Part shown: one piece after another, positions 1-64,000 of the stretch | Layout of the letters: each line of letters begins with the position of its first letter | Position numbering within the stretch: the stretch's first letter is position 1 | Assembly: GCA_947095585.1 (NCBI GenBank) | Contig: OX352765.1 | Location: 56,880,920 to 56,944,919 of the forward strand | Length of the DNA: 64,000 nt | Direction: 5' to 3' | From: Nephrocerus scutellatus | Lineage: Eukaryota; Arthropoda; Insecta; Diptera; Pipunculidae | The notes under the pieces: generated by a model | Seen by the model: only the letters and a program-made list of their open reading frames with translations | What the model was told of the DNA's origin: nothing | Databases searched by the model: none | Position numbers and translations under genes: made by a program

Positions 1-640
1 CGCATCTCGGACCCGCATCCTGAGCATGGGCAAACCATCTGTTACCCACCGACACTGGAAGTCGTTCGTTTTTTCGGCGCCTCGCCCACAGAAAGGACAG
101 CACCTTCAGCACCAGCACCGGGTTTTTTTTGTGGACACCGATTTCAGTACTGTAATTTAATTTAGTCCCAACAAAACCATTCGAAATTTATCAAGAAGAG
201 AAAAAAACGGAAAACTTTTTTTTTTCTCTAGGTTTATTTGTTTTTCTTTTCCTTATTTTCGATTTACATACCGATTTTAACCCCTAATATATCATACCCG
301 AAAGTAGTAATTAGCCAATAATAATAATAACTTATTAAAATAACCATTGAACCCACAGAGTGTTAACATCGATCTCGTCAGCGATGCAGAGGGAGTTGTA
401 CAGGAATTCTCAGTGAGTATTGTTGCACCAAGTATATTCAATTATCATATTCCAATTATAAATATACATATATAATAGATTTCTCCTTTTCTTTTCTCTT
501 TTGTTTAAATTACATATAATTGTTGTCTGTTATTGCTACTTCCCTTCTTTTTGTTTCCTTTGGTGTCCAAAGAAGGAAAAAACAAGAGGGAGAGAAAAAA
601 AATATATTTTTTTATTAGAGTTACTTGGTATCGGTAAATG
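1..640. other. AT-rich stretch, possibly part of an LTR
   Basis: No coding sequence is recognised. The stretch holds homopolymer T runs and a splice-donor-like CAG/GTGAGT context near 409-418. It lies upstream of a primer-binding-site-like motif at 1512, so it may belong to the LTR of an element whose start is outside or near the window start; this is inference. Confidence 0.3.
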
Positions 641-1052
641 GTTCTTGAAATTTTTTGTCTTCATGAGATTTAATTTACCATTCGTTTAATTTCGGTTATT
701 TAAACTATGAATAAAGTATGCAAAATTAAAGACAAAAAAAATAGTTCTTGAAATTTTTGTCTGTTTGAGATTTAACTTACCTTTCGTTTAATTTCGGTTA
801 TTTAAACTATGAATAAAGAATGTAAAATTAAAGACATAAAAAATAGTTCTTGTTCCTCATAAGATTTAATTTACCTTTTTTTTATTTCGTTTACTTAAAT
901 TAGGAATAAAGTATGTAAAACTAAAGACATAAAAAAATAGTTCTTTAAAGTTTGTCTTCATAAGATTTAAATTACCTTTCTTTTTAATTTAACTTTCCTT
1001 TTGATTTCGGTTATTTAAATAATGAATAAAGTGTGTAAGATAAAAAAGACAA
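641..1052. repeat. Tandem repeat, four units of about 100 bp
   Basis: Four head-to-tail units begin near 641, 744, 846 and 940, each opening with GTTCTT and containing AGATTTAATTTACC, TTTCGGTTATTTAAA and an ATGAATAAAGTATG-like segment. Units are about 94-110 bp and imperfect. The array sits upstream of a tRNA-Lys-like PBS, so it could be an LTR-internal minisatellite like those in the gypsy elements further along the window. Confidence 0.8.
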
Positions 1053-1511
1053 ACACTAATATGCGTTATTATTACCTAATATGACAAATGAGTTGGCGTC
1101 TTTCTCTTGATTCAGGTTGCTCTTCGACTCTGCTGAGTGGTAAGCTGCTGGCAGAATGGGTTCATGGCGGTATTGAACCCCAGGGTCGTCTCACAGGACT
1201 TCTTTTTTTTCTCCTTCTATAATTTGTTCATCATAGTGCACGCAATATAACTTTTATGTGATGCAAGTGGTATGGCGGCCGGCAAAGAACCCCACAACCC
1301 GACGAGCTAGGCTAGAGCTTAGCTACGCGTGCACTTCACCGGTCGGCATTCCAGCCCAGGATCGTCCTGTCGCACCCCAAAAAGGAAAAAAATACCTACG
1401 ACAGGTTTACTATCGACGAAAGAAAAGAAGGTACGTAATCGAGAGCATATAACGATGATGATGAGGATCAAATAAACATCATGGTTGCTAAATGCTATAT
1501 AGAACATAAAA
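1053..1511 (+). other. Possible 3' end of an LTR
   Basis: This GC-richer segment runs up to a PBS-like motif and would be the U5 end of an LTR if that assignment is right. No second LTR copy is visible in the window, so the boundaries cannot be set. No ORF here is credible. Confidence 0.3.
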
Positions 1512-1524
1512 TGGCGCCCAACGT
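1512..1524 (+). promoter_or_regulatory. tRNA-Lys-like primer binding site
   Basis: TGGCGCCCAACGT matches the complement of the 3' end of an insect tRNA-Lys, the primer used by several Ty3/gypsy-type elements. The match is 13 bases and then diverges, so the site is probable rather than certain. It fixes plus-strand orientation for whatever element occupied this region. Confidence 0.5.
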
Positions 1525-3440
1525 AGGATCCGAAGGGTTCGGTTCTCGTACAGAATCCCTTTTGGGTTTCAGACCTCTACCTCTTCAAAAATTTTTTTTC
1601 TTCTCCTTTCCCTCCCATACCCCCATAACTTTAATCCTTGAGTAAGATTACGTAGAATATAGATATAGTTAAAATCGCATAAATATCCCGTGGATTGTCC
1701 CGTGTGAGGAGTTTGAGTACATCCGGAAATGCAGGTCATCTGGTGTAATTTCGGCTGGATACCTGACCGATGTTCTTGTCTTTTGGACTACCTTCGGAAA
1801 CGCAGGTTGATTTGGCGTATAACTGCTAGACCAATGACTTTTGATCTATTCGATTTATCAGAGTTTTTTTTTTGCTCTTTCTTGGGTCCCCTCACAACGG
1901 AATAACTTATGGTAATTTTTGAGATTCTCATACCAACTTCATTGCTAATTTAAATATATTAATTAAAATCAGCGTCCCTTCGACACCACAGAATTGCTGG
2001 ATTTAGGTCGATCGCGTGATCGCATAGTAAATTTCATGCGGGTCAGTTAATTTTTTTTACCTTAGTGTTCCATTTTCCAACCCTAAAAATTTAATTTTAT
2101 TACTTCCTTTCTACACGCAAAAGACGTCAGGATAATAGTGATTCCCTGAATTATTCAGGACGGATGGAGTTTGAGCAGCCCTGTTATAAGACCTGCTACC
2201 AGAACCCTGACTGACTTTGATTTTTTTGTTTTGACCTGAGGGTTGCTTCATTTTCCTTTCGGTTGTACTCCTCCGGAATAGCAGGTGATCTGGGATTTTT
2301 TTTCTTTCGGCTGGATACCTGACCGCGGGTTAAAGTACAGAGGGATAAATGAAAGGATTTGGTGGGTCAGGATTATTTACGCGCTGACTCAAACCATCCG
2401 TACACCTTTTGCGGTTCGTTCCTTGAAGTGTTTTAGGGTTATCCATGAATTACAGCGTACTTGGCACCAGCTAATGTGCTGACCGGTTAGCTCTTGGTAG
2501 TTCGACGAAAGGAACACATCTATTTTTGTTTATCATTGCTATAATGTTCCCTTATATGTGAGACATCCAGATTAGGTTGTGGGTTTTTTTGTACCCTTCT
2601 AATAAATGTTACCGGGTCTGAGCAGTTGCGCAGACTGGTAAACCGTGGTTAGACCGAAGAAGTCTGAAGGGACTATTCCCTAATCGCGATAGTCATGGAA
2701 AAAAAGAGTAGGCAGAGAGAGAGAGACGCCCATATCGTTTTCAATTATTGACTTTGTTGCATGGAACAGTAAATTTTTTTTTCATCATCTTTATTCCTAA
2801 TTTTTTTTTCGGGGTTTTCCTTCTCCTTGACTTATGACATAAACATATTTTTTTTATTATTATTATATATTTTCTGTTTAGGAGTACGACTGCCCTAGTA
2901 TCTGAACAAGATTAGTTCAAAAAGCAGAAAATATTAAAGATTATTTTTGGGGATTGATAAAACATTATAATTTAATAGAGCACGAGTCAGCTCATTATCT
3001 TAGTATCGTGCAGTTCGTTATGGTACTTAGTAACGACTTTTCGTCACGATAAACGGTACCGGCGTTATCCTAGTCATATATTTCGTTATTAAAGTTTTCT
3101 TTCCTTAAACATACATATAAATGTATGTTTCGCTGGTGTTTCCCTAAGCAGTTAAAGGCCGGGTACAATTTGTTGCCAATGGAAATCTAGTCAAATGCGC
3201 CTTGAACTTACTAACCCCAAGTTTGTACTCTGATTAAATAACTGGTGGAGAAGAATCCATATAGTGTCTGACATTAACCTTATTATAATTTCTCTTGCAT
3301 TTCAAACGTTAAACAAGACGCCCGTAGGTGCACTCGTTGTAGTTGAATTTTTTTTGAAGATCGTCTTAGATTTCCCTAAGGAAACAAATTTTATTACACA
3401 CATCTTAACCTTGTTACCTTGAGTTCGTTTTTACTTCCTG
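1525..3440 (+). other. Long structured leader of an LTR-type element
   Basis: No coding region is seen in these 1.9 kb. Two copies of a roughly 55-bp segment occur near 1716-1770 and 2269-2326, sharing CCGGAA..GCAGGT..ATCTGG and then TTTCGGCTGGATACCTGACCG-type sequence; a weaker third copy lies at 1788-1838. Such spaced, partly self-complementary repeats suggest a leader with RNA structure, but no function can be shown. Confidence 0.4.
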
Positions 3441-3686
3441 ATGGCGGTTCGTCGAAGCTTAGATGGTCATAAGCGGCCCGTATTGCGTCCGGAGGAAATT
3501 TCCGCCGAACACCAGGAGTGTCTATTTTGTATTACCAATTTAGATGGAAGTGCGGAAAGTGTGGTTACCACATGCCAACACATACTTCATAAATTCTGCT
3601 TAATCGAAAAATTGAAAAGTTCAGAAACTTGTCCCCGATGCAGTCAGCCATGCTTACTGAGTTCTCTTAGACTGTACGCTGCGTGA
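3441..3686 (+). CDS. Small RING-H2 finger protein, probably element-encoded
   Basis: An 81-residue ORF carries one complete RING-H2 finger: Cys27, Cys30, Cys45, His47, His50, Cys53, Cys64 and Cys67, spacing C-x2-C-x14-C-x-H-x2-H-x2-C-x10-C-x2-C. All eight zinc ligands are present. RING-H2 domains normally bind E2 enzymes and act as ubiquitin ligases. The frame continues past the TGA at 3684-3686 with only one more stop before a further 108-residue segment, so the protein was probably longer. Its place downstream of a PBS-like site suggests an LTR-element ORF in the gag position, but a captured or host RING gene fragment cannot be excluded. Confidence 0.55.
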   Translation: MAVRRSLDGHKRPVLRPEEISAEHQECLFCITNLDGSAESVVTTCQHILHKFCLIEKLKSSETCPRCSQPCLLSSLRLYAA

Positions 3687-4139
3687 CCCGACCCACTAAC
3701 AGGGAATTGGGTTGGTACAGCAGAAGGCCTGAACGTTCACAACACTCGGAACCGAACGAAAAGAAAGCCGCCGGTAACTTCAGAGTAGGGTCAACGTGTC
3801 GAGCCTCCGGCGGTGGTTGAAGAGTTAAGGCAAAAGCCCTTCGCTGCCATCGAGGCTCACACAAGGTTTTCCTTGCCTGGCACCTCTAGTGGCCAAAGCC
3901 GAAAAGATTCGCACCTTATTACGACAATACAGCGAGTGGTGAGTGAATCCATAGATCAGATTCAAGGATCCATGATGCAAGACCTCTCGGAACTCATAGA
4001 GTCGAATGTCGATCGATGTTTTGGGATACCAGGCGTTGATATTGATATATATTCCTGCGTTACTCAAGTGAGTCAATGGCGCAAGAGAAGAACTTTGAAC
4101 TATAAATCACTAGTTACCGAGTTCATACCCCAGCCTTGA
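3687..4139 (+). pseudogene. Continuation of the RING ORF, broken by stop codons
   Basis: The same frame as the RING ORF reads on through a second stop near 3786-3788 and then stays open to 4139. The last 108 residues hold a Ser/Gln-rich linker, a helical stretch rich in Ile, Gln, Ser and Glu, and a basic patch near the end. I do not recognise a family. An Arg- and Glu-rich alternative frame is open over about 3680-3810, so a small indel as well as stop mutations may have broken the gene. A decayed gag-like C-terminal part is the best guess. Confidence 0.35.
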
Positions 4140-4164
4140 CTCGGACTTTTTTTAAAACTACAAA

Positions 4165-4214
4165 ATTATATATCGCCTGTGGTAATGGGTATTTTACCAC
4201 AGGCGATATATAAT
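4165..4214. repeat. Perfect 21-bp inverted repeat (stem-loop)
   Basis: Bases 4165-4185 pair perfectly with 4194-4214 around the 8-base loop TGGGTATT; the arm core is ATCGCCTGTGGTAA. It lies 26 bases after the stop of the broken RING-linked ORF. There is no T run directly after it. It may be a transcript-end structure or the scar of a small foldback element. Confidence 0.85.
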
Positions 4215-4866
4215 ACGGCCCTATGTCTTTATGGCAAAGGAAAAGACTTTAATTTAATATAAAAAATTAAGAAAAAGGTTATATTCATATAAAATATCGC
4301 CGCCAATTAAACATTGGAAATAATCAGCCAATGTTTATTAGAAACTACTTTTTGGTTTCGAATAGCCATATAATTCTCAACAAGCCTTTATTTTTAGTTT
4401 AAGACATAGGGACCGAAAATTCAATAGAATCAGAGAGAAAATTCCAAATACCAACTTCGGTATAAGTCTCTCTCGGTTCTAAACGAACATATTTTTGAAA
4501 AAGTGAGAGAAATTCCAAGTACCTACCCAGGTATACGTCTCTCCGGGTTCTATATTTTCTGCCGAAACTTCTCATGGGCTACTAAGGGATTGGTAGATTT
4601 AATCGCCTTTCCTTACTTGCACCATATTATACTGACCGGCACTGCACTTAATAGGAAGTAAGTAGATTTAATCGCCTCTTCCTCATTAAAGCCCCTTCTG
4701 GTCAATCTAGCATCGCATATAGGGGGAAATACTTAATCTTCGTTTCCTCACTATAGCCAGCTCTCATCCGTCGACCGATAGGTATGACTTTGCCATTGGG
4801 TATTGGATGCGCCAATACTCCTGCGTAGGAACACCCATATATATAAGTTGGTAGTTATTTTTAGCT
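4215..4866. repeat. Non-coding region with paired short repeats
   Basis: Two diverged copies of a roughly 70-bp unit (4431-4484 and 4503-4555) share AATTCCAA-TACC, GTCTCTC and GGTTCTA blocks, each with a small internal palindrome. Further on, GTAGATTTAATCGCCT occurs twice (4591 and 4662 regions). No ORF is credible here. It could be the downstream part of the same element. Confidence 0.5.
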
Positions 4867-5320
4867 TTAAGTACCAGAAAGATGTAAACTTGTATTAGTA
4901 CCAAGAAAATAAGACAACAAAAAAGAAACAATAAAACAAAAACAAATACCTGAAAAAACCGAGTTATTATTTAAGCAACAAAAAACACAATTTCTAACAC
5001 CAAAGCAGAGAAGAAAAACCTTGGGTGACCGGCGAGCCTCATCCGAGCAGAAATCGTTACAATGCAAAGTACAGTGATGCCTATCAGGTATACAAAAGGG
5101 AGAAAGAACTTTAGTAATTTTAAAATCTAAGGAGTTATTTAAAAAAACTAAATCCAAGAAATCATTATTTGGGTTTGAAATATGGTTGATTTGTTTCAGC
5201 GATAGACCCATTAGCCCATCAACAAAAACTATTTCATCGCCTGTAGTGAAGTTGAATGATAACAAAAGCTTGTCTTCGTCAATCCAGCGCCAAGAGATTT
5301 TAGGTAAATTAAAAACAACC
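4867..5320 (-). pseudogene. LINE endonuclease-domain fragment
   Basis: Read on the minus strand, the segment matches the C-terminal half of an apurinic-type endonuclease domain of a non-LTR retrotransposon: a FNLPKISW-type block near 5300, then FLDLVFLNN and a PDRHH block containing the metal-site Asp-His. The open frame is 4867-5265 and homology extends upstream to about 5310. Nothing before or after belongs to the same LINE, so this is a truncated scrap. Jockey- or CR1-type origin is likely. Confidence 0.65.
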
Positions 5321-5335
5321 CATAAAAATTAAAAT

Positions 5336-5597
5336 TTTTCTTGTAAATTCTCTAATCGGGGATACACACACACACACACACTGCATACTCGTTTTGTGGC
5401 AAAATCATCCACCAAATGACGCAGCGGCAGCGAACACCGCTGCACACAAAGCACAGAGCTCAGACTTTGCCGTGATCTGATGCGTTATAGCGATATTTAA
5501 AAATTGTATATGGAGGTCCCCAGGGGGCCGATCACTCCAAATTTTTAAAAAAAGTGTTTTCCATCGAAGACACACATGGGTACAAAATTTAAAGAAA
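5336..5597. repeat. Dispersed repeat copy with (CA)n tract
   Basis: Contains TCTCTAATCGGGGATACAC, a short (CA)n tract, ACTCGTTTTGTGGCAAAA and GGGGGCCGATCACTCC. The same order, inverted, occurs at 16090-16340 and in part at 56100-56260. The copy truncates the integrase remnant that follows on the minus strand. Confidence 0.75.
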
Positions 5598-6192
5598 ATT
5601 GCGACGCTTGTATTAATTGTCAAAGAGATTTCATGAGGAAGCTCATCCCACTCCCTGTGTTGTTCGCCAACGAACTGGGCGACCATCGTCTTTATCGTGC
5701 GGTTTGCTCTCTCTATGTGGTTCTCCTGGGGCGTGTACCGTGCGGTGAACTGATGCCTGACCCCCAATCCTTGTAGGTACCATCGGAATAGGCCACTGGT
5801 AAAGTGGACTCCATTCTCGCTCTCAAAGATCTTTGGGACACCAGATCTGGTCAATATCCATTCGCGAAACGTCTTCCTCAACGACTCTGTCGTTGCTTTT
5901 CGTAAAGGGACGATCTCCGTCTATTAAGAAAATTTGTCGAATAACACTAGCATGACCCTGTTGCCGTGCTTGCTTCTGGGTAGGGGTCCGACGAAATCTG
6001 CACACGCTGTACTCCATTATTCGTTTGCGATCTGAGGCATCATGGATCCGTCCGGCTTCTGTTGCATCCATTTGTACTTTCTGCAGGACTTGCAGCGACG
6101 TACATATCAGCTGATGTCGCGGAACATACCTGGCCAGTGGTACCGATTTCCACTAGCACTCGCGCTCGTTGGAACTTCGGGATGCACAATTT
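5598..6192 (-). pseudogene. Gypsy-A integrase remnant
   Basis: Two overlapping minus-strand frames (5823-6071 and the part of 5405-5881 above about 5598) cover the integrase core of a Ty3/gypsy pol related to the intact copy at 47669-51045. The second catalytic Asp block reads ENG instead of DNG, so the active site is lost, and a frameshift separates the two frames. The PQEN..ERANRTIK block around the third acidic residue is visible. The 3' part is cut off by a dispersed repeat. Confidence 0.8.
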
Positions 6193-6624
6193 TCAGGGGG
6201 TGCAATCCTCATCTGCGGTCTGACGGGAAATGTGACGATACAGTTCATTGCCTTCTATGACGTAATCTGGAAATTTCTCAGGGTTTTCCCTTACTTCTGT
6301 CTTCTTTTTCTCAAGAAAGCTACACCTCTGTGAATTGTTGTCTACCACTGCTGTTCGCAAGACCTCCCTTGGCTGGCGTGATAGTGCGTCGGCAACTAAG
6401 TTCAATTTCCCTCGTTGATATTGGATGCCATATGTATACTGCTGCAGTTCTAACGCCCAGCGGGCGATTCGTCCAGATGGACTCTCGATCGAGTTCAGCC
6501 ATTTCAACACTAGATTATTTGTGATAATTATAAACCGGTACGCTCTCCGCGGACGCATTTTGCGGACGCCCCACACTCTGGGTCAATGTGGATTCCTTGC
6601 TCGCTGACCATCTGTCCCAGATAC
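6193..6624 (-). pseudogene. Gypsy-A RT end joined to RNase H and HHCC linker
   Basis: The frame at 6193-6576 carries the RNase H end (LKWLNSIESPSGRIARWALE and VADALSRQP blocks) and the start of the integrase N-terminal region. Upstream at 6560-6624 lies the YLG..GIHIDP block from the end of RT. About 150 residues between these blocks are missing compared with the intact relative, so there is an internal deletion as well as a frame change. At 6624 the gene is interrupted by gypsy-B and resumes at 10221. Confidence 0.8.
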
Positions 6625-6709
6625 TGTGAGGAACAAAGTTCTTTAAATAGAATTTTGCCCCACAAAACAAATGCCATGAAATACTTAATTAAACTTTGTT
6701 CAAAACAAG
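6625..6709 (+). repeat. Gypsy-B 5' LTR, first 85 bases only
   Basis: This matches the start of the LTR at 9110 almost base for base through CTTTGTTCAAAACAA, then breaks off. It includes the self-complementary ATTCTTTAAATAGAAT-like segment. The rest of the LTR and the PBS are replaced by a LINE fragment. Confidence 0.8.
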
Positions 6710-6741
6710 ATGACAAGAGATCATGGATAATGGCATGGGGT

Positions 6742-7036
6742 TTAGGTTTTGCTTGGACGACAGAAGACAGTATGGGTTTTGGAAGCGTTAAATTCTACTC
6801 TATTGATTTCTTCCCATTGTATTATGCTGTCAAGCTCAGAATTTAACGTGCTTAACATACGAAGTTGTTTGAGTTCCACATCAGATGTGGAGGGACGTTC
6901 CTCAAACTTATATGAGAAGCTGAGAGTGTTGTCGTCAGCGATGGAGTGAATTGGATTAGAAGTCACAGATAAGAGATCATTAATAAAAATGATAAAGAGT
7001 GTCGGGGACAGAACAGAGCCCTGGGGAACGCCAGCA
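6742..7036 (-). pseudogene. LINE reverse transcriptase fragment
   Basis: On the minus strand the segment reads GVPQGSVLSPTLFIIFINDL (about 7035-6976) and then an ADD catalytic block (IADDNTLSF), followed by a VEFNASKT block. These are RT motifs of a jockey-like or CR1-like non-LTR element. Both ends are abrupt. It sits exactly where the gypsy-B LTR body and PBS should be, so it is a later insertion with deletion or a recombination filler. Confidence 0.8.
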
Positions 7037-7046
7037 TAAAGCCAAA

Positions 7047-7943
7047 ATGGTCAAAACGATCTGGGTGTACAATCTATCGAAAGAAGAACTAAAAAATTAT
7101 ATGAGCGAGTTCAGACTGGATATTAACGGTGCGGTAGAAGAACTAAGGAAACGTTTTTCCAATTATATTAAAGGGCGAGACGTCACGTTAGAGGACGAAA
7201 CGCGCCTCATCGAGTTGGAAAATAAGCATATCCGCGGCCCATCGCCGCTGCCTCAACCATCCTTGAACCCTCCGGATTCACAGGGTTACATGGAACCAAA
7301 GGCGGTCATAAGCAGGACGGCGTCCCTAGTACCACGGGAAACAACCGCCATGCGAAACCCAACAGAGGCACCAGGGACATCATACCCCATGGTTATCAAC
7401 CAGGTACGAAAATGGTCAGTGCGGTACGACGGTGGCAAAGAGCCTCTTCTATTTATCGAGAGATTGGAAGAGCTCGCTGATGCATACTTGTTGAGTAGAA
7501 ACCTCCTCCCCCGAACTATGCCTTAGTTGCTTCGCGACCGAGCCTTTCTGTGGTTCCGTAACAACAGCCAGAGGTGGCAGGATTGGAACAGCTTCAAGAC
7601 AGACTTCTTGCCCACCAGATACTGGAAACGTCTGGACGATGAAATTCGCCAAAGACGCCAGAAACAGCAGGAGCAATTAAAGGATTATGTAATTGCGATG
7701 CAGAACCTGATGAGGCATGCGAATTATCACGAAGAATAACAGGTGGAAAGAATCTTCCGGAACTGCCGCCAGAAATATCAGTATTACATCCGACGAAATG
7801 ATTTCCGTATGAATCATGGGACTGGCGGAAGATTTCGAGAGTATAGCAGACGACTACGAAAGAATCCACGCAAACCAGGACAGCACAAAGACAACACCTC
7901 GAAGAAGTCCATAGGAGAGGCATTGTATGGTGAGTCAGCCTGA
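7047..7943 (+). pseudogene. Gypsy-B gag, broken
   Basis: The frame begins MVKTIWVYNLSKEELKNYMS, homologous to the intact gag at 51031-52152. It runs through the capsid-like region (KWSVRYDGGKEPLLFIERLEE) to stops at 7524-7526 and 7737-7739, then shifts frame before the basic linker and ends at 7941-7943. The N-terminal LSKEELK..GAVEELRKRF segment resembles a SAP-type helix-extended-helix motif. The product would be non-functional. Confidence 0.85.
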
Positions 7944-8466
7944 AGAAGGACCATATAATCCTCGATTGACTTGTCGATGGTGCCGACAGGAAGGCCACTT
8001 TCAAAAAGAGTGCACTAACCCTCGAGTGATTTTCTGCTGGTATTGTGGCCAACAGACTATGAAGACAATTGACTGCTGCCGTCAACGTATTTCACTCGCT
8101 GAGCATCGTCATTTGCTCCTGTGCGGGGAGAAGTCCGCCCTGATCCAGGATCGACACCGAATTTTCGCTTGCATCATCATCAACCGCGAACCCGTTCAGG
8201 CCACTATTAACACCGGAGCATCCCGCAGTTTCGTCAGCAAAGCTTTGGCTGAAAGGGTAAGAAAAGTGGACAGCACCACCCCCGTGCACATCCCAATACA
8301 AATGGCTAACAGAGCTCAGGTAACAGTCCGTCAAGAGTTAAATGTCAACTTTCAGTTTGGGGAATCCCTATGTTCACTGCACCTGCTGGTGTTGCCGAAC
8401 GCCGCTGATGACCTGACACTGGGTCAAAAACCAGAGCCACTTTTAATTTCGAAGGTGAGTGCTTAA
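7927..8466 (+). pseudogene. Gypsy-B nucleocapsid knuckle and protease
   Basis: A 179-residue frame holds one CCHC knuckle (CRWCRQEGHFQKEC) and a second Cys-rich block, then an aspartic protease segment. The expected DTG active-site triplet reads NTG, a change of the catalytic Asp. The downstream VILGLDFLS-type block is corrupted to LTLGQKPEPL. In the intact element the knuckles are in gag and the protease is in pol; here they run in one frame, so an indel has joined them. Confidence 0.8.
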
Positions 8467-9109
8467 CACTCCAAACTGTACCAGCACGGCCGGTTAAACG
8501 TCTGACGTGCAACACACTTCGAGAACTTAAGCAACCACAATTGTTAAATATGCAACAGTAATGGAAAGTTACCTCTGTCCAAAACAACAGAGTCGTAGAA
8601 TCGGCAAGAGACACCATAGTGTACTACCACATCCCTTTGGACATACTGCATTCAGGACTCTTGCCAAAGATTGCCACAGACGCCTAAACAGTCAGCATTA
8701 CCAGAAGTCGTCTACAAAAGCTCAACAATCATCATTGTTGAGGAGAAATCCGTCAGAAAAACCGTCGCCAATAACCAAAGCAGCTTTTAGAAATCATCAC
8801 CGTCGCCAGAGCCACCAACTCAATCAAATGTTATTAAAGTCGCCGCAACCGCCACAGTTACCAATGTCACATTCGTCATAGACGCCACAGCCGTCACAAT
8901 CGGCACATTCGTCACAGTCACACTCGCCACAGTCGTTTGGAACCTCACAGTACCTACCGCCGCCAATAATTAACGCAGTCACCAAAAGACTCGAAACGAC
9001 AATGACCCGCATGCCAATCACAACCTGGTTTCGTTCACTTCCAAGAGAGCTGCCGTTTTACACAAATATTGGTAAGGGTAAGTGCTTGTCCACCGAAGCA
9101 ACGGGGCAG
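8467..9109 (+). other. Gypsy-B internal remnant and PPT
   Basis: No intact coding region is present. Repeated GTCAC, CGCCACAG and TCGTCACAG words at 8840-8935 form a degenerate trinucleotide-like tract. The last bases, ACGGGGCAG at 9101-9109, are purine-rich and abut the 3' LTR as a polypurine tract would. Confidence 0.5.
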
Positions 9110-10220
9110 TGCGAGGAACAAAATTCTTTAAATAGAATTTTGCCCACACAAAACAAATGCCATGAAATACTTAATTAAACTTTGTTCAAAACAAAATATA
9201 TACCAATGGTGTTCTCAATACACAAAAGCAAGTCACTCAATATCAGCCATGTTTGTTTTCTCTTGAGGACAAAATCACTCAAATGCAGGAAAATGCAATA
9301 CAGATGACAACCAATTACAGCCGTCATCACCGACCATCACTACCAAGCCGAACAAACCTGCAACCACCAACCCAACACAACTGATCTCATATGACTCATA
9401 GGCGATCAGGAAATCACAGAAGAAAAGAAATCAAGCACAAGACGGGAGTAGCATTGCATTCGCCCGAAAGTACGTCTGTCGCACTCACACTCGACTATTT
9501 AATGGCCATTACCGCAGAACCTAAACGCTGCGACGACAACTGAGTCCCCAAATTAATGGTTAAAGAGTACTTACCTTGCCATTACCGTAGAAGCTAAACG
9601 CTGCGACGCCAAGTGAGTCCCCAAATTAATGGTTAAAAAGTACTTACCTTGCCATTACCGCAGAAGCTAAAACGCTGCGACGCTGACCGAGTCCTCAAAT
9701 TAATGGTTAAAGAGTACTTACCTTGCCGTTACCGCAGAAGCTAGACGCTGCGACGCTGACTGAATCCTCAAATTAACGGTTGAAGAGTACTTACCTTGCC
9801 GTTACCGCTGAAGCTAAACGCTGCGACGCTGACTGAATCCTCAAATTAACGGTTGAAGAGTACTTACCTTGCCGTTACCGCAGAAGCTACACGCTGTGCA
9901 ATTATCCGCTATCAAAAATCTTATCGAACTTTATATATAATAGACTTCATTTCCTTATATCTTTGCCATAGGAAAACAACTTAACGCCACGACATCACGC
10001 GCTGCCAAGGAGGCGTCGCTAGAAACCCTTCGCTACACGCCTCAAGGAGCCACAAACATCCTTTTTTTGTAAATAACATTGAATAAATCTCGAAATAAAC
10101 CTTAACGAAATAAATAAAATTCCGAGAACCTAAATAAAAAAATTTTATTATTGTAACGACCCACTATAAATAGAACCCTGGTCACACTGAGGACTACCCC
10201 GGCTGGAAAACTCCGTTACA
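9110..10220 (+). repeat. Gypsy-B 3' LTR
   Basis: The LTR starts TGCGAGGAACAAAATTC (TGTGAGG in the 5' copy) and ends CCGTTACA. It contains a 73-bp minisatellite at 9505-9896. It closes with a 69-bp segment (10152-10220) flanked by TGTAACGA and CCGTTACA that is clearly homologous to the last 69 bp of the LTRs of the intact element. Length is 1,111 bp against 2.3-2.4 kb there. Confidence 0.75.
9505..9896. repeat. 73-bp minisatellite, 5.3 units, inside the LTR
   Basis: Units start at 9505, 9578, 9651, 9725, 9798 and 9871 (the last partial). All begin GCCRTTACCG and contain GCTGCGACG, AAATTAAYGGTT and GAGTACTTACCTT. Lengths are 73, 73, 74, 73 and 73. The sequence is unrelated by eye to the 75-bp array of the intact element, although the position near the LTR end is equivalent. 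Confidence 0.9.
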
Positions 10221-11100
10221 ATTCTTGATTTCCTATTTGAAGAATTTGCATTTCTCCGTGTTATTCCTTAGGTTTGCTTGTCTTAACCGTCGCAGTACTT
10301 CCTCTAGATGCCTCATGTGGTCCTCCAAAGATTCTCCAGTCACGACAATGTCGTCCAGATAGGCAAAAGCGTGAGATTCCATACCTGGGCCGATGACCTG
10401 GTCTATTGCTTGCTGAAACGTGTCGGGGACCTAGTGCAGGCTAAAAGGCATGACGCGCCATTGGAATAATCCACGCCCTGGTACCTTGAATGATGTGTAC
10501 TTCTTACTGCCCACTTCCATCGAAATCTGCCAGTACCCATTCTTGAGGTCCGAACTGCTGATGTATTCTGCGTTTCTGAGGCAATCAAGTATGTGGTGGA
10601 TCCTCGGAAGTGGGTTAGCATCTGGAACAGACTTAGAGTTCAGCGGTCTGTAGTCCACGCAAAGTTTCCCTTTACCGGACTTCTTTTTCACAAGGACGAT
10701 TGAGGCACTGTTGGGGCTCTTGGATGATTCGATGCACCTCTTTTTCAGCAGGTCGTCGATCTCTTCGTCAATGATACGCTGCATGGCCAGGTTCTTCGGG
10801 AAGTTACGCTATTTTAACTGTCGATCGTCCTACATCACGATCCTGTGGCTAGTTATGTTGGGAACGCCGTTCATTGACTCGAACTTCAGTATTTCATGGT
10901 CCAGGAAATATCTTATCTTGTCGTTGATTGGATTCTTACTTTGTATAGTACGTACCTGCGGTTTTTTGGCGAAGTATTGGTTATATTATCGCTGAGAGTG
11001 CGGTTCCACTTACCTATGGTAATCGCTGTTTTGACTCGGCTGAGGAAATCTAATCTAATTATGTTGTCGATGGCCTCTGGCTGGGTGAGTTGTTGAATCT
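10221..11100 (-). pseudogene. Gypsy-A protease end and reverse transcriptase
   Basis: Minus-strand RT of the gypsy-A copy. A long frame (10431-10784) carries the DYRPLNSKSVPDA, LKNGYWQI and RGLFQWRVMPF blocks. A stop follows, then the same frame shows FAYLDDIVV with the catalytic YLDD intact near 10345. Upstream, a protease-end LDFLSRV block is readable near 11040. The gene is cut at 10221 by gypsy-B and continues at 6624. At least two stops and a frameshift kill it. Confidence 0.8.
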
Positions 11101-12155
11101 TGCAGCAGCTGTGTCCGAATCTTATCGTGGTTTTGAACGCCTGCGGTCAAATCCTCCTGTTGCAGTCGTTCTAGTTGTGCCGGGGAGTGGGTTCTGGGGT
11201 TCCACCATTCCTGGCATTCGGCGAAAGCCGTTCTCATTTCCCACTGGTCGGCGGCAGCAGTCGATGCTCCTGGTATTTTTTTTTACCACATTCCCAGCAG
11301 AACAGAACCCTAGGATTACGGCAATATCTCAAATGTCCTTGCTGGTCGCATCGGCGGCATGCTGACCGTGGGTTGACTGCTCCCCCTGGCATCTGGGCGA
11401 CTTGTCGGTGCTGCTCGTCTCTTTTTGGTGGCCGTGATGGTGTTTCGTCGTTTCGACTGCAGCAGTTGAGACACTCGAAATCCTCGGCTAAATTATTCAG
11501 CTCTTCGAGGCAGGAGAAGTCCTTCCGCTTTATGTATAATTGGTAGTCCTGGCGGCTGTTGCGGAAAATTGGTTCCAGCTTCTGCTCCTCATTGTACTGG
11601 GCGTGGCACATCAGGTTCTGGAGGGTAATTACGTTGTCTTTAAACGATTCTTTCGGGAGCTGTTTTTTTAGCGGATGTCGTCATCTAATCGTTTAAAGAA
11701 CCGTTCTGGGAGGAAAACCTTCAGGAAGTTGTTCCTAAATGTTTCCCACATCTTCCAATGACCGCTATTTTTCTTACCAGATCAAGGCCCTATCCTTGAG
11801 GAGTTCTGGCATTGTAAGTGGCTGGAAATTCTTGTCTATCCCATAGACAACCGATAATTCTTCGACCCGTTCAATGAAGTGTCTAGTGGGTTCCGCACAC
11901 CGTCGAATTTCACAGACCATTTCCTGACTTGGTCGATGACCGCTGAATATGATGGTGTGGAGGTACATCGTGGTGGGACGAATATCGCTGGACTTAAGCT
12001 GATAGTTTCTGCTGGGTGACGGTAATCGGAGGTGGTATTGGGGAAACGCTTCTCGTGTGCTGGGTTTCCAGGATGAGAAGTCGTTCTTTTGCTTCTGGTT
12101 TGAGCTCCTTCTCGTTGACATGGGTGGCAAAGCGTTTTCGGAGTATCCACCTGTT
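11055..12155 (-). pseudogene. Gypsy-A gag, broken
   Basis: Minus-strand frames 11774-12264 and 11234-11611 show the RKRF linker, the RKWSVKFDGVRNP and IERVEELS capsid blocks, and a CCHC knuckle (CRRCDQQGH..C) followed by CWECG. Homology is to the intact gag at 51031-52152. Several frame changes separate these parts. The N-terminal end is interrupted by a SINE at 12156. Confidence 0.8.
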
Positions 12156-12325
12156 GTGGGCGCCGTGGCTTAGTGGAAATGAGCCAATGAGGTTCGTGGT
12201 TCGAATCCCAGTAACACCAAAAGTATTTTTCACGGTGTCCCACCTCTCGCGAATAACTTGTCACGGAAAGTTTCTCAAATCGCCGTTCGGATCCGGCCTT
12301 AAATTAGGTCCCGTAAAATTAACGT
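12156..12325 (+). mobile_element. tRNA-derived SINE, copy 1
   Basis: The head GTGGGCGCCGTGGCTTAGTGG contains a pol III A-box-like segment, and GGTTCGAATCC is a perfect B box. The body AGTATTTTTCACGGTGTCCC and the tail block are shared with a copy on the other strand at 63721-63904. Two copies with the same tRNA-like head and the same non-tRNA body define a SINE family. It sits in the N-terminal part of gypsy-A gag. RNA polymerase III transcription is expected for this type. Confidence 0.85.
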
Positions 12326-12734
12326 TATCTTCTGTGGCGTATCCACGATGCGTTGGTGTGGGATGTGTGTGCGATGTTCCGAGTTTTTCTGGAGTTGTCC
12401 TTTGTGTGTGTTGACGTCTTTGATTTTCTGTGAATAATAGTCCAGATCAGCGGATCCAGTGGTTCGTTACAGAAATTTTTTAATTAGATCAACAAATTTT
12501 TGATTAAAAAAAAAAAACAATACTTTTATTAAATCGAAAGTAATTACATATCTTTACAATAATAAACTTTATATCAAAATGTAATTACTAATCCACGGGC
12601 TCACGAGTTATAATGGGGTTAGTATAGTTTATTTACTCACTCGGAATTCTCTGACGTGGGAGGTGGTCTCGACATTTGCATGATACGTTGCGTTGGATGG
12701 GTACCTGTTGTGGCTTATTACTGCCAATTTACCC
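12326..12734. other. Unassigned region beside the SINE
   Basis: No gene is seen. On the minus strand TGTAACGAACC at about 12464-12474 resembles the start of the 69-bp terminal LTR segment of the gypsy family, so this may be leader and LTR edge of gypsy-A. A poly-A tract lies near 12506-12517. The assignment is weak. Confidence 0.3.
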
Positions 12735-13570
12735 TGTCCAACAACTGTGGAGGGGTAGAACCTCTGCCAAGCTACAAGTAGAACTACAATAGTGGTTTGT
12801 AGCCCCGACATCGGGTTGGGGGAGCAACAAGCCGTAGAAAAAGCTTTTGCAAGTAAAACTTAACCACCAACTGCGGAGAGGTAGACCGTGCCAAGCTACA
12901 AATGAATATAATTTTAATGGTTTGTAACTTACCACGGGTGGGGAAGCTACAAACCGTAGAAAAAGCTATGTCTGAAAAAGAATTGATCCACCAACTGCGA
13001 AGAGGTGGAACCTCTGCCAAGCTATGAACGAAACTAGATTTAATGGTTTGTAACTATTACCAAGGGTGGGGGAAGCTATAAACCGTATAAATATAAAAAG
13101 AAACCCAACCCTTATAACTAATAACGTGCAACTTCTTACCACGGGTGGGGGAAGCTACAAGTCATATTTAACTTACGGATAATACTTAGGAATAATATCT
13201 TGTAGCCCCTACCGCGAGTGGGGGAAGCAACAAGCTATGTATATATCACTACGACTAAAAAAAGAACTGACCCAACAACTGCGGATAGGTAGAACGTCTG
13301 CCAAGCTACAAGTAAATATACTGTTAATGGTTTGTAACCCCTTACCACGGTAGGGGGAAGCTACAAACCGTAGAAAAAGCTATATCTGAAACAAAACTAA
13401 TCCACCAACTGCGGAGAGGTAAAACCTCTGCCAAGCTATTTGCGAAACGAGATTTAATGGTTTGTAACCCTTTACAGGTGGGGGAAGCTACAAACCGTAG
13501 AAAAAGAACTAAGTTCCTGATGGTGATAATTTGTAACCCCTTACCACTGGTGTGGGAAGTTACAAACATC
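12735..13570. repeat. Minisatellite with self-complementary units, about 125-130 bp
   Basis: Five or more diverged units each contain CCAACTGCGGAGAGGTAGAAC, TGCCAAGCTA, TTAATGGTTTGTAAC, a CCAC-GGTGGGGGAAGC block and TACAAACCGTAGAAAAAG. Within each unit GGTTTGTA pairs with TACAAACC, and GAGGT pairs with ACCTC. Partial units with only the GGGGGAAGC part occur at 13130-13230. It may be the LTR minisatellite of gypsy-A, but that is inference. Confidence 0.8.
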
Positions 13571-14554
13571 CTAAAGATAAGATCCGCTCCGCACCGTCAG
13601 CGCCTTCTTTTACACTTAGCTAACGGTACGTTGGTCCAGCATGCATTAAATAAATTCTATGTGTATTCGTCATGTATGTTTGTTTGTCCTTGCCGTTGCC
13701 ATACGCATACACATTGGCTCTGCCTGTATGCAATGTGAAGCCATGCCCCATGCCGATACACGTGTGTGTGTAACGTATGTTCTCTTCTCCCCGACGTTGC
13801 CATGCGCATGCACACTGCCTGTTTGCAGCGTGCATGCCATGCTGATATCTCACACGAATATTTATCGCAGTTGTCGGCGTAGGCACTTTTATCATTGTGT
13901 ATAGCTGGATATGCAAAGCATGGGCTTAGAGTTTGGAGTTTGTGATGACGCAGCAGCTTGGCGTCGCAGACGATGGTGGTGGTGGACGGACTCGCATGGC
14001 GAGGCGAACTTTCATGCAGCATTCGCCTGCACAACGGAAGCAGTTCTATAATACGACTGGAACGAATCGCTCGTGGCAGCAATTTTGACTTGGTCTACAT
14101 AACAAATAGTTTGTCATTTTAAATTAAGTTTGTAAATTTGGTTATAATAAAAAATTAGTAAACGCAAGGTACATCATCTTTTAATTCTACACCCCCTGAA
14201 CTTTGGGAGTTAAGTCCCCGATACAGTCTATTTCAAAAATCGCTTATGACTAAGTGCCCTATCGCTTATGAGTGAAAGACGTACATTTAACGTTGCATAC
14301 TATTAGGCTTCTAAGATAAATTAGTCTTTAGACCGAATTTCAACTAAATATACATACACGGGTGTGTGTAATCACTCACATGCAGAATACATTAGCTCGT
14401 GTGTCTATAGAAGTGGAAAGTTTATGGTAGGAACGATTTTCATTGTTTATCCCAAGTTAAAGTTACAGATTTAGAATTTTTTTTAAAGGAAGAAGGCAAA
14501 ACAAGTCTGATGTTTGTTAACTTGTATATTTTTTAAAAAAAAAATTTTTCTATC
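13571..14554. other. Non-coding region, two-copy repeat at 13690-13860
   Basis: Two imperfect copies of a roughly 105-bp unit occur at 13690-13795 and 13796-13855, sharing GTTGCCAT-CGCAT-CACA, CTGCCTGT and CATGCCGATA-type words. From 14100 to 14554 the DNA is AT-rich, with nothing recognised. The open frames here follow low-complexity CA and ATG words and are not treated as genes. Confidence 0.4.
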
Positions 14555-15005
14555 TTAGTCGCATATTAGATTTCATAAAAATCGCTCGAGAAATGGCTTA
14601 GTTCCCGGAATTCCAGTCACCGTATTCCAGAATTTCCATAAGAAACAAGTTTTATGGTCGCATATTAGTCCTGCCTACCGAATTTCATAGAAATCGCTGA
14701 GTAATGGCTTATCCCAAAATTTCTATAGCAACAAGTCTTATGGTCGCATAGTGGCTTAGTTCCCGAAATTCAAGTTCCTAATGTCCGTATCCCAGAATTT
14801 CCATAGGATCAATTCTTGAAGTCGCATAGTTGTCCTATCGAGCTTCATAGAAATCGCTTGAGAAATGGCTTAGTTCCAGAAATTCAGTCCCTAATGACAG
14901 TATTCCAGAATTTCCATAGGAGCAAGTCTTATAGTCGCACGTTAGTCCTGGGTACCGAATTTCATAAAAATCGCTTTAGGAATGACTTAGTTACACGAAT
15001 TCAAA
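14555..15005. repeat. Satellite block, about 4 units of 110-130 bp
   Basis: Repeated blocks TAGTCCT..CGAATTTCATAGAAATCGCT, GAAATGGCTTAGTTCC and TTCCAGAATTTCCATAGGA follow one another four times with indels. An inverted block of the same family lies at 19557-19810. No coding content. Confidence 0.8.
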
Positions 15006-15099
15006 AATGTAAACAAAATTGCAACACAAAATCATAACTCAAAATCGTAAAACAAATTTATTTTTGGGACCGTACTAAATTTTTTCCTCACCGCCAATA

Positions 15100-15330
15100 A
15101 AGTAGTTTCACTTAAAAAAAATAAAAATTGTTCATGTAGATTCTCTAATCGACAATGTGTATTGTGCAAAGTTTGAATAAAATTTGGTTAGTTTTAATTT
15201 TTTTTATATGGGCCGAGGGGCCCCTGGCCGGATCACTTCCAAATCCTTACAAAAAGTGTTGTCACTAGTATACCAAATGTACAAAATCGGAAGAAAATCG
15301 GGTTATTTTTTTTTTTTTAAAAAGTGCGTT
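15100..15330. repeat. Dispersed repeat copy
   Basis: Contains GTAGATTCTCTAATCG, TGTGCAAAGTTTGAATAAA, GGCCGGATCACTTCCAAAT and ACAAAAAGTGTTGTC, the recurrent words of the dispersed satellite-like family found at many places in the window. Confidence 0.65.
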
Positions 15331-15339
15331 TTAGCTTCG

Positions 15340-15800
15340 ACGCCCGACTGAATTTAACTCCTTAAAAATCGATTTTCATATATAATACGCGCCACACGCC
15401 ACGCGTCACTTGCGTCACTATTCCACGCTGATGTGTGAGATATAGCTGCTCACAACATTTAAAAAAAAAACTTTTTTTTCTTTTTAATTTTTTGGAGCTT
15501 ACAGCTTAAGAATCGATTTTCATATATACAAAAAAAATACACATTTTATGGGGAGTGAAATCGAGTGTTAACTTGTGACGCCTTAACAAAAGCGTTAACA
15601 AAAAGTGAAGTCGTAAGTTTTTGACCTTTCCTTTGACCTAGAGAGCTGAAATTGTGTGAACAGCTACATCTCACACAGCATTTTTGATATTCCGCGTGTG
15701 ACTCGTGTCGCGCGTTGTGTGTGGTGCGTGTAATGCATGGAAAAGCGGAACTGGTATATATCGGCTTTTACTAGTCAGAATATAAGGACCTAATGGTAAT
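15340..15800. repeat. Copies of the AATCGATTTTCATATATA element
   Basis: Two partial copies lie head to tail. One at 15340-15430 matches the right end of the element at 18676-19072 in inverted orientation. One at 15500-15790 matches its left 290 bp, including CATTTTATGGGGAGTGAAAT, GCATTTTTGATATTCCGC and TATATCGGCTT. Non-coding; probably mobile. Confidence 0.75.
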
Positions 15801-15859
15801 TTTACACTATCATCATTAGATGACAGTGTATCATCTTCTCATCATCTATCGTCTTTTTA

Positions 15860-16800
15860 AATTATCTATATTAACTTGGCTTGCCCGTAGCTGGCTGGTT
15901 GTCTATCTGGCTGGCTGGCTGGTCAGATTTTCTGATCAATTTTTAACCCACTTCCCAAAGCCCGATTTTAAATTGAAATTTTGCACACATGTATATTTCC
16001 GGTGACAATACTTTCTATTAAAATTTCAGAGAGATTGGGCTGCGGGATCCCCCCGCTCCCATACAAATATTTTACAAAATTTACCCAATTTTCTTTAACT
16101 TTTGTACACATTTGTGCCTTCGATGGAAAACACTTTTTGTAAAAATGTGGAGTGATCGGCCCCCTGGGGACCCTCATATACATTTTTTAAATATCGCTAT
16201 ATCGCATCAGATCACGGCAAAGTCTGAGCTCTATGCTTTGTGTGCTGCGCTGTTCGCTGCCGCTTCGTTTCATTTGGTGGATGTTTTTGCCACAAAACGA
16301 GCACACAGTGTGTGTGTGTGTGTGTGTATCCCCGATTAGAGAATTTAGAAGAAAAGTTTTTATTTTCATGGGTTGTTTTTTTAAATTCTCTATATTAACT
16401 TCGCGTGCCCGTGGCTGGCTGGCTGGTCAGATTTTCTGATCAATTGTTAACCCACTTCCCAAAGCCCGATTTTATTATTTTATTGAAATTTTGCATACAT
16501 GTATATTTCCGGTGACAATACTTTCTACTAAAATTTGGGGCACCTCGGGCCTCGGGCCTCGGGGTCGGGGGCTCCCATAAAAAATTTTTATAAAATTTAC
16601 CCGATTTTCTGAAAATTTTATACGCATGTGTACCTCCGATGGACAACACTTTTTGTAAAAATTTGGTAGTGATCGGGCCTCGATTTCGGAGGGCTCCCTA
16701 ACAAAAATTTTAAAAAAATTACCCGATTTAATTCAAACTGCATATTATGTATCCCCGATTAGAGAATTTACACGAAAAATTTGAGTTTTTATGGGTTTTT
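15860..16800. repeat. Dispersed repeat, several units with (GT)n
   Basis: Holds two start modules (TTAACTTGGCTTGCCCG at 15870, TTAACTTCGCGTGCCCG at 16395) followed by GGCTGGCTGG, TTTTCTGATCAATT, a TATTTCCGGTGACAATACTT block and GC-rich GGGGGCTCCCATA spacers. A tail module has ACAAAACGAGCACACAG, a (GT)n run at 16310-16327 and ATCCCCGATTAGAGAATTT. It shows the uninterrupted state of the site used by the R1-type LINE at 56263-61490. Confidence 0.75.
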
Positions 16801-17394
16801 TTTCGTTAATTGATTATTGTAATCATTTTTGGATAACGGCCGAAGATAGTGTGAAATCACAATTACACCGTAATAGAAATCGCCATTTTGAATTTAAACT
16901 CTTCTCAACTCAGGTATATCACATTTGTTCCTGCTAAGGATTTCTCGAGTATAAAAAATGATGGTTCCAACTAATAGCGTTTCCATGAACAGGTATAGTA
17001 GAGTTAGTTTGACACTTGTTTTACTTAACATAAACAAAAACAAAACAATAAAAGTGGGTGTGTGTACTTGTGTACGCGCGTTAGAAATAATACTCCTTTG
17101 GCGTTATTGAAGGAATAAAGGAAAATATGCATGCAAAAAAACAATACGAGTAGAATGATAAGAGCAGTAAAAGGAGATAGTACATAAATACGATCGATGA
17201 AATTTAATCGCTCGACACCATGCATAACAAATCAAAATGGTTGAGCTTACATCGCAAAAAATTATTTCACAATTGGATAACTAACAATACTCTATAATAT
17301 AATATATAAAAATATGTATTAGATATAAGACTATTGGATTGACTAACATATATTCCATTTTGTTAAAATTATATTAACAACATTCTCAAATGAC
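16801..17394. other. AT-rich region, nothing recognised
   Basis: No coding region, repeat family or RNA gene is recognised. A minus-strand open frame at 17025-17225 has Leu/Phe-rich composition but no family signature. Confidence 0.4.
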
Positions 17395-17650
17395 CCCCAA
17401 AAAACCTCCTAAAATACCACAAAATCACTCCAAAAAGACCCCAAAAAGACCCCAAAAGATCCTCAAAAGACTTCAAAAGACCATCAAAAGACCCCCATAA
17501 GATCTACAAAAGAACCCAAGAGGACCCCCAAAAGACCCAAAAAAAAACAATCCAAAATAACTGCCAAAAGACCCCCTAAACACTACCGAAAGACCCACAA
17601 AAGACCCTTCAAAGATCCACAAAAAAAACTCTGAAAAAGACCCCCAAAGA
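17395..17650. repeat. Degenerate AAAAGACCCC decamer array
   Basis: About 25 degenerate copies of a 9-12-base unit (AAAAGACCCC and variants) run in tandem. The reverse complement of the same array occurs at 37826-38100 and inside the Helitron at 39990-40130. The G-rich strand has repeated GGGG blocks spaced by TCTTTT. Confidence 0.85.
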
Positions 17651-17920
17651 CGCGGAGTCAGCATTTCCTTAGTGCGAGAGCAGTGAGGAAATGTGACACG
17701 TTGCGACTGCACCTCAGCGGATGCAAGTAGATTATTTTCCGTATCGTTCTTTGTGTCGTTTTGCGGACGAATCTGCTGAACCAGGCGCGACGTCAGCAAT
17801 TTCTTCTGTGTACTCGTACTGAAGGAATTGTTATATTTCGCAACCAAGCAGCGGTGCTTGGACTGTTTTATTTTTACTTATCGCAGTTCAGTCGAGAGTT
17901 GACCACAAGCGAACATTGTG
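17651..17920. other. Unassigned GC-richer segment between arrays
   Basis: The segment is balanced in composition and ends with CAGTTCAGTCGAGAGTTGAC, which looks like LTR or leader sequence. A minus-strand frame (17657-17847) of 60-odd residues is open but unrecognised. Family unknown. Confidence 0.3.
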
Positions 17921-18066
17921 AATCACTCGTTTAACTTTTATATTACTTCAATAAGATCATATAATCACTCGTTTAACTTTTATATTACTTCAATAAGATC
18001 ATAAAATCACCCGTTTAACTTTTATATTACTTCAATAAGATCATATAATCACTCGTTTAACTTTTA
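17921..18066. repeat. 42-bp tandem repeat, 3.5 units
   Basis: Units start at 17921, 17963, 18005 and 18047 (partial), each AATCACTCGTTTAACTTTTA and then TATTACTTCAATAAGATCAT plus two bases. Units are nearly identical, which suggests recent amplification. Confidence 0.9.
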
Positions 18067-18675
18067 TGTAATATATATATTTTATACCATTAATTTAATA
18101 TAATAAAACAATAAACTTACAAATAAAACCGGTTTCTTTTGTTTTATATTACAACCAACTTAAATCGGTTTCTTGTGTTTTATATAATTTACACATGTGT
18201 ATCTCCGATTAATGAATTTACAAGAAAAATTTAAATTTTTATGGGCTGTTTTCTCAATAATAACATTGTAACCAATATCTGTTTGGTTTGTTTTTTCGCC
18301 AGACATGTTTGTCCAATGTTTCAGAAGAGGGTCGAATGCCAGAAGATCATGTTCCAGAAGATAGTTCGATGCCTAAAGATTTGAACGGTCCTACGAACAA
18401 GACATAGTGGACGATGTAGATTTAAAATTAAGTAATATTATAATAATTGAAATTGATACGTAAGTTACGTTACTTAGAATGCCTTGCATGCATGACTGAA
18501 CTCAGTTCATGCATCTCATCGTACGCTTCCAAATTGTCTATTTTATCAAGCTTTCGTAATTGCATTTAAAATGATTTGACAAATGCACTGTACACATCTT
18601 CGGGCTCATCCTTCAAAACCTGGGTGACAGCATCTTTGAACATTCATCTTCAGTCCGTTTTTTTTTTAGTTTACT
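18067..18675. other. Mixed region with a short dispersed-repeat piece
   Basis: A short copy of the dispersed repeat end (ATCTCCGATTAATGAATTTAC) lies at 18190-18255. A 30-codon open stretch follows an acceptor-like TTTCAG at 18320, but there is no family match, so it is not called as an exon. The rest is AT-rich. Confidence 0.4.
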
Positions 18676-19072
18676 TCTTAAGAATCGATTTTCATATATA
18701 GAAAAAATTACACAAAACATTTTATGGGGAGTGAAATCGAGTGCGAGCTTGTTAAGCGTTAATAAACGCGTTAACAAAAGTGAAGTCGTTAGTTCTTAAC
18801 CTTTCACACGACATAGAGAACTGAAATTGTGAGCAGTTAAATCTCACATAGCATTTTTGATATTCCGCATGTGACGCGTGTCGCGCATCGTGTGATGCGC
18901 GTGTAATGCATGGAAAAGTGGCACTGGTATATATCGGCTTCTACTAGTCAGAACTTTTTGAGACTTGTCTTAAAATAATTGGTTAGTACTCGGCGGGTCA
19001 TAACGTAATTTGTGACCCGTGTAACGCGTGGCGTGTGGCGTGTGTTATATATGAAAATCGATTCTTAAGGAG
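18676..19072. mobile_element. About 395-bp element with terminal inverted repeats
   Basis: The left end reads TTAAGAATCGATTTTCATATATA and the right end reads TATATATGAAAATCGATTCTTAA, an inverted pair of about 23 bases. The interior is non-coding and rich in GTGACGCG and TGTGTCGCG words. Related copies lie at 15340-15800. No target duplication could be fixed. It is a MITE-like or foldback element of unknown superfamily. Confidence 0.6.
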
Positions 19073-19556
19073 TAATTTTCAGTCGCGCATCGGAGCTGAC
19101 AAGCTCCCTTTTTTACACGCGCCATACATCACAAATTACGCCATTGCAAGCCGAGCGCTTACCAATTGTTTTAAAACAAGTCTCATCAAATTCCTACCAC
19201 TAGAAGCTGATATATTCCATTTTCACTTTTCCAAATGTGTACAGAATTTCAATAAAATTAGGTTAGTTTTTTTAAAAACTGTCTGTGACCCCAGGACCGA
19301 TCACTGCCAGCCAAATTCTTACAAAAAGTGTTGTTGATCGGAGATACACATGGGTATTAAGTCTGAAGGAAATCGGGTAATTTTTTTTTTTTTAAAAAAC
19401 TTGTCTGAAAGCCCCCCGATCCCGGGGCCAGATCACTCGCAAATCCTTAAAAACGTGTTGGCCATCGGAGACACACATGTGTATAAAATTTAAAGAAATT
19501 CTTAATCGGCGGAGAGAAGAAAATTTAGCACTGTATAAAAAATAATTTTGTGTTAC
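19073..19556. repeat. Dispersed repeat copies
   Basis: Several diverged units at 19240-19556 carry AAAGTGTTG..CGGAGATACACATG, AAATCGGGTAATTTTTT and GGGGCCAGATCACT, in inverted orientation to the 54650-55800 block. The first 170 bases are unassigned. Confidence 0.6.
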
Positions 19557-19810
19557 GATTTTGCGTTATGATTTTGTGTTGAGATTTTTGCTATTTCTAT
19601 GAAACTCGGTATGAAGAACTAAGATTCGACTATAAGAATTGTGTTGTAGTAATTATGAAATACGGTCTTTGGGGACTGGAGTTTCGGGAACGAAGTAATT
19701 TCTCAAGCGATTTCTATACGGTCATTATGGACTGGAATTTCGGGAACGAAACCATTTTTTAAGTCATTTCTATCAATCTTGCTATGTAGGACTAAGACGC
19801 GACTATATGA
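19557..19810. repeat. Inverted copy of the 14555-15005 satellite
   Basis: Blocks TTTCTATGAAACTCGGTA, GGACTGGAATTTCGGGAACG and GGACTAAGACGCGACTATA are reverse complements of the satellite words at 14555-15005. About two units are present. Confidence 0.7.
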
Positions 19811-21567
19811 CTTGACAATATTTGGTATTTAGTATTTATTTAGTTAACATGATATCACTTACAATGAAGATTTAAATAATATTATAAGTTTTGTAAGGCT
19901 TAAAAATATTTTGAAATATCTGGTTTAAAAAAAAATATAACATGTATAGATATAATAACAGAAAGATAAATAATATTATTTAAGAGCCAATTGAAAGTAA
20001 AGGCAGAAACAATGTAAATATAAAGGAGACATTATGAAGTAAAATGATATAAGCATGAAATGTACGTTTAAGATAAGTTTAAAGATAATAAATCAAGTAT
20101 TATTCTATTGTGTGGCCAAGTGTGAAAGAAGAGATGTTTTAAATTTGTTTGTGTTTTCAATTCGTCAAAGCTTTATTGGCAGAGAGTTCCACAATCGAAT
20201 AGTTTGAACAAAAAATTGACGTTCGGACTGTTGACATGAGTACCCAGGTTGAGCTAACATGATGGACCTCCGAGATTGGAGAGGATGCTACTTATCATAT
20301 AGGTATTCTGGCTGTCGCATTTTCAATATGTCGCTTAGTAAACACAGTAACTTAAATCTTAAAAGGTTTTCAAAGGTACACCCACTTATCTGCTTAGAGA
20401 ATCTCGAAATATGGTCACCATATTTCAAACTAAAAATATACCTTGCGATGTTGTTATACATAACGTTTAGCTTTTTCTTATAGACTCATAAAAATTTCGC
20501 ATCCATAAAGTAAGACTGGTAATAGAAGATTTTTTGCCAGCATCAACTTGGTTTTTATAGATAGAAAATGCTGACTGGCCAACATTGTACGCAGTCCACA
20601 ATACACCTTACCGATAGCACTATTTATATTTGTGTCCCAAGAAAGAGTACGGTTAAAGATCAGTCCTTGGGTTTTTAGCTGTATCCGCCCACTTAATCGG
20701 ACTATTTCCGATTTTAACCGATTGGAATTCAGATAAATCAAGAACTCTACGATGTATAGCTAGTGCCTTGGACTTTTTTAGTTTTAAACGAAGCTCATGT
20801 TTTAAAGACTAATCCTTTAGGCTTGACAAATCTTCATTTATTAGATGAATAGGTCATCAATCTTAATCGTAAATCGTTCACATACAATGAGAAGAGTGTA
20901 GGGCCTAGGATTGACCCTTGAGGTACATCGGTTAAGACATTACGAAAACGTGAAGTCTTGTCACCAACTACCACGTGTTGTTGCCTTCCTTCCAAGTAGG
21001 AGGAGACTAGTTTTGCAGATATAAAGAAAAACCTAAAATCCTGCATTAGTTTATTGCACAGAATCGAGTGATTCACAGTGCCAAATGCTTTCGAAAAATC
21101 TAGAAGAATTAGAAAAGTAGGGTGATTATTATCCAAAGACTTCCGCACTTCATCAACAATGTATAAAAACGTCGTTTTACAGCTTCGCTTTGGTCTAAAT
21201 CTTGATTAATTTGAGCACAGAAGTTGGTTTTCTGAGAGATATCTATGGATTTGTGACAATATAATTTTTTCTAGAACTTTTGACAGAAAAGGAAGAATAG
21301 CAATTGGTCTATATTCCGTCATTCTAGGATTGCTATTCATTGGTATAGGATTTATTTTAGCTCTCTTCCACTCGGATGGGAATACGGACATAGTTAGCAC
21401 AGAGTTAAAGAGATACGTTATAAATGGCAGTATTATGGGCAGAAGAATTTTGACAAACTTAGGATTTAATCCATCTAGACCAGTATCGTTAGAGCTTATA
21501 AATTATGTTTCACACAAAATTATTGGTATTTTAAAAAAGACTTAATTTTAATTCAATATTTTATAAG
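19811..21567 (-). pseudogene. LINE-A, 3' half (RT, thumb and C-terminus)
   Basis: The minus strand carries the later half of a non-LTR retrotransposon ORF2. Present are a SNDTGLDGLNPKFVK region near 21500, EWKRAKINPIPMN and YRPIAILPFLSKVLEK (21206-21400), LLDFSKAFGTVNHSIL and VPQGSILGPTLFSLYVNDL (20834-21148), a thumb region (20478-20741), and the terminal RQFFVQTIRLWNSLPIK block near 20170. The FADD catalytic region is damaged around 20850-20870. Frames change several times. The 5' half resumes at 35548 beyond the errantivirus. 19811-20104 would be 3' UTR. Confidence 0.8.
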
Positions 21568-22048
21568 TGTTAAGTCAATCTTAATAGTAGAATTTAACGA
21601 ATGGTGAATAGTAAATGATCAATAGTGAATGATCCATAGTGAGTGACTGAATGAATAGTGAAGTCTGAATGCTTCTGCTTTTATACTTAATTCTATATAC
21701 TTATTCTGCTATGTGATCCAACTGTTTTGCATTGGACTTGACTGTCCTTGAAATGAAGATCAAAACATGTTCTCGATTTAGATCCGCTTTGAGATAAGGA
21801 TGCGTTCGTGTCAGAACTTGAATGTTATCTAAAAGCGTATTGAATATATTCGTCGTAATTGACCATCTGGTGTTTTGATCATATTGACCTTGAATTGAAA
21901 GTGGTAAACAAGATATGAAGTTGGATCGCATTTACATTGTTCTTATTCTATGTGATTATGCGATTACATACTGTGAATATCTTATATAGTTATCCAGTAT
22001 TTCTATATGATATCGGGTGCCTGTAGTGGGATATTCTCTATGTTAACA
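21568..22048 (-). repeat. Errantivirus 3' LTR
   Basis: The LTR is 481 bp, bounded by TGTTAA at 21568 and TTAACA at 22048 (plus-strand reading). It is next to a purine-rich GTTGGGGG tract on the minus strand (plus 22049-22056), as expected for a PPT. The 5' copy shares most of its length, including GAATGATC, GTGAGTGACTGAATGAATAG and GATAAGGATGCGTTCGTG. Confidence 0.8.
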
Positions 22049-22282
22049 CCCCCAACGCTAGCCTGAGGCTCCGACGAAGTAATAGCTTTATATATTGATA
22101 TTTTCTTATATTTTAAAAATTTATAAATTTATGATATGATTATTAATATGAAAATTATAGATATATAAGATGTATGAAAATAGGTTTGTCATTTAGTTTT
22201 TATAGTAATTTCTTCAATATGTTTTCTATTGTTTTCTATTTTTTCGATATGAAAATCTTCTAATTTGATTATTTCGATACTC

Positions 22283-23600
22283 TTATTTTCTTATTACTTC
22301 TGATATAAAATATGGAAGGATAATGTTATCTTTAATTTTAAAATATGAATTAATATATGTCTTATTTTTTATTTCTATGATACAATTTTCGAATTTAAGT
22401 AACTTACTTCTATATAACTCTATTTTTAATTGATTACAGTTATGTTTAATATTGATTTTAGAAATGTTTTTTGTTAATACAATTCCTGGAGTTATTTCCT
22501 TTATTTCATTTCCTGTGAAGTTTTTCATTTGACAATAGGCCTTTTCGAATTTAATTATGTTTGAAATACAGTTATTTTTGATTTTATTTAGATTTCTCTC
22601 CAAATTGTCTTTTACATTTTGATCATATATGTTATTATTTTGGTCTATTATAAAAATGTTTTCATTTAGTGATATAGCTTTATTGTTTTTATTTGGCATT
22701 GGTTCAATAAAAATAGTGGAATATGAGGAGTTTGAAAATTTGGTTATTAAAAGTATTATTATAATAAGTTCATATTCAAATATTACGGCTATTTTTGTGT
22801 CTTTAAGTCCTTGGATATTTTAAGCTAGTTTTATTTCCTATTCTGTTAAAATATTTTTTGAAAGTATACCAAGTTTGCTTGTTAGAATAATTTGTTCTAT
22901 GTCGTCTATGTGATGTCGGAAAAGATTGATGTCATTATTAATTTGATAAAAATGTTGTATGCAATTTATTTCTTTTTCTATCTTAGTAATGTCTTTTTTA
23001 TTTAGTTTGTTAAAGTCATTTAAAAATTGTGGAATATTTTTTTGTTGGTTTTGAATATGATTAGTTATATTTTCTATCTGTTGAGATATCTTAAAATTGA
23101 ATGAAACTTGTTTATTATTTTCCGAAATTAATTCTTTGTTTTTTTATTTAAGAGCTTTTAGTTGAGATTTTATTTCGTCTTGAGAATCCATTGTACCTGC
23201 TATATATTTAAGTCCTGTACCAAATATGTTTATTAATGCTCGTTTTACTTTTGGATGTGGTTTAAGATTAGATATTTTTCGTTTTAAATGTCTGAAGTTA
23301 TGTATTAGTGTATTAAACATTGGGTTAGTTGTACCTATTTTGGATTGTATAAGATTTATATTTTCATTTAAATGATCCATAGTATTTTCTGTGTCCCTTA
23401 TGTTTATTATATGTAGAACTTTATTAAAATTTTGAATAATGTTTATATCTTCTTTTTTAATTGTCATGTATCCGTTATTATTGTTTAAATCGTGTATTTC
23501 AAGAAATTGTGCTTTAGTTTTTGGAAAACAGCATAGTATCGTTGATAAAATGATGATTTGAAAATGCATCAGTAAAGGATATAATTAAAAGATATAATTA
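22283..23600 (-). pseudogene. Errantivirus env remnant
   Basis: Two open minus-strand parts, 23144-23569 and 22283-22699, cover an envelope-type protein. The upstream part opens with a hydrophobic signal-peptide-like segment. It has a dibasic site near 23240 followed by the Gly-containing region typical of insect errantiviral fusion proteins. The middle (22700-23143) is out of frame. A start can be placed at 23569. Insect errantivirus Env proteins are membrane glycoproteins related to baculovirus F proteins. This copy is broken by at least two frame changes. Confidence 0.7.
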
Positions 23601-24631
23601 AGATATAATTTTGATTTCTTGTTTTATTGAAGTTACTTAGTGTTTATTTTTTTATGTTATTTTTAAATTTTCCTCTTCTGTTTTAAGATTTTACTAGTTT
23701 ATGAGTTAATTTATTATTTCCTTTTGTTTTAATTGTTGATGAATCGTAGTTTTGATATTTCTTTTTCCGTTTAATATGTGATTTATAATATTTTAAATTA
23801 TTTCGTTTATCGATTATATGATTTTCGTCTGTTTTTTCTGCATCGAGTTTTCTGAATATCATGTGGTTTTTCCCACCACGTGTTTCTTTGATGAAATTAT
23901 TTCCTGGTTGTATTTCTATATCTTCCCTTTCTTTATTTAATTTATTTATGGAAGTTTGTTTTTTCTTGAATATTTTATCTTTAATAGAATCATATTCGTT
24001 GTTATGTATTTTTCCATTTTTGAAATCGATTGGTTTTTTATCAGTAGTAGATTATTGGTATTGTTATAATAATTTATAATTTTTAATATCTTTTCTTCAA
24101 CAGTATTATTATTTGTGTTTGGATCATGCCTTAATAATCTAATGTGTTCATTGATTGTGTTATGTAGTCTTTCTACATCTGAATCGTATGTGTGGTTATA
24201 ATTTGAGGTTTCTTTAAGTGGGAGAGCTTTAAATCCTAGCTCGTTATCTACAATTAATTTATTTATTGGTCCAATAGCATCGATTAACGTTAGAATGCTT
24301 CTTTTAAATTCTGTCCATCTTCTTGCTGTAATTTTTATTTTTTTGATTAACATCTTCTAGTGTTTTTATGAATTCTTCGTTATCTGCATAAAGACAGTTT
24401 AAGGATTTTGGATTGAAATGCGATTTTAAGAGTATTAATGCTTTTTATCATCCAGTGATTTGATATAAATAACTTTTCTATTTTTATTAAAAATTTTTAT
24501 TTGTTTAATTCTTAATGAACCGGAAGTAATTTTAAAGATTGCTATTTGTGTTTTAAATATATTTAAAGAGGATTTACTAAGAGGAAATATATTTAATTCA
24601 TTTTCTTCATTTCTTTCTGTAAGATTTATTT
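23601..24631 (-). pseudogene. Errantivirus integrase region
   Basis: The frame at 23946-24353 contains the part of the integrase core spanning the second catalytic Asp (in a VDNE context) and the Glu block about 35 residues later. The N-terminal HHCC part between 24360 and 24630 is not readable in one frame. The C-terminal part runs out near 23700. Very AT-rich coding (Asn, Ile, Lys) matches the rest of this element. Confidence 0.7.
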
Positions 24632-25276
24632 CTATTCGGGAGAGTGCATCTGCATTTTTGTTTTTTGTTCCTTTTTATATGTGATTTCATAATCAAATTC
24701 GGATAGTTTTAGTCTCCATCTTACTAGTTTTGAATTTGGTTCTTTGATTGAGAAAAGCCATGTTAAAGGTTTATGATCAGTTTCTATTGTAAATTTACAT
24801 CCGAAAAGATATGGTCTGAAATATTTTGTTGACCAGACGATTGCTAATAGTTCTTTTTCAATGGTGCTGTAATTTATTTCATGTTCATTTAATGTTCTGC
24901 TAGCGTAACATATCGGATGATTATTTTGAGAAAGTATTGCTCCTAATGCATAATTACTAGCATCTGTTGTAAGGGTAAAATTTTTATTGAAATCGGGATA
25001 ACTTAATATTGGATCGTTTATTGATAATTTTTTAAGTGTGTTAAAACTTTCTTGATATTTTATATTTGAAATGTCTATTCTAGCATTCTTTTTTAAGAAT
25101 AATGTCATTGGCTTTGCTATTAATGAATAGTCTTTTATGAATTTTCTGTAATAACCCGTAAGTCCTAAAAATTGTTTAATTTGTTTCGTAGTTTTGGGTA
25201 TTGGAAATTTATTTACGCATTCTATTTTTTTTGGATTGGTTTTATTCCGTTTTGTGTCATTATTATTTATGTCCAA
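24632..25276 (-). pseudogene. Errantivirus RT end and RNase H
   Basis: A 214-residue frame begins at the end of RT ([15 protein letters not shown] and [12 protein letters not shown] blocks) and runs through RNase H, with the catalytic TDAS and TDHKP blocks visible. Upstream, about 100 residues of RT, including the palm YxDD motif, are missing between 25276 and 25400. The deletion makes the polymerase non-functional. Confidence 0.8.
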
Positions 25277-26110
25277 AAAATTCTGTTTCTTTCTTTAGAA
25301 ACTCTGATTTGTATAATAATTAAATATTAAATTGATTGAATGTATATGCTTTTGTATTGAAGTAGAGAAGATGATGGGTTTTGACTTCATCTTTATGTAT
25401 GTAAGGATATCTGTATGACTTCGCGTTTATTGGTACATTATCAGTGGTACGTATTTCATGCTTGATTGCATTCGTAAATGAGAGATTTGAATTTTCTTGA
25501 TAAAAAATGTTTGAATATTGATTTATTATTTTCAATAATTTTTGCTTCTCTTCTGCGTTGAGATGTTGAGTTCGTATTTGTTCCGTTAATGATTTATTAT
25601 TATATTCTTCTGTTATAGAGAAATGTTTTATATTAACTTCTTCAATTTCAACTTCAATAAATCCAAATTTATTTCAAATGGACCTTGGCATTTTACGTTC
25701 GTTTGAACTTCAATCTTATGATTTTCAACATTGTAAATTCCTTCATCAAAAATTATTTCGTTTTTCAAGTACTTCTGCTTCTTGAGGTAAACTAATCCTT
25801 CTTGTTGATTCACCAATAATTGTACGGTATGTTTGTTTGATCTTTCAAACAACATTTGTATAGTTTGTCCATTGATTCCTAATAGATTATGTTTATAATC
25901 TATCTTAGCGTTAAATCGTTTTAGTATGTCGTTTCCAATAATACCGTCGTATTTATCATGGAACGCGCAGACCAAAAGGTCGATTTTTTGCTTTAAATTA
26001 CCAAATTCTTTAAAAAGAGTTTGTCGGTCCAGTGTCAGTAATGAATTTTAATGGATTTTTATTAGACTTTATTTTTACAAATGGTAAGTCTCCTCCGAGG
26101 CTCGTGAGTG
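25277..26110 (-). pseudogene. Errantivirus protease and RT N-terminus
   Basis: A protease active-site DTG is readable near 26020, followed after a few codons by a stop. The frame at 25628-25975 carries the protease end (GIIGNDIL-type block) and linker, and that at 25320-25535 the RT N-terminal approach. Internal stops separate the three parts. Confidence 0.7.
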
Positions 26111-27110
26111 AAAATTTTCACTTGTTTCGCATTTATTTATGTCCATAGGTTCAACAGTTTGATTTTGTTGGATTTCAGGCAAACTATTGTAAATTGATTA
26201 TAATTTGGTTGTCTATAATTATAATAACTATCATTTCTATAATTATTGAACTGTCTGTTATTATTCTGATTTTGGTCGGATCTATAATTATTATAACTAT
26301 CATTTCTATAATTATTGAACTGTCTGTTCCTATTCTGATATTGGTCGGATCTATAATTATTATATTGTTTATCTCTATTTTGTCTTTGGTCTTTTCTGTT
26401 AAACTGTTCATTTTTATTCTGATTTGGTTATGTCTGTCTGTATCTATAATTGTTAAAATGTTCTTTTCTGTTTGCGTTTTGTTGGTATTTATTTCCATAT
26501 TCTTGTTTATTTGGAGCAAAATTATTATTTTTATTGTAACTGTTATTATAACGTATTTTTCTATTATTATTGTGATCATAGAATGGTTCTGCGTTTAATT
26601 GATCTGCGTAGCCTGTTTGACTAAGTATATCAATCGCTGATTCTAAATTCTCAGGATTTCTACAAATTAGAATTGTTTTTATTGGTTCAGGTATTTTATT
26701 TTTAAATATGTCAAGTGCAGTACGTATGTTATTTAATGCACATTCGTTCGCTATTTTACCAGGGCCAGTTACGAATAATGTTTTGTTATTTAATTTTCGT
26801 AGTTTATCTTTGATTTCATTAAAAAACCTAAACATTGTTTTTGAAAGTAACACCTCTCAATTCGTCGAAAAGTTGTTCTACACTACGTCTTTCGGCAAAG
26901 TTATTTTGTAAAACAATTTTTATATCATTCCAAGCAATAGCTTGGGTATTAATTTCTATTACTTCTCTAGCTTTTCTGATAAGTTTGCTTATTATTATGT
27001 CCGAAAATAAATATTGAGAAAGGTCATCGTAAGTTATTAATAGGGGATTTATTCTGTCTACTAAATTGAATGTTAATTAGTTGTCCGAATTTCCCTCAAA
27101 GTAAGGAGGT
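26111..27110 (-). pseudogene. Errantivirus gag with Asn-rich repeats
   Basis: The frame is readable from about 27100 to 26150. It has an N-terminal helical capsid region (LVDRINPLLITYDDLSQYL near 27050), the IPEPIKTIL..RNPENLESAI block at 26640-26700, and an Asn/Tyr/Arg-rich C-terminal part with a repeated FNNYRNDSYNNYRSDQ unit of about 23 residues (26200-26360). One in-frame stop at 26428-26430 and at least one upstream frame change break it. Confidence 0.7.
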
Positions 27111-27864
27111 ATTTAATAGGATTTAGGATTATTTTCTAAGATAGTATTATTTTCTTGCATTAAATTATCTTGCATTAAATTATTTACTTGATTTTCCATT
27201 GCCATTGTTATTATTTTTTGCGTATCAACTTGCAAAAGACAAGTAGGGAAAAATTTGTTTAAAAATTTTAAATTTAGAAATAGGAAATTGTAATTTTTTT
27301 AATGTTTAATATAATAAGATTTTGTAAAAATTTTATGTATGTATTTTAGAAAAATATAGTAATAAAAAGTATTTATCAACTTGCCCTTATTGTTGATCCT
27401 GCTTTTGAATTTTATTTATAAAGTTGTCTTCTGTTGTTGTCTTCTAACGATGTTATTTTCTTAATTGATTCGTCTTTTGATCCTGACGATTTGAAGTTTA
27501 AAATTATTTTGTAAAGTTGTCTTCTAATGGTGTAAATTTCTTTATACTGATTCGTCTTTTGATTCTTATGTTGTTTAAAATTATTTTGTAAAGTTGTCTT
27601 CTAATGGTGTAAATTTGTTTGTTTGTTCGTCTTTTTATTATAGAAATGTTCACTCTTTTGTAAAAAATTGTTAATCTGTTTGTCGTAGAAATGTTCACTT
27701 TGTTAAAATTATTAGTTTAATTGTTTTAAACTTCTTCACTCTTGTTGTAAAAAAAACTTAATTTATTTATTGCAGCTCTTCTTGTTAAAATTGTTAATTT
27801 GATTGTTAAGAAAAATTTCTTCTTTTGATTGCAACTAATGCAATTTCGTTATTGCGAATAATGA
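27111..27864 (-). other. Errantivirus leader, proximal part
   Basis: Non-coding and AT-rich, with TTTTGTAAAGTTGTCTTCTAA repeated three times at 27419-27610 and GCAA-AATGCAA words near 27830-27850. The GCAAATAATGCAA words recur at 30160-30240, on the far side of the inserted repeat block, which supports a single split leader. No PBS was recognised. Confidence 0.55.
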
Positions 27865-28721
27865 AATTTTTAAATTCTCTATATTAACTTCGCGTGCACG
27901 TGGCTGGCTGGGTGGCTGGTCAGATTTTCTGATCTATTTTTAACCTACTTCCCATTGCCCGATTTTATTGAAATTTTGCACACATGTATATTTCCGGTGA
28001 AAATCCTTTGAGGCCCCTCGGACCTCGGGGTCGGGGGGCTCCCATACACATTTTTTTTTAAATTATCAATTTTTAACGCACTTCCCGATTTTTCTGAAAT
28101 TTTGTACACATGTGTATTTCCGGTTACAATACTTTCTTTTAAAATTTGGAAGTGATAGGGCCCCGGGTTCGTGCGGCTCCCATACAAATTTAAAATAAAA
28201 ATTACCCGATTTTTTTCAAATTTTACACACATATGTATACCCAATAAACAATACTTTTTCTAAAATTTGGTAGTGATCGGGCCCCGGGTTGGGCCGCAAG
28301 GCCCTTATACATTTTTTTAATTTCTTATAGTGGCATCAGATACCGTCGTTCTTTAATGACTGTGTGCGGTGTGTGCTGCGCAGTCGGCATGGTTTTGGTG
28401 GTGGAGAGAGAGCGAGAAATCTTAGCTCACGCACAAATGAACCCAGCAAATAAAACGAGGCATACATGTTTTATGCTTAATTCAACTTACTTACTTATTT
28501 ACTGAGTTGTATTTTTATTGATGTCGTTTTTTTGTTGTCGATATCAACTTACAGATAGAACAACAAGTTTTCACAATATTCTGTCATTTGACGTTTTCAT
28601 AAATTAGTTCAGAGCAGTCAAAGAGTTCTCAAGATAAATGCTCGTGTTTCTTATTTGCTCAGAGTATGAGCGTGCTCTAAGTGCTCAGAATAAAATGATC
28701 TGAGATTTTTCAATTTTAACA

Positions 28722-30028
28722 TCTGAGCACGGATTTTGGCCGCAAATGTGAAAAACTCACATCTTAACCGCAAGTTCTTAGTATTAGTAGATATTGTGTG
28801 TAGTAGTATGATTTTTAACGCATGCGCATAATTTGATTATGCTTTAATGTCAACAGCAGTGTTGTTGCAGCTCGTTATTTCCACCTCAAATAAAAAAAAA
28901 AGCTACAATAAAATAATTTGCTTGGGTGAGTAAAATTATGGAGTTATCGCTGAAATGCATTCATGGCAAAAATTAAAAAATAAATTTAAAACACATGTTA
29001 TCGCATATTCGGTAATTAATAAGCAAAGTAATAAAAAGAATAAAGGTAAATTGAAAAATATAACAAATGATATTTGAAATTAAAAATTTAATAAAAATAA
29101 TAATTATATGAGAACAGGAAAAATAAACGAACATAAATAGAATAAAGAGAACAAACAAACAAGTGAGCAAAATGGGTAAGAGAGTTTAGTGAGCAAGTGC
29201 GCCCAATATTGAGCTTGGTAGTGCATTAAATGTGGTTTCGTTCATAATTTCGGTGATCACAGCCGAAACCTAAAAAATATCGCAAATGTTTATGGAATGG
29301 TAATCAACAAAAGAGCAAAATCAATATTTACGTTTCTCGCTCTTTGCAATTCCACCAGTTAGCGCGTTTCATAAAATGTGTCTGCTTATTTTTTGTACAC
29401 TCCCATCAGATCCCACAAACACAGACGCGTTTGAGATAGTTTCACTGCATTAGTATGCGTACAGTTGGGCTTTCTTTAGAGTAGGTTTTGATCACAGCTA
29501 ACAATTATAACGCCCACTAATACATGTGTTCTAAATTTTCTCTGCCTCCGTATCGGTGTTTGCAGTGCGATCCTTCTCTTCAAATTCAAATTTCGCCATT
29601 TTGATCTGTGCTGACCCTGAAAATAGCTTAAAATAATCCTACAACACTTTTCCTTCAATTCGGCTCACATTTATTGTAGCATTATTTGAAGCCCGTATAC
29701 GTGTACATGCAAGAAGCAAATTATTTTATTGTAGCATTATTGTTATTTGAGGTGGAAACAATGAGTAACACTTTGGTGAGACTTTTTCACATCTCACCTA
29801 GTTTTGAGTACGTGAGTTGTCGTCTGCATTAGACAAAATCGAACCTATTCAGAATTTGTACTAGAATCTTATACTAGAATCTGCCATTAAATTACACTAA
29901 GCCAAAGAAAGAAAAAACATCACACAACTTTAAAATTGTATGCTGTACACCTCGTACGTATACGAACTGACATATCTCACATTCAGGTGAGTTTTTCACA
30001 TTTGCGGCCAAAATCCGTACTCTGATGT
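28722..30028. mobile_element. Foldback-type element with long inverted repeats
   Basis: The left end (CTGAGCACGGATTTTGGCCG, 28722 on) and right end (reverse complement with CTCTGATG, to 30028) pair over about 45 bases with few mismatches. An inner pair also matches: CGTTATTTCCACCTCAAATAA near 28872 and TTATTTGAGGTGGAAACAA near 29737. The arms are therefore long and imperfect. No transposase is seen. A hAT MITE is embedded at 29264-29490. Confidence 0.65.
29264..29490. mobile_element. hAT-type MITE, copy 1
   Basis: Flanked by a perfect 8-bp duplication, ATCACAGC, at 29256-29263 and 29491-29498. Ends CGAAACCT and ACAGTTGGGC..AGGTTTTG match the MITEs at 38890 and 39221. Shared interior words include AAATGTTTATG, GGTAATCAAC, ACGTTTCTCGCTCTTTGC and CCCACAAACACAGA. 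The 8-bp duplication and CA..TG-like ends suggest hAT; the element is non-coding and depends on a transposase elsewhere. Confidence 0.85.
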
Positions 30029-30150
30029 CAAATGTCTCTTTCGATGATTTTCTCCTACAATAAAAAAAAAAATGACCCAGGATCGAGGGGCTCCCATATG
30101 AATTTCTGCGATTAGAGAATTTAGATGAAGAATTTTAATTTTTATGGGTT

Positions 30151-30479
30151 TTTTTTTTATTGCAAATAATGCAAAAACATTTTTATTAATGCAAATAATG
30201 CAAAATAAATTTTTTTTATTGCAAATAATGCAATGTTCTTCGTAGAATGATTCACTTGTAACTTCTTGCACTTATGTTTGAGGAAACTTCGGCTTCCAAC
30301 AAATTTTATTTGTGCAATTATTCAATTGTTTTGTAAAAACTTCGACTTTTACAAAAATTCACTTTTAAGTCACTTTTATAAAATTATAAAAACTTCGGCT
30401 TTACAATTTTATTTTTGAATAGCGTTTTTCAAACTTTAAAAAAGTAAGTCTTAATCGAATCAACGCAATCCTTTTTAAG
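30151..30479 (-). other. Errantivirus leader, LTR-proximal part
   Basis: AT-rich non-coding sequence with GCAAATAATGCAA repeated three times (30170-30235) and AACTTCGGCTT twice. It joins the 5' LTR at 30480. A recognisable tRNA primer site is not present next to the LTR, so the site has decayed or uses an unfamiliar primer. Confidence 0.5.
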
Positions 30480-30576
30480 TGTTAAGTCAAACTTAATAGT
30501 TGAATTTAACGAATGGTGAATAGTAAATGATCAATAGTGAATGATCAAAAGTGAGTGACTGAATGAATAGTGAAGT
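30480..30576 (-). repeat. Errantivirus 5' LTR, part next to the leader
   Basis: Matches 21568-21664 of the 3' LTR with a few changes. It stops where LINE-B begins; the last 14 bases (ATGAATAGTGAAGT) are repeated at 35241-35254. Confidence 0.85.
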
Positions 30577-30839
30577 TAAGTTAAGTTAAGTTTATTTATT
30601 TAAGGATTTATATATACAATTGTTTTGATCTTTAAAAAATATAAGTATAAAAATGTGCTTAAATTTAAGGTTGCTGGCTCGTCGATTGGGCCTTGCATAT
30701 ACTTGTCTTATGATAAACTATTAATAAATGGTTACATGTGAAATTAAACTTATAATTATGGCTTAAATAAATTCAGCTTCCTTACGGCTGATTGTCCATG
30801 GGGTTATGGTAGAGAATAAAAGTTGTACTGCCGAGGCTA

Positions 30840-33782
30840 TCAGCCTCGCCGGTAGGATCCTAAAGCAGTATCATAAAATGTTGGAGATCTTAATAAATCG
30901 TCGAATTCCTGATGAATTACAGCAAGGGGGCTTACGTAATTCTGGCTTCTTGCTACCTCAATGTTTGCTATGGCACTGACTAACGGGTTCTCATGTGTTC
31001 CTACTGATGACATTAGTCGGATGTGAAGTTCTTGCAAATGCTTTTCGATGGATGTAATTTTGCTTGCTTCATACAGATCTGTATTTGAGTAGAAGTAGCC
31101 ATTGTGGAGTTTTCTATTAAGGCCAGTATAGGCACGAAGCACTTGCCTTTCGAACAGCTGTAATCTCTTCATGTATGTTGGAGATATCGTGTACCAAGTG
31201 GGGAACCCATAGCATGTAACCGGGCGGATAATCTGCTGGTATATGAGTAGCTTTGTTTTTTGGCTGAGTCCTTGGTTTCGTCGCATTAAAGAATGTGACA
31301 AACTGAAAGCATAATTTGCTCTCTGTAGGGTCTTCGATGCATGTTCGTTAAACTTAAACAGCTCGCTGAAATTAATTCCGAGGTATCGAACTGTCCGCGA
31401 TGAGTTGATAACCGTGTTGTTATACAGCCTAAGTTTTAAGCTCCTTCCAATAGTGGCTAGAGCTTTTTTGCTGCGGGATGTCGAGGGTAACCGGAAACAG
31501 ATAAATTCGGATTTCGTGGCATTGATTTGGATTCCCCATTTTAGGTAATATTCTTGAAGTCTCCGAATGTGATTTTCGACTCGTAGCACAGCTAATTGAG
31601 GTGCCATGCTGCTGTTGTACGTAACAGAATCGTCTGCGAATAGCAAGGTTGTTGTTCTTGTCGTATTCATCGGCTGATCTGATGTGAAAATGTTGAAAAG
31701 CACCGGTCCAAGTCGCGATCCTTGCGCCACTCCTGCTTTAATGTTCCTGGTCGTTGATTTGGCTTCATCTATTTGCACGTAGAATGTTCTGTTTGTTAAG
31801 AAGCTCTGTAAAATTCTGATAATGTTGACCGGGAATTCCATCCTTCTCAGTTTGTAAAGAAGCCCTTCTATCCATACAGAATCGAACGCCTTTTCGATGT
31901 CGAGGAAACATGCCACTGTTGATTCCTTTTTGTTGAGTGAAACGGTAACATCTGCATGAAGTTTCAGCAATGGATGAAGCGTAGAGTGTTTCCGCTTAAA
32001 ACCGAATTGATTGTTGGGGATAATCTCTTTGAGCCTACAGACTTCATTTACTCTCTTAACCAAGAGAGACTCAAGTATTTTGCTTGTGCTGCTGAGTAAC
32101 GCTATTGGTCTGTATCCTTTGATAGAAGTTCTGTCCGTCTTCTTAGGCACTGGAACTATCTTTGCAATTTTCCACTTTGATGGGAAGAATGAATTGTTGA
32201 GACAGTTGTTAAAGATGACTGTTAGAACTAGAAGAGCTGCTTGTGGAAATCTTTTTAACATAAAGTTTGAGATTTGGTCCCCTCCGAATGACTTCTTCGA
32301 GTTGTTTGATTGGATGATTTCTTTTGTTTCCTCTACATTAGTGAATATGTCATGATTCGACGGCTCGTGAGATGGATTCTCATCGTTGAAAACTGTTTGC
32401 GGAGTAGAAATAGAAAAGCTATTAATAGTAGTTTCTACTTCCCGCATGAATTCCGGTAAGTGTGATGGTGGTTTGGGCACAAAGTTGTTTTCAAAAGATT
32501 CTGCAAATGCTTCGGCTTTTTCTGCTGCTGTTGTAAGGGTAAGGCCATTGTTCTCCAGGAATCCAGGAAGGGCCGGGCGCTTTCCAACAAGTTGATTTAT
32601 CTGTCTGAACATGTTGGGACCAGGTTTTATGTCTTGCAGTCTCTTTTGAAATACGGAGTTAAAGTGTCTCCTCATATGTTGTCGGATCATTACATTGAGG
32701 CATTTCAACTCAGAAAGTACTGCCTGGTAGTTTGAGTTCCTCGTGTTCCAATCGCGTTCCAGGATTCGTTGGAGTCGCTTACGGAGACGTTGTTTGCAGT
32801 TATATAACGCTTGAATATTTGCCGGCAAGTGGCTATAAAGGTCCCTACTGCTGCGATGCTGACTTTGCTCACCAATTGCGTTATTGATCACACTTTCTAT
32901 GCTGTCGATGGCATTGTCAATTTCAGAATTAGTAAGATTCCTTGATGTCGAAGGAATTTCAAGTCCCTCATTGACTTTGTCTTGAAAACGGTCCCAATTA
33001 ATGGCTCTCAGATTAATAAATTCGCTAGATGGTGGGCTTAATGCATGAAAGCTGTCCATTAGGTTGATCCGTTACTGTATTGCTAGGTGATCCGTGTCCG
33101 TTGCAATCGCTGTGCAGATAAAGTTTCTGAAATGAATATTAATTATGTTTGAAGAACATAGGAAAAAATCTATAAGTGATTGGCTTCTAGGAAATGTTGG
33201 TATAGGTTGTGACACTACTGCAAGACTATGGGTATGCGAGTAGTCACTCAACCATTCTTCCATATATTTCCCTTGTGAGGATGTTTGAACGTCCAGCCAA
33301 AGAGGACTGCGTGCGTTAAAATCTCCTCCAATGACTGCGTATGTGAATCTGTTAATTATGTCGTTTATGATATTCATGTCCTTTCTTAGTTCATCTCTTC
33401 TTGAGGTACAGTATATGTAGATTGACATAATAACTACTGATTCGCCACCAGCTAAAGGGATAACTGCAGCAGTCGCATCTGTTGTCACTAATCCGTTGAC
33501 GGCAATCCTTTCTGCGTAGATTGAATCCTTTATGAGAATTGCTGTTCCTCTGCCTCCGGTACTTTTGTCAGTCCTGTATATTTTATAGTTTTTATACTCA
33601 ATTCGATGTCTTTCAGATAAGTTTGTCTCGGACAAAAGAAGGATATCTGATTTCTTATCTTTTAGCAAAAGACTTAGACACTTTCTTTTGTCGTGTGACA
33701 CAATTGAGTTTATATTGTAACTGATAAGGTTTAATCTTCTTATCGCTCTAGACATAGTTAGAACACGAAGTTGATATAGCAC
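30840..33782 (-). pseudogene. LINE-B ORF2: endonuclease and RT, one stop
   Basis: The endonuclease part is 33072-33782, with ISYNINSI, LLSETNLS, GGDFNARSPLW and a final TDTDHLA block giving the metal-site residues. The RT part is 30840-33059 (739 residues), with YRPIALLSSTSKILE near residue 316, LDIEKAFD (Asp387), GVAQGSRLGPVLFNIF, and FADD at 474-477. Both parts are in one frame, separated only by a TAA at 33072-33074. In jockey-type elements ORF2 nicks the target and primes reverse transcription from it. The single stop makes this copy defective unless read through. Confidence 0.9.
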
Positions 33783-35124
33783 TCTGCTTGTTCTTCCTCC
33801 GTTTTACAGGAATTGTATTTTGGAATCATCTCCATGGCTTTCCTCATCAGGGTTATATGTGAGCATCCATAGTGGCGATAGGCACTATCTAAAAGCTCAT
33901 TGCTTGTCGTGACCTTGAAAGCTCTTGGATCCCTTTGGCTGGGTATAACTTTCTTAGATGCTATTCCTGGTGCTGTTGACGTAAGCTTTTGAGGTGTTGG
34001 TTGTGGTTTCACTGATTGCTTAGACTGTGTTTGCTTAGCTATTTGTGCGAAGCTAATACCGCTTTGCACAGTTCTTTTTGCAGACATTGCAGCAAACTTG
34101 TTTTGTTGTGCTTTTAATGAAACTGCTATCTTCTTGTCCTGGATTTTTTGTTTGTAGACTGGACATCCACGAAAGTTTGCTGGGTGTCCGGTTTTCTGGC
34201 AGTTTCAGTCTTGAGTCGTTCCCAGTGGATTTCTTGGTTAAGGAGAATTTTCTTCTGGTAGACTTCCTGTGCGTTGATGTTACGGTCGACTTCTACAACA
34301 AAACAGTTATATTTCCTGTCTTTTGCTTTTTTTGACTTGAATGGAGTTACTGTTGTTACTGAAAGTCCATCCATTTCCATGGCAGATTTAATTTTGTCGG
34401 CTTGAGTATTGTGCTGCAATCCTTTAAGAACCAAAAGTTTCTTCCGCTGGTCTTTTGGAGTAAAGGAATGATTTTCGACCTTTTCTTTGGCGAGAAAGTC
34501 CAAGATCTTCCGATATCCATCAGCACAAGAGGTCTTAATTGTTGATTTTGTCAGGCTGTTGTTGATGATGCTGTAATTAAATGAAATTTTATTGATTAAT
34601 AAGTGTTCCCTTAATTTTTCAACATTAAGATTGAAGCAAACAATTGGTGGTTGCGAATGCTTCTTGTTATTAATGGCAGTGTTTTGGGGGTTTTTGAGCG
34701 ACGATGATTTTCCCGCACGTTGTGCAGGCAGGGCCGGGTAATCTGGCACAGGTACCGAAGGTACTTGTTTTTCAACGTTTGCAACAATGGCTGCAAGAGC
34801 CTCGGAGTCTTCCTCTAAGGCTATTTCTTCTTCTTCATCAGCCTCTTGGTCGTTGCGTAACTTTTTTTGTTGCTTGTTTGCAGATTTCTTCTTCTTCTTC
34901 CTTTTTCCATCACAATTTGTCAGACACGTGTTGTCTTCCTCATACTCTAATGACGAAGTCAGCTCGTTGGGTTTCTTGCTAGCTACCTGCTCAGCAACTT
35001 CCCCATCGTTAACTAATGAGGCAAGTGCCCTTCGTAGCTCATTTGCTACCTGCACCCCTTGTTCGTTAACGGCTGACGAGATAATGTCTTTAATCATGGA
35101 TAGAATAACGTTGACATTTTCCAT
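33758..35124 (-). pseudogene. LINE-B ORF1 (gag-like), frameshifted
   Basis: The first frame, 34126-35124, has an N-terminal region, a Lys-rich patch, an acidic EADEEEEIALEED run, and a jockey-type RNA-binding region ending HWERLK. The C-terminal part continues in another frame from about 34205 to 33758, with a half zinc knuckle (CQKTGHPANFRGC) followed by SGISFAQIAKQ. Earlier CCHC knuckles expected between these parts are missing, so a deletion and frame change occurred. The end overlaps the ORF2 start region by 25 bases. Confidence 0.8.
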
Positions 35125-35254
35125 TTTATGACTTTATTGGATTTTTTATTTTTTTATTTTTTTAATGTGATAAATTTTTGACGGCAAATTTATTTTGTGC
35201 GTTAGATGTTGCTCTGTTGAAAGCTGATGCTTGACTGATGATGAATAGTGAAGT

Positions 35255-35547
35255 CTGAATGCTTCTGCTTTTATACTTAATTCTATATACTTATTCTGCT
35301 ATGTGATCCAACTGTGCATTGCATTGGACTTGACTGACCTTGAAATGAAGATCAAAACATGTTTTCGATTTAGATCCGGTTTGAGATAAGGATGCGTTCG
35401 TGTCAAAACTTGAATGTTATCTAAAAGCGTATTGAATATATTCGTCGTAATTGACCATCTGGTGTTTTGATTATATTGACCTTGAATTGAAAGTGGTAAA
35501 CAAGATATGAAGTTGGATCGCATTTACATTGTTTTTATTCTATGTGA
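35255..35547 (-). repeat. Errantivirus 5' LTR, distal part
   Basis: Matches the 3' LTR from CTGAATGCTTCTGC to TTCTATGTGAT and then stops, lacking about 100 bases of the U3 end. LINE-A sequence follows. The start of the 5' LTR is therefore deleted. Confidence 0.8.
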
Positions 35548-36762
35548 TAAGTAAGAGGTGCTAGTCGGAGCGCTACAAGAAGCAATGAATTCTGCGTTTG
35601 GCTTATTGCAATCAATATCATCCGAAATTATTGGGTTTTGCTTACCAAAACTAAGTTGGCGAAGCTGTTTCCACAGTTTTTGTCCCGATCCCGAATTATC
35701 TAGCTGATTACTATAGTAGGCAGTCTTTGCAGATGTTATTTTGGAGATAACTTTGTTCGTAGAACACGGTAGTTTTTTAAAAAGGCATCAATACGGTATT
35801 TTTTCCATTCTCTGTAAACATTGTCACGTTTTTGCATGAGTAATCGAATATCAGTGCTTAGCCACTGTGCTGTTTTTGTGGTAACATATGTATTTATTAA
35901 AAAGGCTCAGTATCTCTTGTTGTAGGAACACACTTTGTTCGTTCATTGAAGCCACGTAGTAGATACGTTCCCAGTTTATATTACGAAAGTCTCTAAACTT
36001 TATTTCGGGTTCATTATTACTAGTATTAATAGCAATGGTTAAATATATAAGGTCATGTTTAGAGAAACCAGGTGCAGAAAGTTGACATCAGTGTTTTATC
36101 ACAGTCGCTAATAAAATATACGTCAAGTAAGGATCTTGAGTCTCTAGAAAAATGGGTCGGATTAGATAAGTTCACGGGAGACAGATTAAATGACTTCATA
36201 TATTCTTATAGGTTAACTGACATAGGTTTATCCAACAGGTTAAAATTAAGATCACCACATAACACTATGCACTAGTGCACAATAGATCATCAATGACTTT
36301 GAATAATCGGTCGAAACTTATATGTCTGTGAGGTCTATAAATTTTTCCAAGTAAATTTTTTTGAGATTTACACTGTATTTCAGCAAAGATGAACTACATA
36401 GTGCAGTCAGGATTAGACTTAAGTATAGTTTTGCACTTAAGTGTCTCGCGAACATAGATTGCTACGCCCCCGCCCGTACGTCCAGTTCTATCTGACCGCA
36501 AGACATTATACCCATCAACAGAGTAAAGTTGATCAGCAGCATCAATAGAAAACCATGTTTCAGATACGCAGACAAATTCGACATTAGATTGAGCAAATAT
36601 AAGCCTAAATTCGTCGATTTTTGGACTTAGACTTTGATCATTAATGTGATAAATATGTAATCCGTTATTTTGCGACCTAAGCACCCTCATCATATCAAAC
36701 AAACGTTCGTTATTATTACTGGTTGTGGAGCCTCTAGCGTTCGGAAAACTACCAGAGCTCAT
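35548..36762 (-). pseudogene. LINE-A, endonuclease and linker
   Basis: The minus-strand ORF 36394-36762 starts the endonuclease domain (HINDQSLSPKIDEFRLIF, CVSETWFS, GGGVAIYVRE). In other frames a GDLNFNLL block (about 36255) and a SLLDVYFISD block (about 36120) complete the core. A linker region (KTAQWLSTDIRLLMQKRD, about 35870-35815) runs up to the errantivirus edge. Stops and frameshifts are frequent. It connects to the RT half at 19811-21567. Confidence 0.8.
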
Positions 36763-37180
36763 AACTAACTAATGAGTAGCAAGAACCTAGAGTGAAATTG
36801 GAAACACAAACAAATTGTACAAGCTTTAATGAAATTAGACTCACCTTGACCAATGGAGAGCTGTGTAAAAAGTAGTGGTTTAAGTATTTTAACGTAAAGA
36901 AATGAAAATAATTTGAGACAAAATTATATAAGGAAAAAATTATACAAGAAAAAATTATATAAAAAAAAACATATGTATTAATAAAATTAAATATAAAAGA
37001 AGGTATACGGTAACCCAAAATAATCCAAAGAAAATGTGGAAGTTGGAGACCCTAGACATCTCATTTAGTGTTGTTGTTGTTGATGTATGTCTAAGCACCT
37101 ACACTGCTGTTGTTGTTGGCTATAGCATCACTGAGATCAGTTAGGCTGCGGAAGATTCTGCTTCTTCCTCCTTCAGAGAG
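36763..37180 (-). other. LINE-A region between ORF1 and ORF2
   Basis: AT-rich, with a GTTGTTGTTGTTG run near 37065-37110. No conserved domain is recognised. It lies between the ORF1 end and the ORF2 start of LINE-A. Confidence 0.4.
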
Positions 37181-37760
37181 CTAAATATGTACTGAGCCCT
37201 TGTGTGTATACACTATACACCGTATGTAGCTGTTTGCTCCGTTTTGCACGAGTGGCACTTTGCAAGAGAATACGGTTTTTTTTGTGAGACTCTCATTTAG
37301 AAATATGCTGGCGTCTGAGTCGATGCCGACGTCACGAAGGCAGATATTTCTTCGCTGGCTCTTTATAAATACAGCCGCAGCGTGTAGCATCGCGTTTCTC
37401 TCGATAGGCGATGTTTTTTTATTATTCCGTTTGTTATAGTCTTCACTCGAATAATGATTCTATTTACAGGCGGTTTAATTTTAATGCCATTGCAAATGTT
37501 ATCTATGTGGTTACTTAAATTTTCGCCTTCAACAATAGAAACACCGAAAATGACAGCGTCTGTTGCGACTTCTCTTCCTCTAGAGCATCAATTTGTCGAT
37601 TTATCTCATCATCTGTTACCGACTTTGAGTTTAGCTTAGCTTCAAGCTGCTCTATTCGGTCAGTAGCGCTGGCTAATGCTGCGTTCGCGTTGCTAAAGCG
37701 TGCCGACCATGTTTTTTCAAGATCATTGACAAAAAATCAGTTCTTATTTTAGCTAATTCT
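37181..37760 (-). pseudogene. LINE-A ORF1 with coiled coil and FP-like end
   Basis: From 37730 down, one frame reads a heptad-rich coiled coil (TDRIEQLEAKLNSKSVTDDE). After a frame change near 37540 an AVIFGVSIVEGENL block follows. A further frame at 37181-37390 gives IFLNESLTKK, the signature of the baculovirus-FP-like C-terminal domain found in ORF1 of many insect LINEs. ORF1 proteins of this type bind RNA. The copy has at least two frameshifts. Confidence 0.65.
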
Positions 37761-37825
37761 GCCTGTATTGTTTTTGTCAACAGTATTTGCTTTGGGAACT
37801 AACCCATTTCTTGACCAATTTTCCG

Positions 37826-38100
37826 TTAGACCTTTTGGGTGTCTTTTGGGAATTGGGGGTCTTTTAAGGGTCTTTTGTGGGTTTTTTTTTTGCGTCTTTT
37901 AAGGGTCTTTCTGTGGTCTTTGCGGGTATTTTCAGGTTTTTTTTTAAAGTCTTTTGAGCGTCTTTTAATGGTCTTTTTGGAAGTCTTTTGGGGGTCTTTC
38001 GGGTGTTTTAAGGGTCTTTTTCGGTCTTTTTATGATTCTTGTAGGGGTTTATGGGGTCTTTTGATGGTTTTTTAAGGTCTTTTATGGGTCTCTTGTCAAC
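37826..38100. repeat. Degenerate GGGGTCTTTT decamer array
   Basis: About 25 imperfect tandem copies of GGGTCTTTTG-like units, the reverse complement of the array at 17395-17650. The plus-strand frame through it (37839-38075) is Phe/Leu/Gly-rich only because of the repeat. Confidence 0.85.
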
Positions 38101-38129
38101 ATAGAGACGTTTCACTTACAGCGCGCGTA

Positions 38130-38889
38130 AAGTTACACGCACTGTTTTTGTTTAAAAAAAATCTGTATGGCAGTCCTCGACCCTGGGGCTCGATTACTGC
38201 CAAATTTTAATAGAAATAGTTGTCACCGGAAATACACATTTACGCAAAGTTTATATAAAATTGGGCCTTGAGAAATGGGTTAAACATTTATCGCAAGATT
38301 CCACGACATACAAACATAGAAACATAGAAACAAAGAAACATACAAACATAGAAACATAGAAACAGACAAACAGACAAACATACAAAGAGACAAACATACG
38401 GGCACGCGATATATCAACTTCGCTTGCCCGTATGTTTGCCTGTTTTTAAATTCTCTATATTCACTTCCCGTGCCAGTGGCTGGCAAGCTGGCTGGCTGGC
38501 TGGTCAAACTTTCTGATCAATTTTCAACCCACTTCCCAAAGCGCGATTTTATTGAAACTTTGCACAGATGTATAATTCCGGTGACAATACTTTCTATTTC
38601 AGAGAGATCGGGCAGCGGGATCGGGGGCTTCCATACAAATTTTCCATGAAGCGGCATCAGATCATATCATACTATATTGACTGTGTTCTGTGTGCGCTAA
38701 TGAATGCTGCGATGTAGGCAGCGCTGCTTGCTTTACGATTGGGGTTGTTTTGTTGTTGCGTTGCAGTAGAGAGTATAGACATATCAAGAGGAAGTAGAAC
38801 AAATATTTTTATACAAAACTGAATGGTGCAGCAATTGAAAACTGTTGTACACTCAGATGTGTGAGTGCACTCTTAATTTGTGTTTTGTA
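38130..38889. repeat. Dispersed repeat pieces and simple repeats
   Basis: At 38160-38275 and 38440-38640 the usual blocks appear (CTCGATTACTGCCAAATTTT, TGGCTGGCTGGTCA, TTTTATTGAAACTTTGCACA). Between them, 38300-38400 is a run of ACATAGAAAC and ACAAACATA words, ending in an inverted pair around CATACGGGCA and TGCCCGTATG. The last 190 bases are unassigned. Confidence 0.65.
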
Positions 38890-39192
38890 CAAAACCTTCT
38901 CTATAGAAAGTCCAACTGTTTCGCTCAAAACCTTCTCTATAGAAAGCCCAACTGTTTCGCTGATACACAGATACATGCTTTAAAAGAAATCCCAAATGTT
39001 TATGTGTTGGTAATCAACATATATAATCCATATAAAAATTTTCTGTTTCCCACTAGTACATCTTACGTTTCTCGCTCTTTGCGTCTGCTTATTTTTCGTA
39101 CACTGTATTCACATCCCACAAACACAGAAGCGTTTGGGATTGTTTAGTGCATTGGTATGCATACAGTTGGGCTTTCTATAGAGAAGGTTTTG
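38890..39192. mobile_element. hAT-type MITE, copy 2
   Basis: Terminal inverted repeats CAAAACCTTCTCTATAGAAA and its complement at 39163-39192 are flanked by a perfect 8-bp duplication, GTTTTGTA, at 38882-38889 and 39193-39200. The left inverted repeat is duplicated in tandem (second copy 38926-38961). The interior is non-coding and matches copy 1 and copy 3. Confidence 0.9.
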
Positions 39193-39220
39193 GTTTTGTA
39201 CAATATTACGACTACGAGTA

Positions 39221-39527
39221 CAGAACCTTCTCTATAGAAAGCCCAACTGTATGCATACTAATGCTGTAAAAGAATGCGAAATATTTATGGATTGGTGACA
39301 TGTGAATACAGAGTAGAGATATGTAGTAGAGATAAGCAGAGGCATTTTATGAAACGCACTATATGGCCTTAGTGAAAAGAGCGAGAAACGTAATTTGTGG
39401 GCAGCGGAACGCAGAAAAAATTCGTATGGTTTTTGCTTGGATTTTTCTCTTAATTTAATCACCAAAACATAAATATTTCGTTAGTATCTGTGCTTCAAGA
39501 ATTGGGCTTTCTATAGAGAAGGTTTTG
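39221..39527. mobile_element. hAT-type MITE, copy 3
   Basis: The left end is CAGAACCTTCTCTATAGAAA and the right end TTTCTATAGAGAAGGTTTTG. Flanks TACGAGTA (39213-39220) and TACGATTA (39528-39535) are an 8-bp duplication with one mismatch. It lies 28 bp from copy 2 in opposite orientation. Non-coding. Confidence 0.85.
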
Positions 39528-39599
39528 TACGATTATATGAAGAACTGGTTACGCACTCACACTGCTTTACAGCTTAACTCAACTCAAAAGAAAGAATTT

Positions 39600-39864
39600 A
39601 TTATATTATTATTATTTAATAAAGATTTTATTGAAATTTTGAAGACATCAGTATTTCCGGAGACAAAACTTTCTATTAAAATTTGGGGCCCTTGGGCCTC
39701 AGGGCCGAGGGATGTCCATATAAATTTTTTAAAAATATACCGATTTTCTTAAAATTTTATACATATACGTATCTCCGATGGACGACTCTTTTGTAAAAAT
39801 TTTGGAGACCCCGGGGCCCAGGGAAAAAAAATGTACCAGATTTCCTTCAAATTTTATACACATA
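39600..39864. repeat. Dispersed satellite-like units
   Basis: Units with ATTTCCGGAGACAAAACTT, GGGCCTCAGGGCCGAGGGAT, TCTCCGATGGACGACTC and GGAGACCCCGGGGCC match 54930-55110 closely. The last base before the Helitron is the A of an AT target. Confidence 0.75.
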
Positions 39865-40804
39865 CTAGCTGACCCGACAGACGTTGTCCTGTCCCACTTT
39901 CAATAAATTTGTTTGTAATCGTTTGTGAACTTGTGAAAAGCCATTTGTTTTGCGATATCGAGTCGCAGTATTAGTCACATCAGTATGTTACATTTTTTAA
40001 TTTTGGGTCTTTAGGGTCTTTTGGGGTTCTTTTGGGGGTCTTTAATGATTTTTGGGGATTTTGAGGGACTTTCGGAGATCTTTTTGGGATTCTTTCCGGA
40101 GTCTTTTGTGGTCTTTTGGAGATCTTTTTCCCCACAAAATCAAAGAAGAAGCTGTCAAATGACATTTGCGCACGTAACCCAAACAATTGGAATCTATTGG
40201 AACAGAAATAAAATAACGACTTTTGCTGGACAGATCGCGAATCAACACAAATTTAATTTTATTTTAAGTTAGGCTGGAATGCGTTTTTCCAAAGTTTTCA
40301 TTTCAACCAAAACATTCAATAGAGATATTTCCTCAAAATATATCCAATTTATCGTTTTCCAAATTTTCCCGCCGGGAACATAAGGAACAAAACAATGTTT
40401 GCTGTTTATCCGAATTTTTCGACTTTCCTTTGTAATTGTCTTTGTTTCCTAAGACGATAACGTACAAAACAAAAAAATAATTACGCTAATCCATCGTTCG
40501 AATCGTGAGTTATGGTCGCGAGTTCATAATAAATCCTATGGAAAACAGCACTTTCAGTTTCCGAATTTTAAAATTTTCAGGGCATCTTTTCTCTACTTTT
40601 TTTCGCAAAAACCTTATTCGGACTATGGCGAATTTATAAAATAAAAGTTAGCCAAATCGGTCCAGTCGTTCTCAATTTTTTTTTTCACTTAAAACCTATT
40701 CTCATACCTACCAAATATACATAAAAAATTTCATAACAATCGGTCGAGCCGTTTCGGAGCAGTTGAGACCCAAACACCGTGACACGAGAATTTTATATAT
40801 TAGA
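39865..40804 (-). mobile_element. Non-autonomous Helitron
   Basis: Read on the minus strand, the element starts TCTAATATATAAAATTCTCG and ends GTCAGCTAG. It is flanked by A on the 5' side and T on the 3' side, and closing the gap restores ACACATATGTATC, a normal word of the dispersed repeat (compare 55139-55155). TC..CTAG ends, AT insertion and no duplication are Helitron hallmarks, and both end sequences are familiar from insect Helitrons. There is no Rep/helicase ORF. It carries a short decamer array at 39990-40130. Confidence 0.85.
39990..40130. repeat. Decamer array inside the Helitron
   Basis: About 12 degenerate GGGTCTTTTG units, the same family as 17395-17650 and 37826-38100. Presence inside a Helitron suggests that transposition spread these arrays. 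Confidence 0.75.
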
Positions 40805-41215
40805 TGTATCTTCGATGGTTTTTGTAAAAATTTTAGATACCCCGGGCAACGTTCCATTTAAAACTCATTATTTAAAATTAAGAGCTATGACATAGCTCGT
40901 ATCGCTTAGCTTAGCTGAAATATGCAACGGGCCTTATAGTTGGATTTAGTTCATATTCACACCATATGTTCATTTGGTGCTCCGAAAAGTTTAAGTTTTT
41001 TGGACCCGTTAGGTGGCGTTGGAGTCGAGATATTTACGAACATTTTTGTTTATAGCTGGATTTAGTTCATATTCACACCATATATTAGTTTGGTGCTCCG
41101 ATAAGTTTAAGTTTTTTTTCTTGATAGGTTAAGTTAGGTGGCGTTGGAGTCGAAATATTTACGAACATTCTAATTATGGTTGGATTTAGTTAATTTTCAC
41201 ACCATATATTAGTTA
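40805..41215. repeat. Dispersed repeat end and 2.3-unit tandem repeat
   Basis: 40805-40860 finishes the satellite unit cut by the Helitron. From 40929 a unit of about 115-125 bp repeats: GGATTTAGTTCATATTCACACC, TTTGGTGCTCCGA-AAGTTTAAG, GGTGGCGTTGGAGTCGA-ATATTTACGAACAT. A second unit begins near 41047 and a partial third near 41177. Confidence 0.75.
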
Positions 41216-42060
41216 GGCAGTGATACCAAACAGTTTTGTGGCAAATGACACACCTTTTAATTCTGCCTTTGATCAGTTGACGTCCTTTGCAAACCCAAAA
41301 ACGTTCACGTAGTTGGCACAGAATGACATTGACACCTCCATGTAAGGTTTTTTGATGATAGTAGTTAATAATCAATTTTACAATATACGAATTGGATGAC
41401 AGTGTAATAGGATATTTTTGGTCTGGTAAACCATCGATCGATTGCAGGCGGCCTTCTAATCGCATAATACCATGTTCATCACGAAAAGGACATAATTGAG
41501 CTATCTTTGATATTTTGGGTACAGATTTTTCTCTCTGTAAAAGAAGAGTTTCGTTAGAAAATGCATTTTGTTGTATATACCTAATCCAATATGTTTCAGC
41601 TGCGTAAAGTTCGCTAGTGCTAGGTTGAGAAAAATTTTATTTCGCCCATTTTCTGCAAAGTTTTATGAAACGCAAAATAAAGGCCGTGCGTGGCAATAAA
41701 CTGTTCCAGGAACTAAATTCTGTGTAGGCCACTACTGGTTCAAATATAGTGTGATCAGGAACGGAAGTAGGTGCCAATAGCGCCACTTGTACCATGGTTT
41801 CCGACGAAATCGCATCGATTTGGGCGCACTCAAAAGCTGCTAAGCCACGTTGGTCCATGAGCCCATATAAGTGAATTTCGCAAGTCATGGGCGGTGATAC
41901 CTCTTGTTAGGAGATCTGCTGGATTCTCCTTCCCGCTGCAATGTCTCCAATCCTCCATTGACGTAAGCCGACGAATCTCAAATCTATACTCCGCAGTAAC
42001 TAATAAACTGTACGACTTATTGATCGTCATCGAAAACACAAGTTTTACTGGAAATTGCAA
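41190..42060 (-). pseudogene. BEL/Pao pol fragment (RNase H to integrase start)
   Basis: The minus-strand frame 41830-42060 contains IRRLTSMEDWRHCSGKENPA and DLLTRGITAHDL, the conserved end of the BEL/Pao RNase H-like region. The frame 41190-41465 holds the integrase N-terminal zinc region with HQKTLHGGV, LRERFWVCKGRQLIKGRI and CVICHK blocks. The part between, 41466-41830, is frameshifted. RT and the integrase core are absent. This is a truncated, dead copy. Confidence 0.85.
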
Positions 42061-42085
42061 TCTCTTAAATTTAAAGCGAATTCAT

Positions 42086-42420
42086 CCCCCCTCAGTTATC
42101 GACCAATCCCTCTAGAGCTGTCTTACCATCACCATTCAACTCAGCGGCCCCAAAAACCATATAATCGACACAAATATCGGTCACCACCCCCCTCTCAGTT
42201 ATCGACCACACCCCCTTAGAGCTGTCCTACCATCACCATTCAACTCAGCGACCCCGAAAACCATAGAATCGACCACCCACCTCCTGAGGGGATACATAAC
42301 TCACCCATATGAGAGCACTACCAGCACTATTCTTACCGGCGATACCGAAAACGGCGGGTCCGGCACTAATATCGGCTGCCACGCCTCCCTCAGCCAAAAA
42401 ACGTGCTACCCCCCCATCAC
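42086..42420. repeat. Two tandem units of about 100 bp, then diverged copies
   Basis: CCCCCCTCAGTTATCGACCA, TAGAGCTGTCYTACCATCAC and CATTCAACTCAGCGRCCCC occur at 42086-42165 and again at 42185-42270. Weaker echoes (ACCGGCGATACCGAAAAC) follow to 42420. No ORF. Confidence 0.7.
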
Positions 42421-42959
42421 CTATATTTGATTCCAGGTTGTAACTAATATGAATACTAAGTTTGGTTGATATTGGTCAAGGCGTTCCAGAGTTAGTTAGG
42501 CAAACTAAACTATTTTACATTCAGAACAGTTTCTAAAAATGTTCATCAGAGTAGATGATGTTCGTTATTATTCGAATTCAAAATTAGAACTGACTTAAAA
42601 CTAGTCACAATTGATTCTTTTATTCTAATCATGAGTGGCGTTGGCATCCCAAGCAAGTCATAATGGTCGTCCGGACGAATCAATGATGATGTCAGCAGAA
42701 ATTAAGGCTAGCGTATCAGATGCTCGTAATATAGATGATTTTATGATGTTTATGTTGTGCGTGGTCGTCGTCCTACGAATTGAAACATTGTACGTGACTT
42801 ATGTGTTTATATTTTGTATGTTCCGTTATTAGCGTCAGCACTCAGAAGAAATACTTTTATGGAGCTACGTCCAGCAGATGTTAACATAGCGTTCTTGCTA
42901 ATGTGCGGCTTTAACTTATTCGTCGTTAACTTGCACAAGTATACAAATATATACACAAA
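42421..42959. other. Unassigned region before a LINE scrap
   Basis: Nothing is recognised at 42421-42806. The ORF at 42635-42832 on the plus strand is unrecognised and hydrophobic at its end. At 42814-42959 the minus strand may be a LINE 3' extension, but no motif supports it. Confidence 0.3.
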
Positions 42960-43195
42960 TAAATTCTCTATCTTGCACCGTTTTAAAAAATCTAAACATT
43001 TCGCACCATTCTTAGCGATGGCAAATATGTGGTCATTCCAACGAAGCTTGTTGTTGAAGCGCATGCCGAGTATTGCCAGTTTATCAGTTTTCTTGACGCA
43101 GGATTCATTCATGGATAAAGGATGGGGATTTAAATTACGCTTAGAGGATAGAAGAAAGCATTGGGTTTTGGAAGCGTTAAATTCAACTACACAGG
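42960..43195 (-). pseudogene. LINE RT thumb fragment
   Basis: The minus-strand frame (42807-43211) contains VEFNASKTQCFLLSSKRN, KKTDKLAILGMRF and WNDHIFAIAKNGAKCLDFLK, the region just after the catalytic block in jockey-like or CR1-like elements. The VEFNASKT block is shared with the scrap at 6742-7036, so both are probably one LINE family. Confidence 0.7.
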
Positions 43196-43674
43196 GACTA
43201 CACAGCCCCACCTTGTTTTATATATATAGAAAAAGAAGATTATATTATGACTATATTTGGATTAATGTGGTATTAGGACTGGTTTTATGGCGAATTTTAT
43301 TAAAACGTTTTTATTAGCTCGCTTTCGTGTATGTCTGTCTGTGCGGTTGGGATTTTTGAATTGATTTTTAGCTAACTTCCCATTGAGCTAGAGACTTGAG
43401 ACATAGCTCAGAACTGGATGAACCTTAACAAATCACAAAAAAAACAACCTATAAAAATTAAAATTTTTCATGTAATTTCTCTAAAAGGAGAAAGTGCAAA
43501 GTTTAGGGTTAATTTGGAAAAAATCGATGTTTACTTCCTTTACTTCCAATTTTTTTCCAAAAACTGTTGCCAAAGGAGATACACATGTGTAAAAAATGTG
43601 AATAGGAGCCCCCGACCTTGGGGCCCGATCACTTCCATATTTCAATAGGAAGTGTTATCATCGGAGATACACAT
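43196..43674. repeat. Repeat edge and dispersed-repeat units at the gypsy target
   Basis: 43300-43400 has GCTCGCTTTCGTGTATGTCTG and TAGCTAACTTCCCATTGAGC, which look like a dispersed-element end. From 43420 the dispersed repeat family follows, including GGAGATACACATGTG and GGGCCCGATCACTTCC. It ends in GATACACAT at 43674, with the ACAT target duplication. Confidence 0.65.
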
Positions 43675-43875
43675 TGTAACGAGGTTTTCCCAGCCGGGGT
43701 AGAACTCAGTGTGACCAGGGTTCCTTCTATTAGGGTCGTTACAATAAAAAGAATTTGTTTTTAGTTGGGAATGGAATTCAATCGTTCTTTATTTGTTCTT
43801 CGCTTAATCTGTACACTTAAAATTATCGGTTGTTTAAAGCTATATATTATTTTACTGTATAAGTTTCAATTATGA

Positions 43876-44922
43876 TTAAAGGAGACCGACGTATCTCCAG
43901 GCGGGATGATAGTCTGTTCTCGCGTAGAGCGTGGATTTGAAGGCAAGGACTTCGCTCTTGAACCTCCAATAGTGTGGATAATGTCTAGCGTTAGGCGTGG
44001 GCGTGAAGGCAAGGACTTCGCTCTTGAACCTCCAATCTAGCGTACAGCGTGGGTAATGTCTAGCGTAAAGCGTGGGCGTGAAGGCAAGGACTTCGCTCTT
44101 GAACCTCCAATCTAGCGTACAGCGTGGGTAATGTCTAGCGTAAAGCGTGGGCGTGAAGGCAAGGACTTCGCTCTTGAACCTCCAATCTAGCGTACAGCGT
44201 GGGTAATGTCTAGCGTAAAGCGTGGGCGTGAAGACAAGGACTTCGCTCTTGAACCTCCAATCTAGCGTAAAGCGTGGATAATGTCTAGCGTAAAGCGTGG
44301 GCGTGAAGGCAAGGACTTCGCTCTTGAACCTCCAATCTAGCGTAAAGCGTGGATAATGTCTAGCGTAAAGCGTGGGCGTGAAGGCAAGGACTTCGCTCTT
44401 GAACCTCCAATCTAGCGTAAAGCGTGGATAATGTCTAGCGTAAAGCGTGGGCGTGAAGGCAAGGACTTCGCTCTTGAACCTCCAATCTAGCGTAAAGCGT
44501 GGATAATGTCTAGCGTAAAGCGTGGGTGTGAAGGCAAGGACTTCGCTCTTGAACCTCCAATCTAGCGTAAAGCGTGGGTAATGTCTAGCGTAAAGCGTGG
44601 GCGTGAAGGCAAGGACTTCGCTCTTGAACCTCCAATCTAGCGTAAAGCGTGGGTAATGTCTAGCGTAAAGCGTGGGCGTGAAGGCAAGGACTTCGCTCTT
44701 GAACCTCCAATCTAGCGTAAAGCGTGGGTAATGTCTAGCGTAAAGCGTGGGCGTGAAGGCAAGGACTTCGCTCTTGAACCTCCAATCTAGCGTAAAGCGT
44801 GGATAATGTCTAGCGTAAAGCGTGGGCGTGAAGGCAAGGACTTCGCTCTTGAACCTCCAATCTATAGGATGACTACTGGCGTAAAGTGTAAAGTGAAGGC
44901 AAGGACTTCGCTCTTGAACCAT
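43876..44922 (-). repeat. 75-bp minisatellite in the 3' LTR, open in sense frame
   Basis: Eleven full 25-codon units, each opening WRFKSEVLAFTPTLYARHYP, plus two degenerate units, make a 348-codon open frame on the element strand. The unit contains two TCTAGCGTA-AGCGTGG sub-copies and GAAGGCAAGGACTTCGCTCT. Because 75 is divisible by three, unit gain or loss keeps the frame. Start and stop codons exist, but I treat it as a repeat, not a proven gene. Confidence 0.9.
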
Positions 44923-44954
44923 TCACTCTGACTTGTTGCCGGGAAGAGGGATTT

Positions 44955-45751
44955 CTAGGAAAGAAGACCGATTGTTAGTACTGCTGGCCTTTTATAGTCC
45001 TCCATCGAGTGTAGAAATCCCGTTGTTGCAACGATCGTGAAATCCGCTAACTCGCCTGATGGTGTGCTGTTGTTGTTGTTTTCTTTGATGTGATATGGTT
45101 GTTGTTGTTTTGTCCGGCCGGTCAGTATTGCTGCGCTCGGCGGTTTATTGGTTCGTGATCCCGTTGGTGCAACGATAGGGAAATCCGCTACGTCACATGA
45201 TCGGTGGGACTTGGTAGTGTTGTTGTTGCCTCTTTGTTGTTTGTTAGTTCCAAGATACCGTTGATGCAAAATTAGGGAACTCCGCTACATCGCATGATCG
45301 GTGTAGTGTTGTTGTTGTTTTGACTCGTTTGTTATTTGTTGGTTTGCCTCGAAAATGCGTGCTGTCGTACATTGTGTGTTGTTTGTTGTTGTTTTTCTTT
45401 TGGTTGTCTAATGATGCTGCAGACTTCTGATTGTCCGCTATCATATTTTGCATGCTGTTTGTTGTTGCCTTTTACGTGGGTCTGCGCCGTCTTACACTGC
45501 ATGCTTTGTTGTTGTTGTTCTCCTTGACTTGTCTGATGCAAAATGTATGCATGTTGTTTGTTGTTGTTTTGAATATTGGTCGGGTATTCTGTGTCTGTGG
45601 TGTTGTATGCCTGCTGTTGTTGTTTTCTCCGATGATGCTGTGTGCTTCTGCATGTATTGTGAGTCACGAGCGGGGTATCCCTAGTCTGTGTGGTCTGGTG
45701 CTGTATGTGTGTCGTCATTCTCTCACTCAGCTGCTTGATGATGGCGTGCAT
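44955..45751 (-). repeat. LTR U3-side region: three degenerate copies and GTT runs
   Basis: Three diverged copies near 45010-45075, 45150-45225 and 45245-45320 share a CCCGTTG-TGCAACGAT core, AAATCCGCTA and ATGATCGGTG, each followed by GTTGTTGTT runs; GTT runs continue to 45625. The minus-strand frames here (44955-45269, 45332-45751) are Asn/Gln-rich as a result and are not called genes. The same structure is at 53592-54388. Confidence 0.75.
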
Positions 45752-46007
45752 TGGTTGTGCGTGGTGAATTTACGCGTTGTGAAATATAGAGAACCTGTGT
45801 ATCATAAGCCGAGAGTAATTTCGGCGAGTAATTTACCACTTAAAAGAGTGGGAAACATGTTGCTAGGTTTAAGAACATTATGGTAAACGTTTCTTTGTAA
45901 TGTGTATGCAAGTTTTTTTATTAAATTCAAAAGAAAGTGTTGTTTACAAAAAGATGGTTGCGTACCAAAAATAATGTGTGGAAAAAATTGTGTGGCAAAT
46001 TTTCCCT

Positions 46008-47378
46008 TCACACCTCCCCCTTACTTCGACGGATGCTGATCTTTCCCTTCCTGGTGACTAGCACTCCAAGTCGGGTCTTGTCCTGCACATGGAAGAAGTG
46101 TATCCTTCGTAGTTCTCCCGCTTGTACTCTCGCCTTTGCCGTATCTATCTCGGCCTGGAGTTCATGGGATACGGTTTCGCTCATGGTCTCTTCTTTGTGC
46201 ACTATGTCACTCCCTGCGAGTGACAGGACATCTTCCTGTCGTCGGGTCGTCGCGGTTTTTGGTGGGTTGTTCCTGTCTGGTCCGGGTTCGAGGAGGCCTG
46301 TCGGCGGGGTGAAACTTCTTTCCCTCGGTTTGTTGTTGTGGCTGCCACTGCTACTGCTGCTGCTACTACGGTTGCTGCTGTTGCTCCCACTACTGCTGCT
46401 GCTGCGGGTACTGTTGCTACTACTGTCACTGCTGCTGCTACTGCTATCGTGTCTGCTGCGGCTGCGGTAGCGGTGGCGAGTGCGGCGCGGAGTTTTTGGC
46501 CTGCTGCGGTTGACTCTTTCTCGGATGTTACAGTCTATGTCGTCATCGCCTAGTCCGAGATCTGGAAACTTAATTGCTGGGTCGGCGCTTCTTTGGATGA
46601 GGTTGGCAAGCATCCTCCGTTTCTTGCTGGCGCTGTCCGGCGACATCCTCTGGCCTGGCGAGTCGGGTCCTGACAGTCCCCAGGTGAGGACTTTCTCCGC
46701 TGCTTCCAGTAAAAATGCGCCACAATCCACCCCATTTCGCTGTTGTGGCATCTCCATGTGTCGGCCTGGGTATGAGTCCTGGAACTCTGCCCACGTCCAG
46801 TGATGTCCCTTCGATAGGTGCTGTTGCACGACGTAGCCGCGAATTATCTCAATGGCCTCGTTCCTCGGTGTTTTGGCCCACGAATCGTACACATCAATGG
46901 TGGCACGGTGAGGTCTCCCCGGGTTGGTAACCACCACGAGGTACCAATGGTTGCCGTCGCAAATGGGCACTAAAACCAGGTCTTTCCTGATGAGGTCCTT
47001 GTGCCGGTCCCACCTGCTCACTAGTGCGTGTCGCCTAATGGCCGTTGACTCGGGGCTCTCCTGCTGATCTGGCTGGTACTGCTGCATCCGTGAGAAGAGG
47101 AATGTGCTGCAGATCCTGATTCTCTCCCGGTGGCTTTCCTCCATCCTTCTCTCTAACCACCTGAGTCCGACTCCCACCAGAACGTCGTTGAAGTATACCC
47201 CTTTCTTTAGTCGGCAGTAGTCGGCCATTCGCACATCGATGCCACCTGGCCCTGGAGGAAAACTTCCGATCACCTGGTTTAACTCGGCGTCTCCGGATGC
47301 GTGAATCGTGTTTGTGGCTTCCATGCAGATGCGTTGTATGGCTTCGTTGTCTATCTTTGGTGTCCTCTGGGTATTCAT
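46008..47378 (-). CDS. ORF3: Ulp1/SENP-like (C48) cysteine protease with Arg/Ser tail
   Basis: A 456-residue protein in the env position of the gypsy element. Residues about 55-225 form a Ulp1/C48-type protease: a YFNDVLVGVGLRWLERR block like the WLND substrate-groove segment, LVLVPICDGNHWYLVVV (His144), IDVYDSW (Asp165) and MPQQRNGVDCGAFLL (Gln213, Cys219). The Gln-x5-Cys spacing is that of Ulp1, and the His-Asp-Cys triad is complete. Residues 285-350 are Arg/Ser-rich and then poly-Ser; the C-terminus is basic. C48 enzymes mature or remove SUMO-type modifiers. The stop codon lies inside the LTR start and the last codons are the PPT, so the ORF is integral to the element. There is no signal peptide or membrane segment, so it is not an env. 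Expression may use a spliced or reinitiated RNA. Confidence 0.85.
   Translation of the reverse strand: MNTQRTPKIDNEAIQRICMEATNTIHASGDAELNQVIGSFPPGPGGIDVRMADYCRLKKGVYFNDVLVGVGLRWLERRMEESHRERIRICSTFLFSRMQQYQPDQQESPESTAIRRHALVSRWDRHKDLIRKDLVLVPICDGNHWYLVVVTNPGRPHRATIDVYDSWAKTPRNEAIEIIRGYVVQQHLSKGHHWTWAEFQDSYPGRHMEMPQQRNGVDCGAFLLEAAEKVLTWGLSGPDSPGQRMSPDSASKKRRMLANLIQRSADPAIKFPDLGLGDDDIDCNIRERVNRSRPKTPRRTRHRYRSRSRHDSSSSSSDSSSNSTRSSSSSGSNSSNRSSSSSSSGSHNNKPRERSFTPPTGLLEPGPDRNNPPKTATTRRQEDVLSLAGSDIVHKEETMSETVSHELQAEIDTAKARVQAGELRRIHFFHVQDKTRLGVLVTRKGKISIRRSKGEV
46013..46022 (-). promoter_or_regulatory. Polypurine tract
   Basis: AAGGGGGAGG on the element strand directly abuts the 3' LTR start TGTGAAGG. 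It serves as the plus-strand primer site in LTR elements, and it also encodes the last residues of ORF3. Confidence 0.9.
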
Positions 47379-47668
47379 CTTGTAAAAATTTTGTTGGTTT
47401 TGGTTTTGTTTACGATGTCTGGATACACTGAGTAATCACTTGAGACTAATTTTTACTTGTTGTGTGTACTTGAAACGAAAACAAGTTGCGGGACCTGTAC
47501 TCCGTTATTTTCTTCTTCTGGTGTAGTTTACTTCGTTGTTTCAGCATTGGGGTGTCGTGGTGTTACTTTGGATGTGTTGTCTTTTCTTTCTTTTCCCAAG
47601 TTGATATCATAGTTTCTGCAATTTAACTCTTTTGGTTACAGATGGGATCGTCAAATGCCGTTTCAGTG
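47379..47668 (-). other. Spacer between pol and ORF3
   Basis: About 290 bases without an ORF separate the pol stop from the ORF3 start. It is A-rich directly before the ORF3 ATG. It might contain a splice acceptor or a reinitiation context for ORF3, but no site can be chosen by eye. Confidence 0.5.
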
Positions 47669-50600
47669 TCAGTGTGTTGCTGACGTATTGCTCTGGATTT
47701 CGATGATGATGCTATTGATCGCTGTCGCATTTTCGTCATGCCCCTGACTTCTCTCTCCCGCTTGTGTTTTTTTGTGTGGTCGTCTTGAGGTTTGTTGCCG
47801 ATTGTTTTGTCTTGTGGTTTTTAATGGAACGATGTTCTGTTCATGGTTCCCCGTCCCAGACCGCCAGTTGCGCGGGTTATTATACCATTCGTGCTGATGT
47901 TTGCTGCCGTGTTGTATCACTGTGGGCTCGTTAGAGTGTTGGGTGTGGGGTGTCACTGTTATTGCGATGCGGTTTGTCTTCTCTGGTTCGGGTGGGGAGT
48001 TTCCGTGGAAGTCTTTCAACTCATTGACGTGGGCTGTGCGCTCCTTGTTTTGCCCATGTTTCCTTAGCCTTACTATGACAGGTGAGACGAAGCTCATTAC
48101 TAAGTATGGCCCGTCGTATCGTGGTGCTAGTTTACTAGCGAACCCTTCCACTGCCTTTGATAGGTGGTGCTGTTTGACCAGCACCAGATTCCCGATCTCG
48201 GGCTTCCAAGGACGTCGTCTGAGGTTGTAGTGGCGGGCTTGATCCTTCGCAGCTCGTTCTAAGTTTCGTCGCACGATCTCGAAGATCTCGTTCATCTGGG
48301 TCTTTCGGTCCTCTGGTTTTTTACCTAGTGTACCCGTCCCAGGAGTGATCTCGTCGTACAGCGTGTTCGGAAGGCGGGGTTCTCGGCCCTGTGTCAGGAA
48401 TGCCGGGCTGTATCCTGTTGAGTCCTGTACGCTTGAATTTATTGCTAGCATAACTTCGGGCAGCTTCTCGTCCCAAGTGCGTTGTTGCGTTCCCGCTAGT
48501 TGTGCAATTATTGTTTTAGCGGTGCGGTTGACCCTTTCAGTGGGATTTTCTTGGGGGGGCGCTGTAAATTGCTGGCGTATGCCCATGGTCTCCAAGAATC
48601 GACGAAATGCCCTGCTACTGAATTGCGCCCCGTTGTCTGTTATCAGGATCTTGGGTACGCCGTATCGGGCCAGTATACGTTCGCAAAAAGCCCGTTGAAC
48701 TCCTTCGGTCGTTGCCCTTCGCATTGGAATCAGTTCGACCCATTTCGAAAACCGATCAAAGAAAACCAGTAACATGGTATTTCCGTGTTTCGACCTAGGG
48801 AGTGGCCCAACGAAGTCACTACACAATGTGGCCCATGGTTCGTCGGCCACCTGGGTAAGCATTTTACCTGCTGCTTGCTGTTGGCTGGGTTTGTAGCACT
48901 GGCAGCTTTCACATTTCTTTACATACTGACGAATGTCACGAAACATACCCGGCCAATAGTAGCGACCGCATATTCTCGCCGTGGTCTTCCGGATCCCCAG
49001 GTGCCCTGCTGATGCGCTGTCATGGTTTTCCTGCAGTACCCGACTTCGAAGGTTACTTGGCACACACAGTTTCCACGGTGTTGAGTCCTCGTCTCCGGCT
49101 CGATGCCCTATGTGTCGATACAGCTGCTGGCCTTCGATCACGTAGTCGGGGAATTTGGCTGGGTCCTCTGTGACCTGCTGGACCTTCTTTTGCAGCCAGT
49201 GGCACTTTTGTTGCTCTATGTGTTCCTCGGAGGTTGCCATCAGTGTTTCTTGCGGCTGTCTTGATAGAGCGTCTGCAACGACGTTGAGTTTGCCCCGCCT
49301 GTACTGTATGTCGTATGTATACTGCTGTAGTTCTAGCGCCCACCGTGCGATCCGGCCGGACGGGCTGGATATCGAGTTTAGCCATTTGAGCGAGAGGTGG
49401 TCTGTTATTACTGTAAACCTATACCCTTCGATGTATGCCCGCATCTTCCTTATTCCCCATACGATGGCCAGGCATTCCTTTTCGGTCGGCGAGTAGTTCT
49501 TCTCTGCGGGGTTTAGGTGTCGACTGGCATACGCTATGACCCGTTCACTGTCGTCTATCTCCTGGGTGAGGACTGCTCCTAAACCATAATCGCAAGCATC
49601 CGTCTGGAGTGTGAACTTCTTAGAGAAATCGGGGCAGGCCAGGATTGGGGCCTCGGTAAGTTTAACTTTGAGTGCTTCGAATGCTTGCTGCTGCTCTTCT
49701 CCCCACTTCCAGTGCTTGCCTTTCTTGAGGAGGCTCGTCATCGGTCGCACGGTCTCGGCGAAATCTGGAACAAATCGGCGGTACCATGAAGCGATGCCCA
49801 GGTACCGGCGTACCTCTCGTACATTACTCGGGGGTTGGAGCTCTTTGATGGCCGCTATTTTGTCGGGGTCAGTGTGTATGCCTTTGTTACTGACCACGTG
49901 TCCCAAGTACCGTATTTCCGTTTTGCAGAACTCACATTTTTCCGGGTTAATTTTTAGGTTAGCCATCTGCAATCGCCTGAACACCTTGCGCAGATTTCCC
50001 ATGTGTTCGTCAAACGTTCTCCCGATGACGACTATGTCGTCAAGATATGCAAACGCATGGGGCTCCATCTCTGGTCCGATGACTCGATCGAGCGCTCGCT
50101 GGAAGGTCGCAGGGGCCGAATGTAGCCCAAACGGCATCACGCGCCATTGGAACAAGCCACGGCCGGGTACCGTGAAGGCGGTGTACTGCTTACTCTTCTC
50201 CTCCATGGGGATTTGCCAATATCCATTTCTCAGGTCCAGATTACTGATGAATTTGGCACCGCGAAGCTTTTCTAGAATGTGTTGGATTCGTGGCAGGGGG
50301 TATGCGTCGGGCACTGATCGTGCATTCAGTTCTCGATAGTCGATACATAGTCTCCATTTGCCCGTCTTCTTTCGCACAAGAACTATGGGCGCGCTGTGGG
50401 GGCTATGTGAAGGCTCGATACATCCTTTTTCCAACAACTCGTCGATCTCTGTATTTATTATTTCCTGCATGGCTGGATTACGGGGGAAGTAGCGCTGCTT
50501 TATTGGGCGTTCGTCGTGCATGATGATTCTGTGTTCCGTGATGTTGGAAACGGCGGGTAGTTGATCAAATTTCTTGAATTCTTGTTGCAGAAACGCTGAA

Positions 50601-51045
50601 AGCTGTTCCTGTTCTGTCCGTGGTGTTTCTTGCGTGGTGGTGCATTGTCGGATGTGTTCTGCGGGCGTTGTTCTGTGCTGTAATTTTATGGTCTGGCCAC
50701 CGCAGCTTAGACGGGCCTCCACCCGTGACAAAAAGTCCAGACCTAAGATTACTTCATCCATTGCATCTGGGAGAATCAAGAATGGAAACTGTATCTCCCT
50801 ATTACCTATCTCGACATCTAGCTGTAGGGCCTCTCGGATCAACTTGGGTGTCCCTTCGGCCATCCGTACGGTCACATCCATGGGTAGACTCTTTGTTGTC
50901 CCCCTTTTGTCTTCTGCAAAACGTTCGCTCACAAAACTCCTAGTAGCCCCTGTGTCAATCGTAGCTTTTACCGGCGTCCCTCCTAGAGTGATGGTGGCGA
51001 GGATCCGGTTAGAATCGTAGGCAAGGAAGTTTACTGGGCCCGGGG
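47669..51045 (-). CDS. pol: Pol polyprotein: protease, RT, RNase H, integrase
   Basis: The frame is -1 relative to gag and open from upstream of the gag stop; the long open part is 1,087 codons from 50932, and the protease active site ATIDTGATRSF lies just above at about 50960. Numbering from 50932: RT 155-350 (LCIDYRELN, Asp233, YLDD 296-299), RNase H (TDAC Asp446, ITDH Asp511), integrase zinc region (His637, His644, Cys674, Cys677), and catalytic core Asp706, Asp766, Glu799. The C-terminal part has a GPY-like YDGPYLV block and a basic, Gln/Asn-rich tail. Production would need -1 frameshifting near 51031-51050; no classical slippery heptamer was seen. The stretch between Asp766 and Glu799 is two residues shorter than in the decayed gypsy-A copy. 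Confidence 0.92.
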
Positions 51046-52152
51046 TGTCGGTCTTGGGGTTTCCGTCGCACCACGGTTTCGGCGGTCCCCTTGCTCGTTT
51101 CCCGGTCGTTCGACGCGTTTACGGCAGCATTCCACGGTCCGAACATTTCGAAGGCCGCAGTCCCAACAGAAGATGGTTTGGGGGTTACGACAGTCCCGCC
51201 TCATGTGTCCGTCCTGGCCACATCGCAGGCAAGCCGTCCTTACATTTATTCGCGCTTCCATATTTTGTGCTACCATGAAATTCCTTTCGGGTTGTCTGGG
51301 TCGGGGCGAGGGTTTGATAGGTTCTGCTGCACCAGCGATGCCTTCGAAATCTTCTGCCAGACTGATGAGTTCGTGGAGGTCTCTAAAATCCTTCCTCCGG
51401 ATATAGTACTGGTACTCTTGGCGACAGTTTCGGAAGATCCTTTCGACCTGTTGTGTACCGGTGTAGTTTGCGTGCCTCATGAGGTTCTGCATTATGATTA
51501 CGAAATCCTTGAAGCGCTCCTTTGGCTTTTGCTGGCGTTGACGAATTTCGTCTTCTAGATGTTCCCAGTACCTGGAGGGCAGGAAGAACTGTAGAAAATC
51601 TGTCGTGAAGGCGTTCCAGGTCTCCCATTTTCGGTTGTTGTTTCGGAACCATAATAACGCGCGGTCACGGAGTAGTTCCGGCATGGTTCTGGGTAGAAGG
51701 TCCCTGTTTAAACAGTAGGCATCCGCAAGTTCTTCTAGCCTTTCGATGAATAGGAGAGGCTCCTTACCACCATCGTACTTCACCGACCACTTCCTCACCT
51801 GGTCCATTATTTGAGCGTACGACGTAACTGTCGTGTCCGTCCTGCTTCGCGTTGGAACCACTTCCGGTGGTGGCGGAGAGATTGCCCTGATGGTTGCCTT
51901 TGGGTCGTCGCGTACCGTGGCTTCAGATGGATTCAAGGTTATAAGGGGCGCTTGTGATGGGCTGCGTCTATGCTTCTCCTCGAGCTCACTTAGGCGTATC
52001 TCGTCCTCCGACGTAACGTCTCGTCCCGAAACAAAGCTGGAAAACCTTTTCCTTAAATCTTCCACTGCGCCGTTGCTGTCGATTCGGAACTCGCTCATGT
52101 AGCTCTTCAGCTCCTCTTTCGACAGTGTATAAATCCAACTGGTCTTAACCAT
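51031..52152 (-). CDS. gag: Gag polyprotein
   Basis: 373 residues. An N-terminal LSKEELKSYMSEFRIDSNGA segment plus EDLRKRF resembles a SAP-type motif. A Pro/Ser/Thr-rich linker follows, then a capsid-like helical region (KWSVKYDGGKEPLLFIERLE, LLRDRALLWFRNN, RQRQQKPKERFKDFV). One CCHC knuckle (CLRCGQDGHMRRDC) and a CWDCG..ECC block lie near the C-terminus. It forms the particle and packages RNA in this family. The leader before the start is only about 64 bases after the PBS. Decayed relatives are at 7047-8466 and 11055-12155. Confidence 0.92.
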   Translation of the reverse strand: MVKTSWIYTLSKEELKSYMSEFRIDSNGAVEDLRKRFSSFVSGRDVTSEDEIRLSELEEKHRRSPSQAPLITLNPSEATVRDDPKATIRAISPPPPEVVPTRSRTDTTVTSYAQIMDQVRKWSVKYDGGKEPLLFIERLEELADAYCLNRDLLPRTMPELLRDRALLWFRNNNRKWETWNAFTTDFLQFFLPSRYWEHLEDEIRQRQQKPKERFKDFVIIMQNLMRHANYTGTQQVERIFRNCRQEYQYYIRRKDFRDLHELISLAEDFEGIAGAAEPIKPSPRPRQPERNFMVAQNMEARINVRTACLRCGQDGHMRRDCRNPQTIFCWDCGLRNVRTVECCRKRVERPGNEQGDRRNRGATETPRPTPRAQ

Positions 52153-52216
52153 CGTGGTTATCTAATTGTGTTCTTTCTTTATTGGTATATTTTTTTTTTC
52201 TCTATCAAATTCCAGG

Positions 52217-52234
52217 GTCCCTGCTCGGGCGCCA
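52217..52234 (-). promoter_or_regulatory. Primer binding site, tRNA-Lys-like
   Basis: TGGCGCCCGAGCAGGGAC on the element strand lies two bases after the 5' LTR. It complements the 3' end of a tRNA-Lys(UUU)-like tRNA with about one mismatch. It differs from the PBS-like site at 1512. Confidence 0.85.
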
Positions 52235-52236
52235 AT

Positions 52237-54649
52237 TGTAACGAGGTTTTCCCAGCCGGGGTAGAACTCAGTGTGACCAGGGTTCCTTCTATTAGGGTCG
52301 TTACAATAAAAAGAATTTGTTTTTAGTTGGGAATGGAATTCAATCGTTCTTTATTTGTTCTTCGCTTAATCTGTACACTTAAAATTATCGGTTGTTTAAA
52401 GCTATATATTATTTTACTGTATAAGTTTCAATTATGATTAAAGGAGACCGACGTATCTCCAGGCGGGATGATAGTCTGTTCTCGCGTAGAGCGTGGATTT
52501 GAAGGCAAGGACTTCGCTCTTGAACCTCCAATAGTGTGGATAATGTCTAGCGTTAGGCGTGGGCGTGAAGGCAAGGACTTCGCTCTTGAACCTCCAATCT
52601 AGCGTACAGCGTGGGTAATGTCTAGCGTAAAGCGTGGGCGTGAAGGCAAGGACTTCGCTCTTGAACCTCCAATCTAGCGTACAGCGTGGGTAATGTCTAG
52701 CGTAAAGCGTGGGCGTGAAGGCAAGGACTTCGCTCTTGAACCTCCAATCTAGCGTACAGCGTGGGTAATGTCTAGCGTAAAGCGTGGGCGTGAAGGCAAG
52801 GACTTCGCTCTTGAACCTCCAATCTAGCGTAAAGCGTGGATAATGTCTAGCGTAAAGCGTGGGCGTGAAGGCAAGGACTTCGCTCTTGAACCTCCAATCT
52901 AGCGTAAAGCGTGGATAATGTCTAGCGTAAAGCGTGGGCGTGAAGGCAAGGACTTCGCTCTTGAACCTCCAATCTAGCGTAAAGCGTGGATAATGTCTAG
53001 CGTAAAGCGTGGGCGTGAAGGCAAGGACTTCGCTCTTGAACCTCCAATCTAGCGTAAAGCGTGGATAATGTCTAGCGTAAAGCGTGGGCGTGAAGGCAAG
53101 GACTTCGCTCTTGAACCTCCAATCTAGCGTAAAGCGTGGATAATGTCTAGCGTAAAGCGTGGGTGTGAAGGCAAGGACTTCGCTCTTGAACCTCCAATCT
53201 AGCGTAAAGCGTGGGTAATGTCTAGCGTAAAGCGTGGGCGTGAAGGCAAGGACTTCGCTCTTGAACCTCCAATCTAGCGTAAAGCGTGGGTAATGTCTAG
53301 CGTAAAGCGTGGGCGTGAAGGCAAGGACTTCGCTCTTGAACCTCCAATCTAGCGTAAAGCGTGGGTAATGTCTAGCGTAAAGCGTGGGCGTGAAGGCAAG
53401 GACTTCGCTCTTGAACCTCCAATCTAGCGTAAAGCGTGGATAATGTCTAGCGTAAAGCGTGGGCGTGAAGGCAAGGACTTCGCTCTTGAACCTCCAATCT
53501 ATAGGATGACTACTGGCGTAAAGTGTAAAGTGAAGGCAAGGACTTCGCTCTTGAACCATTCACTCTGACTTGTTGCCGGGAAGAGGGATTTCTAGGAAAG
53601 AAGACCGATTGTTAGGACTGCTGGCCTTTTATAGTCCTCCATCGAGTGTAGAAATCCCGTTGTTGCAACGATCGTGAAATCCGCTAACTCGCCTGATGGT
53701 GTGCTGTTGTTGTTGTTTTCTTTGATGTGATATGGTTGTTGTTGTTTTGTCCGGCCGGTCAGTATTGCTGCGCTCGGCGGTTTATTGGTTCGTGATCCCG
53801 TTGGTGCAACGATAGGGAAATCCGCTACGTCACATGATCGGTGGGACTTGGTAGTGTTGTTGTTGCCTCTTTGTTGTTTGTTAGTTCCAAGATCCCGTTG
53901 ATGCAAAATTAGGGAACTCCGCTACATCGCATGATCGGTGTAGTGTTGTTGTTGTTTTGACTCGTTTGTTATTTGTTGGTTTGCCTCGAAAATGCGTGCT
54001 GTCGTACATTGTGTGTTGTTTGTTGTTGTTTTTCTTTTGGTTGTCTAATGATGCTGCAGACTTCTGATTGTCCGCTATCATATTTTGCATGCTGTTTGTT
54101 GTTGCCTTTTACGTGGGTCTGCGCCGTCTTACACTGCATGCTTTGTTGTTGTTGTTCTCCTTGACTTGTCTGATGCAAAATGTATGCATGTTGTTTGTTG
54201 TTGTTTTGAATATTGGTCGGGTATTCTGTGTCTGTGGTGTTGTATGCCTGCTGTTGTTGTTTTCTCCGATGATGCTGTGTGCTTCTGCATGTATTGTGAG
54301 TCACGAGCGGGGTATCCCTAGTCTGTGTGGTCTGGTGCTGTATGTGTGTCGTCATTCTCTCACTCAGCTGCTTGATGATGGCGTGCATTGGTTGTGCGTG
54401 GTGAATTTACGCGTTGTGAAATATAGAGAACCTGTGTATCATAAGCCGAGAGTAATTTCGGCGAGTAATTTACCACTTAAAAGAGTGGGAAACATGTTGC
54501 TAGGTTTAAGAACATTATGGTAAACGTTTCTTTGTAATGTGTATGCAAGTTTTTTTATTAAATTCAAAAGAAAGTGTTGTTTACAAAAAGATGGTTGCGT
54601 ACCAAAAATAATGTGTGGAAAAAATTGTGTGGCAAATTTTCCCTTCACA
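52237..54649 (-). repeat. 5' LTR of the intact gypsy element
   Basis: 2,413 bp, otherwise almost identical to 43675-46012. It carries one additional 75-bp unit, accounting for the whole 75-bp length difference. The outer end TGTGAAGGG abuts the ACAT duplication. Confidence 0.95.
52438..53559 (-). repeat. 75-bp minisatellite in the 5' LTR
   Basis: Twelve full 25-codon units plus two degenerate ones; a 373-codon open frame on the element strand. It lacks the Ala-to-Val change seen in one unit of the other LTR (near 44233). It lies in the second half of the LTR, upstream of the AATAAA signal. Confidence 0.9.
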
Positions 54650-56231
54650 ACATGTCTCGAAAATTTTCAAGAAAAGCGGGTTAATTTTACAAAAAGTTTT
54701 GTCGATTGGAGATACACATGTGTTTAAAATTTGAAGAAATCGGGCTGATTTTTAAAAAAAAATTATGGGCACATCTCGCGCCTCAGGGCCCGTTCACTCC
54801 AAAAATAAATTTTATTGTCTATCGGAAATACACATGTGCTTAAAATTTGAAGAAATCGGGCTAATTTTAAATTTTTTTATGGGTGCCCCTCGGACCGTTC
54901 ACTACAAAAATTTTACAAAAAGTTTTCTGTATTTCTGTATTTCCGGAGACAAAAATTTCTATTAAAATTTGGGGCCATTGGGCCTCAGGGCCGAGGGATG
55001 CCCATATAAATTTTTAAACAATAAACCGATTTTCTTAAAATTTTATACACATACGTATCTCCGATGGACGACACTTTTGTAAAAATTTTAGAGACCCCGG
55101 GCCCCAGGGAAAAAATTTACCAGATTTCCTTCAAATTTTATACACATATGTATCTTCGATGGACAACAGTTTTTGTAAAAATTTTAGATACCCCGGGCCA
55201 CGGGGGCGTGGGGCCACAAAATTTTTTTAAAAAAAATTTATCCGATTCTCTCTCAATTTTATAGAAGTATGTATCTCCGATGGACAACACTTCTTGTAAA
55301 GTCTTGGGAGACCCCGGGTCACAGAGTCATGGGGCCACAAATTTTTTTTAAAAAAATTAATCCGATTCTCTCTAAATTTTATAGAAGTGTGTATCTCCGA
55401 TGGTCAACACTTCTTGTAAAAACTTGTGAGACCCCGGGTCACAGAGTCATGTCAATAAATTTTTTAAAAAAATTAGCCCGACTTTCTTCAAATTTTATAC
55501 ACGTGTGTATCTCCGATGGACAACACTTATAGAAAAAAAATTACAGACGCCGGGCCCTGGGGTCGTGGGGCCCCATACAAATTTAAAACAAAAATTAGCC
55601 CGATTTCGGTAAAATTTTATACACATGTGTATCTCCGATGGACAAAACATTTTGGCCATTTTTTGAGCGAATGGGCCCTGAGGCCCGAGGGGTGCCTGAT
55701 TTTCTTCAAATTTAAAAGATATGTTTATCCCGATGGACAAAAGTTTTTGTAAAATTTTTGGAGCGAGTTTTTGATTTGAATTTTTTTCCCATACAAATTT
55801 TTTTTACACATGTGTATGTCCGGTGAAAACAGTTTTTAAAAAAATAAAAGTGAAGGGGGCTCTAATATTAATTTTTTCTAAATTAACCAGGTTCAAACTT
55901 TGCACATATATGTCTCCCCTATTACAGAATTTACATGAAAAGTTTTAATTTTTAAATTCTCTATAATTAACTTCGCGTGCACGTGGCTGGCTGGCTGGTC
56001 AGATTTTCTGATCAATTTTTAATGGGACCGATTTTATTGAAATTTTGCACACATTTATATTTCCGGTGACAATACTTTCTATTAAAAATTGATACCCCTC
56101 GGACCACGGGTTTGGGGTATATCGCTATATCGCATCAGATCACGGCAAAGTCTGAGCTCTGTGCTTTGTGAGCAGCGCTGTTCGCTGCCGCTGCGTCATT
56201 TGGTGGATGATTTTGCCACAAAACGAGCACG

Positions 56232-56235
<4 letters not shown>
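54650..56235. repeat. Satellite-like array of the dispersed repeat
   Basis: Units of about 95-121 bp recur at 55054, 55149, 55270, 55391, 55507, 55628 and 55724, each with TATCTCCGATGGACAACACTT, TTTTGTAAAAATTTT, a GAGACCCCGGGCC-type GC island and an AAAATT-CCGATT segment. From 55950 a start module (CTCTATAATTAACTTCGCGTG, GGCTGGCTGGTCAG) and the ATCACGGCAAAGTCTGAGCT module follow. Small ORFs here are repeat artefacts. Confidence 0.8.

Positions 56236-56262
<27 letters not shown>
56236..56262. repeat. (GT)n tract, left of the R1-type LINE
   Basis: About 13 GT units. Together with the tract at 61491-61609 it was one microsatellite of the dispersed repeat before the LINE inserted. Confidence 0.9.
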
Positions 56263-56266
<4 letters not shown>

Positions 56267-56275
56267 TTTTTTTTT

Positions 56276-56468
56276 ATGGCTGTGCCAAAGGTGGGGAATC
56301 TTCTAAAGGATACCAGTAGAGCCCTCCAGGGGTACTAGCATGCACGATTCGTAAACCTGAATGTTCGTACCAGGAATTACGCCTACGTACTAAACCCTCC
56401 TTACACACTTCAACCACTCTCCCCGCGGGACTGCCGTTAGGTATTACATCACGGGGCTGGTAAGCAGA
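56276..56468 (-). other. 3' UTR of the R1-type LINE
   Basis: About 190 bases between the ORF2 stop and the poly-A tail. No motif is recognised. In this clade the 3' UTR guides template recognition. Confidence 0.6.
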
Positions 56469-59456
56469 TTACTCTATGCCTTCTGCATCTTCTGCTGCTG
56501 CTGATCGCCTTATCTTTTCGATTCTTCGCAGCTCGTTTTGCACATTCGTTATGAATACACACACTTCTGTCCACTTACCCTCAGATCTCAGCATTTCTTC
56601 TAACAGGACTTGTGGACTTGGCAGGCTGCTTCTCCATTCTCTGAAGCGTCCGCATTGGAAAATCGCATGCTCCGTATCTTCTTCCAGTTCCGGACAATCT
56701 GGGCAAAAAGGTGAGCTATCGTGTCCAAATCTATAAAGATATCTTCGATAGCCGCCATGGCCTGACAGAAACTGCGTAAATTGGTAATTGCAGTTACCGT
56801 GAGATCGGTTTGTCCAATTCTCTATATTCGGGATCAGTTTGTGGGTCCATCTTCCTTTCAAACTTATGTCCCACCTGGCTTGCCATACAGCCATTGAGGT
56901 GGCCTTTTCTTCTTCTTTGATCATTTTGATTGATCGTTGGTCCGGATGTGATAAGGCTCTTCTATTGTAGATCCTAAGCATTTCATCTGCGAGGATGTCT
57001 ACTGGAACCATTCCTGCTATAACGAGGGCCGCATCATCGGAGATCGTTCGGAACCCGCTGATCGTCCTTAGTGCACTGAGTCTGTATATAGACGAGAGGT
57101 TTCTTCTTATTTCTTTAGTCACCAGTGCCTCCGCCCAAACTGGGGCTGCGTACAGGAGGACTGAGCTAACTACTCTGGACATTAGGACCCTCCTTGGATA
57201 TCCTGGTCCTCCGACATTTGACAGTATCCGAGATAATGCTGCCTGCATCTGCGACGCCTTTCTGCTAGAATAGTCCACGTGTATTTTAAAACGGAGCCTA
57301 TTGTCAAGCATTACTCCTAGGTATTTGACAAAATCCTTTGATCTAATAGTCTGGTTACCAACTCGTATATTTATGTATTCTATATTTTTCCGGCTGGTAA
57401 TCAGGACTGCTTCCGTTTTATGGTCGGCTAATTCTAAACCGACGGATACTAGCCATTTTTTGATTTGGCCAACTGCATCATTCGTGGCTGACTCTATTCC
57501 ATTGATTGTCTTTGACACTGTGACAACGGCGATGTCGTCAGCGAATCCAAATATTTGTACGCCTGGTGGTAATGCTAGTCTTAGAACTCCATCGTACATT
57601 ATATTCCATAGAAGGGGACCCAGCACCGATCCTTGTGGGACTCCTGCGGAGACGTTATAGTACTTTGTACCCTCATTGGTTTCGTACCTCAACCTTCTAT
57701 AACTTAAGTAGCTTGACACTATCTTCCTTATATAGTATGGTGCATCCATTCTGGCGAGTGATCTTCTTATTGAGGACCATTTTGCAGAGTTAAAGGCGTT
57801 TTTTATGTCCAGTGTCACTACTGCACAATATTCCTTTGTGCCCCACCGCCATCTTTTTCCTTCAATCGCATTCTTTGCTATATTGACCACCGCCTTTATG
57901 GCGTCGACGGTCGAGCGCGATTTTCGAAACCCGAACTGATGATCGGACAGTGCTCCTTTATTATCCGCTATATTAAGCAATCTGTCATATATGATCCGCT
58001 CGAGTATCTTTCCCATTGTATCTAGTAGACATATTGGGCGGTACGATGATGGTTCGCCCGGTGGTTTGTTTCCCTTTGGAAGCAATACTAAATGCTGCAG
58101 TTTCCAAGGTTCAGGGAAAACTCCTTCATCTAGACACTGTTGCATGCATGTCATGAACATGTCCGGCCTACTTCGGATGGCGGCTTTCAATGCTTTATTA
58201 GGAATGCCATCGGGTCCAGGAGCTTTGTTGTCTCGTATTCTTTTACTTGCGTTCACGAGTTCATCAACTGTTAGCCTTGGAATACTTTCTGTGCTAATTT
58301 CTCTTATTATGTTGCACATAGTATATGGTCCTTTCGGAAATAGGTGTTCTACGATGGACCTAAGCTTTGTTGGGCATGATATTTGCGGGGTCTTACAGCC
58401 TTTTAGCTTTGCCATAACTATTTTGTATGCTGTGCCCCAGGGATTGATGTCCGCCTCGTCACATAGTCGTTTGAAGCACTTCGACTTGCTTTCTTTGATT
58501 GCATTTTTTAAATTTCGTCTAGCTAATCTTAGCATATCAAGACGTTCTTGAATGTCTGATCCCCTTCTTGATCGCTGCACTCTACGTCTGGCTTGTAAGC
58601 AGGCAGCTCTCAGTGCTTTTATCTGCTCATTCCACCAGTAGCAGTGTTCACCTCTCTTGCTAGGTCTTCTCCTGGGCATAGCTGCGTCGCACGCTGTAGT
58701 GATTATACTGGTAAGTTGTTGCGACAGGATCTCAGATGTTCCGCTTTCGATTAGGAAGCTTGAGTTTATGATTTCCTCAAACATTTCTTTATCAAGGAAC
58801 TTGTCTTTCCATTTAGGTCCCCCTAATTTTGGGCGTTGCACGGCTTTTTTTTCTTTAATTTCAATTACAATCGCCTGGTGGTCGCTGTGCGTATAGTCTT
58901 CGCTGACGCGCCATTTTATCATCCGCAGGAGGGAACTGCTAGCGAAGGTAATATCGATGATCGATCCCCTTCCTGCTTTGCGATACGTATTTGCTCGTCC
59001 CGTGTTAGCTATGCCTATATTTAATGAGGCGAAAGATTCTAGCAGATAATGTCCTCTGATATTAGTAAATCTGCTGCCCCAGTCTGTTGCCCAGGCATTG
59101 AAGTCTCCGCCTATAACCACTGGAGCTCTTCCTCGAGCATCGGCCGTTAAATTTTCTATCATTGCTGAGTATTCGCTCATCGTCCAGCTGGGTCTTGCGT
59201 AACAACTATAAAAGTTGATTCCATTTATTTTTGCCCGTACGAAGCCCTCCGCCTGCCCGTCTACATCTTGGAAGGCATGTCTCCCGCAAATCCATATTGC
59301 AGCTTTTTCTGTTTTGTCACATGCCCAAGCGTTGATGTCACGAGATTTGTACGGTTCGCTTATTAAAATTATGTCCGCTCTCTCGTCTTTAGCCGTCTGT
59401 GACAGGATATCCTGTGCTATCTCGCAGTGATTTAGGTTTATCTGGATAACCTTCAT
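56469..59456 (-). CDS. R1-type LINE ORF2: endonuclease and reverse transcriptase
   Basis: 995 residues. Endonuclease 1-200: QINLNHC (Asn7/Asn9), LISEPY (Glu34), GGDFNAW (Asp118), HSDHQAI (Asp192, His193). RT about 400-720: KAPGPDGIP, SYRPICLLDTMGKILERIIY, LDIKNAFNSAKW (Asp550), AGVPQGSVLGPLLWNIMYDG, and FADD at 638-641. The C-terminal zinc motif C-x2-C-x8-H-x4-C (CPDC..EHAIFQC) is typical of the R1 clade. All catalytic residues are present. The start ATG overlaps the ORF1 stop as ATGA. The protein nicks its microsatellite target and copies its RNA there. Confidence 0.93.
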   Translation of the reverse strand: MKVIQINLNHCEIAQDILSQTAKDERADIILISEPYKSRDINAWACDKTEKAAIWICGRHAFQDVDGQAEGFVRAKINGINFYSCYARPSWTMSEYSAMIENLTADARGRAPVVIGGDFNAWATDWGSRFTNIRGHYLLESFASLNIGIANTGRANTYRKAGRGSIIDITFASSSLLRMIKWRVSEDYTHSDHQAIVIEIKEKKAVQRPKLGGPKWKDKFLDKEMFEEIINSSFLIESGTSEILSQQLTSIITTACDAAMPRRRPSKRGEHCYWWNEQIKALRAACLQARRRVQRSRRGSDIQERLDMLRLARRNLKNAIKESKSKCFKRLCDEADINPWGTAYKIVMAKLKGCKTPQISCPTKLRSIVEHLFPKGPYTMCNIIREISTESIPRLTVDELVNASKRIRDNKAPGPDGIPNKALKAAIRSRPDMFMTCMQQCLDEGVFPEPWKLQHLVLLPKGNKPPGEPSSYRPICLLDTMGKILERIIYDRLLNIADNKGALSDHQFGFRKSRSTVDAIKAVVNIAKNAIEGKRWRWGTKEYCAVVTLDIKNAFNSAKWSSIRRSLARMDAPYYIRKIVSSYLSYRRLRYETNEGTKYYNVSAGVPQGSVLGPLLWNIMYDGVLRLALPPGVQIFGFADDIAVVTVSKTINGIESATNDAVGQIKKWLVSVGLELADHKTEAVLITSRKNIEYINIRVGNQTIRSKDFVKYLGVMLDNRLRFKIHVDYSSRKASQMQAALSRILSNVGGPGYPRRVLMSRVVSSVLLYAAPVWAEALVTKEIRRNLSSIYRLSALRTISGFRTISDDAALVIAGMVPVDILADEMLRIYNRRALSHPDQRSIKMIKEEEKATSMAVWQARWDISLKGRWTHKLIPNIENWTNRSHGNCNYQFTQFLSGHGGYRRYLYRFGHDSSPFCPDCPELEEDTEHAIFQCGRFREWRSSLPSPQVLLEEMLRSEGKWTEVCVFITNVQNELRRIEKIRRSAAAEDAEGIE

Positions 59457-60826
59457 ACTTTTCTGCTGGCGATAGCTCTCCTAAAGACTGGGCATTTGCT
59501 GCTGCCCGCTACATGCTTCGCATCTTCTGGGTGTTCCTTTCTACAGAACATGCACGAAGGCTCCTTTGCGCAAGACTTAGCTATGTGGCCCTCATCCCCA
59601 CATCTTCTACACAACTTGGAGCGATCTTCTCCGTTTTTACACTGCTTGGCAATGTGCCCAAATTCCAGGCATTTGAAGCACTTTTTGAGGAGTGTCCGTT
59701 CGCGGATGCGACACACTACCCACCCGATTTTTATCTTCTGTACTTCCAGCAGCTTCTTTGCTTTTGCATTTGGAAGGCTGATAGTCGCCGTTTGGGTTCC
59801 ACCATATGCTTTCCTCAGCGATATAAAGTCTGACGGTGTGACGCCTTCGACTCCGGCTTGGACTTCGATTGATTCACAAATGTCTTCTTTTGTGGTGATC
59901 TCATCGATGTCTTTCAGCTCGATGCTAGTGCGTTGGGTGAGGGTTCTTACGTTTGCTTGTTCGCCTAACGCCTCACTTATGACGCTTTTAAATTCCGCTG
60001 TCTTGTCACTTGTCTCCTTCAATTGAATTAAGAGGTCACCTTTTTGTGTCCTTCTGATCCTAGATACTGCTTTTCCAATTGTTTCTAGTTTTGGATCAGC
60101 CTTCACGTTCCGCAATATCTGCGCATAGGATATTTCGCCCTTCGCTTCTATGACTATGGCGTCAGGTCTTGCCTTTCTTATAATTGGCTTTTGTTTTACG
60201 GCGGACTTCTTGGCAGATGCGTCTGACTTCACTTTATTTTTAGTTTTAGCGACGACTTTTGTCCATTCGCCTTCTCCAGTTTTTTTAACATTTTTAATAC
60301 CCTTTTCCTGGGTTTTTTCTTCCGTCGCTATTACCATAGGCTTACGTGAGGACTGGCGTTGCTCTTGCCTCCGCTTTGGATTCGGCGTTTCGCTGTGGAT
60401 AGGCTGCTTCCTTTTTTGCTCCATTGAAGCTTTGAGCCATGGAGAGGTTTGAGATGAGGTGTGATTAACCATCTTCTCCTGAGTCTTCTTGTTATTAATG
60501 TAGATAGCCGATAACTCATAGAGGTTTTTAATGCTATCAATCGCATCCCGCATGGCTTGATGGATGGAACGTCTTTTTCCATCTTCCAACATTTCTACCA
60601 GTCCCTTGATCTGCTCTCCTAGTTTATGAAAGTCAGATTTGCCGGGGCTGGCTTCCTTTATCACCTTTCTTGTTTCCGGTGATTCGCGCCTTTGTGACGT
60701 TTGGGCCACTGGTGATCTCGCCATCTTCGAACTCCTTTTAAAAGAATTCACATTCTCCTCTCCTACAACTCCTTCTACTTCTCCTCCTCCTAAATTCTGG
60801 GAATTCATTGTAAATTGGGTCCCCAC
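59453..60826 (-). CDS. R1-type LINE ORF1: gag-like with zinc knuckles
   Basis: 457 residues. A basic, Lys/Gln/Ser-rich N-terminal half is followed by a conserved gag-like region (KTAEFKSVISEALGEQANVR to PNAKAKKLLEVQ) and three C-terminal knuckles (CFKCLEFGHIAKQC, CRRCGDEGHIAKSC, CMFCRKEHPEDAKH). It binds element RNA into particles. TGA overlaps the ORF2 ATG by four bases (ATGA), which favours termination-reinitiation. The frame is uninterrupted. Confidence 0.9.
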   Translation of the reverse strand: MGTQFTMNSQNLGGGEVEGVVGEENVNSFKRSSKMARSPVAQTSQRRESPETRKVIKEASPGKSDFHKLGEQIKGLVEMLEDGKRRSIHQAMRDAIDSIKNLYELSAIYINNKKTQEKMVNHTSSQTSPWLKASMEQKRKQPIHSETPNPKRRQEQRQSSRKPMVIATEEKTQEKGIKNVKKTGEGEWTKVVAKTKNKVKSDASAKKSAVKQKPIIRKARPDAIVIEAKGEISYAQILRNVKADPKLETIGKAVSRIRRTQKGDLLIQLKETSDKTAEFKSVISEALGEQANVRTLTQRTSIELKDIDEITTKEDICESIEVQAGVEGVTPSDFISLRKAYGGTQTATISLPNAKAKKLLEVQKIKIGWVVCRIRERTLLKKCFKCLEFGHIAKQCKNGEDRSKLCRRCGDEGHIAKSCAKEPSCMFCRKEHPEDAKHVAGSSKCPVFRRAIASRKV

Positions 60827-61609
<783 letters not shown>

Positions 61610-61970
61610 ATCCCCGATTAGAGAATTTACAAGAAAAATTTTAATTTTTATGGGTTGTTTTTTTATGGGTTGTTTTTTAGAATTTATAAAACAACCCATT
61701 CTCTAGCCGGAGATACAGATGTGTGAAAAATTTGAATAAATTTGGGTTTAAATTGGGAGAAAATAATGTCGTTGCCTCTCGGCCCTGGAGCCCAATTCCA
61801 CTTCCAAATTTTTACAGCAAATGTTGTCGTCAGTGATACACTTTGTGCAAAGTTTTGAAGATATCGAGCCCCAGGGCCGAAGGACTCCCATATTATTTTT
61901 TTCAAAATTAGCCCGATTTCGTTTAAACTTTGCACACATGTGTCTCCAATAGGAAAATTAACATTTCTAA
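61610..61970. repeat. Dispersed repeat, right of the R1-type LINE
   Basis: Starts with ATCCCCGATTAGAGAATTTA and the TTTTTATGGGTTG module (the latter tandemly duplicated), then units with CGGAGATACAGATGTGTG, GGCCCTGGAGCCCAATTCC and TTGCACACATGTGTCTCC. The continuation of the pre-insertion repeat. Confidence 0.75.
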
Positions 61971-62563
61971 ATTTGTATGGGATAGTTTTGACTTGACAAC
62001 GTCTCACTCACATGCAATAAGGGATTCATGTAAAATGTTACACTGTTATGAGACACTGTTTAAGAAGACATTACCATTCACGGAATTTCATTGTATCATC
62101 GTAGATCGTACAACAATGAAAGGCAAAGAAAGGGCTGCCAACAGACTCCGCATTGTTTTACATCAACTCCGCATCAGCAACATCACGAAAAGGATACATT
62201 CAGATAAAAATAATATTCTCTCCGCAACAACCATAACGATTATGAGTCGGTGATAAACTTGATGATATTGCTAGAGTTAGATGTGTATAGCTGGAATACA
62301 GCATGCAGCAAATTAAGTGGCAATACAAATTATTCAGTGATTAGTGAAAGGGGCAATTAGGTAATTAGGAATATTTTGATTTAGAAAGAACTTTGAAATG
62401 GACGAACAAAGAAAAGCTCATTTAAATATCCCTTCAATCTTAAAAGAGAGGAAGATTTACTTAAAAAGAATACTTTTTCTTAATTTTCTGAAGAAGCAGA
62501 CAACAGCTCACCTTTTTGGGTACAAGCTGGATAAAGGTTGTTTTCCAAATTATCGGTCTCGGA
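61971..62563. other. Unassigned region
   Basis: No repeat family or coding motif is recognised. The plus-strand frames (61930-62253, 62398-62631) have no family signature and the composition is mixed. Confidence 0.35.
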
Positions 62564-63507
62564 TCATTTTCTCCAACGCCAGGTTGAAGAGAACAGTCTG
62601 TCCCCTTGTCGGAGCCCATTATAGATGTTGAGGGGGCTTGATAGTGATCCGGATATTTTTACTTGGCTTATAACATTGGTCATGGTCAACCTACATAGTC
62701 TTGTCAGTTTATTTTGAATGCCGAATTCACTCATGGCTTTATAAATTTCTGCTCTGGCTATGCTATCATAGCCGGCTTTAAAGTCTATAAAAAGATGGTG
62801 TAGTGAGGATTGAAACTCTAGATATTTTTCCATCACCTGACTAAGACTGTAAATCTGATCAGGTTTTGAATTGCCTTGGTTGAAGCCACACTAGTATGGA
62901 CCAATGATGACTTTAGCGTATGGGGCTATCCTGTCTTGAAGGATAGAGGAGAAAATCTTATACGCGGTACTCAACAACGTTATACCACGATAATTGCTGC
63001 AGATTGTGATATCTCCATTCTGTACAGTATGTCTCTTTGACAGTCTTCTGATATTGCTTCTTCCTCCCATACTTGCATTATTAGTTCATGAATTACTTGG
63101 TGTATTGCGGGGGCTCCTGTTTTAATCAGCTCCACTGGATAACGTCAGATCCCGGGGCCTTATTATTTTTGAGCAAATTTATCGCTCTGCTTGTTGCCGG
63201 CAGCATAGTGTGGTCTTCGGTCATTGGTGGAGCCTCCAATTCCTCTGTTAGGTGGCCATTAAGCAACTCTCGGAAGTGCTCTTCCCATCGCTCTAAGATG
63301 CTAAGATCGGCGATCAGATGACCCTGTTTGTTTTGGCAGTAGGCTGCTTTCTTTCGCGATTGAACTGTTTTTCCATATCTTCTGAGCGCTTCGATATGCA
63401 ACATTCTTACGTTCAGTCGCTAGTTTACATTCGTCATCGAACCAGTCGTTTTGATCTCTACGACTACTTCCAAAGATAAAGTCAGCAGTACTAATGACAG
63501 TATTCAT
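62564..63507 (-). pseudogene. Non-LTR retrotransposon pol fragment (RTE-like)
   Basis: Frame 63301-63507 has NDWFDDECKLATERKNVAYR; 63126-63404 has WEEHFRELLNG and LKNNKAPGSDVI; 62564-62836 has HLFIDFKAGYDSIARAEIYK and NGLRQGD. These are, in order, the pre-RT linker and the first RT blocks. The catalytic DD block is not reached. Several frameshifts and the truncation make it dead. RTE-type is my best guess from the IDFKAxYDS and GLRQGD wording. Confidence 0.75.
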
Positions 63508-63720
63508 AGGGCGTGTTCATTTCTCTTCTACGCCTGGCATCTCAGCCCCAGGACTTAATCTTCCTGCATTTAGGGCGAGTCCTAACGCTTGACCTTAGCT
63601 GTTTCTGGTCTCTTCGTTGCGGGCGTTCGGGCAGCCGTGTTGACTCGAATCTGATTCGCGGATACTGTCTTCATAACATTCATTAATAATAATATTCGGT
63701 GCGATGTATATTTTTGCACA
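63508..63720. other. Unassigned segment
   Basis: Between the LINE scrap and the SINE. Possibly more of the LINE linker on the minus strand, but no motif is clear. Confidence 0.3.
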
Positions 63721-63904
63721 TAAATGTAAGGGACCAACAATTTAAGGACTGATCCGAACGGTGAATTGAGAAGCTTTCCGTAACAAGTTATTACTCCTGT
63801 ACGTTTGTCAGACTTTCGCGAGAGGTGGGACACCGTGAAAAATACTTTTTAGTGTTACTGAGATTCCAGAGCCATTCTCTTATCCACTGAGCCACGGCGC
63901 CCAC
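63721..63904 (-). mobile_element. tRNA-derived SINE, copy 2
   Basis: The reverse complement starts GTGGGCGCCGTGGCTCAGTGG, with an A-box-like segment; the B box is degenerate (GGAATCTC). The body AGTATTTTTCACGGTGTCCC, ACCTCTCGCGAA and the tail CGTTCGGATC..CCTTAAATT match copy 1 at 12156-12325. Copy 2 has an additional 20-odd bases after CTCGCGAA. Confidence 0.85.
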
Positions 63905-64000
63905 ATTTTTTTAACATTTAACATTACCCCCCATTCGTCCCCAACAGATTGACACTCCTTCTAATGTTGTACCGTGTCAATCTGTCAATGTGAATAACTT
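63905..64000. other. Window end with a short inverted repeat
   Basis: CAGATTGACAC (63947 region) pairs with GTGTCAATCTG (63977 region) across about 20 bases. Possibly the end of a further small element cut by the window edge. Confidence 0.4.

Follow-up and report, generated by a model that had tools for sequence, protein, structure and literature searches.

What kind of gene occupies the env position of a Ty3/gypsy element in the 64-kb window (the whole stretch of 64,000 nucleotides analysed here), and what could it do for the element? A complete-looking Ty3/gypsy element of 10975 bp was found on the minus strand at positions 43675-54649. Its 5′ LTR (52237..54649, 2413 bp) and 3′ LTR (43675..46012, 2338 bp) both run TGT...ACA, with the TG..CA ends expected of a Ty3/gypsy LTR retrotransposon. 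An exact 4-bp target duplication, ATGT in the minus-strand sense, flanks the element on both sides (54650..54653 on the 5′ side and 43671..43674 on the 3′ side). The two LTRs are identical at 2335 of 2338 aligned bases (three mismatches) and differ by one 75-bp indel. Judged from the LTR sequences, the element is a young insertion. Inside each LTR, a 75-bp unit is repeated in tandem (43896-44945 and 52458-53582), and a 300-nt reference is registered at 11 and 12 positions of the two arrays, respectively; the difference is one unit, the 5′ LTR having the extra one. The arrays are open in one frame, giving a repetitive ORF of 348 and 373 amino acids. The primer binding site TGGCGCCCGAGCAGGGAC (52217..52234, minus strand), which I take to be of the tRNA-Lys type, lies 2 nt after the 5′ LTR, and the polypurine tract AAGGGGGAGG (46013..46022, minus strand) precedes the 3′ LTR.

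The gag gene (51031..52152, minus strand) encodes 373 amino acids with a Retrotrans_gag match (1.4e-8) and a zinc knuckle just below the cut-off. The pol gene, from its listed start (47669..50932, minus strand), encodes the remainder of the protease, RT, RNase H, and the integrase zinc finger and core. Upstream of the listed start, the pol frame stays open past a DTGA motif and, in a frame different from that of gag, overlaps the gag end; the Pfam protease match of the listed frame, which excludes the DTGA part, is 25.9 bits against a cut-off of 28.2 bits. The order protease-RT-RNase H-integrase is present together with the primer site and the purine tract, as for Ty3/gypsy. A preliminary description of this locus had called the element intact. 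This holds in the sense of open frames: the pol protein lacks one residue that is nearly invariant in a 19-sequence pol alignment, so the frames are called open here and the pol product a candidate enzyme.

Pieces of older relatives were found by tblastn at 5603-12006 on both strands, with protein identities of 33-66% for gag and 55-64% for pol. They are apparently nested and broken. A tblastn search within the window found no ORF3 match in these pieces, and the 3′ parts seem to be missing from the other pieces in the window that are related to the element. The window also contains non-LTR elements. One of them has an ORF1 with zinc knuckles (59453-60826) and an ORF2 with an Exo_endo_phos endonuclease and RT (56469-59456, minus strand). 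Just downstream of the ORF2 stop codon lies a match to the Rfam R2 RNA element RF00524 (56288-56402, minus strand; 49.3 bits, E 7.2e-7 over the window). From its sequence, the element does not look like an R2 in kind; it is possible that a 3′ recognition RNA was exchanged between non-LTR clades. A second non-LTR element (30840-35124, minus strand) has its endonuclease and its RT in two separate frames, with a further frame upstream at 34126-35124.

Does the third open reading frame belong to the Ty3/gypsy element? ORF3 (46008..47378, 456 amino acids) is on the minus strand, as are gag (52152-51031) and pol (50932-47669), and it occupies the env position between pol and the polypurine tract and 3′ LTR, as the preliminary description had stated. 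Its last codons form the purine tract AAGGGGGAGG. The LTR edge at 46012 falls within the final sense codon (46013-46011), and the LTR itself contains the TGA stop codon (46010-46008). The earlier view of ORF3 as an element gene, not a passenger, therefore holds, and there is hardly any doubt that the protein, a C48 peptidase by its profile match, is encoded by the element. ORF3 is not fused to pol; its start lies in a different frame, 290 nt past the end of pol, which is why a spliced or otherwise subgenomic ORF3 RNA is proposed. Many AG dinucleotides are present between pol and ORF3, so a spliced RNA is possible.

What does ORF3 encode? The profile search against Pfam PF02902 (Peptidase_C48) gave 89.1 bits (E 4.9e-25), well above the cut-off of 20.7. 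The catalytic domain, which is SENP7-like, spans ORF3 residues ~50-270 (46569..47231, minus strand). The catalytic set occurs in the order His-Asp-Gln-Cys with the Gln-x5-Cys spacing: H144 (46949-46947), D165 (46886-46884), Q213 (46742-46740), and C219 (46724-46722), just as first described. The predicted structure has the SENP/Ulp fold. Among solved relatives, SENP7 is the closest one in sequence as well as in predicted fold. The best sequence matches are SENP7 (62.3 bits), followed by SENP1, SENP2, and SENP5. Of the original label "Ulp1/SENP-like", the C48 family assignment thus stands, while the domain is closer to SENP7 than to Ulp1 proper. In the protein search, vole SENP1 (26% identity) was the only match of full-length ORF3 among 7990 scored candidates, and a query with residues 25-240 found no protein match. 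A Ser/Arg-rich linker (residues 286-364; 46287..46523, minus strand) follows the catalytic domain; it was predicted with low confidence and is probably disordered. An envelope identity was ruled out by the four Pfam matches at E<=1, which include no env family, and by the highest 19-residue Kyte-Doolittle mean of 1.09, which gives no membrane segment. From its sequence and predicted fold, ORF3 is a putative SUMO protease that probably cleaves SUMO conjugates.

Is there a relative with the same arrangement? The pol search covered the best 120 of 7887 matches; the nearest organism-named ones among the matches listed are from Eurosta, Drosophila, and Musca, all Diptera, which makes a fly the probable host. 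A pol tree was built with 78 rows, of which one is the window and 77 are taken from the proteins P0002-P0080. A branch with an SH-aLRT value of 99 separates 41 of the rows, including the window, from the rest. Fourteen of these 41 are named by organism, and all 14 are Diptera. One relative, P0023, is a protein on a 6409-bp contig with 58% pol identity over 89%. It carries PF02902 (5.0e-21) after the integrase in the same protein as pol, and then the C-terminal tail described below. A gypsy relative with the same pol-C48 order, as sought in the preliminary description, thus exists. P0023 is a single sequence, and an assembly artefact is an unlikely source of its pol-C48 fusion. It keeps all four catalytic residues and has 28% identity to ORF3 over the C48 domain, and the first C48 chain that it matched was SENP7 (64.2 bits). 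An alternative is that ORF3 is a C48-fold protease for another tag, such as NEDD8, ubiquitin, or the like. That SENP7 comes first for both proteins, followed for ORF3 by SENP1, SENP2, and SENP5, argues against such a specificity, which I consider improbable.

The C-terminal tail was then found to be shared more widely than the protease. Residues ~404-456 of ORF3 (about 55 residues; 46011..46169, minus strand) are predicted to form a helix and a three-strand domain common to relatives. Six of the 41 rows run more than 100 residues past the aligned end of pol. The extension of P0003 is a fusion with other transposon domains, while P0014, P0023, P0034, P0037, and P0064 end, by eye, like ORF3. A typed motif pattern for the tail matched ORF3 and P0064 only. 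Leave-one-out profiles were made from the last 60 residues, with shuffles and the ends of 116 other proteins as controls. The ORF3 tail beat 9999 of 10000 own shuffles, that of P0023 all 10000, and those of P0014, P0037, P0034, and P0064 2000 of 2000 each; every one of the six beat all 116 protein ends. These figures are somewhat flattering because the six sequences were first chosen by eye. In a pairwise test of ORF3 and P0023, the likeness of the tails was not seen (334 of 2000 shuffles were as good). A longer-tail profile built from the four C48-free relatives gave E 0.086 for ORF3 and E 0.16 for P0023, both ahead of the 2000 shuffles of the ORF3 tail and of the other proteins.

Among the five tail-bearing relatives, only P0023 has a C48 domain; P0014, P0034, P0037, and P0064 have none. 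On these sequences, the protease is not standard for the group, and the ORF3 tail appears to be a small domain in its own right, one that C48-free relatives also have. Since the tail is common to C48-bearing and C48-free relatives, a third coding region whose tail is conserved is a feature of the group, and the SUMO-protease module would have been either gained by this region or lost from it. Could the module be a host SENP gene captured by chance and functionless for the element, with an open frame that only reflects the youth of the copy? The near-identity of the LTRs fits this, as do the single copy of the family seen in the 64-kb window and the four tail-bearing relatives without C48. However, with vole SENP1 at 26% identity as the only match among the candidates scored, the ORF3 domain is distant from those cellular genes that the search reached. 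In addition, the purine tract is part of the coding sequence at the 3′ end of ORF3, and P0023 keeps a C48 domain with its four catalytic residues at 58% pol identity. A chance capture is thus very improbable.

Whether the C48 domains of the window and P0023 were captured twice independently is a separate question. Three of the four C48-free tail-bearing relatives are closer in pol to the window (P0014, 60%; P0037, 66%; P0064, 67%) than P0023 is, the fourth being P0034 at 57%. The two C48 domains match each other with 50.7 bits, no better than either matches SENP7. The pol tree is compatible with one or two origins, and as the forks within the 41 rows are open, one gain and two gains are inseparable on it. 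On the other hand, both domains are of the same SENP7-like type, both lie between the integrase and the shared C-terminal domain, and the tail is the same. Two captures seem rather unlikely.

To which lineage does the element belong? With LTRs of 2.3-2.4 kb, a length of 10975 bp, a 4-bp duplication, and a primer site presumed to be of the tRNA-Lys type, the window element probably belongs to the Osvaldo/Ulysses group. Features rather than a tree with reference sequences underlie this placement: the length of the LTRs, the primer site, and the size of the duplication were compared with those given in PMC3286476. According to that source, mosquito Osvaldo-lineage elements have LTRs of about 1-2.1 kb, a tRNA-Lys primer site, and mostly 4-bp duplications, and most full copies are 9-12.5 kb long (PMC3286476). 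Osvaldo/Ulysses is also a drosophilid group (PMC5408442). The window element differs in having a C48 domain, which is not mentioned for Osvaldo/Ulysses in the available parts of PMC3286476 and PMC5408442. Errantiviruses, the insect endogenous retroviruses, likewise have a third ORF between pol and the 3′ LTR, and all third-ORF lineages in the set of PMC12992720 are env-bearing gypsy/gypsy elements. However, the errantiviral ORF3 is an F-type envelope (PMC12992720), whereas that of the window is a C48 protein. An env-bearing gypsy element was thus rejected, the third ORF having neither an envelope match nor a membrane segment.

Ulp1 domains have been described in Ginger1, Mutator-like, and NeSL/Utopia elements (PMC2836005, PMC4640811). 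In Ginger1 DNA transposons, a gypsy-type integrase is followed by an Ulp1 or OTU domain, resembling the integrase-C48 order of P0023, but Ginger1 is a cut-and-paste element with terminal inverted repeats (PMC2836005), whereas RT and RNase H are present in both the window element and P0023, and LTRs in the window element. A Ginger1 identity of the window element was ruled out by the LTRs and RT. NeSL/Utopia elements are, like the window element, retroelements with an Ulp1-like domain, although they are non-LTR elements of nematodes with the domain at the N-terminus (PMC4640811). SENP6 and SENP7 (the Ulp2 type), the latter having the closest solved catalytic domain to ORF3, are cellular genes, to which ORF3 adds the Ser/Arg-rich linker and the C-terminal domain of its own lineage. 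In the titles and abstract openings listed by open-library searches on C48 or Ulp1 in retroelements, no description of a C48 domain in an LTR retrotransposon was found; an earlier notice is possible in Repbase reports or subscription papers, most of which lie outside this scope.

What could a SUMO protease do for the element? ORF3 consists of an N-terminal domain of the SENP6/7 SUMO protease type, the Ser/Arg-rich linker, and a C-terminal domain recurring in related elements. In such a combination, the tail, which is specific to the lineage, would direct the enzyme to its place of action; this place may be the RNA, DNA, Gag, or integrase of the element itself. The protein would be made, perhaps from the spliced or otherwise subgenomic RNA, and would act as a SUMO deconjugase in the nucleus, stripping SUMO from the transposon-silencing factors of the host, which in flies might be those of the Su(var)2-10/SUMO/SetDB1 branch of piRNA silencing. 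The removal of SUMO would raise the transcription of the element. Few, if any, anti-silencing proteins are known from animal transposons. Fly piRNA silencing has been proposed to work through SUMO (PMC7272611). In yeast, Ty1 RNA rises when SUMO conjugation is inactivated and also when Ulp1 is inactivated (PMC8585004). Some plant Vandal transposons, which are MULEs, carry a VANC gene with an Ulp1 domain and hypomethylate related copies, and VANC/KIU genes join an Ulp1 domain to an anti-silencing function (PMC13317346). They offer a suggested working analogue, although Vandal is a plant DNA transposon, unlike the LTR retrotransposon of the window, and the role of the Ulp1 part is also unknown there (PMC13317346). 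ORF3 would be an analogue of these Ulp1-carrying VANC genes.

The main rival to this favoured relief from SUMO-dependent silencing is a protease directed at the proteins or particles of the element itself. It would remove SUMO from Gag or integrase or cleave proteins of the element, to the benefit of assembly, nuclear entry, or integration. ORF3 shares its element with gag and pol, and the C48 domain of P0023 is in one frame with pol after the integrase, so it could be delivered in the particle. However, the element already has an aspartic protease motif, DTGA, and the window C48 domain is not fused to pol. I consider this action on the element's own proteins rather unlikely. Relief from host silencing may be the main benefit of ORF3, a view taken tentatively from the sequences. 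As the best explanation of the whole, an element-encoded SENP6/7-type SUMO protease that is made, is active, and relieves host silencing has evenly balanced chances of being right. More speculatively, the third gene of an insect LTR lineage might have arisen not as an envelope but around a conserved C-terminal domain for targeting, with some members of the lineage armed with a SENP6/7-type protease that de-SUMOylates the piRNA-guided silencing machinery at their own loci, in convergence with plant VANC/Ulp1. Besides env or no gene at all, the C48 ORF3 is a further answer to the question of what LTR elements place behind pol. Through the C-terminal domain that they share, such third ORFs can be searched for and classified. 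If the favoured explanation is true, an element with its own SUMO protease would make the arms race around SUMO and piRNA directly testable in tractable insects.
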